Positions 1-64,000 are shown, numbered from the stretch's first letter. The stretch is 64,000 nt of DNA from Limisphaerales bacterium (GCA_014382585.1 JACNJL010000050.1:1-64000); one strand, 5' to 3'. The notes: a model not told the origin generated them from the letters alone. Program-made: numbers and translations.

Positions 1-91
1 GATCCGCTTTTATTCGCACTCAAACTCACGGCGTTAAGCCTTCGTCTGGATTGATGGAGGTGGGTGAAGAAACTGAAGGCGGTGAACCGAT
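1..91. other. Window edge, no gene recognised
   Basis: These bases lie downstream of the first minus-strand gene. I see no convincing coding frame, hairpin terminator or RNA gene in them. They could be the 3' flank of a gene outside the window. Confidence 0.4.
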
Positions 92-3000
92 TTATTTCAT
101 TCGAAACGGCTGGGAAAGCACCAAGGACTGGATGAATTCGCTGACGCTGTATTGGTTGGCTTTGGCGGCGGTTAGGATTTCGTTGGCGAGATCTTCGTCG
201 GTGAAACCGAAGGGACGACCAAGGGAATAGCTGATGAGGGCTTCGGTGAAGCCGCGAGCAAAATCTGGTTCGCGTTCAGCAACTCGATCGCGCAATTCGA
301 AATAATCGGCGAAGGCCGGGCCTTTGTGGAAGGCTCCGGAGGCGTCGATTTCCCAAGTCTTGTTTGTCTTCCAATTCCTTCCAGCTTTAGTCCGATTGAC
401 TCCGGTCGTCCGCCATTTACCCGCAGCATCAAAGTTCTCAAGGCCAAATCCAATGGGATCAATCTTGCGATGGCAACTGGCACACTGGGCTTCCTCCTGA
501 TGGGCTGACAGCTTTTCGCGGACGGTGAGCGGTTTGTCGGCTAGACGTGAGAGTTGCGGCACATTGGGCGGCGCAGGAGGCGACGGATCATTCAATAGAT
601 ACCGCAACACCCAGGCACCGCGCTCGACGGGACTACTCTCAACGCCGTCACTGCCCATAGCGTGAATAGCGGCGGTACCGAGCAACCCACCGCGAGGAGA
701 ACCCACCGGCAGTTTTACTTTACGGAATTCTTCTCCCGTGACTCCTTCGATACCGTAATAGTTGGCCAACAGACCATTGATAAAAACGTAGTCGCTTTTC
801 AGGAGTTTACCAAGGCGACCAGAGTCAGGATCACGCAAGAGATGGGCGAAGGATTCATAAACCTCCCTACGGGCAGAGGCACGAACGCTCTCGTCGAATT
901 CTCGATGGAGCTTAGTATCGAACTGAAAGAAGTCCAACCGCTCCATGTGCAGCCACTGATGCACAAAGCCGGAAACGAATTCATCAGAACGCGGATCGGT
1001 CAGTAGGCGACTCACCTGTTGGCGCAGCGTTGCAGGTTTGTGGAGGGCGTTCTTTGCAGCGAGGGCAAGTAGTTCTGCATCAGGCGGGGCGCTCCAGAGG
1101 AAATAAGCCAGCCGCACGGCCAGTTCGCGATCAGTTAAGGTGCGGCGTTGCTTCTCAACATTCGGCTCGTTTAAGTAAAGGAAACCGGGAGAGGCAAGAA
1201 TCACACTAAGGGGTGTGCGAATAGCGACTTCAAAAGGTTCACCGGCAGTTCGGCGGGTTTTGAACAAGGCCAATAGTTGATCGATGAATTTGGGTGCTGG
1301 TTTGACCTGGCGAAAAGCGGTCAGGGAAAACTCCGACAAGATTTTTCGGGCCCGTTCCGATTCGGATTCTTTGGGACCGACTAGATTATCGGTGAGAATT
1401 CGAGCCAGCCCGACCTTCGTGCCTGCTTTTGGCAAGGGACCTTCCAGTTCGATCCAATCGACCCAAACCGCAGGAGGGTAGCCATAACCATTTTCCTGCT
1501 TGATGCGGTAGAACTCTTTACGATGTAAATTTCTGTCCTCAGGTTGGCGTTCCTGAATACCGAATTCACGTGGCGTGTCCGCTCCGATTTTCACAGTAGT
1601 TTCGATAATTTCCGGATTCTCTGTCGTGCCATTGACCTGGTGACCGTTGATTGGTTTGCCGACAAAGCCAGCCATAATTCCGTTGAGGCGTTGCGGGTGC
1701 CCAATCTGGATAAAATGTCTCTTTGGATCGGAACCTTTCACTGAACCAGCCCGAATCCTAAGTTTGTAGGTTCCGGGCACGAGTTTATCTTTGGGCGGAG
1801 TCACATCAATCCGTTGAATCCCCCAGCCAAGCTTTAGGTAAGTTCCACGGTCACTCAAAGGAAGTTCTGCATAGTGCTTGAGGTAGGCATACTTTCGCCC
1901 GTACCCACCCTGATATGAAAAAGAGGCGTCGTTGGCATCTTTAAAACCGAACTTCTTAGGATCAGGCACCCCTTTGAGGAGGTTGGCGTTTTGGTAGAGT
2001 CTGATGTTATCAGTCAGGTCGGTAAGATTGTGCTTCTTACGAATCTGCTCGAGGGCTTTCTGATTCTCCGGAGCGAGAGCAGCCTTATCAACTCCAGCCT
2101 TCCAGCCAAGGTAGCGCTTGTAGGTCTCCTCCATTTGCTTCATGGCTTTCGCGCTTTGAACGTTGACGGTGGTCTCAGGCTCAACCCGAAAAGTCTGCCC
2201 CGCGGTCTCCTTGATGGGACCTTCCAGCTCCATCCAATCGACCCAAATCGCGGGCGGCGTACCGTACCCGTTCTTCTGCTTGTGACGGTCGAATTCTTCT
2301 CTGACAAGTTTTGCCGACTTGGGCTGGCGTTCCTGGATGCCGATTACTCGCGGCGTGCGTTCCCCGAATTCAACATAGACCTCAATGATCTCCGGATTCT
2401 CAATGGTGCCGGATATCTGTTGCATGCTGAGCAGTTTGGTGAAGCCGGGTGAGGTTCCGTTGAGATTTTGGGGATGACCGATCTCGATGAAATGGCGGGA
2501 AGGATCGGAACCTTTGACCGCTCCGGCCCGGATCCTGAGCTTGTAGGTGCCCGAAGGAACGTCTTTCGGATCGGGGTGAATGTCAAAGCGTTGAATCCCC
2601 CGTGAAAGTTGCAGGTAGGCTCCCCGATCGTTGTGAGGAAGCTTGGCGTAGTGCTTCATGTAGCTGTGATATCGCCGGTAGGGGCTGTACAAGGCGGCTA
2701 CGGCATTGATTGGATCGCTGCCGCCATAGTCGCGAGGATCGGGGGCTCCTTTCAGAAGACCAGCCATTTTATACTTAAGGACAGGATCGGTATCATAATT
2801 GGGATGCTTTTTACGAAGCTCGGCCACAATCTGTTGGTTCTCTGGAGCTTTTGCGGCCTTGTCGACCCCTTCTTTCCATGGAAGCCATTTCTTCTGATAT
2901 GTTTCCTCCAATTTTTTAACGATTTCCAATTTCTTCGGGTTTACGGATTCTTCAAGTTCTACCCGGAAAACCTTGGTGGGCTTTGCACGAGTGGAGTGGC

Positions 3001-3562
3001 GGACGAAGGCTTCGTCAATCGCAGTCCGGCCAAGTCTCAAATACTGCTCAAACTGGTCCGAGGAAATAAACTGGGAAGCCCCCACCGTATCAAAAGTGCC
3101 GGTTCCTTCATCTGAAGGTAGCGATTCAACATTCAAGCTAACGCCAGTAAGCGATTCGATCGTGTTGTGGTATTCGCGGCGGTTCAACCTACGCATGGTA
3201 ATCTTACCACCTGAATCAGAGAGTTTCCTCCGGGCAAGCACCATGGTTTGTGCTAGGTCATCCAGGAAATCGGCCTTCTCCTCATTCTTCGGTTGCCGTT
3301 TATTTTCCGGCGGCATCTCACCCGAATTCATGGCGTTGAGCACTTTCTGCCACAACTCCGCCTGCTCAAGGGTGCCCACTTTGAACGATAACGCCTCGAG
3401 GTTGACCTTCCCTTTTTGCGTTTCCCCATCGTGACAATCCAGACAATAGGATTCGATCAGTGCAAAATGCTTCTTCGGCAACTCCACCTCCAAATCGGCC
3501 GCGCCGGCAAAGCTAACCAGCCCTAGAAAGGCTGTTACCGTTGAAAGAGATAATTTCCTCAC
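92..3562 (-). CDS. DUF1592-family diheme secreted protein with duplicated internal domain
   Basis: Secreted protein of 1156 residues with an N-terminal Sec-type signal peptide (cleavage near AGAA). Visible domains are: planctomycete cytochrome C (CLDCH at 40-44); DUF1587 (RRLNRREYHNTIESL, about 125-140); two tandem copies of a ~260-residue beta-rich domain (about 195-450 and 455-710); DUF1595/DUF1592 (about 745-900); DUF1588 with a second heme motif CASCH near residue 1025; and a C-terminal DUF1585. Two CxxCH motifs imply two c-type hemes and periplasmic maturation. Biochemical function is unknown; a redox role on carbohydrates is inference. The start codon overlaps the upstream DUF1552 stop by 4 nt, so translation is probably coupled. 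The protein is longer than its paralogue at 13128-15905 because that one carries a single copy of the internal domain. Confidence 0.9.
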   Translation of the reverse strand: MRKLSLSTVTAFLGLVSFAGAADLEVELPKKHFALIESYCLDCHDGETQKGKVNLEALSFKVGTLEQAELWQKVLNAMNSGEMPPENKRQPKNEEKADFLDDLAQTMVLARRKLSDSGGKITMRRLNRREYHNTIESLTGVSLNVESLPSDEGTGTFDTVGASQFISSDQFEQYLRLGRTAIDEAFVRHSTRAKPTKVFRVELEESVNPKKLEIVKKLEETYQKKWLPWKEGVDKAAKAPENQQIVAELRKKHPNYDTDPVLKYKMAGLLKGAPDPRDYGGSDPINAVAALYSPYRRYHSYMKHYAKLPHNDRGAYLQLSRGIQRFDIHPDPKDVPSGTYKLRIRAGAVKGSDPSRHFIEIGHPQNLNGTSPGFTKLLSMQQISGTIENPEIIEVYVEFGERTPRVIGIQERQPKSAKLVREEFDRHKQKNGYGTPPAIWVDWMELEGPIKETAGQTFRVEPETTVNVQSAKAMKQMEETYKRYLGWKAGVDKAALAPENQKALEQIRKKHNLTDLTDNIRLYQNANLLKGVPDPKKFGFKDANDASFSYQGGYGRKYAYLKHYAELPLSDRGTYLKLGWGIQRIDVTPPKDKLVPGTYKLRIRAGSVKGSDPKRHFIQIGHPQRLNGIMAGFVGKPINGHQVNGTTENPEIIETTVKIGADTPREFGIQERQPEDRNLHRKEFYRIKQENGYGYPPAVWVDWIELEGPLPKAGTKVGLARILTDNLVGPKESESERARKILSEFSLTAFRQVKPAPKFIDQLLALFKTRRTAGEPFEVAIRTPLSVILASPGFLYLNEPNVEKQRRTLTDRELAVRLAYFLWSAPPDAELLALAAKNALHKPATLRQQVSRLLTDPRSDEFVSGFVHQWLHMERLDFFQFDTKLHREFDESVRASARREVYESFAHLLRDPDSGRLGKLLKSDYVFINGLLANYYGIEGVTGEEFRKVKLPVGSPRGGLLGTAAIHAMGSDGVESSPVERGAWVLRYLLNDPSPPAPPNVPQLSRLADKPLTVREKLSAHQEEAQCASCHRKIDPIGFGLENFDAAGKWRTTGVNRTKAGRNWKTNKTWEIDASGAFHKGPAFADYFELRDRVAEREPDFARGFTEALISYSLGRPFGFTDEDLANEILTAAKANQYSVSEFIQSLVLSQPFRMK
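1438..2976 (-). repeat. Tandem intragenic duplication (two ~780-nt units)
   Basis: Two consecutive in-frame units, about 2197-2976 and 1438-2196, encode homologous ~260-residue segments. Both run from FRVE near the start, through RGxYLxL, GTYKLRIRAG and RHFI.IGHP, to PPA.WVDW.ELEGP at the end. Equivalent bases are offset by 780 nt (compare 2221 with 1441). The paralogous DUF1592 gene nearby has one such unit. Boundaries are estimated by eye. Confidence 0.85.
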
Positions 3563-4863
3563 GCCAGCAGTTCCTTCACCACGCCGGAACTATCGCCATG
3601 GCGCTCAGTCTGAATGCCCAAACCTTGCAGCAGGGTCAGCCACACGTTGCAGAGCGGTGTGTCTTTCGGCAAAGCGAGGTGTTGGCCTAATTTCAAGTTG
3701 GCGCCGCCGCCGGTGAGTATGGTGGGACAGTTGTCGAGATAATGGATCGAACTAATATTCGAACCAAAGGCCAACGCGGTGTGATCGAACAGACTCGATC
3801 CGTCAGCTTCCTTGGTCGCCTTGAGCTTATCGATCAAGCCGGTCAGCAATTCAGCGTGCGCCTTGTCCCGCGCCTTGGAGGCCTCCATGCGTTCGCCGGG
3901 AGAATAGTGGCTGATGTTATGAGCGCTCAGAGTAACGCCCATGCTCTTCAATAATTCCTGACCGGGCAGGCGGTAGGTCAACACCCGTGTGCTGTCGGTT
4001 TGCAGGGCGGCCACGATAAGATTGTACATGATCTCGATTTCGTCCCTGCCCTTCAGCCCGGGCGCAGGCTCGGCTATGGGCGCCTTGGCCTTGGGCACGT
4101 CGAGCCAGTCTTCGTCCTTGCCGAGGCGGGTTTCGATATCGCGAATACCCTGGAAATATTCGTCGAGTTTATCGTTGTCGGTTTTGGTAAGCCCGCGCTG
4201 TACACGCTTGGCCTCCGTGAACACTGCATCCAACACACTACGTTTCTCAGCAATAGCCGCCTGCCTTTGAGCCAACGGGAGGTCATCGGCCGAAAACAGT
4301 TTATGAAAAACTTGTAGCGGATCATTCATACCTGCCACAGGTTTACCACGTTGATCCCACGACAAGGACAAGCCCGGCCCATGACCTGAGGCGCTGCCAT
4401 CACTACTATCCAACTGCATGGAAGCAAAGCGGGTATCCCGCCCTAGATTCTGGGCAATCACTTGGTCCACAGAAATGCTATTGGCCATGTTCTGACCGGG
4501 AACGGAGTAACGGTTGGCGCCGGTTAACCAAAAGGTACTACCCCAGTGAGCTTCATTGCTATACTGGTTGGAGCAACCCTGCAACACGGTGAAATCTTTT
4601 TTGTGCTGTGCCAAAGGCGCTAATCCTTCGGTTAATTTGTAGCCCGCTCCGGTGTCTTTTAAATTCGGATACCAGGTTTCCTTGGTGACTCCAAAACCCA
4701 TCCCCATGAAGACCGCCCGCTTAGGGATACCATCCGTTGCTTTAGGAGTAGGCGAGGCAAACATTCGGAACCCGATAGATTCCAATGCCGGTAACGCGAT
4801 AAGGGCTCCAGTGCCACGAAGAAAGTGACGACGATGTAGTTTGGTGCTCATAGTTTGATCCAT
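3559..4863 (-). CDS. DUF1552 protein, Tat-exported
   Basis: Protein of 434 residues with a twin-arginine signal (RRHFLRG, then a hydrophobic stretch ending near FRMFAS), so it is probably exported folded. It matches the DUF1552 family, whose hallmark is an HxxSHH-type motif; here the motif reads HNISHY. The conserved C-terminal glycine-rich block around TGGGANLKLGQ is present. The family has no established reaction. The gene sits directly upstream of the DUF1592 gene with a 4-nt overlap (ATGA), one of five such pairings in this window. The start at 4863 or the internal ATG four codons later (MSTKLHRR) are both possible. Confidence 0.88.
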   Translation of the reverse strand: MDQTMSTKLHRRHFLRGTGALIALPALESIGFRMFASPTPKATDGIPKRAVFMGMGFGVTKETWYPNLKDTGAGYKLTEGLAPLAQHKKDFTVLQGCSNQYSNEAHWGSTFWLTGANRYSVPGQNMANSISVDQVIAQNLGRDTRFASMQLDSSDGSASGHGPGLSLSWDQRGKPVAGMNDPLQVFHKLFSADDLPLAQRQAAIAEKRSVLDAVFTEAKRVQRGLTKTDNDKLDEYFQGIRDIETRLGKDEDWLDVPKAKAPIAEPAPGLKGRDEIEIMYNLIVAALQTDSTRVLTYRLPGQELLKSMGVTLSAHNISHYSPGERMEASKARDKAHAELLTGLIDKLKATKEADGSSLFDHTALAFGSNISSIHYLDNCPTILTGGGANLKLGQHLALPKDTPLCNVWLTLLQGLGIQTERHGDSSGVVKELLA

Positions 4864-4888
4864 TACCTTTTTTCAAATTAAGCTGCTG

Positions 4889-5563
4889 CTAATTACACTC
4901 CCAAATCCTGACCGAGTCGAAAATAATTTCACACTCAGTTCCACCCTTGAAGGTAAATCTGTGCTTCCCGTTGGCCTTGGGGTTTATGATGGTGACCTTT
5001 TCATGCTCGTAAGTTCTACCCTTGCCGTTAACCACGACCCGAATCTTTCCCAATTCGTATTCGATCACCAGATCGATCCACTTGTTTAACGCCATCTCAG
5101 ATTCGGGCTCCGAAAAGGATGGCCCATCCGGAAGTTTGACTCTGTGACCCCCATCCTTTGAAATACCAAGATTAATCATGTGATGGCCGATCTGGAAAGA
5201 GGGGCGACCCGGAGTAAGTTCAGGCTTGGAAAACTTATAGCGTAAATGACAAACGAATTTCTCCGGAATTCGGTTGATATGAGCGACTGGCTCGAGCCCG
5301 AGATGATGATCCCTCTTCAAAACCTTGATCGCCTCCTCTTTTGTTTTGAAAAGAGGAGCGATGATTAATTTTCCATCCTTGATGCTCTTTCCCTTGGGTT
5401 GCCCCCAACGTTCCCGGTTCAGTTCACCATCAAAATCATCGGAGTAGACCAGCTTTCCGTTGTTAAATAGCTCGGACTTAAACTTGGGTTCTTTGGCATG
5501 GAGTTGCACCGAAAGCGTGACGAGAAAAGTAAGCGACCAGAATTTGATGTTGTTTAAGTTCAT
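4889..5563 (-). CDS. Secreted ConA-like lectin/glucanase-fold protein
   Basis: Protein of 224 residues with an N-terminal signal peptide (cleavage after LHA). The sequence has the look of a concanavalin A-like beta-sandwich related to DUF1080/heparinase-like lectin domains: an early YSDDF.G.L..ERW segment, a central strand pattern around FVCHLRYKF, and a C-terminal FDSVRIWE strand. Such domains bind or cleave polysaccharides, but I see no catalytic signature that separates binding from hydrolysis. It is followed after 25 nt by the DUF1552/DUF1592 pair and preceded by the conserved motif at 5571-5606, only 7 nt before its ATG. Family assignment is tentative. Confidence 0.7.
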   Translation of the reverse strand: MNLNNIKFWSLTFLVTLSVQLHAKEPKFKSELFNNGKLVYSDDFDGELNRERWGQPKGKSIKDGKLIIAPLFKTKEEAIKVLKRDHHLGLEPVAHINRIPEKFVCHLRYKFSKPELTPGRPSFQIGHHMINLGISKDGGHRVKLPDGPSFSEPESEMALNKWIDLVIEYELGKIRVVVNGKGRTYEHEKVTIINPKANGKHRFTFKGGTECEIIFDSVRIWECN

Positions 5564-5570
5564 GTTTTGA

Positions 5571-5606
5571 ATACAGGTCCTAGAAACCCATTAGGATTGG
5601 ACAAAA
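5571..5606 (-). promoter_or_regulatory. Conserved promoter/operator motif, copy 2
   Basis: On the minus strand this reads TTTTGTCCAA-N9-GTTTC-N2-GGACCTGTAT. The same blocks at the same spacing occur at 18763-18798 upstream of the sigma gene; 25 of 36 positions are identical, including 10/10 at both ends. It ends 7 nt before the ATG of the lectin-fold gene, so a transcript starting just downstream would be nearly leaderless. It could be the target of the co-encoded ECF sigma factor, or an operator, since GTCC and GGAC form a short dyad. Confidence 0.5.
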
Positions 5607-5665
5607 TATTTGATTATCTCTGTGCATTCTTGCCTTTACGATCGTGCGTAAAGGGCCGAGCCACC

Positions 5666-8275
5666 TCACTTCTTAAAAGCAGGATGCTTCGGATCCCCGG
5701 CAGAAATAAGATATGCCAGTAGATCGAAGACGTCATCTTTACTCATGGTATTGATCAGACCCGCCGGCATCATCGAAATACGCGAGGGTTCGATCGATGC
5801 CAGATCATTGACATCGACAAGGGTATTCGAACTGGGGTTCATCATATCCGTATTTACTTGGTAGCGATCCTCACTGAGATTCATGATGCGCCCACTGATC
5901 ACGCTTCCGTCTTTCATTTTAAAATTGGTCGCTCCGTATTGGTCACTGATCTCCTTGCCGGGATCGATGATGGCTTCAAGCAGGTCGTAGGCGCTGAACT
6001 TACCACCGGCAGCAGACAGATCAGGGCCGACCGCGCCCCCTTCCCCCTTAAAGCGATGGCAGACATAACACGCACCGGCGCGAGCCATTTTTCTACCATT
6101 CGCGAAGTCGCGCCGGGATTTTACTTCAGCATTCAAATCGCCGGCGAAATCCTTCAACGTCCAGTTCTTGACGAAGGATTGGGTCTCAAGCGTGAACTGA
6201 GGGATACTGCTCTTGGGTTGGGTCTGGATCAGTTTCTTGAGCGCAGGCGTCAGGTCTGCCTCAGGCACGGATTCCGTGGCATGCCTCTTTATGTCGGCCA
6301 GATAATTGGCAAGTCGCGCGCCGCCTTTGTAGTTTCCGGAAAGCACAAACCATCGGAAGTATGTCTCGCGCAGTTCAGGAGTCCAACCGTCCTGAAGGTA
6401 GCGGAGATTGAGGGCGTAGCCGATCTGCTCCTCCTGGCCGGATGCGTTCGTAAGCAACTTCATGCCTCGCTCGACGGCAAAGGGAGCATTCAAGAATGCT
6501 GCGATGGCGGATAGATCCCGGTTTTCTTCCGGCGTCCGAGCGGGGTAGATCCCACCAAGCCATTGGATTAATCTATCTTTTTCTTTCGGTTGCCCGCCGC
6601 GAGTCAATGCCAGGGTAACGCCGCGCAGCAGATCGAGACGTGTCTGGTGAGAGCTGGTCTGGTGGTAATTGATACTCATCGCCTTTTCAAAGATTTCCAC
6701 CGCCGAGTTCGTCGCGTCCACGCGTGCGAGTGCGATCAAAGCGGCAGTAGTGGTGACCGGGTTCGCCTCACCTTTGATCCGGCCCCTCCACTTCCCGACC
6801 GTTTGTTTCTCCAGCGCCGCCCGGGCTGCATGGCGAATACCGCGATCGGCTGAGCCCAATGAGTCCCAAATATGGTCTAGATCGGACGCGCTTGCAGCAG
6901 CTGCATCCCGCTGTAGATGGACCTCAAGTGAATGGCGGTCCTGTCGTCCTAATTTGCCGCCTGGGACAGATCGCGCTGGCGCAGTGGATTCGTTGCCGAT
7001 GTAGGTCACCCGATAGAGACCTGACTGAACGCGACGACCGCCAACCGTAAAGTACATGGCCCCATCATCAGGGTTAATGAGCAGGTCCGTGATCGGTAAG
7101 GGCTGGGCGGAGGCAAACTCTTCAACCGTTGCAGTATAAGTAGAGCCCTTAGGTTTCAGGTGGACGGCATAGAGTTTTCCGTAGGACCAATCACAGGCAA
7201 AAAAGGCGTTCTGGTATTTGGCTGGGAATTTCGCGCCATACCCGAAACAGACGCCAGTGGGTGACCCTGGGCCAACGTCAACCACGGCTCCGAAAGTGTC
7301 TGAGCAGAAATCCATGAACTTCCCGGAACCGGTCCGCCATCCATAGTCAGCGCCGTCAATAACGTGATTAATCCGCGTTGGGCGGTACCACGGCGTATTG
7401 AGATCCCATTCCATGTCGGCGTCATAGGTGAACAGTTCGCCTTCGCGATTGAAGGCAGCGTCGTACTGGTTACGGAAGCCGGTGGCGACAATCTCCCAAG
7501 TTTTTCCCTCGGGATCGATTTGGGCAATATGTCCTAGCGGAGCCTCGGCACCTTTCATGAAATGTTGCAGAGAGGGCAGAAGTTGATCTTCTCCCCACAC
7601 TTCAGGAACACGTGAATGAGTGTAATCTACCGGAACCTTGGTTTGGTTTCCAATGATGACGTAGAGGTGTTTGCCGTCAGGGGCAGGTATGATGGCATGT
7701 GGACCATGCTCACCGGCCGTATCACCGAGGGACTTAAGCTTAACGAGCTTGTCAAAGTTGTCGTCACCATCCGTATCAAGAAGACGATAAACGCCACACC
7801 CCATGGTGCTACTGCGCGAACTGACCACCACATAGAGACTGTCGAAAGCATAACAGATACCTTGTGCATGGCCGATCTTCGGAAGCTTAGCGAGTTCTCC
7901 CGTCAGAGGCTTGGGGTCCGTTCCAGTGATACTTTTCCGGGCCTTGGCTCCGACAATCGAATAGGTGATGGGCTGGATACTTGCGGGATCAACGCGTTCG
8001 CCCAACTTGGGAATCGGAAAGCGATAAAGCCCGCCATGTTGGTCACTAACGATCAAACGACCTTTGTCGTCCTGACACATGGCGACCCACGATCCCTGGT
8101 CCTCTCGTGGCACGGAATACAATAGCTCGATTTTGAATCCGTCGGGCAAACGAATCTGCTCCGGGGAAGTCGCACTGCGCTTGGCATCCGCGGAAATGGC
8201 GAAGTCTGGAGATACCGCAAAGAGAAGCCAGAAAACTGAAAGTAAGAATTTGATGAGAGTTCGTGAGTTTATCAT
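5666..8275 (-). CDS. PVC-type propeller/heme protein (putative membrane-bound dehydrogenase-like)
   Basis: Secreted protein of 869 residues with a signal peptide (FLLSVFWLLFAVSPDFAISA). The N-terminal ~420 residues look like the sugar-dehydrogenase-type beta-propeller of PVC proteins (LPDGFKIELLY, GH..QICYAFDSLYV). Next comes an alpha-helical repeat region. The C-terminal ~130 residues form the Pirellula/Verrucomicrobium-type heme-binding domain, with CYVCH near residue 735 and GAVGPDLSAAGG after it. This architecture is widespread in planctomycetes and verrucomicrobia; the substrate is unknown and oxidation of a sugar is inferred. The ATG overlaps the preceding sulfatase stop by 4 nt, so the two are co-translated. 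Confidence 0.85.
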   Translation of the reverse strand: MINSRTLIKFLLSVFWLLFAVSPDFAISADAKRSATSPEQIRLPDGFKIELLYSVPREDQGSWVAMCQDDKGRLIVSDQHGGLYRFPIPKLGERVDPASIQPITYSIVGAKARKSITGTDPKPLTGELAKLPKIGHAQGICYAFDSLYVVVSSRSSTMGCGVYRLLDTDGDDNFDKLVKLKSLGDTAGEHGPHAIIPAPDGKHLYVIIGNQTKVPVDYTHSRVPEVWGEDQLLPSLQHFMKGAEAPLGHIAQIDPEGKTWEIVATGFRNQYDAAFNREGELFTYDADMEWDLNTPWYRPTRINHVIDGADYGWRTGSGKFMDFCSDTFGAVVDVGPGSPTGVCFGYGAKFPAKYQNAFFACDWSYGKLYAVHLKPKGSTYTATVEEFASAQPLPITDLLINPDDGAMYFTVGGRRVQSGLYRVTYIGNESTAPARSVPGGKLGRQDRHSLEVHLQRDAAAASASDLDHIWDSLGSADRGIRHAARAALEKQTVGKWRGRIKGEANPVTTTAALIALARVDATNSAVEIFEKAMSINYHQTSSHQTRLDLLRGVTLALTRGGQPKEKDRLIQWLGGIYPARTPEENRDLSAIAAFLNAPFAVERGMKLLTNASGQEEQIGYALNLRYLQDGWTPELRETYFRWFVLSGNYKGGARLANYLADIKRHATESVPEADLTPALKKLIQTQPKSSIPQFTLETQSFVKNWTLKDFAGDLNAEVKSRRDFANGRKMARAGACYVCHRFKGEGGAVGPDLSAAGGKFSAYDLLEAIIDPGKEISDQYGATNFKMKDGSVISGRIMNLSEDRYQVNTDMMNPSSNTLVDVNDLASIEPSRISMMPAGLINTMSKDDVFDLLAYLISAGDPKHPAFKK

Positions 8276-9624
8276 TTTGCATTCTTTCTCTGCTTCGCTG
8301 TCGGAGATGGATCAACCACGGTTTCGAGATAAGTTTTAAGGCGTGCTTGTAGTTGCTTGGCTTTGTCAGCCTGTGTCGTGAATAGATCATTCTTTTCGGC
8401 GATGTCTTCAACTACATTGAAGAGTTTGGACGATTGAATTTCACGCTTAGCATTCACCTCTGCCAGCAGCTTCCATTTACCGGCCCGAATAGCCGCCATT
8501 CGCTGCCGAGGCCGAGAGAAAATCAGGCCATCAATCGGGCGTTTCACCGAATCGGTTTCCGGATCAGAAAAAAGAGGGACAAAGCTTCCGCCATCGAGTT
8601 CTTCGGAGAGATCACCTTTCCCTCCTGCCAATGCATAAAAGGTAGGTAGAAAGTCGTAGCCTGCCACTGGGACTCGGCAAACCGATCCCGCTTTAATCGA
8701 AGGGCCTCGAACTATTAAAGGTACGCGAATGCCCCCTTCGAGCAGGGAATGCTTGGCCCCGGACAAGGGAACGTTCGGCGCATGGCTCTTTGTATTTCCA
8801 CCGGGGACGGTGCCGCGGCCGCCGTTGTCCGTCGTGAAAACCACATAGGTATTGTCAGATATTCCCAAAGTATCCAATTCGTCGAGGAGCCTGCCGATGC
8901 CCCTGTCCAGCTCCTCAAGCATGCCGGCCCAACCTTGTGAATAAGCCCGATCAGGAGCGCCCTTTTTTTTATACTTTTCCAATGAGGCTTGCTGCAATTC
9001 CGTGCGCAAGTGCACGGCATAGTAGCTGACCTGCGCATAAAAGGGTTTGCCGACTTTGATTTGTTTGCGGATGAATTCGATCGACCGATCCGTGACTGAG
9101 CCAGTCCGTTTGGGATCTTCGACGATGTGGGCTGGCTGCATCTTGTCTGCCATACCTCCTGTGACATTTCCGGTGTGCCCGTCGCTCACGTCGTAGCCGC
9201 ACTCCTCCGGAGAAGAGATCATCTTCTCTCCCCACTTTCCGAAATGGGCACACTGATATTTAGGATTCGCCAGTTTTAGTGCTCGTGGCAGCGTCATATG
9301 ATCAGTCGGCACCCACTTGCTGGCGAATTCCGTTCCAGAACGAGCGGCACTCGTCCCGCAGAGGATGCTGCGCCGGGTCGGGGTGCAAAGCGGAGCGGGT
9401 GAATAGCCCCCAGTAAAACGCATTCCCTCTTTCGCTATCCGATCCATCGCCGGAGTATGAAGATAGCTGGACCCGGTCTGTGGATTGTCTGGATCCATCA
9501 AACCCGACCGCTGACTCCAACCCTGGTCATCGGTCAGAATCAGAATGATATTTGGTGAATCAGCCTGAAGGGCTGTAGTAACCCCAAACAGGGTGGCTAA
9601 TAGGCAAGAGAGTTTTTTAATCAT
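8272..9624 (-). CDS. Sulfatase (CTPTR type)
   Basis: Type I sulfatase of 450 residues with a Sec signal (cleavage after LQA). The metal-binding TDDQGW and the formylglycine signature CTPTRRSILCG are visible, with C80 the residue converted to formylglycine. Further conserved blocks are GKWGEKM, FTTDNGG and the C-terminal RAGKWKLL. It would hydrolyse sulfate esters outside the cytoplasm; the substrate cannot be read from sequence. It overlaps both neighbours by 4 nt, between another sulfatase and the propeller/heme gene. Confidence 0.93.
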   Translation of the reverse strand: MIKKLSCLLATLFGVTTALQADSPNIILILTDDQGWSQRSGLMDPDNPQTGSSYLHTPAMDRIAKEGMRFTGGYSPAPLCTPTRRSILCGTSAARSGTEFASKWVPTDHMTLPRALKLANPKYQCAHFGKWGEKMISSPEECGYDVSDGHTGNVTGGMADKMQPAHIVEDPKRTGSVTDRSIEFIRKQIKVGKPFYAQVSYYAVHLRTELQQASLEKYKKKGAPDRAYSQGWAGMLEELDRGIGRLLDELDTLGISDNTYVVFTTDNGGRGTVPGGNTKSHAPNVPLSGAKHSLLEGGIRVPLIVRGPSIKAGSVCRVPVAGYDFLPTFYALAGGKGDLSEELDGGSFVPLFSDPETDSVKRPIDGLIFSRPRQRMAAIRAGKWKLLAEVNAKREIQSSKLFNVVEDIAEKNDLFTTQADKAKQLQARLKTYLETVVDPSPTAKQRKNAK

Positions 9625-10889
9625 TTATTCTCCACTTTGTTCGGATCCCACCAACCGTTCATCCTGGCCTGCAGCTCGGAAACCACTGCTGCATGCTCCG
9701 TGGACAGATCCTTAGTCTCGTGAGGATCCGCCAACAGGTCAAACAACTCCTGATTCTGATCGGGGTACTTTCGGTTGTGACCGCCCGCGTTTGGTCTCTC
9801 CTTCGGCAGGGGATCCTGGTAGGTGATGAGCTTCCATTTTCCCTGGATGACGGAGCGGGTCCACAAACTTTTACCAGGCTCGTGAGCCGAAATCATGTTG
9901 TGGGAGAAGTTGTTAAAGAAGATGGCTGTTCGGTCGGAAACGGCCTTATTATCAAGCAGGTTGATTCCGGGCATTGCCTTGGGGACCTTGACTCCGCAGG
10001 CAGTGAGAATCGTCGGAACCACGTCGATGTTGCTAGCCAGCTTCATCTCCTCTTTGTGCGCTTTGATCCTGGCGGGCCAGCGGGCGATGATCGGAGTCCG
10101 GATACCGTTTTCGTAGGGGGACGCCTTGCCGAACTCATTCCAGCCATTGTCGGCTAGGTAGAGCACTAGGGTGTTGTCGTCGACACCCTTGTCTTTGAGG
10201 TTTTTCATCAGGTCGCCGCAGGTTTCGTCGAGCCATTCCACCATGGCGTAGTACTTGGCCTTCTTGATCGGTTGAACGTCGGCGTATTTTTCCAGAAGAC
10301 GCTGCGGTGGGTTGTGGGGCGTATGCGGCAGAAACGGCGCGTACCAGACGAAGAAGGGCTTCTTGTTCTCGATCGATTGATCCATGAAGTCGTAGATGGG
10401 CTTCATGGTTTTGCGGCCTATGTCGAGGGACTTTCCGCCGTGTCGGCCCGTTTCTCCGTTGTCGTGGGTAAAGCCAGCGGCAGCAGGTTTCCCCATCCAA
10501 TATTTTCCGGTATGCATGGTGTTGTAACCGGCATCGGCCAACAACTTCGGCAACATGGGGTTCTCGAAGAAACGATCGAGCCAGACGTCGCGATCCTTTC
10601 CTTTGACGGGATCGTTGCCGGTGATGCCGTGCTGATGGGTGTATAGCCCCGTCAACATGGTGGCCAGGGACGGACTGCAGAGCGCAGTGGTGACGTAGCC
10701 ACGGGTGAAGGTCAGACCTTCCGCGGCGAGTTGGTCGATATGGGGGGATCGAATCTTTTCATTGCCCAGGAATCCGTAGTCGGTCCAGGCATGATCATCG
10801 CTGATGATGAGAATGACGTTCGGTCGCTCGGCCAAGAGCGACACCGGAAACAGCAAGGCGAATAGAATAAGATATGTGAAGGTTTTCAT
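9621..10889 (-). CDS. Sulfatase with variant maturation motif (CSPSL)
   Basis: Sulfatase-family protein of 422 residues. I place the start at 10889 (MKTFTYLILF...), which gives a clean signal peptide ending LLA; an upstream in-frame ATG at 10946 would put a charged tail before it. ISDDHAW, HTGKYWMGKP and LYLADNGW are typical. The signature region reads ALCSPSLATMLTG: the cysteine (C71), proline and TG are kept, but the usual arginine of CxPxR is leucine. Whether it is matured to formylglycine is therefore uncertain, although variants of this sort occur among PVC sulfatases. The stop overlaps the next sulfatase start by 4 nt. Confidence 0.9.
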   Translation of the reverse strand: MKTFTYLILFALLFPVSLLAERPNVILIISDDHAWTDYGFLGNEKIRSPHIDQLAAEGLTFTRGYVTTALCSPSLATMLTGLYTHQHGITGNDPVKGKDRDVWLDRFFENPMLPKLLADAGYNTMHTGKYWMGKPAAAGFTHDNGETGRHGGKSLDIGRKTMKPIYDFMDQSIENKKPFFVWYAPFLPHTPHNPPQRLLEKYADVQPIKKAKYYAMVEWLDETCGDLMKNLKDKGVDDNTLVLYLADNGWNEFGKASPYENGIRTPIIARWPARIKAHKEEMKLASNIDVVPTILTACGVKVPKAMPGINLLDNKAVSDRTAIFFNNFSHNMISAHEPGKSLWTRSVIQGKWKLITYQDPLPKERPNAGGHNRKYPDQNQELFDLLADPHETKDLSTEHAAVVSELQARMNGWWDPNKVENK

Positions 10890-10968
10890 GAGATTTCTCT
10901 GGGTATGTTTAAAGGGTCCAATTCCGCTGCGTCTAGGTCGGTTCATTTTGCAGGGGATTGCTGGATGG

Positions 10969-11700
10969 CTATTCTTCCAGGATGGTTTTGATGAAGCCGG
11001 CTAACTCCTCCACGGAGATGCCACCGGATTTGTCCTTGTCTGCTCTCTTGAGGAAGGTGTCGATGTGAGCGGAGGAACCTAGGAATGCAACGAACTCCTG
11101 CTTGTTGAGAGCGCCATCGGAATTGGCATCAAATTCGGCGTGCCACTGGGCGGGAGTTTTGCGGGAGATGCGATACCACTTGATGCCTTTGAGCCTGGAT
11201 TCGAATTCCTTGAGATTCAGAGTTCCTGATTTGTTCCTGTCGGATTTTCCAAACCCAATCGGACCATGTTTGGGGGAACGGTAAATGGCGGTGGCGTATT
11301 CGACATAGGAAACCTCGCCGTCGCTATTGGTGTCAGCCATCTTGTGCAACTCAGCGGCCGTCATCTTGAGCATCTCAGCGCTGGGTTTGAGCTTTTCCTT
11401 CGGGATCGGAAGCGTGACCCAGAGTTGATTGCAGCGCCCCTTGTCATCGACGTGTGCGCGAACGAAGAAGCCCGGTTTGATTTCCTTTTTCGCCTTCAGG
11501 AAGCTGACGTAGTTGATCTTCAACTTGTCGCCTAGCGTGAAGGTCCGGCTTTTCCTGCGGTAATTTACAGTGACGGTGCTTCCGTCGACGGATTCGACAA
11601 CACCATGTAGTATCCCCCCCTTCTTTTCCTGGGCGGCAATTTCGCTCGAGGCAAAGGTCAGGCAGACAACAACAAGGCTGATAGTCAGGTGGGTTTTCAT
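10969..11700 (-). CDS. Secreted four-EF-hand protein
   Basis: Protein of 243 residues with a signal peptide (cleavage near AAQ). Residues 30-100 form a small beta-rich domain (LHGVVESVDGSTVTVNYR...). Residues 120-243 hold four 12-residue calcium loops at about 123-134 (DTNSDGEVSYVE), 154-165 (DRNKSGTLNLKE), 191-202 (DANSDGALNKQE) and 221-232 (DKDKSGGISVEE). All have acidic residues at positions 1 and 12. It probably binds calcium in the periplasm or outside the cell. It lies between an LRR-protein gene and two sulfatase genes in the sigma-led operon. A role as structural or sensing partner for calcium-dependent enzymes is inference. Confidence 0.85.
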   Translation of the reverse strand: MKTHLTISLVVVCLTFASSEIAAQEKKGGILHGVVESVDGSTVTVNYRRKSRTFTLGDKLKINYVSFLKAKKEIKPGFFVRAHVDDKGRCNQLWVTLPIPKEKLKPSAEMLKMTAAELHKMADTNSDGEVSYVEYATAIYRSPKHGPIGFGKSDRNKSGTLNLKEFESRLKGIKWYRISRKTPAQWHAEFDANSDGALNKQEFVAFLGSSAHIDTFLKRADKDKSGGISVEELAGFIKTILEE

Positions 11701-11763
11701 GGTTTCATCTTATTGTATTCTAGTTTTAAAGTTTAATAGGACTCGGTCAGTCAAAAGGGTCGG

Positions 11764-13092
11764 TCATTTCTCGTTTTCAAACCTCTTGGACACAAGCAGT
11801 TTGCAGTCAGGCAGGGCTTTCTGAAGACTGGCCAGGGCCGGTCGGATCCCTTTTTTGTCATCCCGATAGGTGAAGGCATCGGAGAAATCAATGACTTCCA
11901 AGTTCTTCAGCCCGGTAAGTTTGTCCAGGCTCTCGGGGGAAAATTCCTCACAATATCGCAGGCTAAGTTTCTTCAAGGCGGTCATCTTGGCCAGATTGTC
12001 AAAGCCTTCGTCTCTGATTCCGCCTCCCCGCGAAATCTGCCCTAAGTCCAGTTCGCTCAGATGTTTTAGCTTTACCAGGTGCTGAAGACCGGGCCCTTTG
12101 ATCAGACTGATCCCTTCCAAATCCAGGTGCTCCAGATGCTCCAGTCGGGCCAAGGCTTCTAGTCCCTCATCCGTAAATCCGTTTGAGTTGCCCATCAGGT
12201 TCAGAGATGTAAGGGCTTTGAGTTTTGACAGGGTTCCCATGGACTCGTTGCCAAGACTGCAGAACTGCAGGGATAGCTTCGTCAGGTCCTTCAACCCGGT
12301 TAGGTGCTCAAGCGATGGTTTCGGGAAATCACATGACCACAGATGGAGGTTTTCCAGGGCCGGCATCCATTTCACCAGGCAGAGAAAGTCATCGTCGGTC
12401 AGGGTCAGATCATTCAGGCGCAATTGGGTCAGCTTGGCAAATTCCTTCGCCTTCGTCTTGGAGAACTGCTTGGGGTCCAAGGTGCGTAGCCGTTTGAGGA
12501 ATGCCCCCTGCGTCAGGTGCAGCCCACGCTTGCGCCGATCCTCCTCAGTGCGCTGGGCAATCGCCTTGGCTTCAATCAGTCGCGTTGCCTCGGCCTTGTC
12601 GATTTTCTTTAACAGAAGCAGTGACCGCACCGGGCCACTCACGCCCGGCGCCACCGCGCCATACAGATGCTTCCACTCGATGACGACCTGGTCGCCGGTC
12701 TTAAGCGTTTTGATATACGCACCGAGCACCAAGTCGCCTATGGGTTTGCGGTGGAAATCAGTGACATGAACCGAGTATGTCCGTTGCTTATCGCCCTTCC
12801 CTATCTTCTGGTAGTGCAGGTAGTCGGTTATTTCGAAGTTCGCGTATTCCCCCGAGCTCCCACAACGATCCGGGCAACTCCCCGTCGAGCCCCTGCACGT
12901 GTGAAACTTCACGTCCTGGAATGTGGCGATCGCCTTGTGCTCCACCAGCACCTTGAGCTTGTCGTTGTCCGGCATCTTGCCGACGTAGGCCTTGGGTGGC
13001 TTCGAGGGGGCTGGGACATCCTCGGTGGCGTACGATACGCTACCAATGATCAGGCAGAAAGCAACAAGGATGAGTGTCAGATTGGTTTTCAT
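11764..13092 (-). CDS. Secreted leucine-rich-repeat protein with novel N-terminal domain
   Basis: Protein of 442 residues with a signal peptide (cleavage near YAT). Residues ~30-170 form a domain I do not recognise, holding H64, C66, C73 and C77 (HTCRGSTGSCPDRC), a possible metal site or disulfide cluster. Residues ~210-430 are at least seven ~24-residue leucine-rich repeats of the bacterial LxxLxLxxC/N type (e.g. LTKLSLQFCSLGNESMGTL, LTSLNLMGN, LEHLDLEG). LRRs usually mediate protein binding. In this operon it may scaffold the exported DUF1592/DUF1552 proteins, which is inference only. Confidence 0.82.
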   Translation of the reverse strand: MKTNLTLILVAFCLIIGSVSYATEDVPAPSKPPKAYVGKMPDNDKLKVLVEHKAIATFQDVKFHTCRGSTGSCPDRCGSSGEYANFEITDYLHYQKIGKGDKQRTYSVHVTDFHRKPIGDLVLGAYIKTLKTGDQVVIEWKHLYGAVAPGVSGPVRSLLLLKKIDKAEATRLIEAKAIAQRTEEDRRKRGLHLTQGAFLKRLRTLDPKQFSKTKAKEFAKLTQLRLNDLTLTDDDFLCLVKWMPALENLHLWSCDFPKPSLEHLTGLKDLTKLSLQFCSLGNESMGTLSKLKALTSLNLMGNSNGFTDEGLEALARLEHLEHLDLEGISLIKGPGLQHLVKLKHLSELDLGQISRGGGIRDEGFDNLAKMTALKKLSLRYCEEFSPESLDKLTGLKNLEVIDFSDAFTYRDDKKGIRPALASLQKALPDCKLLVSKRFENEK

Positions 13093-13127
13093 AAAATTGA
13101 TTTTTTGGCGATGATTAGGATCAGATA

Positions 13128-15905
13128 TTACTTCGATTGAAACTGCTTGGCTTGCACGAGGGCGTGGACGAATTCACGCAGGGCGTAGTTCTTGTTTTTG
13201 GCTGAGCTCATGATGCCCAGCGCAAGGTCTTCATCGGTGAAGCCGAACGGGCGACCGAGACCGTACTCGATCAGGGCTTCCGTGAAGCCATGGGCGAATT
13301 CCTCCTGATGTTTGGTGGCAATCAACTCACGCAGTTCAATGAAGTCGGCAAATGCCGGGCCGTCGTGGAACGCGCCAGAGGTGTCGATGGGGGTGCCGGT
13401 TCTACTGGGCACCATATTGCCTTTTCTGTTCTTAGTGTATCGGTATTCCTTGCTGCGCCATTTGCCGGCGGCATCGAAGTTTTCCAGGCCAAAGCCGATG
13501 GGATCGATCTTGCGATGGCAGCTGGCGCACTGAGCTTCCTCCATGTGGGCGGCGAGTTTCTGCCGCTTGGTGAGGGGCTTGTCGTCGAGGCGCGAAAGCT
13601 GCGGCACATTGGCCGGTGCCGGGGGAGGCGGCGAGTGCATAAGGTGGCGCAGCACCCAGGACCCGCGCTCAACCGGGCTGCTTTGGATGCCGTCGCTGCC
13701 CATGGCATGGATCGCAGCCATTCCCAGAAGTCCACCGCGCGGCGAATTTTCCGGAAGGCTGACTTTGCGGTAGTGATCGCCAACCACGCCGTTTAGTCCG
13801 TAGTGAGCGGCCATGAGACCATTGACGACGACGTAGTCGCTCTTGAGAAGGTTCTGTACTTGTCCCTGATCCTTCGACCGCAACAAGTGGAGGATCGATT
13901 GGTAAACTTCTTCCCGCGCTGCCGCTCGCGTGCTTTCATCGAATTCGCGATGTCGGGCAACATCGAATTGGAAGAAATCCAATCGCTTCATGTCCAGCCA
14001 CTGATGAGCGAGACCAGAAACGAAGTGGTGCGCTCTCGGGTCTCGAATCAAACGATCCACTTGAGCACGTAAGACAGCAGGGTCACGCAGCTGCCTCGCT
14101 TTCGCCAACTCCAATAGCTGGGAATCGGGCGGAGAACTCCATAGGAAATACGACAGTCGCACTGCCAGTTCGAGATCATCCAGGGCACGAGGCACACCGT
14201 CCTGACCGGACTCTTTCATGAAGAGAAACCGGGGAGACGCCAGGATCATGCTGAGCGGGGTGCGAATCGCGATGTCGAACTTTTGATCAATCACCAATCG
14301 GTTTTTGTAGACTTCGACGAGGGAGTCGATGAATTCGGGCGTGGGTCGGCTTTCTCGAAATGCTTTGACCGCGAACTGGTGAAGGATGTTCCTGGCCCGA
14401 TTCAACTCCGACGGAGATCCTCCGGCAGGGTTGGCGTCAAAGATCGCCTCAAGCGGACTAGGTTGTCCCTGTGGCAACGGGCCTTCGATCTCAACCCAGT
14501 CGACCCAGATTGAGGGGGCATGGCCATAACCATTTTCATTCATCAAGGGGTTGAAGAATTTCTTGAGTAAGGGGCCCCACGCAGGCTGACGTTCTCTAAT
14601 CGCAAACTGCCGTTTCGTATCCTTGTTCACCGTCACCTGGGTTTCGATCAGTTTTGGCTCGGCCGGTCTGCCGGTCACGTGCAGCGCCTTCAGGGGGAAG
14701 CCATCCAGTAGCCCTCTGGAAACCGTTTCGGGGTGACCCAGTTCGAGGAAGTGACGAAACGCCGGCGCCTCGTGGGTGACCCCCGCCTTGATTCGCACCG
14801 TGTAGGTTCCGACGGGCATGTCGTTGGGCGGGTTTAGGACGACCATGGTGGAACCGGCCGTCAACTGAATCCAGGTCCCTGTATCATTGTAGGGAAGGTC
14901 GGCGTAGTGCTTACTGTAGGAAGCATACTTGGGAAAGAACTTCGCGGCATGGCCAAAATTCGGGAACCCATGGTCCCTCGGGTTGGGCGCTCCTTTCAGC
15001 TTCTTAAGGTGAGGACCAATTGCACGGTAAAGCTGCCCGCGGTTACCCTTGGTGCCCAACCGTGCTTCGAAGCCTTTGTTCTCTGGTCGAGCGAGCGCCT
15101 TGTCCATTTCCGCATCCAGTGCCGCATAGCGTTTCAGGTAGTCGTCATTTCGTTTGACTCCCTGTCTCAAAGCGACATTGAGCGTTTTTTCCGGTTCCAC
15201 GCGATAGACAAAAGGCTTGGCACCTCGAGCAGCTCTTCGTTCATAGAACTCATCGATGGCGTGGCGTCCGAGTTTCAGATACTGCTCGAACTTGTCACTG
15301 GAAATAAAAAGTGAAGATCCGACCGTATCGAAGTCCCCGGAACTTCCATCATCGGGAAGGAGTTCCTTACCGAGTCGCACACCCAGCAAGCTCTCGATAG
15401 TGTTCTGGTAGTCGCGCTTGTTGAGCCGCCGCATGGTGATCTTGCCACCCGAATCACCGAGCGCCTTGCGGGCGGTCACCATCGTGAGCGCCAGGTCATC
15501 CAGGAAATCCGCCTTCTCCGCTTGTTCGGGCTGCTTCTTCTTTTTCGGCGGCATCTCCCCGGAGTTCAGGGCATTGAGGACTTTCTGCCAGGTCTCCGCC
15601 TGCTCGATCGTTTCAATATCAAATGAAAGGCCTTCGAGATTGACGCTGCCCTTCTCGGTATCGGCATCGTGACAATCCATGCAATAGGCATCCAGAAAGG
15701 CCGCGTGCTTTTCGGGGAATACGACTCTTGGTTTGGCGACGGAAGCAGTTGCCATCTGGGCTTCGTCCGCATTGGAAGTTCCTTGCGAATCGTCACTGGG
15801 GACACCTTGCGGGTGGTTGCCTTTGTTTTCCTCCCCGCAACCGGTCAGCAAGGTGACGAAGTACACCGCAAACATCGTGCCAAGGGTAAGGCGTGTAGGT
15901 TTCAT
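13128..15905 (-). CDS. DUF1592-family diheme lipoprotein
   Basis: Protein of 925 residues with a lipoprotein signal (lipobox LLTGC, C23), so it is probably anchored to a membrane. It has planctomycete cytochrome C (CMDCH at 75-79), DUF1587 (RRLNKRDYQNTIESLLG), one copy of the ~260-residue beta-rich domain that is duplicated in the paralogue at 92-3562, DUF1595/1592 (FLWSSPPDSQLLELA), DUF1588 with CASCH near residue 793, and C-terminal DUF1585 (YGLGRPFGFTDEDLA). Two c-type hemes are expected. Function is unknown. It follows its DUF1552 partner by 20 nt. Confidence 0.9.
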   Translation of the reverse strand: MKPTRLTLGTMFAVYFVTLLTGCGEENKGNHPQGVPSDDSQGTSNADEAQMATASVAKPRVVFPEKHAAFLDAYCMDCHDADTEKGSVNLEGLSFDIETIEQAETWQKVLNALNSGEMPPKKKKQPEQAEKADFLDDLALTMVTARKALGDSGGKITMRRLNKRDYQNTIESLLGVRLGKELLPDDGSSGDFDTVGSSLFISSDKFEQYLKLGRHAIDEFYERRAARGAKPFVYRVEPEKTLNVALRQGVKRNDDYLKRYAALDAEMDKALARPENKGFEARLGTKGNRGQLYRAIGPHLKKLKGAPNPRDHGFPNFGHAAKFFPKYASYSKHYADLPYNDTGTWIQLTAGSTMVVLNPPNDMPVGTYTVRIKAGVTHEAPAFRHFLELGHPETVSRGLLDGFPLKALHVTGRPAEPKLIETQVTVNKDTKRQFAIRERQPAWGPLLKKFFNPLMNENGYGHAPSIWVDWVEIEGPLPQGQPSPLEAIFDANPAGGSPSELNRARNILHQFAVKAFRESRPTPEFIDSLVEVYKNRLVIDQKFDIAIRTPLSMILASPRFLFMKESGQDGVPRALDDLELAVRLSYFLWSSPPDSQLLELAKARQLRDPAVLRAQVDRLIRDPRAHHFVSGLAHQWLDMKRLDFFQFDVARHREFDESTRAAAREEVYQSILHLLRSKDQGQVQNLLKSDYVVVNGLMAAHYGLNGVVGDHYRKVSLPENSPRGGLLGMAAIHAMGSDGIQSSPVERGSWVLRHLMHSPPPPAPANVPQLSRLDDKPLTKRQKLAAHMEEAQCASCHRKIDPIGFGLENFDAAGKWRSKEYRYTKNRKGNMVPSRTGTPIDTSGAFHDGPAFADFIELRELIATKHQEEFAHGFTEALIEYGLGRPFGFTDEDLALGIMSSAKNKNYALREFVHALVQAKQFQSK

Positions 15906-15925
15906 AGATCGTAAGGGATTATTGA

Positions 15926-17212
15926 TTACGCCTGCAACTGCGACACCACACCCGTGCTGTCGCCGTGCCGATCCACGTCAACACCGACACCCTGCAACAT
16001 AGTCAGCCAGACATTGTTCAGCGGTGTGCCTTCATTGAGCACGAGGTTCTGCCCCAGTTTGAGATTGGCACCGCCACCGGAGATCAAGGTGGGTGGATTG
16101 TTGAGATAATGAATCGAACGAATGTTGGAACCAAAGGCCATCGCAACGTGATCAAACAGACTGCTGCCATCGGCTTCCTTGGTGGCTTTTAACTGATCGA
16201 TTAAACCGGCCAACAGTTCGCTATGTGCCTTGTCCCTTAATTTGGAAGACACTTCCGTTTCGCCTCCTGGACGATAATGACTCACATTATGAGGATTTCC
16301 GCCGGCACCGATACTGGACAGCAGGCGTGACCCGGGTTCGCGATAGGTAATGACCCGAGTGTTATCCGTCTGGATTGCCGCCACCATGAGCTTGTACATC
16401 ATCTCGATTTCGCTGCGCCCTACCAACGCGGCATCCGGTTCCTCCAGAGGAGACTTTGATTTGGGCACGTCCATCCATTTTTCCGATTTGCTCAACCGGG
16501 TTTCGATGTCGCGGATGCTTTGAAAGTACTCGTCCAGCTTGTCGGTATCACTCTTCGTCAAACCCTTCTGCATGTCCTTTGCCTCGATCATCACGGAATC
16601 CAGGACACTGCGTTCCTCCGTCAACATTGCCCGACGCTGAGCAAGGGGGATGTCATCTGCCGCAAAGAGCTTGAGGTAGGTTTCCATCGGGGAATTCCAC
16701 GCCGAAAGCGGTTTTCCACGTTGGTCCCATGCCAGCGAATTCCCAGGACCATGCCCATTCCTGTCGTTGGCGTCACTAGCCAGTTGGATGGAGGTGTAGC
16801 GGGTGTGCTCGCCAAACTGCGCGGCGGCAACCTGATCGGCGGAGATGGTGTTGGAAAAGGACTGCCCCGGGGTGCCGTATTGATTCGCGCCCGTCAGCCA
16901 ATACGTGCTTCCCCAGTGCGCCTGACGGCTGAATTGATGTTTGCAGCCCTGGACAATCGTAAGGTCCTTCTTGTGACGAGCCAAAGGCTTTAGCCCCAAG
17001 GGCAGTGTATAGCCCGATCCCTTGTCATTGATGTCGGGAAACCAAGTCTCCGAGGTGACGCCGTAGCCAATGCCCATGAAGATCATTCTCTTGGGAGGCG
17101 TTGCCGCAGCGGCCGAGGCAAGGCGACGAAAGCCGATGGACTCCAATGCCGGCAGCGCGATGAACGCTCCGGCTCCACGTAGAAAGTGACGACGATTGAA
17201 TGAGGCGTTCAT
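15926..17212 (-). CDS. DUF1552 protein, Tat-exported
   Basis: Protein of 428 residues, closely similar along its length to the DUF1552 protein at 3559-4863 (shared WGSTYWLTGANQYGTPGQS, SIHYLNNPPTLISGGGANL). It begins with a twin-arginine signal (NRRHFLRGAGAFIALPALE). The family motif reads HNVSHY. It sits 19 nt after the anti-sigma gene and 20 nt before its DUF1592 partner, making it the first structural gene of the sigma-led operon. Its reaction is unknown. Confidence 0.88.
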   Translation of the reverse strand: MNASFNRRHFLRGAGAFIALPALESIGFRRLASAAAATPPKRMIFMGIGYGVTSETWFPDINDKGSGYTLPLGLKPLARHKKDLTIVQGCKHQFSRQAHWGSTYWLTGANQYGTPGQSFSNTISADQVAAAQFGEHTRYTSIQLASDANDRNGHGPGNSLAWDQRGKPLSAWNSPMETYLKLFAADDIPLAQRRAMLTEERSVLDSVMIEAKDMQKGLTKSDTDKLDEYFQSIRDIETRLSKSEKWMDVPKSKSPLEEPDAALVGRSEIEMMYKLMVAAIQTDNTRVITYREPGSRLLSSIGAGGNPHNVSHYRPGGETEVSSKLRDKAHSELLAGLIDQLKATKEADGSSLFDHVAMAFGSNIRSIHYLNNPPTLISGGGANLKLGQNLVLNEGTPLNNVWLTMLQGVGVDVDRHGDSTGVVSQLQA

Positions 17213-17231
17213 ATTCGGAAATTCGTTTCGT

Positions 17232-18215
17232 TCATTTGCTCACAACTTCAATCGGCAGTTTCGGTTGTTTGATCACGGTGAGTTGGACGTCGTCCACAAA
17301 GAAACCGCCTAACGGAACAGGCGTCTTGGAGTTGTAACCCGCGGTGGCGGCCACTGCGATGAGGGCAACCGTCGCATCCGATTCCAGGATGCAGGAGGCG
17401 GAAATGGTCGCCGCGTCGCTTCCCGGTTGAAGCTTGATGGATTTCTTCCCAAGCGCCTCGGCCTGCCGAACCACCTGAGGCCAAGTTTCACCAATCGACT
17501 CGGGCTCTCCCTGAAACAGAAAGATGCGGAGGCTTGCTTTGGGATTGCGTAGTTCGTTATCGGAAAGAGATGCATCACGTCGAAAACGCGCTGAAAGTTT
17601 GAGAGAATAATTTCCCTGCGAAGGTTCCGCTTCCAACTGTTGGCGCAGGGCAGTGAGGTCGACCAACTGGAATACGGAGCAGTTGGAAGCAAAGCCGTCG
17701 GGATCGCTCTTCACGTTGGCGGTCCGGACAAATCGCAGAACCTTGTTTCCATCCGCCTCCTTGACCACCTCGGCGGGATTACCGGCCCATTCGCCGAAGC
17801 GTACCGGGAACTGCGTCGGAGTCGGCCCTTCGGCCATGGTCTCGAAATCACCGTGGGCGATGTCGAACACCCGCGCTTCCGATTTGGGCGAACCGATTGC
17901 CCAAATCATGCCGACACCGAGCAGCCCCACGAAAATTCCCGCTACCAAACCCGCCGCGATCTGGCGGGGCCAAGCAAACTGCCCGACCACCTTTTGCTGT
18001 TCCGGCGCAGCTGCTCCCACCTCCGGTTCTGATTCCACGTCCAAGGCCAGCGTTTCATCGGCCAACGCACCGTGTATCTGTGCGGCCTTGAGATATTGCG
18101 ATCGCACCTCGGCATCGTCCTCAATCCCGGTGGAAAGCGCCTGCGCCTCCTCCTCTGTCGTTTGACCGTCCAGATGTTTCTGGATGAGTGCGTCCCAATC
18201 TTGAGAAGGTCTCAT
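17232..18215 (-). CDS. Membrane anti-sigma factor
   Basis: Protein of 327 residues. The N-terminal ~80 residues are acidic and helical (DWDALIQKHLDGQTTEEEAQALS), as in PVC anti-sigma/FecR-like regulators. A single membrane segment spans about 86-108 (IAAGLVAGIFVGLLGVGMIW), followed by a ~215-residue extracytoplasmic beta-rich domain ending in VKQPKLPIEVVSK. The start overlaps the sigma-factor stop by 4 nt, which strongly suggests it controls that sigma factor. It would sense an extracytoplasmic signal; the ligand is unknown. Confidence 0.82.
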   Translation of the reverse strand: MRPSQDWDALIQKHLDGQTTEEEAQALSTGIEDDAEVRSQYLKAAQIHGALADETLALDVESEPEVGAAAPEQQKVVGQFAWPRQIAAGLVAGIFVGLLGVGMIWAIGSPKSEARVFDIAHGDFETMAEGPTPTQFPVRFGEWAGNPAEVVKEADGNKVLRFVRTANVKSDPDGFASNCSVFQLVDLTALRQQLEAEPSQGNYSLKLSARFRRDASLSDNELRNPKASLRIFLFQGEPESIGETWPQVVRQAEALGKKSIKLQPGSDAATISASCILESDATVALIAVAATAGYNSKTPVPLGGFFVDDVQLTVIKQPKLPIEVVSK

Positions 18216-18733
18216 GTCATTTCCTTTCTAATCTGCCTTTGGATACACGTCTGCAAATCGAGGCGTGTGCGTTGGATTGCCTTGTAAACTGCCTCGACCG
18301 ACCGACCGCCTTGTTCGGCAAGCCACTCCACACTTCGGTTCTCGTGGTAATATCCCTTAATCAAGGCATGCTGTTTCTCGCCAAGTTTTTGCATACAGGT
18401 GGCCAAATGCCGTTCCACCTCAACGGCAAACCCGGACTCGCCAGCCATTTCTCGTTCCAGCACCGCCATCGCCTTCTCGGAGAGCTGGGCGCGACGCTGC
18501 GCACGCGCGAGAAAGCGCCGCGTCTCAATCCGCGCAAACCCCATCGCCCAATTCACGAACGGCCGTTGCGGGTCATAAGAGTCAAACTGCCGCCACAAAG
18601 CCACGGCCGTCTCCTGTAGAATATCCCGTGCGTCTGAACGGTTCGGCACCATCACAAGCACCGAACGCAACATCACCGGCTCCGCCTCTAGAAGCAGCCG
18701 CGTGAAACGCTCGTGGTTGTTTTGATGATCCAT
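18212..18733 (-). CDS. ECF RNA polymerase sigma factor (Rhodopirellula/Verrucomicrobium type)
   Basis: Protein of 173 residues, counting from ATG 18733 (MDHQNNHERF); an in-frame ATG at 18757 would add eight residues. Sigma region 2 covers about 10-80 (RSDARDILQETAVALWRQFDSYD, RPFVNWAMGFAR). Region 4 covers about 115-170 (LGEKQHALIKGYYHENRSVEWLAEQGGRSVEAVYKAIQRTR), a helix-turn-helix that reads the -35 element. It heads an operon containing its anti-sigma factor and secreted polysaccharide-related genes. The motif at 18763-18798 just upstream suggests autoregulation. Confidence 0.92.
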   Translation of the reverse strand: MDHQNNHERFTRLLLEAEPVMLRSVLVMVPNRSDARDILQETAVALWRQFDSYDPQRPFVNWAMGFARIETRRFLARAQRRAQLSEKAMAVLEREMAGESGFAVEVERHLATCMQKLGEKQHALIKGYYHENRSVEWLAEQGGRSVEAVYKAIQRTRLDLQTCIQRQIRKEMT

Positions 18734-18762
18734 GGTCGTTTTGAGTAGCCAAGCCAATTTCT

Positions 18763-18798
18763 ATACAGGTCCGCGAAACAGTCCGAATTTGGACAAAA
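18763..18798 (-). promoter_or_regulatory. Conserved promoter/operator motif, copy 1
   Basis: On the minus strand this reads TTTTGTCCAA-N9-GTTTC-N2-GGACCTGTAT, about 30 nt before the sigma gene ATG. It shares 25 of 36 positions and identical block spacing with the copy at 5571-5606. That conservation in otherwise dissimilar intergenic DNA suggests a common promoter, probably for the ECF sigma factor itself, or an operator. The spacing of TGTCC to CTGTAT (22 nt) is long for a standard -35/-10 pair. Confidence 0.5.
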
Positions 18799-18989
18799 AA
18801 ATACTAGGGTTATTTTCAGGTGATTACGGGCACTTTGAAACTTCCTGCAAATAATCTCAAATTCCAGGCTACCTTTAAAGGTGATCCTAGGCCCAAGCTT
18901 ATCACTGGGAAAGCCATCGGGGACTTCTGATGCTCGTAGGTTCCATCATGGTTGACGCGCTTTCTCGCCTAACCTAAAGTCCGCCGCTC

Positions 18990-20315
18990 ATGTCCGCCTC
19001 GACAACCCTTTTAGAAGATAAACTTCACGAGTATCCCCAACAAGACGTGATCGACGGATCCGGTGGAGGATCCGCGGCGGTTCTTGATGACTGCCTGGAC
19101 CAGAACGGCGGAGTGTTGCAACTTCTGCACCGTTACGCCGGCCGAACATTTTGTACCCCCGGGAAACGGATTCGCCTCGATGAGGAGTCCTACTATCCGA
19201 ATTACATGGGCGGTACAGGGCTCGATGAACTCTGGATGTGCTGCACTGCTCCTATCGTGACAGGAGTCATCGACACGCGCACGGGTAAGGCCCCGTTCCG
19301 CGAAGGAGAAGCTCACGTCCTTACTCCCGGCGGCCAAGTCATCTCGCTGCAGGATTTGATCCTCGCCAATCCGAAAGCGGTTATGGGGGAGAAGGTCACG
19401 GCCTTTGCCGAAGAACTGTACGGTGACCCGACCTGGCCGATCGTGTCCAAGAAGTTCGACAACTTGAATCCGATCCCACATCACCTCCACTGGGCGAAGT
19501 GGGAAGTCTACGACATCAACTCCTTCGACAATCCCGGTGTCAGTCCGTCGCATTATCACACCACGGCCATGGGGCTGTATCCGTTTGTGACCAAGGACGA
19601 TTTTCTCGCCTGCATGAAGCGTTTCGGAAAGGGCGAGTACAACGGCGTCCGGCACTTGTCGCCGCACACTATGATGCAGCTGGATAACGGCTTCGTGATG
19701 CCGAACGGTGTCCTGCACTCACCGACCGACCTCTGCACACACGAGCTGCACGTTACGATGGATGAGCACTTCCTCGCAGAGGACCTCACGCTTGATGGAA
19801 GCATCGGAGCTGCCGATGCGTTCTACGCCTGCCGGGAAGAGGACTACCCGAAGGACCGGCACGAAGACTGGGAGTACTTGGTTGAAAAGTTCGACTTCGA
19901 AGCCAACCAAGACCCGGACTTCGTAAAGAAGAACTCGCGTCCAGCGGTCACCGCCGAAGAATTCGCAGGTGACGGGGTAGACGCACAGTGGATTGTCTAC
20001 GGAGATTTCCTTGGCGACCAGAAAGCCTCGATTCTTCGTTTAACGGTGGAGCCCGGCAACAAGACCACTTTCTGCCCCGAGAGTCCGGCCTTATTCCATA
20101 CCAATGGTGGAAGCGGCCGGGTTGGAAAGTTCGCAGTGAACTACCACCAGAACATGAAGCTTGGCGAACTCTACCCCGAGATCGGCTTCATCACTCAATC
20201 CGCGCTCAACAACGGCGGCGTGGAAATTGAAAACACCGGCTCCGAACCTCTGGTGTTGACCTTCGACTTCCCGCAAAACGCCCATTCCCGAACACCCGGC
20301 GTCTCAGCCCTTTAA
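18990..20315 (+). CDS. Cupin protein, possibly sugar-phosphate isomerase-like
   Basis: Protein of 441 residues without a signal peptide, so cytoplasmic. Histidine-rich segments PIPHHLHW (H164, H165, H167) and SPSHYHTTAMG (H188, H190) suggest a cupin metal site, and the C-terminal part (VEPGNKTTFCPES...LFHTNGGSGRVG) resembles a second cupin fold. The general look recalls class I mannose-6-phosphate isomerases, but the match is not strong enough to name the reaction. It is divergent from the sigma operon and its 3' end overlaps the convergent DUF1552 gene by 12 nt. Confidence 0.65.
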   Translation: MSASTTLLEDKLHEYPQQDVIDGSGGGSAAVLDDCLDQNGGVLQLLHRYAGRTFCTPGKRIRLDEESYYPNYMGGTGLDELWMCCTAPIVTGVIDTRTGKAPFREGEAHVLTPGGQVISLQDLILANPKAVMGEKVTAFAEELYGDPTWPIVSKKFDNLNPIPHHLHWAKWEVYDINSFDNPGVSPSHYHTTAMGLYPFVTKDDFLACMKRFGKGEYNGVRHLSPHTMMQLDNGFVMPNGVLHSPTDLCTHELHVTMDEHFLAEDLTLDGSIGAADAFYACREEDYPKDRHEDWEYLVEKFDFEANQDPDFVKKNSRPAVTAEEFAGDGVDAQWIVYGDFLGDQKASILRLTVEPGNKTTFCPESPALFHTNGGSGRVGKFAVNYHQNMKLGELYPEIGFITQSALNNGGVEIENTGSEPLVLTFDFPQNAHSRTPGVSAL

Positions 20316-21524
20316 CAAACCCATATCCTTCTGGCTGCTGCCGAAACGCTCGGCGTCGATGCCGTGTTTGTGCAGCAACTCTAGGTAGAGGTTGCAGAGT
20401 GGAGTCGGGCCGTCCAACACGGTGTGGGCCTGATGGCGGTAACCGCCGCCAGCCACGATCATGGGGAGGTTGTTGCAGGTGTGGTTGGAGGAATCACCAA
20501 AGTTGCTGCCCATGACCACCGTCGTATGATCGAGCAGGGTTCCTTCCCTCTCCTTGATCTGATCCATTTCAAAAAGAAACCGGTTGAAATGGCGCAAGGT
20601 ATCGACCTCAACTTGCTTAAGCTTGGCGATGACCTCTCTACGTCCGCCGTGATGCGATAGGGTATGCCAACCGCCAGTGGCTCCGGGCACTTTGATGGCG
20701 CCGTAGATCCAGTCCATGGACAAAGTGATCACGCGTGTGGAATCGGTCTGCAAAGCCAGCTTCGCCAGCTCAAACAAATTCCGAATCTTGGTGGAAAACG
20801 GAAACTCCGCGTCAGCACTCAGGCTCTTGGCCACCTTCGGCTTTTTGGTGTTCAGCCAAAACTGTTCGTGCTTCAGCTGAGTTTCCAGCTCGGCAATTAC
20901 CGTTTGATAGCTCTCCAGCTTGCCGGGATCCGAGCCTTGTTTGCGTAAATTCGCCAAATCGCGCTGGAGGTTGGTGAGGATGTTTTGGTCATTGCGCAGC
21001 CGCTGTTTGGTGGCCTGCAAATCCTCGTCTTTGAACAGCAGATCAAAAATCTTCGCCTCATCGTGCATCGGCGGGATGGCCGCGCCACGGTCGTTCCATG
21101 AACACCCCCAGCCACGGTCGTAGATACTGAAATTCAGGAACGGAAACCGCGTGTCGCTGCTCATCTTTCTGGCCAACACTTGGTCCAGCGAGATGCCATT
21201 CACAAAATTGGGCGACTCTGGGCTGGGCGTGCCGGTGAGAAACGATTTCTCTGAGTCGTGATTACTCGTCTCCATGCCGGGATGAAACAGATTCTGGAAC
21301 ACGGTCATCTTCTCCAGCGTCTTCATCCCCTTCAAATAATCGGAGGTGCCTAGATCGCCGCGTTTCTTGGGGAAGAAATAAGGCTCATAAAATCCCAAAC
21401 AACTGTTGATGAAAATGATCCGGCGCGGCACGGCCTTGTCTTTCGCCTCGGCCCGCTGCCCCAGCGACTGCAACGCCAGCGGCAACGCCATCCCCATCTT
21501 CAAAAATTCATTGCGACTGATCAT
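20304..21524 (-). CDS. DUF1552 protein with HTLSHH motif and no twin arginine
   Basis: Protein of 406 residues of the DUF1552 family. It carries the full family motif HTLSHH (in GGWHTLSHHGGRREV) and the C-terminal VAGGGYRHQ block. The N-terminus (MISRNEFLKMGMALPLALQSLGQ) has the layout of a Tat signal, but the twin arginine is replaced by S-R-N, so export may use Sec or an atypical Tat signal. It is downstream of its DUF1592 partner (4-nt overlap), the reverse of the gene order in the two left-hand pairs. Confidence 0.87.
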   Translation of the reverse strand: MISRNEFLKMGMALPLALQSLGQRAEAKDKAVPRRIIFINSCLGFYEPYFFPKKRGDLGTSDYLKGMKTLEKMTVFQNLFHPGMETSNHDSEKSFLTGTPSPESPNFVNGISLDQVLARKMSSDTRFPFLNFSIYDRGWGCSWNDRGAAIPPMHDEAKIFDLLFKDEDLQATKQRLRNDQNILTNLQRDLANLRKQGSDPGKLESYQTVIAELETQLKHEQFWLNTKKPKVAKSLSADAEFPFSTKIRNLFELAKLALQTDSTRVITLSMDWIYGAIKVPGATGGWHTLSHHGGRREVIAKLKQVEVDTLRHFNRFLFEMDQIKEREGTLLDHTTVVMGSNFGDSSNHTCNNLPMIVAGGGYRHQAHTVLDGPTPLCNLYLELLHKHGIDAERFGSSQKDMGLLKG

Positions 21525-24373
21525 TCCGCTTCGCCCTCCAGTGAATAGACCAAGACTTGGCGGATCAAGTCTTTCATCCCACAGGCATCTGCCTCGGCCG
21601 GGATCATTGCGTACAAGTGCAGGCGCTGCTGCAGATTTGGCGTATAGCCATTGGCGTACTCAAAAAACGTCTTTGCAAAATTGTAGGCGACCTTTCGGTG
21701 CTTCGAGAGCAGGATTTTCTTGAGCCCAAACACATCCTCAAACTTGGCTCGCCCCACCTCTCCGGCAGCATCCACGTTGCCCGTCAGTTTAAAATATCCC
21801 TTCGGCCGATACTGGAACGTACCGCGATGCGGTAGCTTGATGCGGTACTGCGTGCGCCATTGGCCGGTGGCATCAAAGCTCTCCAGTGCAAACCCATAGG
21901 GATCGATACTCTTATGGCAGGCGAAACAGGCCGCGTTGTTTTTGTGCTGCTCAATCTGCTCGCGCAACGTCGCGGCGGCCGGCCCGTGATCCGGCTCAAT
22001 CGCCTTCACGCTTTCAGGCGGTGGCGAAAGCGTGTTGCCCGCAATCGTCTTGGAAACCCACGCGCCGCGCCGGATGGGCGAAGTCTCAAAACCATCGGCG
22101 GTCACCTTGAGAATGCTCCCCATCGTCAAGAGCCCGCCGCGCGGCACCTCAGGCGCAAAGGTCACCTTGCGCATCTGTTGGCCAATCACGCCGTCAATGC
22201 CGTAGTGCTGGGCAAGGCGTTGGTTGAGGAATGAAAAATCCGAATCAATCAAATGGCTCACTGACAGGTTTTCTTGAATGAGATGATTGAGGTACGCCTC
22301 GGTCTCCTTCGGCAGATAACGGTTCAGCAGATCATCGTAAATCGGATACAATTTCAGCGACGGCGACACCTTGTTGAACTCCCGCAGGTTGAGCCATTGA
22401 TCGCAAAACGAATGGATCATGCGCGCGCTCCGCGGATCCTGCAGCAGCCGATCGATTTGCGCGGCCAACGTTTTGCCCTCTAATTGATCGACTTTCGCCA
22501 GCCGCAATAGTTCTGCATCCGGCACGGATAACCACAGCACCCGCGACAATGCCGCCGCCTTGGCGTAGGACGCATTGGCGTGTTCACCCGGTGCCATGAG
22601 AAACCGATGCGACCCCAGCACCGCCTTCAAGCCCAACCGCGTCGCCGCCACAAAATCGCCCTGCTCCCGGAACGCCGCTAGGCTAATGGCATAATACGGC
22701 GCCAACTCGGCCTCCGTCAGGCTCGAGGCAAATGCCCGTTCGGCAAACCGGCGAATCACGCGTTTCAATTCATCAACCGATTCAGACACAACCGAAACCG
22801 CAAGCGTGGAATCGTCTTGCGGCAACGCCGTCATTACATCCAGTTTACCAATGGATGCCAGTGAGCGGCCATCAATTGTAAACGCGTCGGTGATCAGAAA
22901 TTTAATAAACCGTTTAGCGATCGGCTTGGGAAACACGATCGGCTGTTCATTGGCCAACCGAATCTCCAAGTTCCCCGCCAACACCGGCTTGCCCCATGAT
23001 TTGCCATCATCGGAAACATAAATCGCGTACGCCTTCACCTGCCCATTGCCGTTGCCGCCCGACCAAGTGGCGTACGACAGCCCGTCGATCGATTTGCCTT
23101 TCGGATTCTCCAGCACCACAAAGTGCGGCGGCTTGGCGAGCGTCGGCTTGAAGCGCGTGTGCCAGAAGGTCCTATTGGAGCCATCCTGCATGCGCTCCTT
23201 TTCCATCCCCTTTTGAAAACTGCTCACAGTGATGCGCCCGCCAATGGCCTTCAGTTTGGTTTGCGAAACCGCCGCCGATACCGCCTCACGCGGCGGCGCT
23301 TGCAACGGCAAGCCCGCAAACACATCGCGATAAGTCTGTGGCGGCCACTGCTCATGCACCGGCCCGCGCGCTTTCAACTGCTTGATGTACGCGCCCACCT
23401 TGCCGTTCTGCTGACGAAAGTTATGTCTGGAATAACAGTGCACTGAGACATTTTCGTCCGGACGCAAAAAGGCGCGGATGGTGTGAGATTTCATCTCGCG
23501 ATTGCCCAGCGAAATCACGTCCAGCAAACGCTGTGGCTGCGGCCGGTCATCGGCGTAATAATATTTGCCCGCGTACACCATCAGGCTCACATCCTCCGGG
23601 AACGCCCCAAGCTTCAGCGCATCAAAGGTCAGTTCGTACCAACCGGGCACCGGCGGATCGAAGTTGTCGTAGAAAAAAGAATAACTGTTGCCGTTATTGG
23701 CGCGCGTCCAGGAAAAGAGAATGCCGTCCTCGTAGGGCCGAGTGTAAATATTGTACGACTTGTGACTGTCCTTAAGCTTGCTCGTCACCCACACGCGTTC
23801 CGGCTCAAACCCCTTCGCCGGTAGGGCAAACTCCAGCAGATCATCCACCGCCGTGAAGTAGGCCGTGAGCATTTCCTTGGTCAACTGCACCCGCCGATCC
23901 GAATCAAAATTGCGTGTGCCGCGGTCTTCCGGAATCTCGCCGGTCAAATCCAGCTTCACCCCAAGCAAATCATTGGCCGAATTCACAAACTCATGCCGAC
24001 TGATCCGCCGAAACGATTTGGGTGCTGACGCCTTCTGCCGCTGTGCCAGCCACTGCAGCATCAACTGTCGCTCCTCGGCCTTCGGCTGCTTCTTATTCGC
24101 CGGCGGCATCTTCGCCGTGATCAGGTTTTCAAACACCAACGCCCCGTCTGATCCGTCCCGCTCCAGAAGCTGGGTTAAATCCAAACCACCCTTTTTCGTC
24201 TCCCCATCGTGACAATCAAAACAGTACTGCTCAAAATGTTCCTGAGCCACCTCCGCAAAATCCCGCGGCGGCCGCTTGGCCTCGATGCCAAATGCCTCCG
24301 CACTCCACATCATCGCCCATGCGTACAAGGGGATGCAGAATCGCTTGCGAAGAAGTTTAATCATCGGGCTCAT
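21521..24373 (-). CDS. DUF1592-family diheme protein with F5/8 type C (discoidin) insert
   Basis: Protein of 950 residues; a start at 24373 or three codons later (MIKLLRKRF) is possible, both giving a signal-like N-terminus. It has planctomycete cytochrome C (CFDCH at 51-55), DUF1587 (RRISRHEFVNSANDLLGV), an inserted domain at about 372-510 with F5/8C features (WSGGNGNGQVKAYAIYVSDDGKSWGKPVL..., RFIKFLITDAF), DUF1595/1592 (LSRVLWLSVPDAELLRLA), DUF1588 with CFACH near residue 814, and DUF1585. F5/8C domains commonly bind glycans, pointing to a carbohydrate partner. It is the penultimate gene of the 29074-20304 operon. Confidence 0.88.
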   Translation of the reverse strand: MSPMIKLLRKRFCIPLYAWAMMWSAEAFGIEAKRPPRDFAEVAQEHFEQYCFDCHDGETKKGGLDLTQLLERDGSDGALVFENLITAKMPPANKKQPKAEERQLMLQWLAQRQKASAPKSFRRISRHEFVNSANDLLGVKLDLTGEIPEDRGTRNFDSDRRVQLTKEMLTAYFTAVDDLLEFALPAKGFEPERVWVTSKLKDSHKSYNIYTRPYEDGILFSWTRANNGNSYSFFYDNFDPPVPGWYELTFDALKLGAFPEDVSLMVYAGKYYYADDRPQPQRLLDVISLGNREMKSHTIRAFLRPDENVSVHCYSRHNFRQQNGKVGAYIKQLKARGPVHEQWPPQTYRDVFAGLPLQAPPREAVSAAVSQTKLKAIGGRITVSSFQKGMEKERMQDGSNRTFWHTRFKPTLAKPPHFVVLENPKGKSIDGLSYATWSGGNGNGQVKAYAIYVSDDGKSWGKPVLAGNLEIRLANEQPIVFPKPIAKRFIKFLITDAFTIDGRSLASIGKLDVMTALPQDDSTLAVSVVSESVDELKRVIRRFAERAFASSLTEAELAPYYAISLAAFREQGDFVAATRLGLKAVLGSHRFLMAPGEHANASYAKAAALSRVLWLSVPDAELLRLAKVDQLEGKTLAAQIDRLLQDPRSARMIHSFCDQWLNLREFNKVSPSLKLYPIYDDLLNRYLPKETEAYLNHLIQENLSVSHLIDSDFSFLNQRLAQHYGIDGVIGQQMRKVTFAPEVPRGGLLTMGSILKVTADGFETSPIRRGAWVSKTIAGNTLSPPPESVKAIEPDHGPAAATLREQIEQHKNNAACFACHKSIDPYGFALESFDATGQWRTQYRIKLPHRGTFQYRPKGYFKLTGNVDAAGEVGRAKFEDVFGLKKILLSKHRKVAYNFAKTFFEYANGYTPNLQQRLHLYAMIPAEADACGMKDLIRQVLVYSLEGEAE
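24101..24236 (-). repeat. Direct repeat copy 1 (inside DUF1592 gene)
   Basis: This stretch encodes the N-terminal heme region (CFDCHDGETKKGGLDLTQLL) of the DUF1592 gene. It recurs with only scattered substitutions at 25663-25797 in the chimeric remnant, same orientation and almost the same length. This indicates a local duplication or gene-conversion event. Confidence 0.85.
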
Positions 24374-24431
24374 TTATACTCATGCGCGAAAACGCGAACA
24401 AGCCTCTACCAGCCGGCCTGAAATGGCACAG

Positions 24432-25349
24432 CTATTTCTTGCCAGATGCATTCTCTTGTTCGGCTTCCTCTTCTATAATTTTCTTGTCCCTAAACCATTG
24501 CAAACAAAGATCCGGCCAAGTGGAAAGCGGGTACTGTTTTGGCCGAAGGGAAAATCCGTGACCGCCCTTCTCAAAAAAGTGGACACGAATAGATGCACCG
24601 GCTTCTTTCAGAGCATTGGCATAAATTGGATTTCCGGGAAAGAAGCCCTTGTCGTCTTTGGCTGATACAATCAGGGTTGGGCTGATTTCATCGGAAACAG
24701 TAAAGTCCTTACTCAGTTCCTTCCCCTTGTTCATATAGGCCGGATAAAGCAAAACCGTGAAGTCTGGTTTGCAGCTGACAGCGTCGAGCTTATCTACTTC
24801 CTGATAGGTTTTAATATCAAAACCTGTACTGACCCGGGCCGCCAGGTGTCCTCCCGCTGAAGAACCCATTACGCCAATCCGCTTTGGGTCTAGGTTCCAC
24901 TCTGATGCTCGCGAGCGGACAATGCGAACAGCTCGCTGAATATCCTCAAACGCATCTTTGCGTTTTTGGGGGACCCGGTATATCAAGACAAAGGCAGAGA
25001 CTCCGTGTTGATTGAGCCACTTGGCAATCGGCTCCATTTTCGTAGTTACAAGATGGCTGTATCCTCCCCCGGGACATAAAATGACCGCGGGCCCAGGCTT
25101 CTTCGTAGCGGGAGCCGGGAAATAGCGCATTGAAGGTTTGGTTACATCGGTGAGGCGTATGTGCCCATCACCACGATCGGGCTTCGGCGTTCCCATACCT
25201 GTGCCGTCTTGATTCGCTGTATCCTTGGGCCAGAGCATAATGATCTGGCTTGCCTTCACCTCGTTCGCATTCGCGATCATTGCAGTGCTCCAAAAAGAAA
25301 TGCCGCATAATAGAAAGAACAGTAGTCGGGCTCTGGTTGAGGTATTCAT
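24432..25349 (-). CDS. Secreted alpha/beta-hydrolase esterase
   Basis: Protein of 305 residues with a signal peptide (cleavage after ANA). It has the alpha/beta-hydrolase layout of acetyl-xylan-esterase-like or BD-FAE enzymes: oxyanion motif CPGGGY (92-97), nucleophile S164 in GSSAG, an aspartate in SAKDDKGFF (about 232-233) and catalytic H264 in KGGHGFSL. It probably removes acetyl or other acyl groups from polysaccharides. It lies between the chimeric remnant and the DUF1592 gene, in an operon with a sulfatase and an O-acetylesterase. Confidence 0.88.
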   Translation of the reverse strand: MNTSTRARLLFFLLCGISFWSTAMIANANEVKASQIIMLWPKDTANQDGTGMGTPKPDRGDGHIRLTDVTKPSMRYFPAPATKKPGPAVILCPGGGYSHLVTTKMEPIAKWLNQHGVSAFVLIYRVPQKRKDAFEDIQRAVRIVRSRASEWNLDPKRIGVMGSSAGGHLAARVSTGFDIKTYQEVDKLDAVSCKPDFTVLLYPAYMNKGKELSKDFTVSDEISPTLIVSAKDDKGFFPGNPIYANALKEAGASIRVHFFEKGGHGFSLRPKQYPLSTWPDLCLQWFRDKKIIEEEAEQENASGKK

Positions 25350-25410
25350 AAGTGCATTTCCAGTTTCTTTTTCATGTCGAGCAATGAGCGTTTTATCCGC
25401 CGTTCAAGCC

Positions 25411-25917
25411 CTATCCATCGCCCTGTATTTTGGCGAGCAGTGCATGCATGGCCTTCACGCGTTCGGGATGCCGATCCCATAGGTCGGTGGTCTCAAACGG
25501 ATCGATTTTCAAGTTGAACAACATGCCTTTGCCGGCGGCCGGCCGCACGCGATCAGGGCCCTGGCCGAAGATAATTTTCCACGGGCCATCGCGCAGCGTC
25601 TTCACGCCGTTGCCGGCCTGATTAACCATCGGCCCGCGCCGGGTCGGGTTACCGAAAAAGGCCGGCGGCATCTTGGCCGTGATCAGGTTTTCGAACACCA
25701 ACGATCCATCCGAGCCCTCCCGTTCCAGAACTTGGGTTAAATCCAAACCACCCTTTTTCGTCTCCCCATTGTGACAATCAAAACAGTACTGCTCAAAGTT
25801 CCGAAAGGCATTCTCACCGAGCTTTGATCGAGAAGGATTTGCTTCGGCAAAAAGCGGGGGGGGGAAACCATCAAACTCAAGGTGCATATGGTGAGGAATC
25901 CCCTCATCATTAATCAC
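25411..25917 (-). pseudogene. Chimeric remnant: DUF1592 heme segment fused to a sulfatase C-terminus
   Basis: An open frame of 168 codons joins parts of two unrelated families. Residues ~38-86 (FEQYCFDCHNGETKKGG..., LVFENLITAKMPPA) match the N-terminal heme segment of the DUF1592 protein encoded 1.3 kb away. Residues ~100-168 (LRDGPWKIIFG, LFNLKIDPFETTDLWDRHPERVKAM) match the C-terminal strand and helix of sulfatases. Neither domain is complete: there is no sulfatase active site and no DUF1592 body. A run of nine C (minus strand, 25856-25864) near the start is a slippage-prone tract. I read it as the remains of a sulfatase gene overwritten by recombination, though it is intact and could be expressed (4-nt overlap with the upstream gene). 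Confidence 0.8.
25663..25797 (-). repeat. Direct repeat copy 2 (inside chimeric remnant)
   Basis: Near-identical to 24101-24236, with scattered substitutions, many of them silent. It marks the segment transplanted from the DUF1592 gene into a degenerate sulfatase gene. Confidence 0.85.
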
Positions 25918-26999
25918 TTGGTTTTTCCGAGCAGCTCCACCATCGCCTTGCCCATGCCCAGCCCCACGTTCATGTAAGTCTTGGCATTACCACCGTAATG
26001 AGCGTTGGAGCTGGAGCCCATGCTCAGCGGATGCGTGTACACCACCGCCGCCTCACCCGGGTGCGCCTTGCCAAAGGCGAACATGCCGTCGATGATCAGC
26101 TTCTCGTTGCCGGTAGCCTTGGCTTTGTCGGTTTGGCCGAGCGTGGCGACCACCATCTTGGCCTTGGGCGCGTTGAACTCTTTGCGAAGCGCCTTGAAAA
26201 GTTGTTCCAGATTTTTGCCATACACGGCTGAATGCGCGGCGTTGTATCGATCCTTGTCTCCCTGCCACCACAAGAAGCCCGCCACCTCGTAGCCTTTGCC
26301 GCCGGGGTAGTGTTTATCGAGCTCTTTGAGCACGGCCTTGGCCCGGGCGACGTCGCCGGCGTACTGTAAACCGGCGTGCCAGGTGTGCTTGGGGGGCTCG
26401 GGCACCTCGCCCTTCGTCCAGCTCGGATGACGCACCTCATCGTTATAGGCCGGAGTAACAAGGGTAATCTTCTTTCCGGTCTTCTTGTCGGTTGCCTCCA
26501 CCTCGTGGCGTGGGCTGCCCGGGGGAAGGAGATCCCAGCCGAGACTCCGGTTGCCAATCGAACTTTTGAGAATCAGCACGGGTTCATCCAGCGCGTTGCC
26601 AAGTTGATGACCGATGCCGGTCTCAATGCCGATCTTACCCCCGGAGACTGTCAGCCAGTCGTTACGTCGAACGCCGCCGCGACCTCCCGGCCCGCCACTG
26701 CCCATCGTGTGGACATTACGCACGTCTTTCCGGGTGATCCAGTTACCCGCGTCATCAACCATGAAGGGATAGAGCTTCTCTTTCTGAACAGCGTGTTCAA
26801 GCGAGCCCTCCTTGTCGCCCTTGACCCTGCCCATCTCAAGCGTGTTTGACTGGCCCATGATGATGAAAACCTTAACCTGTTTTGTCATATCCGCGGGCTT
26901 AGCATTCAGGCTAGGTCCTTTGGCGGAAACCGAAAGGGTTAATGCAATCAACACGATGATGGCAGTGAGTGATTGGAAGCGATAGTTTTTGGGGTTCAT
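25914..26999 (-). CDS. Sialate O-acetylesterase-family (SASA) carbohydrate esterase
   Basis: Protein of 361 residues with a signal peptide (cleavage near VSA). The SGNH-like motif MGQSN (S51 the probable nucleophile) and FLWWQGDKD match the SASA/DUF303 carbohydrate-esterase family, which removes O-acetyl groups from glycans. A DxxH-like ending around HYGGNAKTY may complete the site. It is encoded 10 nt after the sulfatase at 27010-28407 and overlaps the chimeric remnant by 4 nt, so it is an operon partner in removing polysaccharide substituents. Confidence 0.88.
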   Translation of the reverse strand: MNPKNYRFQSLTAIIVLIALTLSVSAKGPSLNAKPADMTKQVKVFIIMGQSNTLEMGRVKGDKEGSLEHAVQKEKLYPFMVDDAGNWITRKDVRNVHTMGSGGPGGRGGVRRNDWLTVSGGKIGIETGIGHQLGNALDEPVLILKSSIGNRSLGWDLLPPGSPRHEVEATDKKTGKKITLVTPAYNDEVRHPSWTKGEVPEPPKHTWHAGLQYAGDVARAKAVLKELDKHYPGGKGYEVAGFLWWQGDKDRYNAAHSAVYGKNLEQLFKALRKEFNAPKAKMVVATLGQTDKAKATGNEKLIIDGMFAFGKAHPGEAAVVYTHPLSMGSSSNAHYGGNAKTYMNVGLGMGKAMVELLGKTK

Positions 27000-27009
27000 T
27001 TGGTTTTAA

Positions 27010-28407
27010 TTATTTCTTGGTTTCTTTGTTTCGTAAATTTGAAAAGACACCGCCGGAAGGCTTGGCGGGCAATGACTTTTGCCAGTCTGCCAGCATTTGT
27101 TTGAGGTGCATGGCGTGCTGGGGATGCTTGTCCTTCAGGTTAATTTTTTCGAGTGGGTCAGCGACCAAGTCGTAGAGTTCAATGTGCTTGAGATCCCGAT
27201 TGGCCACGAGCTTCCATTGTTTGCTCACTATCGCATAGGAAACCCAGTGGTCGGGCTTCGTTTTTTGAGCGGGCCATGGGGCCACCGTTTTCCAGTAAAG
27301 CGGCTTGTCACGAAGCGCATTGCCTTTGCCTTTCAGGGTGGCCACCTGGCTGATTCCATCCGGCCGGTAGGCGGACGGCAGCTTAGCTCCGGCAATTTCA
27401 CAAAATGTCGGCAGCAAATCCACCGCGGAAAAAATCGAGGTCTTATCCACCTTGCCGGCGGTAATTTTTCCGGGCCAACGTGCAATAAAGGGGACCCCCA
27501 CTCCGCCTTCGAATAGGGCGGCCTTGTATCCTTTGCGCCCTCCGGTGATGCCCCGGGCTGCGGCAATGTTGAAGCCCTCTCCGGTGGCGGTATCAAACAT
27601 CGTCTTTAAGGCGGCCCCCGGTTGCGCCCGGGCCGGACCGTTGTCTGAACTAAAAATGACCAATGTGTTTTCGGTCAGTTTCAAGCGGTCCAAGGCATTC
27701 AACACTTCACCCACCCGGTCATCGGCGTGGGAGAGAACGGAGGCATAAATATTATCGCGCTCCTTCAGCTCGGGAAAGCGTTTTCGATATTCGGGCACGG
27801 TGTGGAATGGCGTATGCGGCTCGTGTAACCAAAGGTTGATGAAAAAGGGCTGGCCTGCTTTCCGGCTTTTCTCGATGAAGGCAATGGCATTTTTGGCATC
27901 CTCGTGAACGGGCATTTGTTTGCCCGAACAGTTGAAGGCTCCGTAAACATCAAAGCCATACTGACTGGGTGGCGGCGAATCCGGGATCATGTCATTGGCA
28001 AGATGCCATTTGCCAAAGTGCGCGGTGGCATAGCCGGCCCGTTTCAGGAAACGGGATAACAGCGGGGCCTTGGGGTCCAGCCAATCGGGCATGTTGCGCT
28101 TGGCATTGCTGGGCACCCAGGCAAAGTGCCCATTAATATTATAGCGCGCCGGAAAATGCCCGGTCATTACCGCTGTTCGGCTGGGGGAACACACGCCACT
28201 GGCGGTGGTGAAGCGATGAAAGTCAGTCCCCTCCTTCGCCAGCCGATCGATATTGGGTGTCTGGACATACGGATGCCCATGGCAACTGAGATCGCCCCAA
28301 CCCCAGTCATCGGCAAAGATGAAAAGAATATTGGGGGGGGCCTGTGCCGAGGCCTGAAAACCCAACCCGAATCCGAGCGTTACCAGAGTTAATAATATCC
28401 TGTTCAT
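27010..28407 (-). CDS. Sulfatase (CSPSR type)
   Basis: Secreted sulfatase of 465 residues (signal ending ASAQA). It has a canonical metal motif FADDWGWGD and the signature CSPSRTAVMTG, with formylglycine at C73. HFGKWHLAN, FSSDNGP and the C-terminal SKQWKLVANRD block are all present. Its gene lies 13 nt after the hypothetical gene at 28421 and is followed by the O-acetylesterase. Resemblance is to arylsulfatase A-like enzymes; the substrate is unknown. Confidence 0.93.
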   Translation of the reverse strand: MNRILLTLVTLGFGLGFQASAQAPPNILFIFADDWGWGDLSCHGHPYVQTPNIDRLAKEGTDFHRFTTASGVCSPSRTAVMTGHFPARYNINGHFAWVPSNAKRNMPDWLDPKAPLLSRFLKRAGYATAHFGKWHLANDMIPDSPPPSQYGFDVYGAFNCSGKQMPVHEDAKNAIAFIEKSRKAGQPFFINLWLHEPHTPFHTVPEYRKRFPELKERDNIYASVLSHADDRVGEVLNALDRLKLTENTLVIFSSDNGPARAQPGAALKTMFDTATGEGFNIAAARGITGGRKGYKAALFEGGVGVPFIARWPGKITAGKVDKTSIFSAVDLLPTFCEIAGAKLPSAYRPDGISQVATLKGKGNALRDKPLYWKTVAPWPAQKTKPDHWVSYAIVSKQWKLVANRDLKHIELYDLVADPLEKINLKDKHPQHAMHLKQMLADWQKSLPAKPSGGVFSNLRNKETKK

Positions 28408-28420
28408 TCACCTGAAGTCA

Positions 28421-29074
28421 TTAGGGGATCGCTTGTAGCATTTGGTTGATGGTCAACACATTACCATCCTGCTTGATCTGCAGATCAAAAAAGCCGCCGC
28501 CTCTGGCCTTGTGCAGAAATCCAGCAGAAATTATTTCACCCCGTTTTGAAAACCGGCTGGGCTTGGTCCAGTCAACCTCTTTGAGGGTCTTTTCGTTCAC
28601 TTGTGGCCCGATGTCATAATCTTCTGACATAAGTTGGCTCAAGATTTTTTCACATTCCTCAGCGTTCATGCCCATCATTGATCCCGTCCGATATTCTTTT
28701 TTGCCCACCTTGAGAGTGATTTGTTTTCGCGTGTAGGGTTTGCCCGCCCAGAAATTGCCCATCTGAATTTGACCCTTGAGCGGCTTTGCACCGGACTGCA
28801 ACCATTCACCATGGCTTACACTCAAAACCTGATAAGAAACCTCGCGGCCCTTAATCTGCTCAACTCCCTGCACGCGCAGTCCCCGGAAGGGGCTCGGGAA
28901 CATATTATGCGATGATATTTTGGCGATCTTTTTAATCCCGGATTTTTTCGCGAGCTGAATCACTGTTTGCTCCTGATCCTTCGTGAGAATCGCGCGTGGC
29001 ACGTAGTCTCTCTCGAATCCATATGAGGCAACGGCGAGGGTTAAGGTGACAAAGCTAAATACTATTTTCTCCAT
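28421..29074 (-). CDS. Hypothetical secreted protein
   Basis: Protein of 217 residues with a probable signal peptide (IVFSFVTLTLAVASYG). I do not recognise a family. Visible are an early helix (LTKDQEQTVIQLAKKSGIKK) and beta-rich segments with many basic residues (GREVSYQVLSVSHGEW; ITLKVGKKEYRTGSM). It is the first gene of the 29074-20304 operon. Codon use and length look like a real gene. Confidence 0.65.
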   Translation of the reverse strand: MEKIVFSFVTLTLAVASYGFERDYVPRAILTKDQEQTVIQLAKKSGIKKIAKISSHNMFPSPFRGLRVQGVEQIKGREVSYQVLSVSHGEWLQSGAKPLKGQIQMGNFWAGKPYTRKQITLKVGKKEYRTGSMMGMNAEECEKILSQLMSEDYDIGPQVNEKTLKEVDWTKPSRFSKRGEIISAGFLHKARGGGFFDLQIKQDGNVLTINQMLQAIP

Positions 29075-29394
29075 TTTGTTTTATTTGCTTCTTTCTTATC
29101 TCAATACCAGTTGGCAAGAGCAGTTCATCATCGCCATCAATTCGTGTTCGGCAAGAAAGTAACCGAGTTTGTCAGCCGGTTCACCTCCAAAATGAACATT
29201 TTTCCCCTTGTGCTCGCCCCACAATTCTTCGGCGGATGATGCAGATTAAACTTCCCCGAACGCGTCTTGCGCAGGCCGTTGTTGTCCTTGCCGGATATAG
29301 AGTCGCCGATAAAAATTATGCGTTAGCCTACGTCAAGCTCTGCAAAAAACCGCTTGTAATTGAACGGTTTTGTCACTTATCGAATTCAGTCGCC
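29075..29394. other. Intergenic region with a possible coding remnant on the minus strand
   Basis: This 320-nt gap separates a minus-strand operon from the plus-strand SRPBCC gene. On the minus strand, 29096-29245 is open between two stops and reads AEELWGEHKGKNVHFGGEP...GYFLAEHELMAMM, which looks protein-like but has no usable start and no family I recognise. It may be the tail of a decayed gene. No terminator or RNA is evident. The two operon promoters presumably lie here. Confidence 0.35.
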
Positions 29395-29868
29395 ATGCCG
29401 ATCATTCAACTGGAATCGAACATCGCCGCGCCCATTGAACGGGTGTTCGATTTGGCGCGAAGTATTGAGGCGCACACAAATACCACTGAGGGCACCGGCG
29501 AGCGCGCGGTAGATGGCCGAACTTCCGGATTAATCGAGGCCGGCGAAACGGTGACGTGGGAAGCGAGGCACCTCGGCGTTCGCCAGCGGTTGACCTCGAA
29601 AATAACAGCCATGGAGCGGCCGAATTTTTTTGTGGATGAAATGCAACAAGGCGCGTTCGCCTCGATGCGGCATCGGCACGAATTCACCGCCGATGGCGAC
29701 GGCACGCTGATGCGCGACACTTTCGAATTTACCGCACCCTTGGGGCCGCTCGGTTGGCTGGCGGAGAAATTATTTCTGACGGATTACATGAAAAAATTTC
29801 TACTCCAACGCAACGGCGCACTCAAAGCCTTGGCCGAATCCGACGGCTGGCGAACATTCCTCAAATAA
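29395..29868 (+). CDS. SRPBCC-family lipid/small-molecule-binding protein
   Basis: Cytoplasmic protein of 157 residues. I start it at 29395 (MPIIQLESNIAAP); an open extension upstream to 29236 has no family similarity. The pattern I.LES.IAAPIERVFDLARSIE at the start, a central FVDEMQQGAF.SMRH.H.F and the C-terminal helix MKKFLLQRNGALKALAE are those of the START-like polyketide cyclase/SRPBCC fold. The ligand is unknown. It appears to be a housekeeping-type gene between polysaccharide operons. Confidence 0.82.
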   Translation: MPIIQLESNIAAPIERVFDLARSIEAHTNTTEGTGERAVDGRTSGLIEAGETVTWEARHLGVRQRLTSKITAMERPNFFVDEMQQGAFASMRHRHEFTADGDGTLMRDTFEFTAPLGPLGWLAEKLFLTDYMKKFLLQRNGALKALAESDGWRTFLK

Positions 29869-29947
29869 AACGTTGGAAATAGTTTCCCTCTCTGATGCAG
29901 ATGCACCGATCATCGCGTGACTGAATAGGCGGTCGTTGCGCGTCGGT

Positions 29948-32560
29948 TTATTTTTTTGCTTTGTCGTTTATTGTCGTTTCACCGCGCTCCACCTTACGGT
30001 ACAGGAAGGCATCGGAAGTCAGCAGCGAGGTGATGAGGGCGTTCATACTGCCTTTTTCGCGGTAGGCGTGATAGGCGTCCTGCAACACAGAACCGTCATT
30101 GATCGTCTCGTTGCGGCCGATCCAGAAACGGAAGGCGTGGCGGACGAAGACCTGTTCGACGTGGTCGCTCTTCGAAAGTTTGTCGATCATCTCGAGGGCA
30201 TTCTTGACGGGGCCGTCGAGTTCGGGATCACCGCTGTTGATGATCTCGCCGGAGGTGTCCACGGGCTTGTCCAGTTCGGTGGTCCGGAACAGACCGGCGT
30301 GATTGTACATCTCAAACGGAAGCCCGAGCGGATCCATCTTCTCGTGGCAGGTCCAGCAATAGGTCTCACGGGTCACGCGCATACGATGGCGCAGCGTGGT
30401 GTTGGGCTCGTCGGGCAACATGGCGTCGACGGTGATGGGCACGTCGGGGATGCCGCCGCCGAGGAGGCGTTCACGAATCCAGCGGCCACGCAAAATGGCG
30501 TGGTTGTCCATGGCATCGGAATGCGACACGAGCCAGGAAGGATGCGTGAGTAACCCGAGGCGCTGGCCTTCCGGAGCAGTGGCCAGCGTGCGGTCGGGTT
30601 TCATCGAGCCGGCCCCAAAAGAGCGACGGCCGACGCGGGCGTAAATCTTGGATCCATTCAGATTGGCCGTCGCCACGTTGACATTGCCCCCGCCGCGGCG
30701 GCGTTTCTGGGCGGTGGCGATGCGTCTCTTGGCCGTGGCCAGCGATTTCTTTTGGCGATCCAACGATTTTGAAATCTGGTTATTCTTTGGGTCGGCCTTT
30801 AATTCTTCTTCCAGTTTGGCTATGGCCGTTTCCATTCCCTCCAACTCGGCCGCTTCCTTTTCGGCCTGCGCTTCGTCGGCTAGGCGCTTGGCTTCCTGTG
30901 CGGCCTTGCGTTCCTCGGGATTATTCTTACGACCGAAGTACGTGCTATCGCTGCGGGTGGCCACGATTAGCTGGGTGGTGAGGAGTTCCTTGAGGACGTC
31001 CTGATCCTTTTCCAGAATCAGCTCAATCAGGCGATCGGTGCTCGCGGTGGCATCGAACATCGCGCGGTAATGGCTGGTGCCACGGGTGCTGACACCGGTT
31101 TGGCCGAGGGCGGCGTTGTCTTTGCAAATGTAGCCGCCCAGGTCGTAGTCGAAAAAGTCGCGGAAGAAACGCAGCACGCGCGGCTTGCGAATGCTCTGGT
31201 CGGCGAGCATGCGGGTAACTTCGCGTTCCACATCCTCGCGCGTGCGCAGGCGACCCTCGACGATGGCCTTGCGGAGTTGGGCGTCGGGCTGGATGTAGCT
31301 GAGGGCGTGGTTGACGGCGAGACCAAGTTCCCAGTCCTGCAACATCGCGCGGCCGTGCGCATCCACCTTGTTTTTTTCCACCAGCTCGGACCGGAAAAGC
31401 GCGTCGCGATCGAGGAAGATGGCGGAGAGCCCCATGAACACGCCGTCCTCTTTGCCGACCTTGTCGATGGAATCCTTAACGATCTGCAGATAGTCATTCG
31501 TTTCCTCGGCGGTGGGCGGACGGAAGGTCAGGGCTTCGAAGAGGAACTCCACCGCCTTGCGCAGGCGCTCGTCGGTGACGCCGTCTTCCTTCATCAGATC
31601 ATGAATGGGCGTCATCGGGCGGGCGATTTTGGTGCTGTAAACAATCGCCGTGGGCAGACCGCGCAGGTCGCCCTTGGGCTTCACCTTGTCGTAGGTCTTG
31701 GGGTCGTCGGTGATCTGCTCGGGCAACCCGACCAAGCTCATCGGGCCATAGGCCATGTATTTCAAAATGTCCTCGGCTTTGCCCATGATCTGCGTGGCTT
31801 CGGAGCTGTTGACGGTGTAGAAGTCCGGATAATTTTCGAGGCCATGCTTGCGAGCGGAGGACAGCACCACCGGCACGCTCTTCACGGCCGTGGCGTAGGC
31901 GACGGTGCCGCCTTCCCAGCGCAGGATGCGGTCGGTACCGAAGTAGAGTTTCAACTCGCCGCCGTGATTGGTGGGCACCACATCGCCGCGCGTGCGTTGG
32001 CCGGGACGGGCTGAGTCATAGGCTGGTTCCCGGTTGATCAATTCATTGAGGCGCGTGATGTGTTCCTGCGGCGTGACCCGCCAAATGCGCGCGGGCGTGT
32101 AGGTCGGCGCCAGCCGGATATTCTTGGGCAACGGCCCAAAGAGCAAATCGTGCGCGATGAAGTTTCCCTTGTTCGGGTCCAAGTGCGCTTGGAACCCACC
32201 TTTGCCGGCCATCTCGCGTTTCAGTTCGCTGACAATCCAGTCGGAAAAACGCAGGCGCTCGACGATTTCCGGTTGCGACTTTTTCTTGGGCGGCATCTCC
32301 TGCAGCGAGACCTGCGCCCAAATGGATTTCCACGTGGCCGCATTGGTCTCATCCACCGGCCCGAGATCCTCGAGCGAGAGATTGCCCTTCTTGGTTTCGT
32401 TGTCGTGACAGTCCAGACAATGGCTGTCCAGAAACTCCGCCGCGAAGTTTTTGAAATTACCCCGAGCAGGTTCGCCGGGCGTGTAGATGTCCGCAGCCTG
32501 AGCAGCCGTGCCGAGCACGGCATAGACCGCCACCCCGAGGGTGAAGGTCAGCTTGTTCAT
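29948..32560 (-). CDS. DUF1592-family diheme protein with coiled-coil insert
   Basis: Protein of 870 residues with a signal peptide (cleavage after AQA). Planctomycete cytochrome C is at the start (CLDCH at 48-52). A second heme motif, CWTCH near residue 735, is followed by [19 protein letters not shown], a variant of DUF1588. The middle is divergent from the other four paralogues: DUF1587 is weak, and a charged Glu/Lys/Ala-rich coiled coil lies at about 545-625 ([20 protein letters not shown]...), ending in [13 protein letters not shown]1585-like [19 protein letters not shown] closes it. It overlaps its upstream DUF1552 partner by 4 nt. Confidence 0.85.
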
Positions 32561-33888
32561 GCCATCACTTCTTTGAGCGGTCCGCTGCCGGAATCAAACT
32601 TGGCCGCCATCTTCTCGGACATGTTGTAGCGATCCACCTCCACGCCAGAAGCGCGCAGGATGGAGGTGTACAACGCGTTGAGCGGGCGCTTGCCGTCCAG
32701 CTGCGTGAAGCAACCAGTCTTGAAAGCGCCATCGTAATTGCCGAGCAACATCACCGGCCAGTTCTTGCCGGAGGTGTGTTGATAATCCGCGTTGTTGCTG
32801 GTGTACACAATGAGCGTGTTGTCCATCATCGTGCCGCTGCCCTCGGGCACGCTTTCCAGCTCCTGCATGAGCTTCACCAACATGCGGCTGTTATACTGGC
32901 GGATCTTGATCCAGATCGGATTGTTCGGCTGCTTCATGTGGCCCAGGTTGTGGCCCTGCTGTTCCACGCCGAGGCCTTTCCAAGCGCCAAAGATTTCACC
33001 GCGACCGGAGCCGATGGTGAGCACACTGGTGATGCCCGACTTGAGCGCCGAGATGCCGAGATCCAACAGGCGATCGTGCCAGTCGGTTTCAAATTCCGGG
33101 TTCGCGTAGGCGTCGTCCACCGGCGGCGCAAACCGACGCAGATGACTGGACACCGTGCCGAGCCGCTCGCGCAGACCGTTGATGTCGTTGAAACCCTGCA
33201 CGTACTGGCCGTAGCGCTGCTTGTCCGCGCCGGGCAACTTGCCGCCCTTGGCCGCCGCCAGTTGCTCGATGCGATCGAACATGCTCGAGCGCGCCTCGTG
33301 CTGCTTGCGAATCGCGCCCGTCGAAATGCCGCCGTACAGCATCTGGTACAGGTGATTCGGATTCGAGTGCATGAAGATCGGCTGACCCGCGCCGCTGGCC
33401 GAAAGATTCGCTACCGTCGGCTTGGCCTTCATGTTCTCGATCGAGTCCATGCCGATGCACAGATGCGGCAGAAGCGTTTCGGGCAACGCGTTGCTCAACG
33501 TGTAATCAATCGTCGGCCCGCTCGGCGGCACGCCGTCGCTGCCGCGGTATCCGCCCAACGCCCCAAAGAACGCACTGTGCGACGGGCTGGTGTGGGTGCC
33601 ATGCAACCCGTTGATGATTTGCAGTCGCTCCTTATACGGTTCCAGCGCCTGAATCGGCTCGGGCAATTTCACCTTGGCCAATGAACCGCTGCTCTTCATC
33701 CCCGCCGGAATCGCCGTTGCCGGATCGAATCCCTGATTTTGCATGAAGAAAATGACGCGCTTGGGCGAGCCCTTCTTGGCCGACGCCTTGGCGGCATTCG
33801 TCAACCCCGGCAAAATCGCCGGCCCGAACACCGCCGCCGCGGCCATTCCTTTCAAAATATCTCTGCGAGTAAGCATGTTTCCGTTCAT
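32557..33888 (-). CDS. DUF1552 protein, Tat-exported
   Basis: Protein of 443 residues with a twin-arginine signal ([20 protein letters not shown]). It belongs to the DUF1552/DUF1501-like group: [13 protein letters not shown] after the signal, [22 protein letters not shown], and the position of the HxxSHH motif reading [20 protein letters not shown] and MLLGNYDG form the C-terminal core. Its start is preceded by an AT-poor intergenic region holding a palindromic repeat. It is the first gene of a two-gene operon with the DUF1592 gene. Confidence 0.85.
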
Positions 33889-33969
33889 CTCTGCCGAAAG
33901 TGTAAAGTTCGACCGCCCCCACGTCGAATAAATTCAGCACTGAAATTCGCAAGCGGAGCGCTGAATTCG

Positions 33970-34042
33970 CACGCGGAGACGCGGAGAAATGTAAAACCAG
34001 TCCACTTTGCTTTTTTCCTCCGCGCCTCCGCGGCTCCGCGTG
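33970..34042. repeat. GC-rich inverted repeat (CACGCGGAG family), left of sulfatase
   Basis: The left arm at 33970-33986 (CACGCGGAGACGCGGAG) pairs 16/17 with the right arm ending at 34042, with a ~31-nt AT-richer loop. The right arm stops three bases before the sulfatase stop codon. It belongs to the same sequence family as the element at 35560-35682 on the other side of that gene (CTCACGCAGAGCCGCGAGG). It may fold as a terminator-like hairpin or be a REP/REPIN-like mobile repeat. Confidence 0.75.
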
Positions 34043-34045
34043 AGA

Positions 34046-35551
34046 TTATTTCTTCATCCAAATCAACTCTTTCCACGGCGGCGTGTCGTTTTTCTGGACG
34101 GGGCCCGGAGAGCTGCGGCCGTTGCGGACGATCGAGGTTAGCTTGGCGACCAAGCGCGCGGCCACGTCGGGGTGCTGGGTAATCACGTTGGTGGCTTCGC
34201 CGGGGTCTTTGGCCAGATCGTACAGTTCACGTTTTCCCTTGCGGGCATCTTCCATCACCAGTTTCCAATTCCGCTCACGCAACGCAAACCGGCCCTGGAT
34301 GCCGTGATGCACCATGGCCACGCGGTGGGCTACACTGTTTTCGCGCGAGCCCTTGAGCACAGTATAAAAACTCAGACTATCCTCGCCGGCATTGGCCGGC
34401 AGCCGTTGGCCGGTCATGTCCGCAAAGGTCGCCAGCAGATCGGTCTGGCACACGGGCCGATCCCATTGGGAGCCCGCCTTCACCTGCGCGGGCCAGCGGA
34501 TGATAAACGGCACGCGATGGCCGCCTTCGTACACCGAACGTTTGCCTTCGCGATAGATGCCGTTGCTGTGATGGCCGAAGCGTTTAATGCGTTCGCGCCA
34601 GGTGGTTTCCGGGCCGTTGTCGCTGGTGAAAATCACCATAGTGTTGTCGGCGAGTTTCTCGTCATCGAGCCATTTTAAAATGCGGCCCAAGTGATGATCG
34701 GTCTCGATCATGAATTCCCCGTAGGCCCCGGCCTTGCCCTGCCCGCGAAATTGTTCGGGCGGAATCACCGGCTTATGCGGCGAGGTGTACGGTAGGTAGA
34801 GAAAGAACGGCTTGCCCGCCCGCGCCGCCGCCGCCCGGCCATCAAGCCACTTGAGCGATTGCGTGGTGAACCGATCGAGACATTCGACATCCACGAAATC
34901 CGGCGCCACCTCGAGATCTTGCGGCGTGCGATTCTTCGGCGGCACCTTGGCGTACGGCGGCTTGATGCGGTAATCGCTGATGGCAATCGCATTCGGTTTC
35001 TTGGCCGTGTACTGCGTCGGCGGCACCTTGGCAAAGCGCCCTTCAAACCACGCCAGCACGCCGTAGTTCATTGAGGCCGGAATGCCCCAGAAATAATCGA
35101 AGCCCTTATCCAACGGCATGTCCTTCACCGGCTGCGTCCAATCGCGCTTGCCCCATGCACCGGGGAAGTCCATCCCCAAATGCCATTTCCCCACCATCGC
35201 CGTCGCATAGCCCTGCCCGCGCAGCAGCGAAGCCAGCGTCACGCGGCCGTCGGCAATCAGGCACGCACCTTCCGCGCCCATCACCCCGCGCTTCAAGGTC
35301 GTGCGCCACGCGTAACGTCCCGTGAGCAGCCCGTAACGCGACGGGGTGCAGACCGTGTCCGAGCAATGACCGTCGGTAAACGTCATCCCCTCGCGCGCCA
35401 GTCGATCCAGATGCGGCGTCTTGAATTTCGATTTCGGATTCAAACACGACGCATCGCCGTAGCCCATATCATCCACATACACGAGAATGACATTCGGCTT
35501 CTCCGCCCACACCGCCAACGCGGTCCACAAAAGGGTGACTAGGATTTTCAT
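34046..35551 (-). CDS. Sulfatase (CTPSR type), bracketed by palindromic repeats
   Basis: Secreted sulfatase of 501 residues (short signal peptide, MKILVTLLWTALAVWA). Metal site VDDMGYGDAS; signature CTPSRYGLLTG with formylglycine at C68; also GKWHLGMDFPG, FTSDNGPE and the C-terminal ERNWKLVMED. It is the only gene between palindromic elements at 33970-34042 and 35560-35682, which come within a few bases of both its ends, so it is probably a single-gene transcription unit. Confidence 0.93.
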   Translation of the reverse strand: MKILVTLLWTALAVWAEKPNVILVYVDDMGYGDASCLNPKSKFKTPHLDRLAREGMTFTDGHCSDTVCTPSRYGLLTGRYAWRTTLKRGVMGAEGACLIADGRVTLASLLRGQGYATAMVGKWHLGMDFPGAWGKRDWTQPVKDMPLDKGFDYFWGIPASMNYGVLAWFEGRFAKVPPTQYTAKKPNAIAISDYRIKPPYAKVPPKNRTPQDLEVAPDFVDVECLDRFTTQSLKWLDGRAAAARAGKPFFLYLPYTSPHKPVIPPEQFRGQGKAGAYGEFMIETDHHLGRILKWLDDEKLADNTMVIFTSDNGPETTWRERIKRFGHHSNGIYREGKRSVYEGGHRVPFIIRWPAQVKAGSQWDRPVCQTDLLATFADMTGQRLPANAGEDSLSFYTVLKGSRENSVAHRVAMVHHGIQGRFALRERNWKLVMEDARKGKRELYDLAKDPGEATNVITQHPDVAARLVAKLTSIVRNGRSSPGPVQKNDTPPWKELIWMKK

Positions 35552-35559
35552 TTTAAATA

Positions 35560-35682
35560 CTCACGCAGAGCCGCGAGGGCGCTGAGGATTTTTTAGAAAG
35601 GGACGAGGTGGAACTCGTCCCTCCCGGGAGGGGCAAGTTCCACCTTGCCCCACTTGTTTTTATTTCCGCGTCTCTGCGTGAG
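35560..35682. repeat. Composite palindromic repeat, right of sulfatase
   Basis: The outer arms are 35560-35578 (CTCACGCAGAGCCGCGAGG) and 35666-35682 (CCGCGTCTCTGCGTGAG), nearly perfect reverse complements. Inside lie two tight hairpins, 35600-35621 (GGGACGAG/CTCGTCCC) and 35630-35651 (GGGGCAAG/CTTGCCCC), separated by the palindrome CCTCCCGGGAGG. The loops GTGGAA and TTCCAC are complementary as well, so the inner pair forms a larger dyad. The element begins 8 nt upstream of the sulfatase ATG. Confidence 0.8.
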
Positions 35683-35685
35683 AAT

Positions 35686-36288
35686 TCATGCATCTACCAA
35701 TTTCATTGCTTCCATGGTGAGCCGCGTGGTCGCGGGCCAATCCCCCGCTTTCACCATCCAACTCCCACCGCAGGCCAGCACGCTGGGCAGCGCGAGATAA
35801 TCAGCCAAATTACCCGCGTGAATACCGCCGGTCGGGATGAAGCGCATCTGCCCGTACGGACCGCTGAACGCCTTCAGCGTGTTCACGCCGCCCAAGGTTT
35901 CGGCCGGGAAAAATTTCACCGTCTGCACACCGTGTTCCAGCGCCAGTTCCAAATCCGTTGGCGTGGCAATGCCGGGAAACACTGGCACCTGATTTTCCTG
36001 ACACCACGTCACCGTGCGCGGATTGAATCCCGGCGTCACCACAAACCGCGCTCCCGCATCCACCGCGGCCGCCGCTTGTTCGGCGCTGTGCACCGTGCCC
36101 GCGCCGAGCAGAAACTCCTCGCGCCCGGCCAACGCCCGCAGACTGTCCAGTGCCGCCTCGGTGCGCAACGTGATCTCTGCGCAGGGCAAGCCGCCGGCGC
36201 ATAGGGCATCGGCCAACGGCTCTGCATCGGCCGCGCGTTCCAGCGCCACCACCGGGATCAGCTTCAGCGATTCCAGACGATCGATCAT
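35686..36288 (-). CDS. eda: KDPG/KHG aldolase
   Basis: Cytoplasmic enzyme of 200 residues, the usual length of the 2-keto-3-deoxy-6-phosphogluconate / 4-hydroxy-2-oxoglutarate aldolase family. The reaction splits a 2-keto-3-deoxy sugar acid (phosphate) into pyruvate and an aldehyde. Key residues visible are E38 (AEITLR), the GAGTV loop, TPGFNP, the Schiff-base lysine K125 in KFFPAE and the phosphate-binding PTGGI. Its start overlaps the lactonase stop by 4 nt. This places it in a sugar-acid degradation module with sulfatases. Confidence 0.93.
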   Translation of the reverse strand: MIDRLESLKLIPVVALERAADAEPLADALCAGGLPCAEITLRTEAALDSLRALAGREEFLLGAGTVHSAEQAAAAVDAGARFVVTPGFNPRTVTWCQENQVPVFPGIATPTDLELALEHGVQTVKFFPAETLGGVNTLKAFSGPYGQMRFIPTGGIHAGNLADYLALPSVLACGGSWMVKAGDWPATTRLTMEAMKLVDA

Positions 36289-37121
36289 GTTGCGATCCCG
36301 TAAAACTTACGGGCTGTGCCTTCGAAAATTGCGTGCGCCTCATCGGCGCTAATCGGCCCGAGCACCTCGGTCAAGGCGCCGTGCACCTGCTCGTAGCTGC
36401 CGGCCAGTTCGCACACCGGCCAATCGCTGCCGTACATACAGCGCTCCGGCCCAAACGCTTCCAGCGCGGCTTCAACGTACGGCTTGAGATCGGCGGGGTT
36501 CCAATTCCCCCAATCGGCCTCGGTGATCATGCCGGAAAGTTTGCAGAAAATATGGTCGTGCTGCGCGGCGGCCTGCAGCTGCGGCAGCCAATCGTCAAAC
36601 GACTGATCCTTGATGCGCGGCTTGGCGAGATGATCGATCACCATCGGCAACTCCGGCAGTTCGCGCCCCAACCGCTCGGCGTGTTTCAGGTGCTGCACAT
36701 AAAAGAGCAGATCAAACGGCACGCCATGCTTCTCCAGCACCTTCAGGCCGCGCAGGATGTCCGGGCGCACAATGAAATCGTCATCCGGTTCGTCCTGCGT
36801 GATGTGGCGGATGCCGACGAACTTCGGGTGATCCTTAAATTCTAGCAACTGCTCCTCGCACGCTTCACTGGCGAGATCCACCCAGCCGACCACGCCGACC
36901 AGCCAATCGTGTTCCTCGGCCATACCGAGCACCCAGCGGTTTTCCTCCAGATCATGCTGCGTCTGCACAAAGATACTCTCGGCGATGCCGGTCGCGTCCA
37001 GGTGCGGCCGCAAATCCGCCGGCAAATAAGTGCGGTTGATCGGCGCATGCGGCGGCGCCTTGAGCCACTCGTAATCGAAGGGCTTGTCCAGTTGCCAAAA
37101 ATGTTGATGGGCGTCGATCAT
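36285..37121 (-). CDS. Amidohydrolase-family lactonase (L-fuconolactonase-like)
   Basis: Cytoplasmic TIM-barrel enzyme of 278 residues, counted from 37121 (MIDAHQHFWQL), one base after the upstream stop; a start ten codons earlier is less natural. Metal-binding HQHF at the N-terminus, VIDHLAKP in the middle and MYGSDWPV near the C-terminus are characteristic of COG3618 hydrolases such as L-fuconolactonase and L-rhamnonolactonase. It would open a sugar-acid lactone ahead of a 2-keto-3-deoxy aldolase, consistent with the neighbouring aldolase gene. The exact sugar is inferred. Confidence 0.87.
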   Translation of the reverse strand: MIDAHQHFWQLDKPFDYEWLKAPPHAPINRTYLPADLRPHLDATGIAESIFVQTQHDLEENRWVLGMAEEHDWLVGVVGWVDLASEACEEQLLEFKDHPKFVGIRHITQDEPDDDFIVRPDILRGLKVLEKHGVPFDLLFYVQHLKHAERLGRELPELPMVIDHLAKPRIKDQSFDDWLPQLQAAAQHDHIFCKLSGMITEADWGNWNPADLKPYVEAALEAFGPERCMYGSDWPVCELAGSYEQVHGALTEVLGPISADEAHAIFEGTARKFYGIAT

Positions 37122-37122
37122 G

Positions 37123-38546
37123 TCAGTCGGTCTTCCTAGGCTTACGCCCATGTAGATGTTTGCCTTCGCGGGCGGCCTTGAGGGCGTCCGGCATGTCCAC
37201 CGCGCGACCTGGATCGCCCTGCTCGGCCAGCCAACGATCCAGTTCCGCGCTCAGCGTGTTCAACTGGTTAACGTGGTTCCGCGTAATGGCGAGGTTGGCC
37301 AGTTCGTAGGGGTCCTTCACCGTGTTGTATAATTCCTCCGCCGGCCGGTGCATGTAGCGTTTCACCATTTGGTAGGTGTGCGGATTGGTCCAGGTCTCGC
37401 GCATCCACGTTTGCCAGTAGGGATTCTTGAGCACGGCATCGCCCTTGCCGCCCATCAGATGTTTCTCAATGTACAACTCATCCGGGCGCAGGTTGCGGAT
37501 GTAATGAAAGGTGCCGTCGCTCACGCTGCGGATAGGGTAAGGCGGACCTTCGGGCAGGTTATTGTGAATGCCGTAGACATACTTGCGATGCGCCTTGGCC
37601 TGCCCCTTCAGCACAGGCAGAAAACTCGTGCCATCGTAGTCGTGCCCTTTCGGATCCCCGCCAGCGGCGGTCAACAGCGTGGGCAGGATGTCCGCGTATT
37701 GCACGAGCGCGTCGGTGCGTCGGCCCACCGGCGTGCTGCCCGGCCAATGCGCCACCAGCGCGGTGTGCAGGCCAGTATTCCAGTTGGTCCATTTACAGCC
37801 GGGAAATTGCGATCCTTGTTCGGAGGTGAAAAGCACCAGTGTGTCTCGCGCTTTGCCAGTGGATTCCAGTGCCGCGAGAATCTCGCCCACCTGCCCGTCC
37901 ATGTAGGTAATTTCGGCGAGGTACTTGGAGAAATCAATCCGCGTGCGCGGCGTGTCCGCGAGGTTCGGCGGCAACTTCAGCTGCTGGGGGGGATACTTTG
38001 AGGCATCGCCCATCACCCACGGCACATGCGGCTCCACCAACGCCACCACCAGGCAAAACGGTTCCTCGCCTTGGCCCATGAATTTCGTGATGCCAGCCAC
38101 CTCATGCGCGCGCGTGGGATTGCGCACGCAGTTGGGATCAAACCCTGCCACCGGTTGAAACGGATACACCGCCGGCGGCTTCACGTGCACCTTGCCCGCC
38201 AAGCCCACGCGATACCCCAGCGCGCCCAGATGATGTGGCATGCTCGTCAGGCCCGGTCGACTGGCCGAATGGTTCCAAGCGCAGCCGTTGCGCATCGCGT
38301 ACTGTGCGGTGAACAGCTCCGACCGGCACGGCTGACACATCGCCACGCCCAAGTACGCACGGTTAAACGTCAGCCCACGCGCCGCCAGCCGGTTGATATT
38401 CGGCGTCTTGGCGTTTTGTCCGCCGTACAACGGCAGATCGTTGTACGTGCAATCATCGGCCATGATGATTAGGAAATTCGGACGTTCCTTCCCGAACACG
38501 CCCAAACCCAGCAACAGGCCGGTGAGCAGAATAACAAGCCGCCTCA

Positions 38547-38550
<4 letters not shown>
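37123..38550 (-). CDS. Sulfatase (CQPCR type)
   Basis: Secreted sulfatase of 475 residues (signal ending VFG). ADDCTYNDL binds the metal and MCQPCRSELFTA is the signature, with formylglycine at C72 and an unusual second cysteine (C75) at the x position of CxPxR. LAGKVHV, FTSEQGSQFPGCKW and the C-terminal YELANLA block are present. It overlaps the preceding sulfatase by 4 nt and is followed one base after its stop by the lactonase, so desulfation and sugar-acid catabolism are co-expressed. Confidence 0.92.
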
Positions 38551-42441
<3,891 letters not shown>

Positions 42442-42480
42442 TGGATTGCGCCGTTTGATAATCGGTGGTAATTTTGCCGC

Positions 42481-42627
42481 ATGAAATCGATGTCCTATGT
42501 GGTTTATCGCGAGGAGGAGTTTTTCGTGGCGCAATGCCTGAACGTGGACGTCTCCAGCTTCGGCGACACGCGCGAGGCAGCGATTGCGAATCTCAAGGAA
42601 GCGGTGGAGTTGTATATCGAGGGCTAA
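42481..42627 (+). CDS. HicB-like small protein (orphan antitoxin-type)
   Basis: A 48-residue open frame with an ATG 39 nt after the isocitrate dehydrogenase stop. The pattern YVVYREEEFFVAQCLNVDVSS followed by FGDTREAAIANLKEAVELYIEG is the partial RNase-H-like fold of the HicB family (antitoxin of HicA mRNA-interferase modules). No HicA-like toxin or DNA-binding tail is encoded next to it, so it is an orphan; it may be a free-standing HicB-like regulator or a relic. Length is typical for HicB-like domains without the C-terminal helix-turn-helix. Confidence 0.7.
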   Translation: MKSMSYVVYREEEFFVAQCLNVDVSSFGDTREAAIANLKEAVELYIEG

Positions 42628-42687
42628 TGGATTTAGTGCTGATTACACCGTATTCACATTTTCACCATAACCACACTCCGATATAAA

Positions 42688-42877
42688 GCCACGCAGTGGC
42701 TGGGTAACTGTAGCCCCTTGCTTCAGCATGGGGGTTTCCAATCGCCAAAATTGAGAGCGCCCTGTAAGGGCGCAGAAAATTTACGCATCCTCCAGCGCCC
42801 TTACAGGGCGCAACCTCGGTTCGTGGCTTTTCCCCGGGTTAAAACCCGGGGCTGAAATTGCTTTGCCACTGCGTGGC
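42688..42877. repeat. Nested composite palindrome, left of sulfatase
   Basis: The 355-nt gap 42628-42982 holds this structure and no gene. The outer pair is GCCACGCAGTGGC (42688-42700) and its exact complement GCCACTGCGTGGC (42865-42877). The inner pair is GCGCCCTGTAAGGGCGC (42757-42773) and its exact complement (42795-42811), each also a hairpin. Between them lie an imperfect palindrome at about 42714-42734 (CCCC...GGGG around GCTTCAGC) and a perfect 20-nt palindrome CCCCGGGTTAAAACCCGGGG (42832-42851). The architecture matches the element at 44672-44872. Confidence 0.85.
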
Positions 42878-42982
42878 ATTCGTCGTGAGTTGAGTAATTA
42901 CAGTCAAAAGCTTTGCGCCTTTTCGTTGGGCGGATTAGTTTCCGGCTCGCGTGGGTTGAGACCATTTTACTCGAATTTCTCT

Positions 42983-44599
42983 ATGAAACTTTTTTTCACT
43001 ATTGCGGTCATACTCGTTCACCTCACCGGCCTCGGCGACGAGCGGCGGCAGCCGGATATTGTCGTGATCATGGCGGATGACGCCGGGTATTCGGATTTCG
43101 GGTGTTACGGCGGCGAGATTGAAACGCCCGTGCTGGACAAGCTCGCGGCCAACGGCCTGCGGTTCTCGCAGTTTTATAACACCGGCCGATGCTGTCCGTC
43201 GCGGGCGGCGTTGCTCACCGGCGTGTACCCGCATCAGGCCGGCATGGGCCACATGACGCGCGACCGCGGCCTGCCCAGCTACAGCGGCACCATTCTGCCC
43301 CATGTACCCACACTCGCCGAGCGGCTGCGCCAAGGCGGCTATCGCACGATGATGACCGGCAAATGGCATCTCGGCACGGAGCCCAAGCAATCGCCTATCG
43401 CGCGCGGGTTTGATCGCTTTTATGGCACGCGCAACTTCATCGATTCCTACTTCACCGTGCTCAAGCATTGCCCGGTGTTTCTCGATGACAAAATCGTGCT
43501 GCCCGGCACGGAGACGCCCGTGAACCATCTGCATCCCGATCAGGAATGGTACACCACCGATGTCTTCACCGATTACGCACTGCATTTCATGGACGAGGCG
43601 TTTAAGCAGCACAGCGACCAACCGATCTTCCTGTACATCGCCCACAACGCGCCGCATTTCCCACTGCACGCGCGCGAGGAGGACACCAAAAAATATCGCG
43701 GCCGCTTTCGCGACACCGGCTGGGACAAGCTCCGCCAACAACGCTACGAACGCATGGTGAAGCTCGGGCTCATTGACAAGAGCTGGGCTCTCTCGCCGGC
43801 TGACGTGCCCAAGTGGGAAACCTACGACGCCAAGCTACGCGATGAGCTCGACCTGAAGATGGCGCTCTATTCCGCGATCATCGATCGCATGGATCAAAAC
43901 ATTGGCCGCGTCGTTGAGAAGCTTCGCGCCGCCGGCCGGCTGGACAACACCCTGTTTCTGTTCATGGTGGACAACGGCGTGCCCGGCACGGGCGTGCATG
44001 ATTGGCGCGGGCTCTTCGCCAAAAACGGTCGGAATCCCGAGACCCGCGTGGACAATTATCCCGAATGGGGCCGCCTCGGCGGCTGGACCTCCAGCTCCGG
44101 CCGCGGCTGGGCCAACCTTAGCAACGCCCCGTTCCGCATGTACAAGCGTTACACCCACGAAGGCGGCGTCGCCACCCCGCTCATCGTCCATTGGCCCGAC
44201 GGCTTGAAGGACCGCAATAAATTGCGCCATGCCCCCGGCCACATCATCGACATCGCCCCCACCTGCCTCAACGCCGCCGGTCTATCCACCAAGGGCATGG
44301 AAGGCCAAACCTTGCTGCCGGTGTTTACCAGGGACAGTCCTCAAGCCCGCACGCTCTTTTGGGAACACGAAGGCAACCGCGCCGTGCGTCAGGGCGATTA
44401 CAAACTCGTCGCCCAACACAACACCCCGTGGGAGCTTTACAACATGCGCAAGGACCGCAGCGAACTCCACGATCTCACCCAATCCATGCCGCAAAAAGCC
44501 GCCGAGCTAAAGCGACTCTACGAAGCCTGGGCCCACCGCGTCGGGGCCAAACCATGGGACGAGGTAAGCGTCATCAAGAATAAGAAGCCGAAGAAATAG
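42983..44599 (+). CDS. Sulfatase (CCPSR type), bracketed by nested palindromes
   Basis: Secreted sulfatase of 538 residues, counted from ATG 42983 (MKLFFTIAVILVHLTG), which gives a signal peptide; an open extension to 42863 reads through the repeat. MADDAGYSDFG and RCCPSRAALLTG (formylglycine at C70) are canonical, as are TGKWHLGTEPK and FMVDNGV. It resembles the neighbouring 38547-40103 sulfatase in overall plan (FSQFYNT before the signature, DMGRG-like insert). It is a single gene between two ~200-nt composite palindromes. Confidence 0.92.
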   Translation: MKLFFTIAVILVHLTGLGDERRQPDIVVIMADDAGYSDFGCYGGEIETPVLDKLAANGLRFSQFYNTGRCCPSRAALLTGVYPHQAGMGHMTRDRGLPSYSGTILPHVPTLAERLRQGGYRTMMTGKWHLGTEPKQSPIARGFDRFYGTRNFIDSYFTVLKHCPVFLDDKIVLPGTETPVNHLHPDQEWYTTDVFTDYALHFMDEAFKQHSDQPIFLYIAHNAPHFPLHAREEDTKKYRGRFRDTGWDKLRQQRYERMVKLGLIDKSWALSPADVPKWETYDAKLRDELDLKMALYSAIIDRMDQNIGRVVEKLRAAGRLDNTLFLFMVDNGVPGTGVHDWRGLFAKNGRNPETRVDNYPEWGRLGGWTSSSGRGWANLSNAPFRMYKRYTHEGGVATPLIVHWPDGLKDRNKLRHAPGHIIDIAPTCLNAAGLSTKGMEGQTLLPVFTRDSPQARTLFWEHEGNRAVRQGDYKLVAQHNTPWELYNMRKDRSELHDLTQSMPQKAAELKRLYEAWAHRVGAKPWDEVSVIKNKKPKK

Positions 44600-44609
44600 A
44601 AGCGGTGAG

Positions 44610-44625
44610 TTCGGACAAATCCGAA
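44610..44625 (+). terminator. Possible terminator hairpin
   Basis: TTCGGACAAATCCGAA forms a 6-bp stem with a 4-nt loop beginning 10 nt after the sulfatase stop. There is no immediate T-run, although TTTTT follows about 14 nt later. Function as a terminator is plausible but unproven. Confidence 0.35.
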
Positions 44626-44671
44626 ACGTTCACGGATATTTTTACAAACCGGCCTTACCAAACCCAAGAGT

Positions 44672-44872
44672 GTCGCGTAGCGACCACTCAAAATTAGCCG
44701 TGGGTTTCAACCCACGGTGTTCGCGCGAACAAGCCCCGCGTCGCGTCAGCGACCGCTCAAGGGTTCGCCGGCACAAGGTTGAGCGGTCGCTGACGCGACG
44801 CCCAACCAATCATGCCGCAACCTATTCCGTGGGTTGAAACCCACGGCTAAAGGTGTGCTGTCGCTACGCGAC
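44672..44872. repeat. Nested composite palindrome (A-B-C...C'-B'-A'), right of sulfatase
   Basis: Three elements on the left are mirrored exactly on the right. A is GTCGCGTAGCGAC (44672-44684) with A' at 44860-44872. B is 44694-44717, centred on CCGTGGGTTTCAACCCACGG, with B' at 44827-44850. C is the 23-nt 44738-44760 with C' at 44779-44801. A and B are each palindromic on their own. The A-B and B'-A' spacers are both 9 nt. It fills most of the 334-nt gap between two convergent genes. A further partial A-like motif lies near 44907-44917. Confidence 0.9.
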
Positions 44873-44933
44873 GCTCCCGTGTCGATTGTGCTACTTGCGA
44901 TTCTCTGCTACGCGACGTTCACGCGCAATTTGC

Positions 44934-46388
44934 CTACTCGCGCAATTCAACAATCGCGAAGATGGCCCGGTGATCGGACGCCACGGCTTCGTCCAGCACG
45001 CGTGTTTCCACCAGTGTCCAGCGTGCTTTCGGTCGTACGAAAATATAATCGATCTGCCGCGCCGGTTTGCCCACCGGGATCGTCGGCATCATGCGCGCAT
45101 TGGTCCGGGCCCAGACCCGGCCGATTTCCTGTAAGGCCCGACTCTCGGGGTCATCATTTAAATCCCCCGCAAAGATTGCCGGCATCTCCGATCGTTTCGC
45201 CGCCAATTGATTGACGAATTTTGCGGAAGCCAACCGCTCCGCATCGGGTCGGCGATGATCGAAGTGCGTCGCCAACAACCGAAGGCTCCGGCCCTTGGAC
45301 ACTTGAACCGTCGCCGCCAACACCCCGCGCTGCTCGCCATCATCCACGTTGGGCAACAGATGATTCCGATGCTCGCCGATCGGGAATCGCGACAGGATGG
45401 CATTGCCGTATTGGCCGCCCTGAAACGCGATGTTGGCGCCGAAGACGTGATGCATTCGGGTGAGCCGCGCCAGTTCGGCCGCCTGATCCACCTTGCCCGT
45501 GCGCGTCGTGTTGCGATCCACCTCCTGCAACGTCACCAAGTCCGGCTTCACCGATTGGATCACGCGCGCAATACGCGGCACATCCAGCTTGCCGTCCACG
45601 CCCGCCGCATGATGGATGTTATAGCACAACACCCGCAACCGCACCGGCGTCGCCTTGCGCTCGGCAAACACCACCTGCCGCTTGGCGCGATGGATGCCAA
45701 TTAACCCGCCGGTCACCGGATCATTGGAAAATCCCTGCCCGGTAAACGGCACGGCCTGTTGGCCGAGGTACTGAAGCTCGCCGCCCTTCTTGGGCACCGC
45801 CAAACGAAAGGCCACCGGATCATCATGCCCTGTCACCCATAATTCATTCCCAAGCCAGATGCCGCCGGACAAACTGTAGCGGCCCAGTTGGGAAATGACC
45901 TTATTGGGATATGTCCAGCGCGCCACCTCGCGCCATTGATCATCGTACTTGGCGAGAAACGTCTTGGCGTTGCTCGCGCCGTAGTGGGCAAAGTTGCACC
46001 ACCAATGATCGTCCTTGCGCAGCACCCACACCAGCGAGCCGCCGACATTGCCAAACGCCTTGAAAATCGACAACTTCATGGTGTCGACATCGAGCGCCAT
46101 GATCTCGCTGCGCTCGGGCTTGAAGGGATAATTAGAATGCGCGCACAACAATCGGCCTTTCCAGAAAAACCCACTGTTCAAATGCCGCGCCGCGCCTGTG
46201 CTCACCGCCACCCGCTTGCCCGACGCTCGGTCATACTTCGCTACCGCGCGACTGGTGATGGCGTAGAAGAACCGCTGATCCGCTGCGGCCGCCTGATGCG
46301 CCTCCGGCGCGGGCCACTGGCTCACGGACGTCCATTCCGCCCCCAGCACAATCTGGGCGAAAATGAGAAGGCAGCAGCCGAGGCGCAT
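44934..46388 (-). CDS. Secreted fusion: propeller-like domain + endonuclease/exonuclease/phosphatase (EEP) domain
   Basis: Protein of 484 residues from ATG 46388 (MRLGCCLLIFAQIVLG, a signal peptide), one base after the upstream stop. Residues ~20-245 look like a beta-propeller or olfactomedin-like module (YAITSRAVAKYDRASGKRVA, GGIWLGNELWVTGHD). Residues ~248-484 are a full EEP domain: LRVLCYNIHH, catalytic E in LVTLQEVDRN, GDLNDDP and the terminal ASDHRAIFA. EEP enzymes cleave phosphodiester or phosphomonoester bonds in nucleic acids, lipids or sugars. Export and context make a phosphate-ester substrate outside the cell likely. It is the last gene of the 52251-44934 operon. Confidence 0.87.
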   Translation of the reverse strand: MRLGCCLLIFAQIVLGAEWTSVSQWPAPEAHQAAAADQRFFYAITSRAVAKYDRASGKRVAVSTGAARHLNSGFFWKGRLLCAHSNYPFKPERSEIMALDVDTMKLSIFKAFGNVGGSLVWVLRKDDHWWCNFAHYGASNAKTFLAKYDDQWREVARWTYPNKVISQLGRYSLSGGIWLGNELWVTGHDDPVAFRLAVPKKGGELQYLGQQAVPFTGQGFSNDPVTGGLIGIHRAKRQVVFAERKATPVRLRVLCYNIHHAAGVDGKLDVPRIARVIQSVKPDLVTLQEVDRNTTRTGKVDQAAELARLTRMHHVFGANIAFQGGQYGNAILSRFPIGEHRNHLLPNVDDGEQRGVLAATVQVSKGRSLRLLATHFDHRRPDAERLASAKFVNQLAAKRSEMPAIFAGDLNDDPESRALQEIGRVWARTNARMMPTIPVGKPARQIDYIFVRPKARWTLVETRVLDEAVASDHRAIFAIVELRE

Positions 46389-46389
46389 T

Positions 46390-47889
46390 TTATTTCTTGG
46401 GGATTTCATTGACGGTGTAATAGGCGTGGCGGTGCAGCAGCGGTTCCTGCGCCTGTCCGCGCCCGCGCAGGGCGCCCAGATCAAACTCATGCACGTGGCC
46501 GCGCTTGAGTTCACTTAAAACAATCTGCGCACTCAAACCGTCAGGCGCGAGTTTGGCACTTTTTATTTCCGGCGTAGTCTGATCCACCTCCGGCCCACCG
46601 TAGCCGCCGTGGTAAATGTGCGTGAAAGTGCTGACCTTGTAGCTCTTCGGATCGTTGCCCGTCTTGGTCTCGACCGGTTTGGTAAATAGGATTTTGAATC
46701 CATCGGGCGTAATGTGGATGCGCTTGATCTCGAAGGGCATTTTGCCGGTCCAATCCAGTCGCTCCAGCGCGAAAGGCTTGATGCCGCGCACCGGCCAACC
46801 GCGATTCGTGCCGCCGGCCAACAGGCGGCCCTGCCGGGTGAATTGCACATTCAGGATGCCGGTGGAAAGCCCTTCGCGAAACGGATAACACGCGCCCTGC
46901 CACACGCCGTTGATCTGCTCGGTGGTCGCGCGCATAAGGATCGATTGCGTGTAGTCGCCGAGAAAGATTTGATTTTCAAACGGCCCAAACTTGCCGCCTG
47001 TTTGATCGACTACGTACCCGGTGATCGAGCGCCCCATGCGGATGTAGGGAAACACCACCGCATACGGCACGAGTTCCTTTACCTTTTCCTTTTCCGTGAC
47101 AATGCGCGTGCCGCTCTTCGGCGCAACCGGCCGCGGAAGGCCCGGGGCGTACGGGTACCAGTTGAAACTCACTGGGTGCCCCATGAACCCGCCGGGCTTG
47201 AGAAATTTCAGGCTGCACGAGGAATTCCACGGTCCCTGACTCTCTATATAAAACAACGCGCCATGTTCGTTCGGGCCAATGCCGCCCGGACTGCGCAGGC
47301 CGCTGGCGATCGGGATGCTCTTGCCTTCCGGGGTAATCTTCAGGGCCCACCCGCGGAAGAGCGCACGCGAGTGGTACGAACTGGACAACCCCAACGCCAC
47401 GTAGAGATTGCCCTGCGCATCGAACTTCGAGCCAAAAGCGTACTCGTGATAATTACGATATCCCCACGCGTCGGACACCGTCTCAAACCGATCCGCGCGG
47501 CCGTCGCCGTTCGTATCGCGCACCCGTGTCAGCTCCGCGCTATGCGTCACGTACAACGCATCCTTCTCGCCTTTGCGATGCGCCAGCCCGAAGATTTCAT
47601 CCAGTCCTTCGGCAAATTTCTCGAAGCGCGGCCGCGGCTTGGCGTCATCCACCCCGCTCATCAGATAAATCTCCCCGCGCCGCGTGCCGATCGCCATGCG
47701 GTTATCCGGTAGCAACTCAAACGACCCCGCTTCAATCACCTGCCCTTTCGGAATCGGCACACTCACGACCCGATAATATTCCCGCTCCCGCTGCTCCGTC
47801 CCCCAACGCGCGCCCACCTCCTCGGCAACTGCGCTTGAAGCGATCGCCGAGGCCAGCACGAGTCCCAACCAGTTAACGCAACAACTCAT
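46390..47889 (-). CDS. Secreted beta-propeller protein (PVC sugar-dehydrogenase-like)
   Basis: Protein of 499 residues with a signal peptide (ASAIASSAVA). Repeated strand patterns (FELLPDNRMAIGTRRGEIYLMSG; LYVTHSAELTRVRDTNGDGRAD; FGSKFDAQGNLYVALG; IASGLRSPGGIGPNEHGALFYIES) are those of the large PVC propellers related to soluble glucose/sorbosone dehydrogenases. The C-terminal ~100 residues form an immunoglobulin-like domain (ITPDGFKILFTKPVE). No CxxCH is present; heme could come from the pentaheme cytochrome whose gene precedes it and overlaps by 17 nt. The substrate is unknown. Confidence 0.82.
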   Translation of the reverse strand: MSCCVNWLGLVLASAIASSAVAEEVGARWGTEQREREYYRVVSVPIPKGQVIEAGSFELLPDNRMAIGTRRGEIYLMSGVDDAKPRPRFEKFAEGLDEIFGLAHRKGEKDALYVTHSAELTRVRDTNGDGRADRFETVSDAWGYRNYHEYAFGSKFDAQGNLYVALGLSSSYHSRALFRGWALKITPEGKSIPIASGLRSPGGIGPNEHGALFYIESQGPWNSSCSLKFLKPGGFMGHPVSFNWYPYAPGLPRPVAPKSGTRIVTEKEKVKELVPYAVVFPYIRMGRSITGYVVDQTGGKFGPFENQIFLGDYTQSILMRATTEQINGVWQGACYPFREGLSTGILNVQFTRQGRLLAGGTNRGWPVRGIKPFALERLDWTGKMPFEIKRIHITPDGFKILFTKPVETKTGNDPKSYKVSTFTHIYHGGYGGPEVDQTTPEIKSAKLAPDGLSAQIVLSELKRGHVHEFDLGALRGRGQAQEPLLHRHAYYTVNEIPKK

Positions 47890-50110
47890 ACCGTATTCCC
47901 CATTCCGATTTGCCTTTGGGCAGATTTAATTTCATCAACAACTCCTTCGTCTCACCGGCGCCGCGAAGGAGGACTTCGGTTTCCGGCAGCCACACTTTTA
48001 GTGACTCCGTGCCATATTGCCGCGGCGCCAACCGTTGCACCTTGCCGGTCAACACCCGCACATAAACCGTTTCCGCCTTGGGCGTTTCCAGTTGCAGCGT
48101 ACGCACCAAACCATTCAGCCGATCGGACACCACCGCCTGCGAGCGATCCGCCACGCTCACCGTTCCCGTGCGATACAGGAAAGTCGGCACCCCATCGGCA
48201 TCCAGTTGATAGCCGCCAAACCGATAACCCCGATTGCGCGGGTAGAGCGGATCGGGGTTCACCGGATTCTCCTTGGTCATCTGCGGCCGCAACGGCCACG
48301 GCGCATCGGCCTTGGCCAAGCGATAAAACGTCACGTCCTGCGCCAGCTCGATCGCGCGCCCCTTCGGATTGAAATTTCCCGCGCCTTGTCCGCCCCAGAA
48401 CACGCTCACAAACTCACCCTGCCACAGCGCGCTGAGCGTGCCGTTCTGCGCGTTGAAGGCGTAATTCATGCCGCCCGGGAAACCCACCGCAATCCCGCGA
48501 TAACCCGCCACCCGACTGCGGCCGCGATACACGCGCGTGCGATCGCTCACCACCAAATCCGTGCCCACCGAGCGAATGCCCGAGGGATCGCGCGCCGACC
48601 GGCCCAGCGAAAAGTAATGCCACAACGCCTGCAGTTGCGCCTCCGTTTGGCCCTCCAACACATCCGCCCGCACCGCCTTGCCATCGGGCCAGAAATTCGG
48701 CATCACAATGCCCGGCCGAAATTTTTGCGGGTTCCGCATGAAGTGCGCAAACCAACTTGGCTGCAGCCGCTCAAAGGAATTTAGCAAATCCACCCCCTTC
48801 AATCCCGGCGACGGTTTGCCATTGAAGTTGTGGCAGGCCACGCAATTCAATCCCTGATCGCCCACCAATAAATGGCCGGCCTCGCGAACCCGGCGCCGAT
48901 CCTCGCGCTTGGGTTCCGGCAATTCCACCACCGGCAACGAATCCACTTTCTCGAACAACCCCGGCAAATGCCGCAGGTTGGCCTCGCCGAATTGCGGCAT
49001 GCGCGTGTGCATGTACGGCCGCACCGCTGCGCCATCGAACAACACCTTGCGTAGCCATTCCGGCCGCAGCTTGGCACCCACGCCGTCCAGCGTCGGCGGA
49101 ATACGGCCGGGATTGCCCAGCCCCTCCTCGTCCGTGCCGAAGTGCTGAAACATCGCATTGCTCACGCCGCCTGCACCATCGCGCGTGTGACAGGCAATGC
49201 AGTTGAAAGCCGTCATCGTATGCTGGACCTGCAGTCGATCCGGCAACGGCTTTTGAATTCCCGTCAGCGCCTTGCCCATGGCATCCCGTTGGAAGGCCGA
49301 CAAATGAAAATCCGGCACTCCATCCGGCTGTTCCGCCAGACATCCCCGGCCCGCTCTGAGCTTGGCCATCGGTAATTTCAATTGCGACTTTTGGTTCGGC
49401 AACTTGTGGCACGAGGTGCAGTTCAGGCTGCGAAATACCGCCTTGCCCGCCGCCACCTTGGCTGGATTGGGCGGTAGCTCGGTGACCTTTAATTCCTTCG
49501 CCCCCAATAAAAAAGCCGCGATGGAGCGCGCCTCGTCGCGCGTGAGATTCATATCCGGCATGCGCCCCGCCGGCCGTGCGTGATGCGGCTGAAATAGAAA
49601 CGCCGACAACGAATCCAGCCCGTACTTGGCCGGCACATGCTTCAGCCCCACCCCTTGACCGGGCGAGTGACAGGTAACGCAGCCCACACGTTGGAACAGT
49701 TTTTTGCCTGCACCCACCATCGAGCCGTCTACATTGGCCCGCGAAAATTTTTCGGCGGATAAGCTCGTCAAATAATGCGTCAACACATCCGCGGTGGCCT
49801 CGCGTTCATCGGCCGGCACCGCCGCCAGCACATCCGGCATTTGCGTGCCCGGATCTTCCTGGTGTGGGTTCAACAAAAACCGCCGCAGATAACCCGCATC
49901 CACCCGCGCGCCTACCCCCGACAAATCCGGCCCCAACTTGCGCTGCACCGGCCCCGCATGGCACCAGGCGCAGCGTAGCTCCTCGATCAACACCCGCCCC
50001 TGCCCGGCTGCATCCAACCCATGCCGTTCATGCAACAGCCCCGGCACCACGGGCTGTGCCCAGAGGGTTGCCCCGACAAAGCAAAAGATGGCCCAACTCC
50101 AACGCATCAC
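47873..50110 (-). CDS. Pentaheme c-type cytochrome
   Basis: Secreted protein of 745 residues (signal ending LWAQ). Five CxxCH motifs are visible: CAWCH (47-51), CVTCH, CTSCH, CIACH and CVACH, each in a cytochrome-c-like segment (e.g. KLGPDLSGVG, VGCVTCHSPGQG, MPNFWPDGK). The last ~200 residues are a beta-rich domain without heme motifs (YRFGGYQLDADGVPTFLYR). It probably carries electrons from a partner dehydrogenase, most obviously the propeller protein whose start lies within its 3' end. Its start overlaps the DUF1801 gene stop by 4 nt. Confidence 0.88.
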   Translation of the reverse strand: MMRWSWAIFCFVGATLWAQPVVPGLLHERHGLDAAGQGRVLIEELRCAWCHAGPVQRKLGPDLSGVGARVDAGYLRRFLLNPHQEDPGTQMPDVLAAVPADEREATADVLTHYLTSLSAEKFSRANVDGSMVGAGKKLFQRVGCVTCHSPGQGVGLKHVPAKYGLDSLSAFLFQPHHARPAGRMPDMNLTRDEARSIAAFLLGAKELKVTELPPNPAKVAAGKAVFRSLNCTSCHKLPNQKSQLKLPMAKLRAGRGCLAEQPDGVPDFHLSAFQRDAMGKALTGIQKPLPDRLQVQHTMTAFNCIACHTRDGAGGVSNAMFQHFGTDEEGLGNPGRIPPTLDGVGAKLRPEWLRKVLFDGAAVRPYMHTRMPQFGEANLRHLPGLFEKVDSLPVVELPEPKREDRRRVREAGHLLVGDQGLNCVACHNFNGKPSPGLKGVDLLNSFERLQPSWFAHFMRNPQKFRPGIVMPNFWPDGKAVRADVLEGQTEAQLQALWHYFSLGRSARDPSGIRSVGTDLVVSDRTRVYRGRSRVAGYRGIAVGFPGGMNYAFNAQNGTLSALWQGEFVSVFWGGQGAGNFNPKGRAIELAQDVTFYRLAKADAPWPLRPQMTKENPVNPDPLYPRNRGYRFGGYQLDADGVPTFLYRTGTVSVADRSQAVVSDRLNGLVRTLQLETPKAETVYVRVLTGKVQRLAPRQYGTESLKVWLPETEVLLRGAGETKELLMKLNLPKGKSEWGIRYELLR

Positions 50111-50658
50111 TTTTTCTTGGCCGCCGTTTTCTTCACTGCTTTTTTCTTGGCGGCCACCTTCTTTCGGGCGGCGGAGCGTTTGGCGCCGACTTTTTTGCCG
50201 GACTTATTTTGCGCCAGCGATGCCTCGTAGCCGGCGATGTAATCTTTCATGGAGATGCGGCGCACTGCTTCGCCCACCACCTCCAGCGCCACGTCCTCGA
50301 TTTTTTTGAACCGCACGCAGGACTTGCCCATGTTCAGTTTCTTGCCGGTCGCCTCCCACGCTTTGACAAACCATGCCGCCTGTTCGGGATCCATATACAA
50401 TCCAATGCCGTAGAAGGCCATGTGCTGCTTCTGCGAAGCGATGGCGGCAAAGGGAAGCGGTTCGTCGGGCTGGCAATGGTAGCCATCCGGGTACGCAGAC
50501 AACGGCACGTACCACGCGGGCATGCCCCATTGCATGCCTTCCTTGAAGCCCTTGGGGAGGTTTTTGTTGATGACAGCCCGCAGGGCACTCATCGCCTTCC
50601 GCCGATCGGGCGGCAACTCGGCGAAATATTGCTTCACGGTCTTGGCTTTGCTTTGCAT
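50107..50658 (-). CDS. DUF1801 (YdhG-like) protein with lysine/alanine-rich tail
   Basis: Cytoplasmic protein of 183 residues. Residues 1-145 form a DUF1801 domain (VKQYFAELPPDRRKAMSALRAVI, GMQWGMPAWY, FYGIGLYMDPEQAAWFVKAWEATGKKLNMGKSCVRF). Residues ~150-183 form a histone H1-like tail (KKVGAKRSAARKKVAAKKK...), which suggests nucleic-acid binding. It is the only cytoplasmic protein in an operon of exported enzymes, lying 3 nt after the sulfatase and overlapping the cytochrome gene. Its role there is not clear. Confidence 0.87.
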   Translation of the reverse strand: MQSKAKTVKQYFAELPPDRRKAMSALRAVINKNLPKGFKEGMQWGMPAWYVPLSAYPDGYHCQPDEPLPFAAIASQKQHMAFYGIGLYMDPEQAAWFVKAWEATGKKLNMGKSCVRFKKIEDVALEVVGEAVRRISMKDYIAGYEASLAQNKSGKKVGAKRSAARKKVAAKKKAVKKTAAKKK

Positions 50659-50661
50659 GAT

Positions 50662-52251
50662 TTATTGTTTGGGTTTCTTGTCGGCCGCCGCCCGGCGGAG
50701 GGTTTCAAACACCTTTTCGTATCCGCCACCGTTCAGAGCATTGCCGCCTGGCACAAATTCACCGTAGGGGCGGGCGGGGAATTTTTTGAGTTCTGCCGCA
50801 AGCTGTCGCTTCATTTGCATCAACGTCTCGGCATGGCGTTTATTGGCAGCGAGATTTTTCTGCGCATCCGGATCCCGTTTCAAATCGTATAACTGATCGC
50901 CGGTGTATGCGTGTGGATGCGTAGCGATGGAACGCGAGACGCCGCCGCTCAAGCCGGTCAACGCCTTCACGGTTCGCCGATGCTGCTCCTGCGCGCCGGC
51001 CACCTGTTCCTGCGTATATCGCAGAGCAATGTAACTGTGCGTTTTCGTTTTGATGGAACGCGCGGCGCCAATCTCGGCGTACACATAATCGCGCACCGGT
51101 TGGTGCGGCGCCTGAAAGAGCGGGGCCAAACTCACGCCATCCATCCGGTAGGCGGCCGGCTTATTCACGCCAGCCAGCTCAAACCATGTAGGCACAAAAT
51201 CGGTATTTTGAATCAACTCCTCACTGCGCACGCCCGCCTTCATGCCGGCTGGCCAGCGCATGATGCACGGCACCTCCGTGCCCTTGGCCTTGTACAACGA
51301 TCCTTTGTTGGCGGAGCCATGATCGGCCACGAACAACACGATCGTGTTACGCGCCAGTTTCAATTGATCCAGCTTATTGAGAATCACCCCGAGCGAATCA
51401 TCCATCCACAGGTATCCCGCTTGATTGGAGGTCAACCCGGCTTTCTCGATTCGTTTCATGACCGACTCTCGCGGCGGCATCACGTTTAAATCCGCGTCGA
51501 TGATGCCTTCGCCGGTGACCCTCGGCTTATCCAGCGATTTGTGCCAGGAACCATTCGGCCCGTGCAGCAGCGTGGTGCAGTAATGCAAATAGAATGGTCC
51601 CTCGCGGTGGCGCTCGATAAACTCAATCGCCGCCGCCGCCGTCCATTCGGGATTATGATTTTGGAAAGGCGCCTTGATATTGTCCCAATAAATATTCTTG
51701 GCCCACGTGAATCCGAAATCCTTCACGGCCTTCCGGTACCCTTTCTCATTTTCAAATTTTTTACGATTGAGTTCCGGCGTGAAGGGCACGTTTTTCTCAA
51801 TCTCGTGCAAGCCGTATTTCCGCCGAAACTCCGCATCACTGAGCGACGGCCCTACATGAAACTTCCCCACCATGCCCGTCGCGTACCCCGCCTGAGTCAG
51901 CAGCGCCGCCACGTTTTGGTTGTCCGGTTCCAGCTCTACGTTGAAGCCCGGCAGGCTTTGTTGGCCCTTGGGGAACAGCTCCAAAAATTCCGCCGAGTAG
52001 GCTGACCCCGCATTGCGGCCGGTCAGGAATGTGTATCGTGACGGCGTGCACACGGTCGAGGTCACGTGCGCGTTTTCAAAAGTGATCCCCTCCCGGGCCA
52101 GCCGGTCGAGATGTGGCGTGAGCACCTTGCCACCGTACACGCTCGTTTCGTATTTGTCGTAATCATCGACCATGAACACGATAATGTTCGGCGGCGCCGC
52201 GCTCAACAATCCGGTGACGCCCAGCAACCATACGAGAAACCAACGTGTCAT
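50662..52251 (-). CDS. Sulfatase (CTPSR type)
   Basis: Secreted sulfatase of 529 residues from ATG 52251 (MTRWFLVWLLGVTG, signal ending SAA); an open extension upstream to 52446 lacks signal features and runs opposite a broken plus-strand gene. FMVDDYDKYETSVYGG and CTPSRYTFLTG (formylglycine at C68) are present, as are GMVGKFHVGP and FVADHGSANKG. It is the first gene of the 52251-44934 operon. Confidence 0.92.
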   Translation of the reverse strand: MTRWFLVWLLGVTGLLSAAPPNIIVFMVDDYDKYETSVYGGKVLTPHLDRLAREGITFENAHVTSTVCTPSRYTFLTGRNAGSAYSAEFLELFPKGQQSLPGFNVELEPDNQNVAALLTQAGYATGMVGKFHVGPSLSDAEFRRKYGLHEIEKNVPFTPELNRKKFENEKGYRKAVKDFGFTWAKNIYWDNIKAPFQNHNPEWTAAAAIEFIERHREGPFYLHYCTTLLHGPNGSWHKSLDKPRVTGEGIIDADLNVMPPRESVMKRIEKAGLTSNQAGYLWMDDSLGVILNKLDQLKLARNTIVLFVADHGSANKGSLYKAKGTEVPCIMRWPAGMKAGVRSEELIQNTDFVPTWFELAGVNKPAAYRMDGVSLAPLFQAPHQPVRDYVYAEIGAARSIKTKTHSYIALRYTQEQVAGAQEQHRRTVKALTGLSGGVSRSIATHPHAYTGDQLYDLKRDPDAQKNLAANKRHAETLMQMKRQLAAELKKFPARPYGEFVPGGNALNGGGYEKVFETLRRAAADKKPKQ

Positions 52252-52353
52252 GAGGGAAGCATTGGGCAGTCGCGAATGGAGGTCAAACCTCAACCGGCAA
52301 GAGTCCGATGTTTCCCGCTTGAAGAATACTCCGTGCGACCGGACACTTAACCC

Positions 52354-52612
52354 TATGACAACTAATGTTGCCCGCGCGATGTTGGGTTTCGCCCTGTTGA
52401 TCGGCATCGGGCGCGAAGGCGGCCAGCGCGGGGAGTTCATGGCCATCTTTTATCGGCACGCGCGGTTTGAACCGTTGGAGACAAACCATTTTTGGCTGTC
52501 GGACACGCCGGAGAAAGTCGGCATCAACCGCGGGGCTTGGCAACTCACGGTGTTGGGCGCTTCAAATCGTTGTCGCGAAGGGCTTTTAGTTTGGCGGCGA
52601 GGCGGGTTTTGA
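52354..52612 (+). pseudogene. Fragment of an endonuclease/exonuclease/phosphatase-family gene
   Basis: An 85-codon open frame beginning MTTNVARAMLGFALL. Residues from about IGREGGQRGEFMAIFYR through FEPLETNHFWLSDTPEKVG match the middle of EEP-family proteins (GRDDG...GEFSAIFYR...FWLSETPE). The upstream catalytic Glu region and the whole C-terminal half with the GDxN and SDH motifs are missing. The end runs into the convergent sulfatase gene. I read it as an internally deleted, truncated relic. It occupies the 293-nt gap between two minus-strand sulfatase genes. Confidence 0.65.
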
Positions 52613-53987
52613 ATTGGGAAACGGTTTTTTGATGGGCCGGTTTGTTGGCGAGGTTGGTGAATTGGTTTGGGTCGGTTTTCATATCGAACAGCTCGATGCC
52701 ACGCTCTGCATTTTCGCCATATTGAATGTACGCCCAGTTTTCATCACGCAGCAGAAAACCTTGTCGCATTGGGGCCACGGAGAAGGCGGTATTGCGCACC
52801 TCGTGTTTGGGATCCTGCAGCATAGTTGAAATGTCTTTGCCCTGCAAACGCGCCTGAGCCGGCAAGCCGCATAGGCTGGATAAGGTAGGGTAGAGATCAA
52901 GTAACTCGACAAACGATTTGCACACGGCGGGTTTTTGGCCGGGCACGCTGATGATGAGCGGCACTTGCGAGGACTCATCGAGCAGACTCACCTTGGCCCA
53001 AAAATCGTGCTCGCCGAGATGGTAGCCGTGGTCGCTAGTGAAGATGACGATGGTGCGATCGGCCTCGCCGGATCGTTTCAGCGCGGCCATCACCTTGCCC
53101 ACCTGGGCATCCATAAACGCCACCGAAGCGTAGTAGCCGCCCACGGCTTTTTTCTGGCGGCGAATATCCATTTTCATATTCACACTGGTTTTGTAATTGA
53201 TGCCCGCCTTCGGGATGTCGTCCCAATCACTTTTCAGCTTTTCCGGCAGCTTCATTTTTGAATACGGTAAAAAGGGTTTGTAATATTTTGCCGGCGCCAC
53301 AAACGGCACGTGCGGTCGCACGAAACCCACGCCGAGGAAAAACGGCTTGTCCTGGCCGGCATATTTGCCGATCAACTCCACGGCCTTGTCAGCGGTTTTG
53401 CCGTCGGAGTGCACGAGGTCATTGCCTTCCGCCTCCACCACCACAAACGTGTTGCCGCCCACCACGGGGCGTTTGCCATCGGGATTGCCCTCGAGCGTCT
53501 CGCCATTGCCGGGCGCTTTCCATTCCGGACCGGGGCTATTGAAGCGCTCGGTCCAGCTTGCCGCGTCATCCGCGCCGTGCCCGCCGCCCTCGATGCCGCC
53601 GGGCACGCCCATGTGAAAAATCTTGCTCACGCGCGCGGCGTGGTAGCCTTGGTTTTTGAAATGCTGCGACCACGTGGCCCGTTCCCCAATCTGCGGGCGC
53701 GGATTCTTGTAGCCCAACACTCCGGTGGCGTGCGGATAATATCCGGACATCAACGAAGCCCGCGACGGCCCGCAGTACGTTCCCTGACAATACGCCCGCG
53801 TAAAGCGTGTGCCGCGGGCGGCAATCGCATCAATATTCGGCGTTTGGCAAACCGTATTGCCGTAGCACGACAGCGCCGTGGACGTGAGGTCATCAGAAAT
53901 GATAAACAGCACATTATATTTCGGTGCCGCCACCGCAGGCCCTGCCAAAGCCATCACAGCCAAGGCAAAAAAGAAAAGACGTTTCAC
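52545..53987 (-). CDS. Sulfatase (CGPSR type), iduronate-2-sulfatase-like
   Basis: Secreted sulfatase of 480 residues (signal ending AVAA). ISDDLTSTALSCYGN and YCGPSRASLMSG (formylglycine at C72) are canonical. The pattern FHMGVPGG near residue 125 and KPFFLGVGFVRPHVPFVAP with ASVAFMDAQVG is typical of the iduronate-2-sulfatase-like subgroup. FTSDHGYHLGEHDFW completes the site. It is a lone minus-strand gene divergent from the DUF1592/DUF1552 pair to the right. Confidence 0.93.
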   Translation of the reverse strand: MKRLFFFALAVMALAGPAVAAPKYNVLFIISDDLTSTALSCYGNTVCQTPNIDAIAARGTRFTRAYCQGTYCGPSRASLMSGYYPHATGVLGYKNPRPQIGERATWSQHFKNQGYHAARVSKIFHMGVPGGIEGGGHGADDAASWTERFNSPGPEWKAPGNGETLEGNPDGKRPVVGGNTFVVVEAEGNDLVHSDGKTADKAVELIGKYAGQDKPFFLGVGFVRPHVPFVAPAKYYKPFLPYSKMKLPEKLKSDWDDIPKAGINYKTSVNMKMDIRRQKKAVGGYYASVAFMDAQVGKVMAALKRSGEADRTIVIFTSDHGYHLGEHDFWAKVSLLDESSQVPLIISVPGQKPAVCKSFVELLDLYPTLSSLCGLPAQARLQGKDISTMLQDPKHEVRNTAFSVAPMRQGFLLRDENWAYIQYGENAERGIELFDMKTDPNQFTNLANKPAHQKTVSQFKTRLAAKLKALRDNDLKRPTP

Positions 53988-54085
53988 GGGCTAAACGTAC
54001 CGCCCCACCCCGCTCTTGTCCCGCTGAAAACGCTTCCTTGTCTTGGCGGGGCGTGGCAGTTTTGTTCGCTGAACGGGGTTGCGAG

Positions 54086-56686
54086 ATGATGAGTCCAAAT
54101 TCTGGAATGCGATTGGTGTTTTATATTGCTTGCTTTGGGGTGGTGATCTCAGCGAGCGCGGCGCGGGTGGCTTCGGGGTTGGTGGTGTTTTATGATTTTG
54201 GATCGGCGCAAGGCGCGGTGGTGCGGGATCGTTCAGGTGTGAAGCCGGCCGTTGATTTGCAAATTGCCGCTCTGCAAAATGTGCAGCGTGCGAAAGGCTC
54301 TCTGGAGATTAGCAAGGGCACGGTGATTCGCTCGGCGCAACCGCCCGCACGGCTCATCAACGCCTTGAAGCGGTCGGGCGAAATCACGATTGAAGCGTGG
54401 CTGCAACCGGCCAACACAACGCAGGATGGCCCGGCACGAATAATCACCCTTTCGCGCGACACCTCCGAACGCAACTTCACGCTCGGCCAGGAAAAAAATC
54501 TCTTCGACGTGCGGCTGCGCACAAGCCGTTCGAGTAACAACGGCATCCCCTCCACCGCCACGCCCGCGCGCAGTCTTGCCGCGCGACTCACGCACGTGGT
54601 GTTTACGCGCGACCGAGCGGGGCGCACCACCATTTTTCTCGATGGCAAACGCCGCGCCGATCAAACCATCGCCGGCAATTTCGCCAACTGGAACAACGGC
54701 TACACCCTCGCGCTGGGCAATGAACTGAGCAATGAACGGCCGTGGCGGGGGACGTTTCATCTGGTGGCGATTTATGACCGCAGTCTTTCGTCGACGGAAG
54801 TGACGCAAAATTTCCAAGCCGGCCCGCAAGGCAAAGTGGATCGCGCCGCCATTGCAAAAGCCGAAAGCATCGAGTTATTCGAAACTAAAATCGCGCCGCT
54901 GTTCGCCAAGCATTGCCTAGAATGCCACGACCCCGCCACACGCAAGGGCAAGCTGGATCTCACGCAAAGAGCAACCGCCTTTGCCGATAGCGAAACCATT
55001 GTGCCGGGCAAATCGACCGCGAGCTTGATTTGGGAAGTGGTTTCGGAAAATGAAATGCCGAAGAAACGCCCGCCGCTTTCGACCGAGGAAAAAGCCGCGC
55101 TAAAGCAATGGATCGACGGCGGCGCGCAGTGGTCGCTCGCGCGCATTGATCCCGCCGTGTACACGCACGGTGAGTCATCGCACGCGAATTGGATTCGCCG
55201 ACTCACCGTGCCCGAGTACATCGCCACCGTGCGCGCCGCGACGGGGGTGGACATCAGCACGGATGCGCGCCACCTGTTGCCGCCGGACGTGCGCGCCGAT
55301 GGGTTTTCAAACACCTCCTATAATCTCAACGTCGGCCTCAAGCACATCAACGCGTACGCGCAATTGGCCGCGATGATTACAAAACGCATTGATCCCAAAA
55401 AATTTGCCGCGCGCTTTTCGCGCAGTCGTGATATGACCGATAAAGTGATGCGTCCGCTGGTGGAGGCGATGGGCAAATGGCTGCTGCGCGGGCCGTTGAA
55501 CGACCGTGAGATTGTCGTGTACCGCGGCATCACCACCACCGTGGTGGCCAATGGCGGCGGGTTTGATGAAGCCATCGGATTGGTGATTGAAGCGATGCTG
55601 CAATCGCCGCGCTTTATTTATCGCATCGAGAATCAAAAAACTGACGGGCCGTTGGATGGCTATGAAATGGCCTCGCGTTTGAGCTATCTCATTTGGGGCG
55701 CGCCGCCCGATGCCGCGCTATACGCCTCTGCCGAAAAGGGCGAGCTGGCCAATGCCGCAAAACTGCAGGCGCACGTGCGGCGGATGTTAAAGGATCCGCG
55801 CGCGGTGGATCGTTCGGTGCAGTTCGTGAGCGAATGGCTCAACCTCGATCACCTCGCCAACCTTCGCCCCGACAAAAAACGTTTCCCCAACTGGACCCCC
55901 GCGTTGGCCGCCGATATGCGAACGGAGACGATTGCGTTTTTTACGGAAGTGGCTTGGAAACAAAATCGTCCGCTCGCCGATTTGCTCAATGCGCAGGTCA
56001 GCTTTCTCACGCCCGCATTGGCGCGGCATTATCGGATGCCGAACATTGCCGCCGGAAACAATCTCACCCGCTACGACCTCGCCGACATCCCCGCGCGCGG
56101 GGGGTTGCTCACGCAAGGCAGCGTGCTCACGGTGGGCGGCGATGGGGCCTCGATGGTCACGCGCGGCCTCTTCGTGATGCACGATCTGCTGCGCGGCGTG
56201 GTGAAAGATCCGCCACCCTGCGTGGACACCACCCCGGTGCCCACCAAACCCGGCCTCACCCAACGCGCCATCGCCGCGCAACGCATCGCCAACAAAAAAT
56301 GCGGCGGCTGCCACAGTAAATTTGAACCACTCGCCTTTGGCCTGGAAAAATACGATGGCCTCGGCGCGTTTTTTGAAAAAGATCCGCACGGCAACCGCCT
56401 GCGCGAAGACGGCCAAATCCTTTTCCCCAGCGCTGCGAAATCCATCGCCTACAAAACCTCCGCCGAACTCATGAATCAACTTGCCGCCAGCGATCGCGTC
56501 CGCCATAGCCTCACGTGGAAACTTACCCAGTTCGCCCTCGGCCGCCCCCTCGGCGCGCGCGATGCACACACCGTTGACAAAATTCACCTCGCCGCCCAAA
56601 AACAAGGCGGCACTTACCCCGCCCTCATCACCGCCATCGCAATGAGCGACTTGATGCGAACCACACAAACTGAGCACAGCAAATGA
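54086..56686 (+). CDS. DUF1592-family diheme protein with N-terminal LamG domain
   Basis: Protein of about 866 residues. The start is ambiguous between ATGs at 54086, 54089 and 54107; all give a hydrophobic N-terminus (MRLVFYIACFGVVISASA). Residues ~30-230 form a laminin G/ConA-like domain (VVFYDFGSAQGAVVRDRSG, EITIEAWLQP, HLVAIYDRSLSSTEV). Planctomycete cytochrome C with CLECH follows near 276, then a DUF1587-like segment, DUF1595/1592 (LSYLIWGAPPDAALYASA), DUF1588 with CGGCH near 738 and DUF1585. LamG domains bind glycans or proteins. The stop overlaps the DUF1552 start by 4 nt. Confidence 0.87.
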   Translation: MMSPNSGMRLVFYIACFGVVISASAARVASGLVVFYDFGSAQGAVVRDRSGVKPAVDLQIAALQNVQRAKGSLEISKGTVIRSAQPPARLINALKRSGEITIEAWLQPANTTQDGPARIITLSRDTSERNFTLGQEKNLFDVRLRTSRSSNNGIPSTATPARSLAARLTHVVFTRDRAGRTTIFLDGKRRADQTIAGNFANWNNGYTLALGNELSNERPWRGTFHLVAIYDRSLSSTEVTQNFQAGPQGKVDRAAIAKAESIELFETKIAPLFAKHCLECHDPATRKGKLDLTQRATAFADSETIVPGKSTASLIWEVVSENEMPKKRPPLSTEEKAALKQWIDGGAQWSLARIDPAVYTHGESSHANWIRRLTVPEYIATVRAATGVDISTDARHLLPPDVRADGFSNTSYNLNVGLKHINAYAQLAAMITKRIDPKKFAARFSRSRDMTDKVMRPLVEAMGKWLLRGPLNDREIVVYRGITTTVVANGGGFDEAIGLVIEAMLQSPRFIYRIENQKTDGPLDGYEMASRLSYLIWGAPPDAALYASAEKGELANAAKLQAHVRRMLKDPRAVDRSVQFVSEWLNLDHLANLRPDKKRFPNWTPALAADMRTETIAFFTEVAWKQNRPLADLLNAQVSFLTPALARHYRMPNIAAGNNLTRYDLADIPARGGLLTQGSVLTVGGDGASMVTRGLFVMHDLLRGVVKDPPPCVDTTPVPTKPGLTQRAIAAQRIANKKCGGCHSKFEPLAFGLEKYDGLGAFFEKDPHGNRLREDGQILFPSAAKSIAYKTSAELMNQLAASDRVRHSLTWKLTQFALGRPLGARDAHTVDKIHLAAQKQGGTYPALITAIAMSDLMRTTQTEHSK

Positions 56687-58095
56687 CAACCAAAATCAAT
56701 CGCCGACACATGTTAAAGGGCCTTGGCACGGTGGGCATTGGCTTGCCGTTGATCGAAGAAATGATCGCAAGCAATGCATTGGGCGCGGCGAAGGCGGCGG
56801 TGCCGGTGCGGGCGTTTAATGTTTTTTTTGGACTGGGGATTCCGGCGCCCTTGCAGGCCGAGGGGTTTGCGGATGTGTTCGAGCCGTTGCAATCGCTCAG
56901 CAAAAAGTTGCTCATCCTGCGCAACGTGGATCACGTGCGCTGCGATGTGCGCGGGATCAATGCGCATTTTGATGGGGCAACCGGATCGTTTACCGCCCAA
57001 CCCGCGGGCGGCGAGGCCAAGGCGGGCGGGCCTTCAATTGATCAAGTGGTGCGGCACGCGCATCATCCCAAAGGGTTGCCGACCGGGATGGTTCCCACGC
57101 TGGTGGGCGGCACGTTTTTCCGGCGCAGTCGCGTGGGGCGCTATCATCACAGTTATAATCTCGATGGCACGGTGGCGGCGCGGATGCAGGAAAAACCACG
57201 CGATTTATTTGACCGCGTGTTTGGCACATTCGGCGGCACCAACAATGCCGATGCCCGCGCGCAACGGCTCAAGCGCAGTGTGCTCGATTCGGTGGTGGAT
57301 CAATATCGTTTTTACAGCGGCCCCAACTCACCGTTGGGCGCGGCTTCCAAATCGCGCGTGAAGGATCATCTCGATCGCATTCGGGAATTCGAGCAACGCG
57401 CCTTTGCGATGCAGCATCAAAAAGGTAACCCCGGATTGCCGCCGCGCTCGCGCGTGCCCCACGGTGGGCCGGCCGATCCGGGCGGCGAAGGCATCGATAT
57501 TACGCTGGAGGAACTCACCACCGAATGGCGGTTGCTCGCCGATCTTTATGCGTTGGCGATTGAAATGGATCGCGCGCGGTTTGGCTCAATCACCTTCCTC
57601 GCCGCGGGCGAACGCATTCGCCTCACGGGCAATTATAAATTCAATGGCCGTTCGCGCTTCACATTTGATGATTCAAAAATGCATCGGCGCGGTGGCTCGG
57701 CCGGTTGCAGCCACGAGTGGTGGCACAAGTTCAACGAAACGAAAAAGAACGAGCAGCTCCGCGCCCACGCACATTTGAAGATGAATGAGGTGGCGTATTT
57801 TTTGAAACGGCTCGACAGCACGAAGGAATCAAACGGCCGCAGCATTTTGGAAAACTCTATGATCACGATTTCAACCGAATCGGGCGATGGCCGCCACAAC
57901 GATGTGAAGCGCGAGCTATCGGGAATTTTCCACGCCATCACCGGCGCCAACGACCGCTTCAAGACCGGCCAAATCATGGACGTGAAAGCCGAAGGCATTG
58001 ACGTTTACAACACGATGCTCGGCGCGATGGGCGCGAAGACGCGGCTTGGCCCGGCCAACCGTCAGGGTAAATCCGTCGATGGAATTCGGGTTTAG
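56683..58095 (+). CDS. DUF1552 protein, Tat-exported
   Basis: Protein of 470 residues with a twin-arginine signal (INRRHMLKGLGTVGIGLPL). It is the most divergent of the five DUF1552 proteins: in place of HxxSHH it has GCSHEWWHKF. DFLAAGERIRL-like and MITISTESGDGRHND segments keep the family core. The N-terminus has GLGIPAPLQAEGFADVFEPL instead of the ..GFGVT..W.P pattern of the left-hand copies. It is translationally coupled to the upstream LamG-DUF1592 gene. Confidence 0.85.
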   Translation: MTTKINRRHMLKGLGTVGIGLPLIEEMIASNALGAAKAAVPVRAFNVFFGLGIPAPLQAEGFADVFEPLQSLSKKLLILRNVDHVRCDVRGINAHFDGATGSFTAQPAGGEAKAGGPSIDQVVRHAHHPKGLPTGMVPTLVGGTFFRRSRVGRYHHSYNLDGTVAARMQEKPRDLFDRVFGTFGGTNNADARAQRLKRSVLDSVVDQYRFYSGPNSPLGAASKSRVKDHLDRIREFEQRAFAMQHQKGNPGLPPRSRVPHGGPADPGGEGIDITLEELTTEWRLLADLYALAIEMDRARFGSITFLAAGERIRLTGNYKFNGRSRFTFDDSKMHRRGGSAGCSHEWWHKFNETKKNEQLRAHAHLKMNEVAYFLKRLDSTKESNGRSILENSMITISTESGDGRHNDVKRELSGIFHAITGANDRFKTGQIMDVKAEGIDVYNTMLGAMGAKTRLGPANRQGKSVDGIRV

Positions 58096-58110
58096 ATCGC
58101 TTAGATCCGA

Positions 58111-59025
58111 TTAGGCTGCCGCAGCCTTGAGGGCTTTTTGGATCAGCGCTTTGGTTTTGAGCGCGCCCTGGATGGGATCCACGCCGCCGCCTTCGAACTC
58201 GATCGAGATGACACCGGAGTAGTCGGACTCATAAATGATCTTCAGCATCCGATAGTAGTCAGTATTGGTTTCATTGCCTTTGGCATCGAACTTCAATGCC
58301 TTGGCGCACACGGCCGGAGCAAAGGGGAGGCTTTTGGTAACGCCTTCGTAACGGTTGTACCGGCCAAAGTTGTTGAAGTCAGGCAACAGACCCGCATTGG
58401 GACGGTTGATCTTTTTCATCGCAGCCAGAAGCCAATCCGGATCCTGTGAATTGCCGCCATGGGGCTCGATCACAATCTTCACTTGGGTGCCTTTGGCATA
58501 ATCACACAAAGCACCCAACCCCTTGGCGGCTTGATCAAGATTCTCATCGCGATCACCTCCCGATCGGCAATTAACACGAATCGCATCACAGCCAAGTTGC
58601 GCAGCGCAATCCACCCAGCCCTTGTGTTCATCAATCGCGCGGGTCCGTGCCTTGGCATCCCGCGAATCAAGCTGGTTCTTGGCATCGACCAAAATGAGGA
58701 CATTTTTCATACCCTCACCCGTGGTCCGCTTAACCAACTCCTTCATGTATGATTGATTAGTATGCTTCCCGTTAAAAGGTCGGTTCCAGTACTCAATATA
58801 AGTGATGCCCAACTTCTCCTTGGCCAACGCGGGATAGTCCAAGTGGTCGAGTTTCCCGGCCCCAATCCAGCGGTGGAACGTATATTCCTGAATACCAATT
58901 TGAAAACGGTTCGGATCATTCTTGTCCTTGGCCAAAAGTGTGGGTGCGAATGAAATTACCGGCGCAGCCAGTGCGGTATTACGAATAAAGGTCCGTCGAG
59001 AGAGTGATTGCATGCGCGAAACCAT
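58111..59025 (-). CDS. Exported sugar phosphate isomerase/epimerase-like TIM barrel
   Basis: Protein of 304 residues with a twin-arginine signal (SRRTFIRNTALAAPVISFAP). It has the xylose-isomerase-like TIM-barrel pattern: IGIQEYTFHRW at the start, VKIVIEPHGGNS with a metal-binding Glu, GLLPDFNNF with a metal-binding Asp and GVISIEFEGG at the end. The position where a histidine usually sits (HxK) reads CAKALKFD. Exported members are common in PVC genomes and act on free sugars or derivatives; the substrate is unknown. It lies 94 nt downstream of the 63998-59120 sulfatase cluster. Confidence 0.85.
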   Translation of the reverse strand: MVSRMQSLSRRTFIRNTALAAPVISFAPTLLAKDKNDPNRFQIGIQEYTFHRWIGAGKLDHLDYPALAKEKLGITYIEYWNRPFNGKHTNQSYMKELVKRTTGEGMKNVLILVDAKNQLDSRDAKARTRAIDEHKGWVDCAAQLGCDAIRVNCRSGGDRDENLDQAAKGLGALCDYAKGTQVKIVIEPHGGNSQDPDWLLAAMKKINRPNAGLLPDFNNFGRYNRYEGVTKSLPFAPAVCAKALKFDAKGNETNTDYYRMLKIIYESDYSGVISIEFEGGGVDPIQGALKTKALIQKALKAAAA

Positions 59026-59119
59026 GACGCACCGACCGGAAAAAAGGAAGCTCTGTTGGGTTTTTTAACGCTTATGGAGACCCTTGCAAACCTGTCGAGG
59101 AATGTGCCGAGGAGGATTT

Positions 59120-60625
59120 TTACTTATTCTTTTTTGGTTTGCGCCCGTCGCGTGACACCGGCTCTGGATATTTAGCCAGTGTGGCCGCTAATTGCCTCAC
59201 CAACGCCGGTTTCTGCTTGGCCAGGTTCACTGTTTCTACGCTTCCCGTGGAGTAATCGTATAACTCATATTCTGCTTTATTGACCGGCTCGCCGGGGTTG
59301 CGCCATTCCACCAACCGGTAGCGTTCAGTACGAATCGCGCGCCCTAACCGCCGGCGCGGGTAAGCATGAAAGGCATGGTCCCGCACCCGTGCTTTAGAGT
59401 TTTTCAATACCGGCACGAGACTTTTTCCATCAATGGACTGTGGACCCTTGGGCGAAGGCAAACCGGCTAGTTCAGCAACCGTCGGGTAAATATCCACCGT
59501 CTCAGCCAGTTGCCGGGTAACGCTGCCCGCCTTGGCCACGCCCGGTGCCACAATCAGAATGGGAATGCGGTTGGCCTGCTCATAGTTCGTATGCTTAGTC
59601 CAAATACTTAAGTCACCCAGGTGCCAGCCGTGGTCCCCCCAAAGAACGACAATGGTGTTATCCTCCAATCCCAATTGTTTAAGTGCTGCTGTTACTCTAC
59701 CAATCTGCACATCCACATAGGCTGTACTCGCATAATATCCATGAATGAGTTCACGTGTAAGTGCCTCATCTACCTGTCCATTGACCGGCACCGGTTTGTA
59801 GGCAGAGATTTCACCCGCTTTTTTCAATGCCACCGGTGGAGCGTCCTTAGGAAAAGTTTTAATCTTGGGCATGGGCAACTTGGCCGGATCAAACATGTCC
59901 CAGTATTTTTTTGGCGCGGAAAACGGCAGATGCGGGCGCACGAAACCGGCAGTAATAAAGAAGGGGATGCCACTCTTCTCACACCGCGCCTTGGCAGCCT
60001 GCAACCGAGCAATCGTTTCAGTTGCCACGCGGCCATCGGCATAATCATCATCTTTTGCCACCGGAGCTTCAAATGCCGCGCCCCGCGGCAATGAACGAAT
60101 GCTTCCAAGCTTCTGATTGGTGAAGAGAGCCTCCTCACGGGTGAGCTTGCCGCCATCGGTACTCTCAGGATCAAGATACTCAATTACCTTGTCATGAAAA
60201 TGAGGGATGCTGAAGGACTTGGGATCACCGAGATTACCATGACCAATATGAAACACCTTGCCCAACGATTCAGTGCGGTAACCGTGCATTGCAAAATACT
60301 GCGGCATGGTCACCGCATTGGGTAAAACCCGACGCAACTGGCTCCCCAGTCCATAAAGGCCCGTGGAGGTGGAGTGCGAACCCAACATCAACGTAAAGCG
60401 TGAGGGAGCACACACCGCCTGATTGCAGTAGGCCAAATCAAACCGCATCCCGCGCTTCGCCAAAGCATCCATGGCCGGGGTAATCGCATGCTTGTCCTCA
60501 TAGCAACCCATAGCCGGCTTCAAATCATCGACTAGTATCAAGAGCACATTCGGTTTTTCAGCGTGGAGGAACCCCGAAAGAAAAAGGAGAGGAAAAAAAG
60601 TTTTGATTTGGATCAATCTTATCAT
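59120..60625 (-). CDS. Sulfatase (CAPSR type), iduronate-2-sulfatase-like
   Basis: Secreted sulfatase of 501 residues; ATG 60625 (MIRLIQIKTFFPLLFLSG) overlaps the upstream stop by 4 nt and gives the signal peptide. ILVDDLKPAMGCYED and VCAPSRFTLMLG (formylglycine at C72) are typical of the iduronate-2-sulfatase-like group, as are FFITAGFVRPHLPFSAP and ASTAYVDVQIG. WGDHGWHLGDLSIWTKH completes the site. It is co-transcribed with the longer sulfatase upstream. Confidence 0.93.
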   Translation of the reverse strand: MIRLIQIKTFFPLLFLSGFLHAEKPNVLLILVDDLKPAMGCYEDKHAITPAMDALAKRGMRFDLAYCNQAVCAPSRFTLMLGSHSTSTGLYGLGSQLRRVLPNAVTMPQYFAMHGYRTESLGKVFHIGHGNLGDPKSFSIPHFHDKVIEYLDPESTDGGKLTREEALFTNQKLGSIRSLPRGAAFEAPVAKDDDYADGRVATETIARLQAAKARCEKSGIPFFITAGFVRPHLPFSAPKKYWDMFDPAKLPMPKIKTFPKDAPPVALKKAGEISAYKPVPVNGQVDEALTRELIHGYYASTAYVDVQIGRVTAALKQLGLEDNTIVVLWGDHGWHLGDLSIWTKHTNYEQANRIPILIVAPGVAKAGSVTRQLAETVDIYPTVAELAGLPSPKGPQSIDGKSLVPVLKNSKARVRDHAFHAYPRRRLGRAIRTERYRLVEWRNPGEPVNKAEYELYDYSTGSVETVNLAKQKPALVRQLAATLAKYPEPVSRDGRKPKKNK

Positions 60626-62745
60626 TTTAAAATCCGTACTGAGATGGCACCCAAACGCCACTGACCCGCCGTCTCCACTCCGTAATGCGGACTGCTATCC
60701 AATTTCAAGGTTTGACCGGCACGCAGCACCCCCAGATCACTAATGACCCCCTCTTGAGTCTTCGCGTCATTATCGGCGTCCACACAATAGATAGCCAACG
60801 GTGCCGCCTTACCCATTTGGTAGAATCCACCACACACACCCTTGCCCGCCACAATCGCCACTGATTCGACAATGACATCCTTATCAAATTGAATGTGGAG
60901 AGATTCCCCGCCATCCACCTGTTCAAACTTTCCGCCACTTAATCCAAGTCCGCGAAAGTTGGGACTGATGGTGACACCCTGCTCGCCTTTGCCGATCACG
61001 GTGATGCTTAACCACTTCGATTTCATAACGAGACGGTTCGATTTAGCGGGTTTGAACAAGTCATCGAGCCGGTTTCCCTTGTCTTCTTTGCGCCAATCGA
61101 ACGTGACGCGTTTTTCTGTGCCGGCATCGATCAGACGATTGCCACCGACGCTGCGATAGAGAAGCGCCTGTTGCCCGAGATGTGCGACTAAAGGTTTCAG
61201 GTCGGTGTCATCGATCCGGTTTATCTTCTCCCATTGATCGTCGGCAAGATTGAAGAGTTCGTAGGGTTCAGCCTTGCCCTCGCGAAGCAGTTTAGCATTG
61301 AAGAAGATCTTCCATTGTCCGGTGAATGTTTTGCCATCCACCTCCGGTGAATCCAATCGCATGGCGACGACAGCCGGGTCTTCCTTGGCTTCCTTGTGAT
61401 CATTAAAGAATAACGGCGGGCGGCTCTTAAACTCAGCACCACTCCGCATCGACTCCAAAACGCTCACACTATCTTCAGCACCCTTCGCACCCTTGGCTAG
61501 GTCAGGGAGCTGACTATCTATTATCTCAGCGAACGTGGCATACATATCGGTCAACCCAATCACCGAACGATTTATTTTTCCGGGAGTTGAAGCTTTACCA
61601 TCCCCAACCCGACCTGCTGGCCAAGCAGCGATGAAAGGCACCCGGTGCCCTCCCTCATAACAACTCCCCTTGTTACTGCGAAAGGGGCCGGTGGCAATGT
61701 TGCTGTTTTTTTCCGCCCCGTTATCACTGGTAAAAATGACCAAGGTATTTTCAATCAACCGGCTCTCTGGCTGTCTTGGATCGGGTGTTGCCTTCAACCA
61801 GTCGATTAGTCGCCCCAAAGCCACGTCATTTTCATAAAGGTAATCATGCCGTGCATCCATGGGTGCCCCGCTTTTGGTACGGGCTGCACCCGCCACCGGT
61901 TTGCCCCCGATTTTATCATCGGGTGTATAAGGGGTATGGTTGGAATTAGCGGGGTAATATAAAAAGAAAGGCCGCATTCTCGTTCCCTTCTCTTGAATAT
62001 GGCCATTCAAAAACTCCAGTGCATGATCTGAATGGCGACTACCCAGCTTCTTTAAAATGTAAGCCTTGGGCCCGCCGGCCACCAATTGCTTTCCATTCTT
62101 GGTCGCCCCAATCGCAACGCGCCCATGAATATGGCCGGGGCCCACCGCTTGATTTGGGTTATTACGCTTGGCTCGGTTCCTGTGTGCCGCATCAGGGCCT
62201 GAAGTCCCGTGAGAACGGGAGGTAAACCGCGCAAAATCAAACCCATGATCCAGAGGCGTCGTATGTAAAGGCTGGCTAAGATCCGCATCCTGCCAACCCG
62301 CTGCTGGCTTCCCGTTACGTTGGCGGTAACGCAGACCCACATGCCATTTCCCTACCATGCCGGTGCCGTATCCTGAATCACGTAACATTGTTGCGAGGGT
62401 TGGCCTGCCCGCTTCAATCATAGGATCTCCTTGAGCCCCGAAAAGGACCCACCATTTCATCCGGCTGCGCCATGGATAACGACCCGTAAGCAGCCCATAA
62501 CGAGTGGGCGTACAGCGTGAGGAGGGCGTATGAGCATCAGTAAACCGCACACCCATCCGCGCCAACCGTTCCATCTGCGGCGTGTGCAACTGCACGTTAT
62601 CGGCGTTGCCCGTAAAATCCTGAAAGGCGCTGGTATCGCCCATCCCCATATCATCAGCCATGAAGAAAATGATATTGGGCTTATCAGCTGCACGAACGGA
62701 CAACGCAACCAGACAGAGAATCAAAAAAAAACGGATCACGGGCAA
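60622..62745 (-). CDS. Large sulfatase with C-terminal extension (CTPTR type)
   Basis: Secreted sulfatase of 707 residues (signal ending VRAA), some 200 longer than its relatives here. MADDMGMGDTSAFQD and CTPTRYGLLTGRYPWRS (formylglycine at C78) are canonical, plus VGKWHVGLRYR and FTSDNGAEKNS. The extra C-terminal ~170 residues after ALLYRSVGGNRLIDAG form a beta-rich domain (WLSITVIGKGEQGVTISPN, GGESLHIQFDKDVIVESVAI), possibly a binding module. It sits 15 nt after the SnoaL-like gene. Confidence 0.92.
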   Translation of the reverse strand: MPVIRFFLILCLVALSVRAADKPNIIFFMADDMGMGDTSAFQDFTGNADNVQLHTPQMERLARMGVRFTDAHTPSSRCTPTRYGLLTGRYPWRSRMKWWVLFGAQGDPMIEAGRPTLATMLRDSGYGTGMVGKWHVGLRYRQRNGKPAAGWQDADLSQPLHTTPLDHGFDFARFTSRSHGTSGPDAAHRNRAKRNNPNQAVGPGHIHGRVAIGATKNGKQLVAGGPKAYILKKLGSRHSDHALEFLNGHIQEKGTRMRPFFLYYPANSNHTPYTPDDKIGGKPVAGAARTKSGAPMDARHDYLYENDVALGRLIDWLKATPDPRQPESRLIENTLVIFTSDNGAEKNSNIATGPFRSNKGSCYEGGHRVPFIAAWPAGRVGDGKASTPGKINRSVIGLTDMYATFAEIIDSQLPDLAKGAKGAEDSVSVLESMRSGAEFKSRPPLFFNDHKEAKEDPAVVAMRLDSPEVDGKTFTGQWKIFFNAKLLREGKAEPYELFNLADDQWEKINRIDDTDLKPLVAHLGQQALLYRSVGGNRLIDAGTEKRVTFDWRKEDKGNRLDDLFKPAKSNRLVMKSKWLSITVIGKGEQGVTISPNFRGLGLSGGKFEQVDGGESLHIQFDKDVIVESVAIVAGKGVCGGFYQMGKAAPLAIYCVDADNDAKTQEGVISDLGVLRAGQTLKLDSSPHYGVETAGQWRLGAISVRILK

Positions 62746-62760
62746 CAGCCTGCCCGAAAG

Positions 62761-63192
62761 TTAAACCGGTGGCAACTCCACGCCGATCTGTTCAAAAATA
62801 CCGCGGGGGGCTCCCCCGGGAATGGGATCGGGACGAATTTCAGTCAGGCCAGCTTCACTCACGCGGTAAAAAAAATGATGCGGCGGAATCCTCACGGATT
62901 TACCAGTAGCCTCCACGGCATCAAAGTCAGGAAAAGACAGCGTGCCTGTGTGGGTACCGCCTTGCCGCCAGAGTACAGCAAAAGAACGATCCTCAAGCGG
63001 TTCAGGTTCGTCATGATCATAATTCCAATCAGGAAATCCACGATAGAGTGCGGCTAGGAATTCCAGAATCATGGGTTTATCCATCGTCTTCGCCGGAGTG
63101 ACAAACCGAACTTCCTCGGCCAGTGATGCTCCGATTATCTCCACATCGTGCGCCTTGAGACCGGCCATGTACTGCGTCAGAAATTGACACAT
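62761..63192 (-). CDS. SnoaL-like (NTF2-fold) protein
   Basis: Protein of 143 residues from ATG 63192 (MCQFLTQYMAGLKAHD), which shares one base with the upstream stop codon; an open extension to 63276 lies inside the preceding gene. The helix-strand pattern (LEFLAALYRGFPDWNYDHDEP, FAVLWRQGGTHTGTL, PPHHFFYRVSEAGLTEIRPD) is that of SnoaL-like ester cyclases or related NTF2-fold proteins. The reaction is unknown. It has no signal peptide, so it probably works in the cytoplasm with the isochorismatase-like enzyme. Confidence 0.75.
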   Translation of the reverse strand: MCQFLTQYMAGLKAHDVEIIGASLAEEVRFVTPAKTMDKPMILEFLAALYRGFPDWNYDHDEPEPLEDRSFAVLWRQGGTHTGTLSFPDFDAVEATGKSVRIPPHHFFYRVSEAGLTEIRPDPIPGGAPRGIFEQIGVELPPV

Positions 63193-63998
63193 CACTTTCG
63201 GTATTTCTTGCGCTTGTCCTCTTTGAAGCGGAAGGCTCCCTGGCCGGTAATGTCCGTACTGGTGAATGACGGGCACCAGAATTTCTCAACATGCTCAATT
63301 ACCAGATCGGTCCCCGTGAAATGGTCGACACCCGGTGGTCTTTCCGGGTTGTACATCGTATCGGTCATGTCTCGCATCAGGGCCACGTTTTTGCCGAGCT
63401 TGACCATCTGGCGGATCGCAAACGGGCGACCGAGCACGCACATATTGAGGTGCACGCCACATAAAATGACATTGTCAATCTTCCGTTCTGCGAGCAAGTT
63501 GTAGGTCTCTTGGCCGCTGTCTGTTACAGCATCACCCTTGACCATAACGATCAGTTTGTTCTGGCGTTTCCATGCTTCGCGAATCTCGCACTTCTGCCCC
63601 TGGCAACTGCAACCCATGTCGGAGTCATCAATTGGCAGGACACCTTCATATTTTGGATCCGTCCAACACCAGGTTGTCCCCCAACGCAAGGCAGTTGAAA
63701 GCTTGACCGGGGCTTTTGTAAACGGAGCATTCCGTGCGAGCTCGCGTTGGGGTGTGTTCTTATAGAAATCGACCACGCTGCTCGGCGCATGGATGACGAA
63801 GATGCCCTGAGCGCGAGCGGCTTTGAGCACGGTGTTCAATGCCGGCGCCATCTCACCGACACGGCGCGAAGCTGACTTGCACCAATGATCGTCCCACATG
63901 TCGCAGACGATAATGGCGGTTTTTTCCGGCTTCCAAGTCACCCGTTCTATTTTCACCTTGGCATCGGCTCCACTTTTACTCAGGGAGCGCAAGTTGAG
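63192..63998 (-). CDS. Isochorismatase-family cysteine hydrolase, partial at 5' end
   Basis: The frame is open to the window edge and is probably truncated; a TTG at 63992 could be a start but codons continue upstream. The isochorismatase-like fold shows catalytic Asp in VCDMWDDHW (D31, counting from the TTG) and nucleophile C185 in GVHLNMCVLGRPFAI, with a lysine in VMVKGDA. Between them is a ~35-residue segment rich in cysteine (C109, C128, C130, C135; MGCSCQGQKCEI) not typical of the core family. It probably hydrolyses an amide or a related bond; the substrate is unknown. Confidence 0.85.
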   Translation of the reverse strand, partial: LNLRSLSKSGADAKVKIERVTWKPEKTAIIVCDMWDDHWCKSASRRVGEMAPALNTVLKAARAQGIFVIHAPSSVVDFYKNTPQRELARNAPFTKAPVKLSTALRWGTTWCWTDPKYEGVLPIDDSDMGCSCQGQKCEIREAWKRQNKLIVMVKGDAVTDSGQETYNLLAERKIDNVILCGVHLNMCVLGRPFAIRQMVKLGKNVALMRDMTDTMYNPERPPGVDHFTGTDLVIEHVEKFWCPSFTSTDITGQGAFRFKEDKRKKYRK

Positions 63999-64000
63999 CT

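Follow-up and report, generated by a model that had tools for sequence, protein, structure and literature searches.

The locus studied here raises the question of why the same 36-base element should stand both at the head of a sigma-factor-led operon and again inside it. The window, a stretch of 64,000 nt from a Limisphaerales bacterium (GCA_014382585.1 JACNJL010000050.1:1-64000), carries two copies of TTTTGTCCAA-N9-GTTTC-N2-GGACCTGTAT on the minus strand, one at 18763-18798 before an ECF sigma gene and the other at 5571-5606 before a gene for a lectin-like protein. An earlier note had read the pair either as this sigma factor's own promoter, which would serve for autoregulation and as an internal start, or as an operator; its account of the two copies, their strand, identical spacing and 25/36 identity, is exact, the identity being made up of 10 + 5 + 10 matches with 0/11 elsewhere. 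Here we argue from sequence comparison that the element is very probably the -35/-10 promoter of the TIGR02989 ECF sigma factor encoded behind the first copy, which would provide autoregulation and a second start for the lectin-DUF1552-DUF1592 genes.

Two copies of the element in one operon

In random sequence of matching composition and 64-kb length, 0-5 pairs of shared 10-mers at equal spacing occur and, as such pairs are not uncommon by chance, the case for the element rests on comparison and not on the repeat itself. We scanned the organism's own genome (3.70 Mb, 70 contigs, 95% complete) for the 36-mer with up to 3 mismatches and found two sites, both of them the window copies, and none in the reversed control. 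For the relaxed core TTGTCCA-N17-GRACCTG with up to 2 mismatches, only the two window sites were found at 0-1 mismatch, while the other 11 matches all had 2 mismatches and equal background (18 in the control). The absence of the motif from other intergenic regions, claimed from part of the window, thus holds for the whole genome, and the genome-wide scan proposed at the time returns this locus alone, both sites lying before secreted-protein genes or their operon. Neither in the spacer nor in the flanks are the two copies related, the identity just outside the motif being 0.20-0.36.

The first copy, predicted from the scans and the orthologue comparison to be an autoregulatory promoter (P1, 18763-18798, minus strand), has its -35 box TTTTGTCCAA at 18789-18798 and its -10 box GGACCTGTAT at 18763-18772. 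The core of the -35 box is TGTCCA and that of the -10 box (GGACCTGT) is G[G/A]ACCTG, with 17 nt between TTGTCCA and GRACCTG. From ECF geometry, transcription is predicted to start at about 18757-18760, and 29 nt lie between the motif and the start codon (ATG) of the sigma gene (18212-18733, minus strand). The 173-aa product matches the profile TIGR02989 (Sig-70_gvs1, the Rhodopirellula/Verrucomicrobium family) at 125.0 bits, passing the curated cut-off of 124.55; it consists of sigma2 and sigma4 domains only, Sigma70_r2 scoring above its cut-off and Sigma70_r4_2 below (20.8 versus 25.7), and its predicted recognition helix reads ...EAVYKAIQRTR.... On the other side of P1, a divergent gene (18990-20315, plus strand) encodes a 441-aa protein that has no Pfam or NCBIfam match and is 85-97% identical to proteins adjoining the same sigma gene in G004, L043, L105, L123 and L150.

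The sigma gene overlaps by 4 nt a gene for a 327-aa protein (17232-18215, minus strand) with an N-terminal domain (W7-E54), a hydrophobic, predicted transmembrane segment at about 85-107 and a predicted jelly-roll outer domain, for which no Pfam or NCBIfam family was matched. Seven orthologues have the N-terminal block and the transmembrane segment in common, and in the orthologue of L046 the same block is joined on the outside to FecR (PF04773) and LamG domains, an exchange of outer domains that is the pattern expected of anti-sigma factors. We consider the protein likely to be the anti-sigma factor. A model of its outer part, of modest confidence (pLDDT 63.5), resembles galactose-binding-like jelly rolls (CBM4, CBM16, CBM61 and Fbs1; Foldseek E about 1e-6 to 1e-5), and because the model is only modest we infer, and go no further, that the signal is probably a glycan bound by this domain.

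Behind the predicted anti-sigma gene follow, all on the minus strand, genes for a DUF1552 (HXXSHH) protein (copy a, 15926-17212), a DUF1592/1588/1587/1585 + PSCyt1 protein (copy a, 13128-15905), a leucine-rich-repeat protein (11764-13092), an EF-hand protein (10969-11700), sulfatase A (9621-10946), sulfatase B (8272-9624) and a PVC-type heme-binding CxxCH protein (5666-8275; TIGR02603, with TIGR02604 below cut-off). From the sigma gene through this heme protein the gaps measure at most 63 nt. The largest gap in the gene run, of 102 nt, comes next and holds the second copy, the predicted internal promoter P2 (5571-5606, minus strand; -35 box 5597-5606, -10 box 5571-5580). Only 7 nt separate the P2 motif from the ATG of the first gene behind it (4889-5563, minus strand), which encodes a secreted concanavalin-A/lectin-like protein of 224 aa with a weak LamG/alginate-lyase-like match; the predicted start at 5565-5568 would lie 2-5 nt before this ATG and give a near-leaderless mRNA. 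A DUF1552 protein (copy b, 3559-4863) and a DUF1592 protein (copy b, 92-3562) complete the run on the same strand. A scan found no sigma-70 promoter at P2. Upstream of P2 in the same gap lies an 8-bp hairpin, CCUUUACG-N6-CGUAAAGG (5633-5654, minus strand), which we rejected as a terminator, as it has no U tract and is not significant. Elsewhere in the window, several long near-perfect inverted repeats occupy intergenic DNA at 44670-44870, after 42863-44599.

The composition of the operon varies among relatives. Two orthologous loci (L045, L047) carry a DUF1552 gene directly behind the sigma/anti-sigma pair whose product is closer to window copy b (79% and 76% identity) than to copy a (65% and 62%), and G004 has a copy of sulfatase B, 96% identical, directly behind the anti-sigma gene. 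These gene orders indicate that the genes lying between the sigma/anti-sigma pair and copy b can be exchanged, and P2 may keep copy b under the control of the sigma factor.

Conservation of the boxes across the sigma family

Next we compared the regions upstream of related sigma genes. All sigma orthologues examined (64-97% identity) have TTGTCCA-N17-G[G/A]ACCTG upstream, in the same orientation and at constant spacing, with the boxes 20-70 nt before the ATG and a variable spacer and flanks. The pattern is present in 7/7 non-redundant upstream regions (shuffle mean 0.04), over which the information per column reaches 1.93 bits in the -35 box and 1.77 in the -10 box, compared with 0.80 for the spacer and 0.46 for the flank. 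Both window copies match this independently derived consensus, which lifts them beyond chance. Of the motif as first described, the two end boxes stand, with TTGTCCA(A) + GRACCTG as the conserved unit, while the middle GTTTC is not conserved beyond the closest relatives.

At 40-55% identity of the sigma factor, TGTCCAA is kept and the downstream half is changed: 15-16 nt after TGTCCAA stands GGAAGTA (B-type, 11/11), GGACTGG or GGATATA. TGTCC + GGA was found in 11/11 and 4/4 of these distant upstream regions, against shuffle means of 0.05 and 0.02. In a sister clade, TCGGCAA-N15-GGA takes its place (6/9, 0.01 expected), with TCGTTAA in two members. In the sigma tree, the sigma factors with A-type promoters form one supported group and those with B-type promoters another (SH-aLRT 97 and 98). 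The predicted recognition helix of the sigma factors with TGTCCAA reads YKxxQR and that of the sigma factors with TCGGCAA or TCGTTAA reads Y(K/Q)xLHR; the exception is L012, with a TGTCCAA-like site and S at the Q/H position. This suggests a specificity rule in which a single recognition-helix position would pair Q with TGTCCAA and H with TCGGCAA, a correlation that shared ancestry inflates. In the B-type sister group, two loci of G534 (L145, L140) carry copies of the B-type promoter, one upstream of a GH10 xylanase gene that lies divergent to the sigma gene and one upstream of an esterase gene, which suggests polysaccharide-degrading targets. At L065 (G107), an intact B-type promoter is followed by a sigma gene with an altered C-terminal end that diverges inside the recognition helix, possibly through sequencing error or decay.

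The distribution of the motif follows that of the sigma factor: it was found only in G000, G004 and one remnant among 20 genomes of the family and in the organism's own genome alone among 388 of the phylum, and it is missing from relatives without this sigma factor. Furthermore, a search for TTGTCCA-N17-GRACCTGT in 260 genomes of the family of G662 returned 11 perfect sites in 8 genomes, and none in the control. Ten of them stand before sigma genes or what remains of such genes; this group includes G664:C46, where the site and a sigma head come before another gene. The eleventh is the only perfect site in the MAG G897 and stands upstream of a gene whose product is orthologous to the window lectin (51/76 identical, 67%), about 97 nt from the ATG; the spacer and flanks of this site are unlike those of the window. 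An orthologue of the lectin gene with the same boxes indicates that P2 is conserved as a site of its own, with an independent gene as a target. Upstream of distant lectin homologues (29-34% identity), no motif was convincingly present. Sites with one mismatch in relatives are near background (27, with 19 in the reversed control) and were therefore not used, with the exception of a candidate further target in G660, which has a cognate sigma factor: here a one-mismatch promoter (TTTTTTGTCCAAAA...CGACCTG; L116, motif 223-253) precedes a MotA/TolQ/ExbB gene.

Across sites, the distance from box to ATG ranges from 7 to about 100 nt and the orientation is always toward the gene, as fits a promoter, and the sequence features expected of an autoregulated ECF promoter, namely two conserved boxes, fixed spacing, free spacer and flanks and further sites at putative targets, are present. 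Collectively, the two-site scan, the boxes at fixed spacing in the orthologues and the lectin orthologue of G897 strongly support the earlier proposal of autoregulation plus an internal start. We assign the boxes to this sigma clade with high confidence, and recognition by this very sigma factor is likely.

The promoter might be read instead by a paralogous sigma factor of this genome, or by several, and the genome does encode at least 5 other ECF genes. In addition, an intact A-type sigma gene was not found in the assemblies of G897, G898 and G665 or in G017, though the promoter is kept; these may be incomplete MAGs or may use another sigma factor. (G017 was rejected as an independent orthologue, being a rearranged remnant in which the promoter and sigma head adjoin the convergent gene g441.) However, the nearest paralogue in the organism's own genome is only 35% identical to the window sigma factor and has no TGTCC upstream, and the promoter subtype goes with this sigma clade and does not occur where the clade is lacking, so we regard a paralogous reader as improbable. 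Even smaller is the probability we give to an operator, in which a dimeric repressor or activator would bind a GTCC-N18-GGAC dyad upstream of the two genes. In each window copy the centres of GTCC and GGAC do lie 22 bp apart, but GGAC is replaced by GAAC in three orthologous promoters (L046, L047, L048), so that the dyad is gone there, and by GGAAGTA in the sister group; moreover, the arms show no symmetry past 4+4 bases, the conserved positions are asymmetric and the operon holds no regulator gene besides sigma/anti-sigma. With neither the dyad nor GTTTC conserved, the operator suggested earlier is unsupported. Two copies that are due to chance, or to recent duplication of a functionless repeat, are hardly credible: equally spaced 10-mer pairs are not rare in 64 kb, but both copies agree with the consensus that diverged orthologues yield, the lectin orthologue of G897 has the same boxes, and a recent duplication would need later selection on exactly the boxes, given the unrelated spacer and flanks. 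An RNA leader or translation-control element, which the position just upstream of start codons might suggest, is scarcely to be entertained when the distance to the ATG varies from 7 nt at P2 to about 97 nt at the G897 lectin gene with boxes and spacing constant and neither the spacer nor a dyad is conserved.

Promoters joined to truncated sigma genes

Having settled on a promoter of this sigma clade as the preferred reading, we turn to the sites that are left without a complete sigma gene. In the lineages of five relatives, an intact promoter is fused to a truncated sigma gene, mostly before secreted-enzyme operons. G664:C15 matches the intact locus of G662 at 95% up to sigma codon 64 and then continues into a ThuA-DUF1552-DUF1592 operon, and in G898:C16 a 110-bp block of promoter and sigma head, 96% identical to G888, is followed by DUF1549-DUF1501-sulfatase. 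The promoter and about 7 sigma codons precede an LTD/chitobiase-C-domain gene in G662:C209 and G664:C46, in G641:C35 a perfect B-type promoter is followed by a sigma pseudogene with an internal deletion and then by an esterase gene, and the promoter with about 20-40 sigma codons is found in G017 and G665. Intact sigma genes are present elsewhere in the genomes of G662, G664 and G641. As these are draft assemblies and some contigs end nearby, single cases may be misassemblies.

A tentative account, which we put forward as a possibility, is that the regulons of this sigma clade grow by decay of sigma genes: the gene would be duplicated or rearranged and lose its body, after which the promoter, still intact and joined to a short head, would drive downstream secreted-enzyme genes in trans under the remaining paralogue. 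P2 would then have arisen long ago in the same way and have lost its sigma head by erosion. A further junction, in a contig binned as Pirellulales (L049, JAKVCC010000013.1), joins a verrucomicrobial-looking sulfatase end and a sigma head to a 2-hydroxyacid dehydrogenase gene; its place in a planctomycete bin reflects transfer or mis-binning.

A proposed circuit and its relation to known ECF systems

Under the promoter reading, the membrane-anchored protein encoded at 17232-18215 would hold the sigma factor inactive until a ligand, probably a glycan, on its carbohydrate-module-like outer domain releases it. The sigma factor with RNA polymerase would then fire P1 and raise its own level, on a transcript that would also encode the anti-sigma factor, DUF1552/DUF1592, the leucine-rich-repeat and EF-hand proteins, the two sulfatases and the heme protein. 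P2, 13 kb downstream, would be fired too, producing a second unit of lectin, DUF1552b and DUF1592b that starts nearly at the ATG, and the regulon in this genome would essentially be P1 and P2.

Autoregulation is the rule for ECF operons, with about 55% of ECFs predicted to be autoregulated and FecI-like ECFs as the stated exception, and canonical ECF promoters have the boxes AAC...CGT (PMC8103513). By this criterion TTTTGTCCAA and GGACCTGTAT have neither the canonical AAC nor CGT (PMC8103513). The locus resembles RpoE-RseA-type operons in having the sigma gene first, an overlapping gene for a partner with one transmembrane segment, its own promoter upstream and targets in the operon, but differs in its boxes (TGTCCAA/GGACCTG rather than AAC/CGT) and in a regulon of apparently two sites at one locus. 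A link to FecI/FecR is seen in the L046 orthologue, where the N-terminal anti-sigma domain is the one paired with FecR and LamG; however, membership of that system was rejected for the window, whose partner protein has no FecR match, whose operon encodes no TonB receptor and whose sigma gene carries its own promoter.

In the literature searched, no published promoter was found for the TIGR02989 family, though the predicted motifs of the main ECF classification may include the present one. The promoter thus appears to be undescribed for this verrucomicrobial sigma family, and we did not find the non-canonical boxes, the two-site regulon or the pattern of sigma-gene remnants described.

Planctomycetes and Verrucomicrobia encode ECF sigma factors in large numbers and, with most of the species uncultured, few of the targets are known. 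Two boxes that define the promoter of one clade make its regulon predictable genome by genome, at one to three sites each, and they connect this sigma clade with operons for sulfatases and DUF1592/DUF1552 proteins. Should the promoters that outlived their sigma genes prove active, they would represent a concrete route by which regulons grow.
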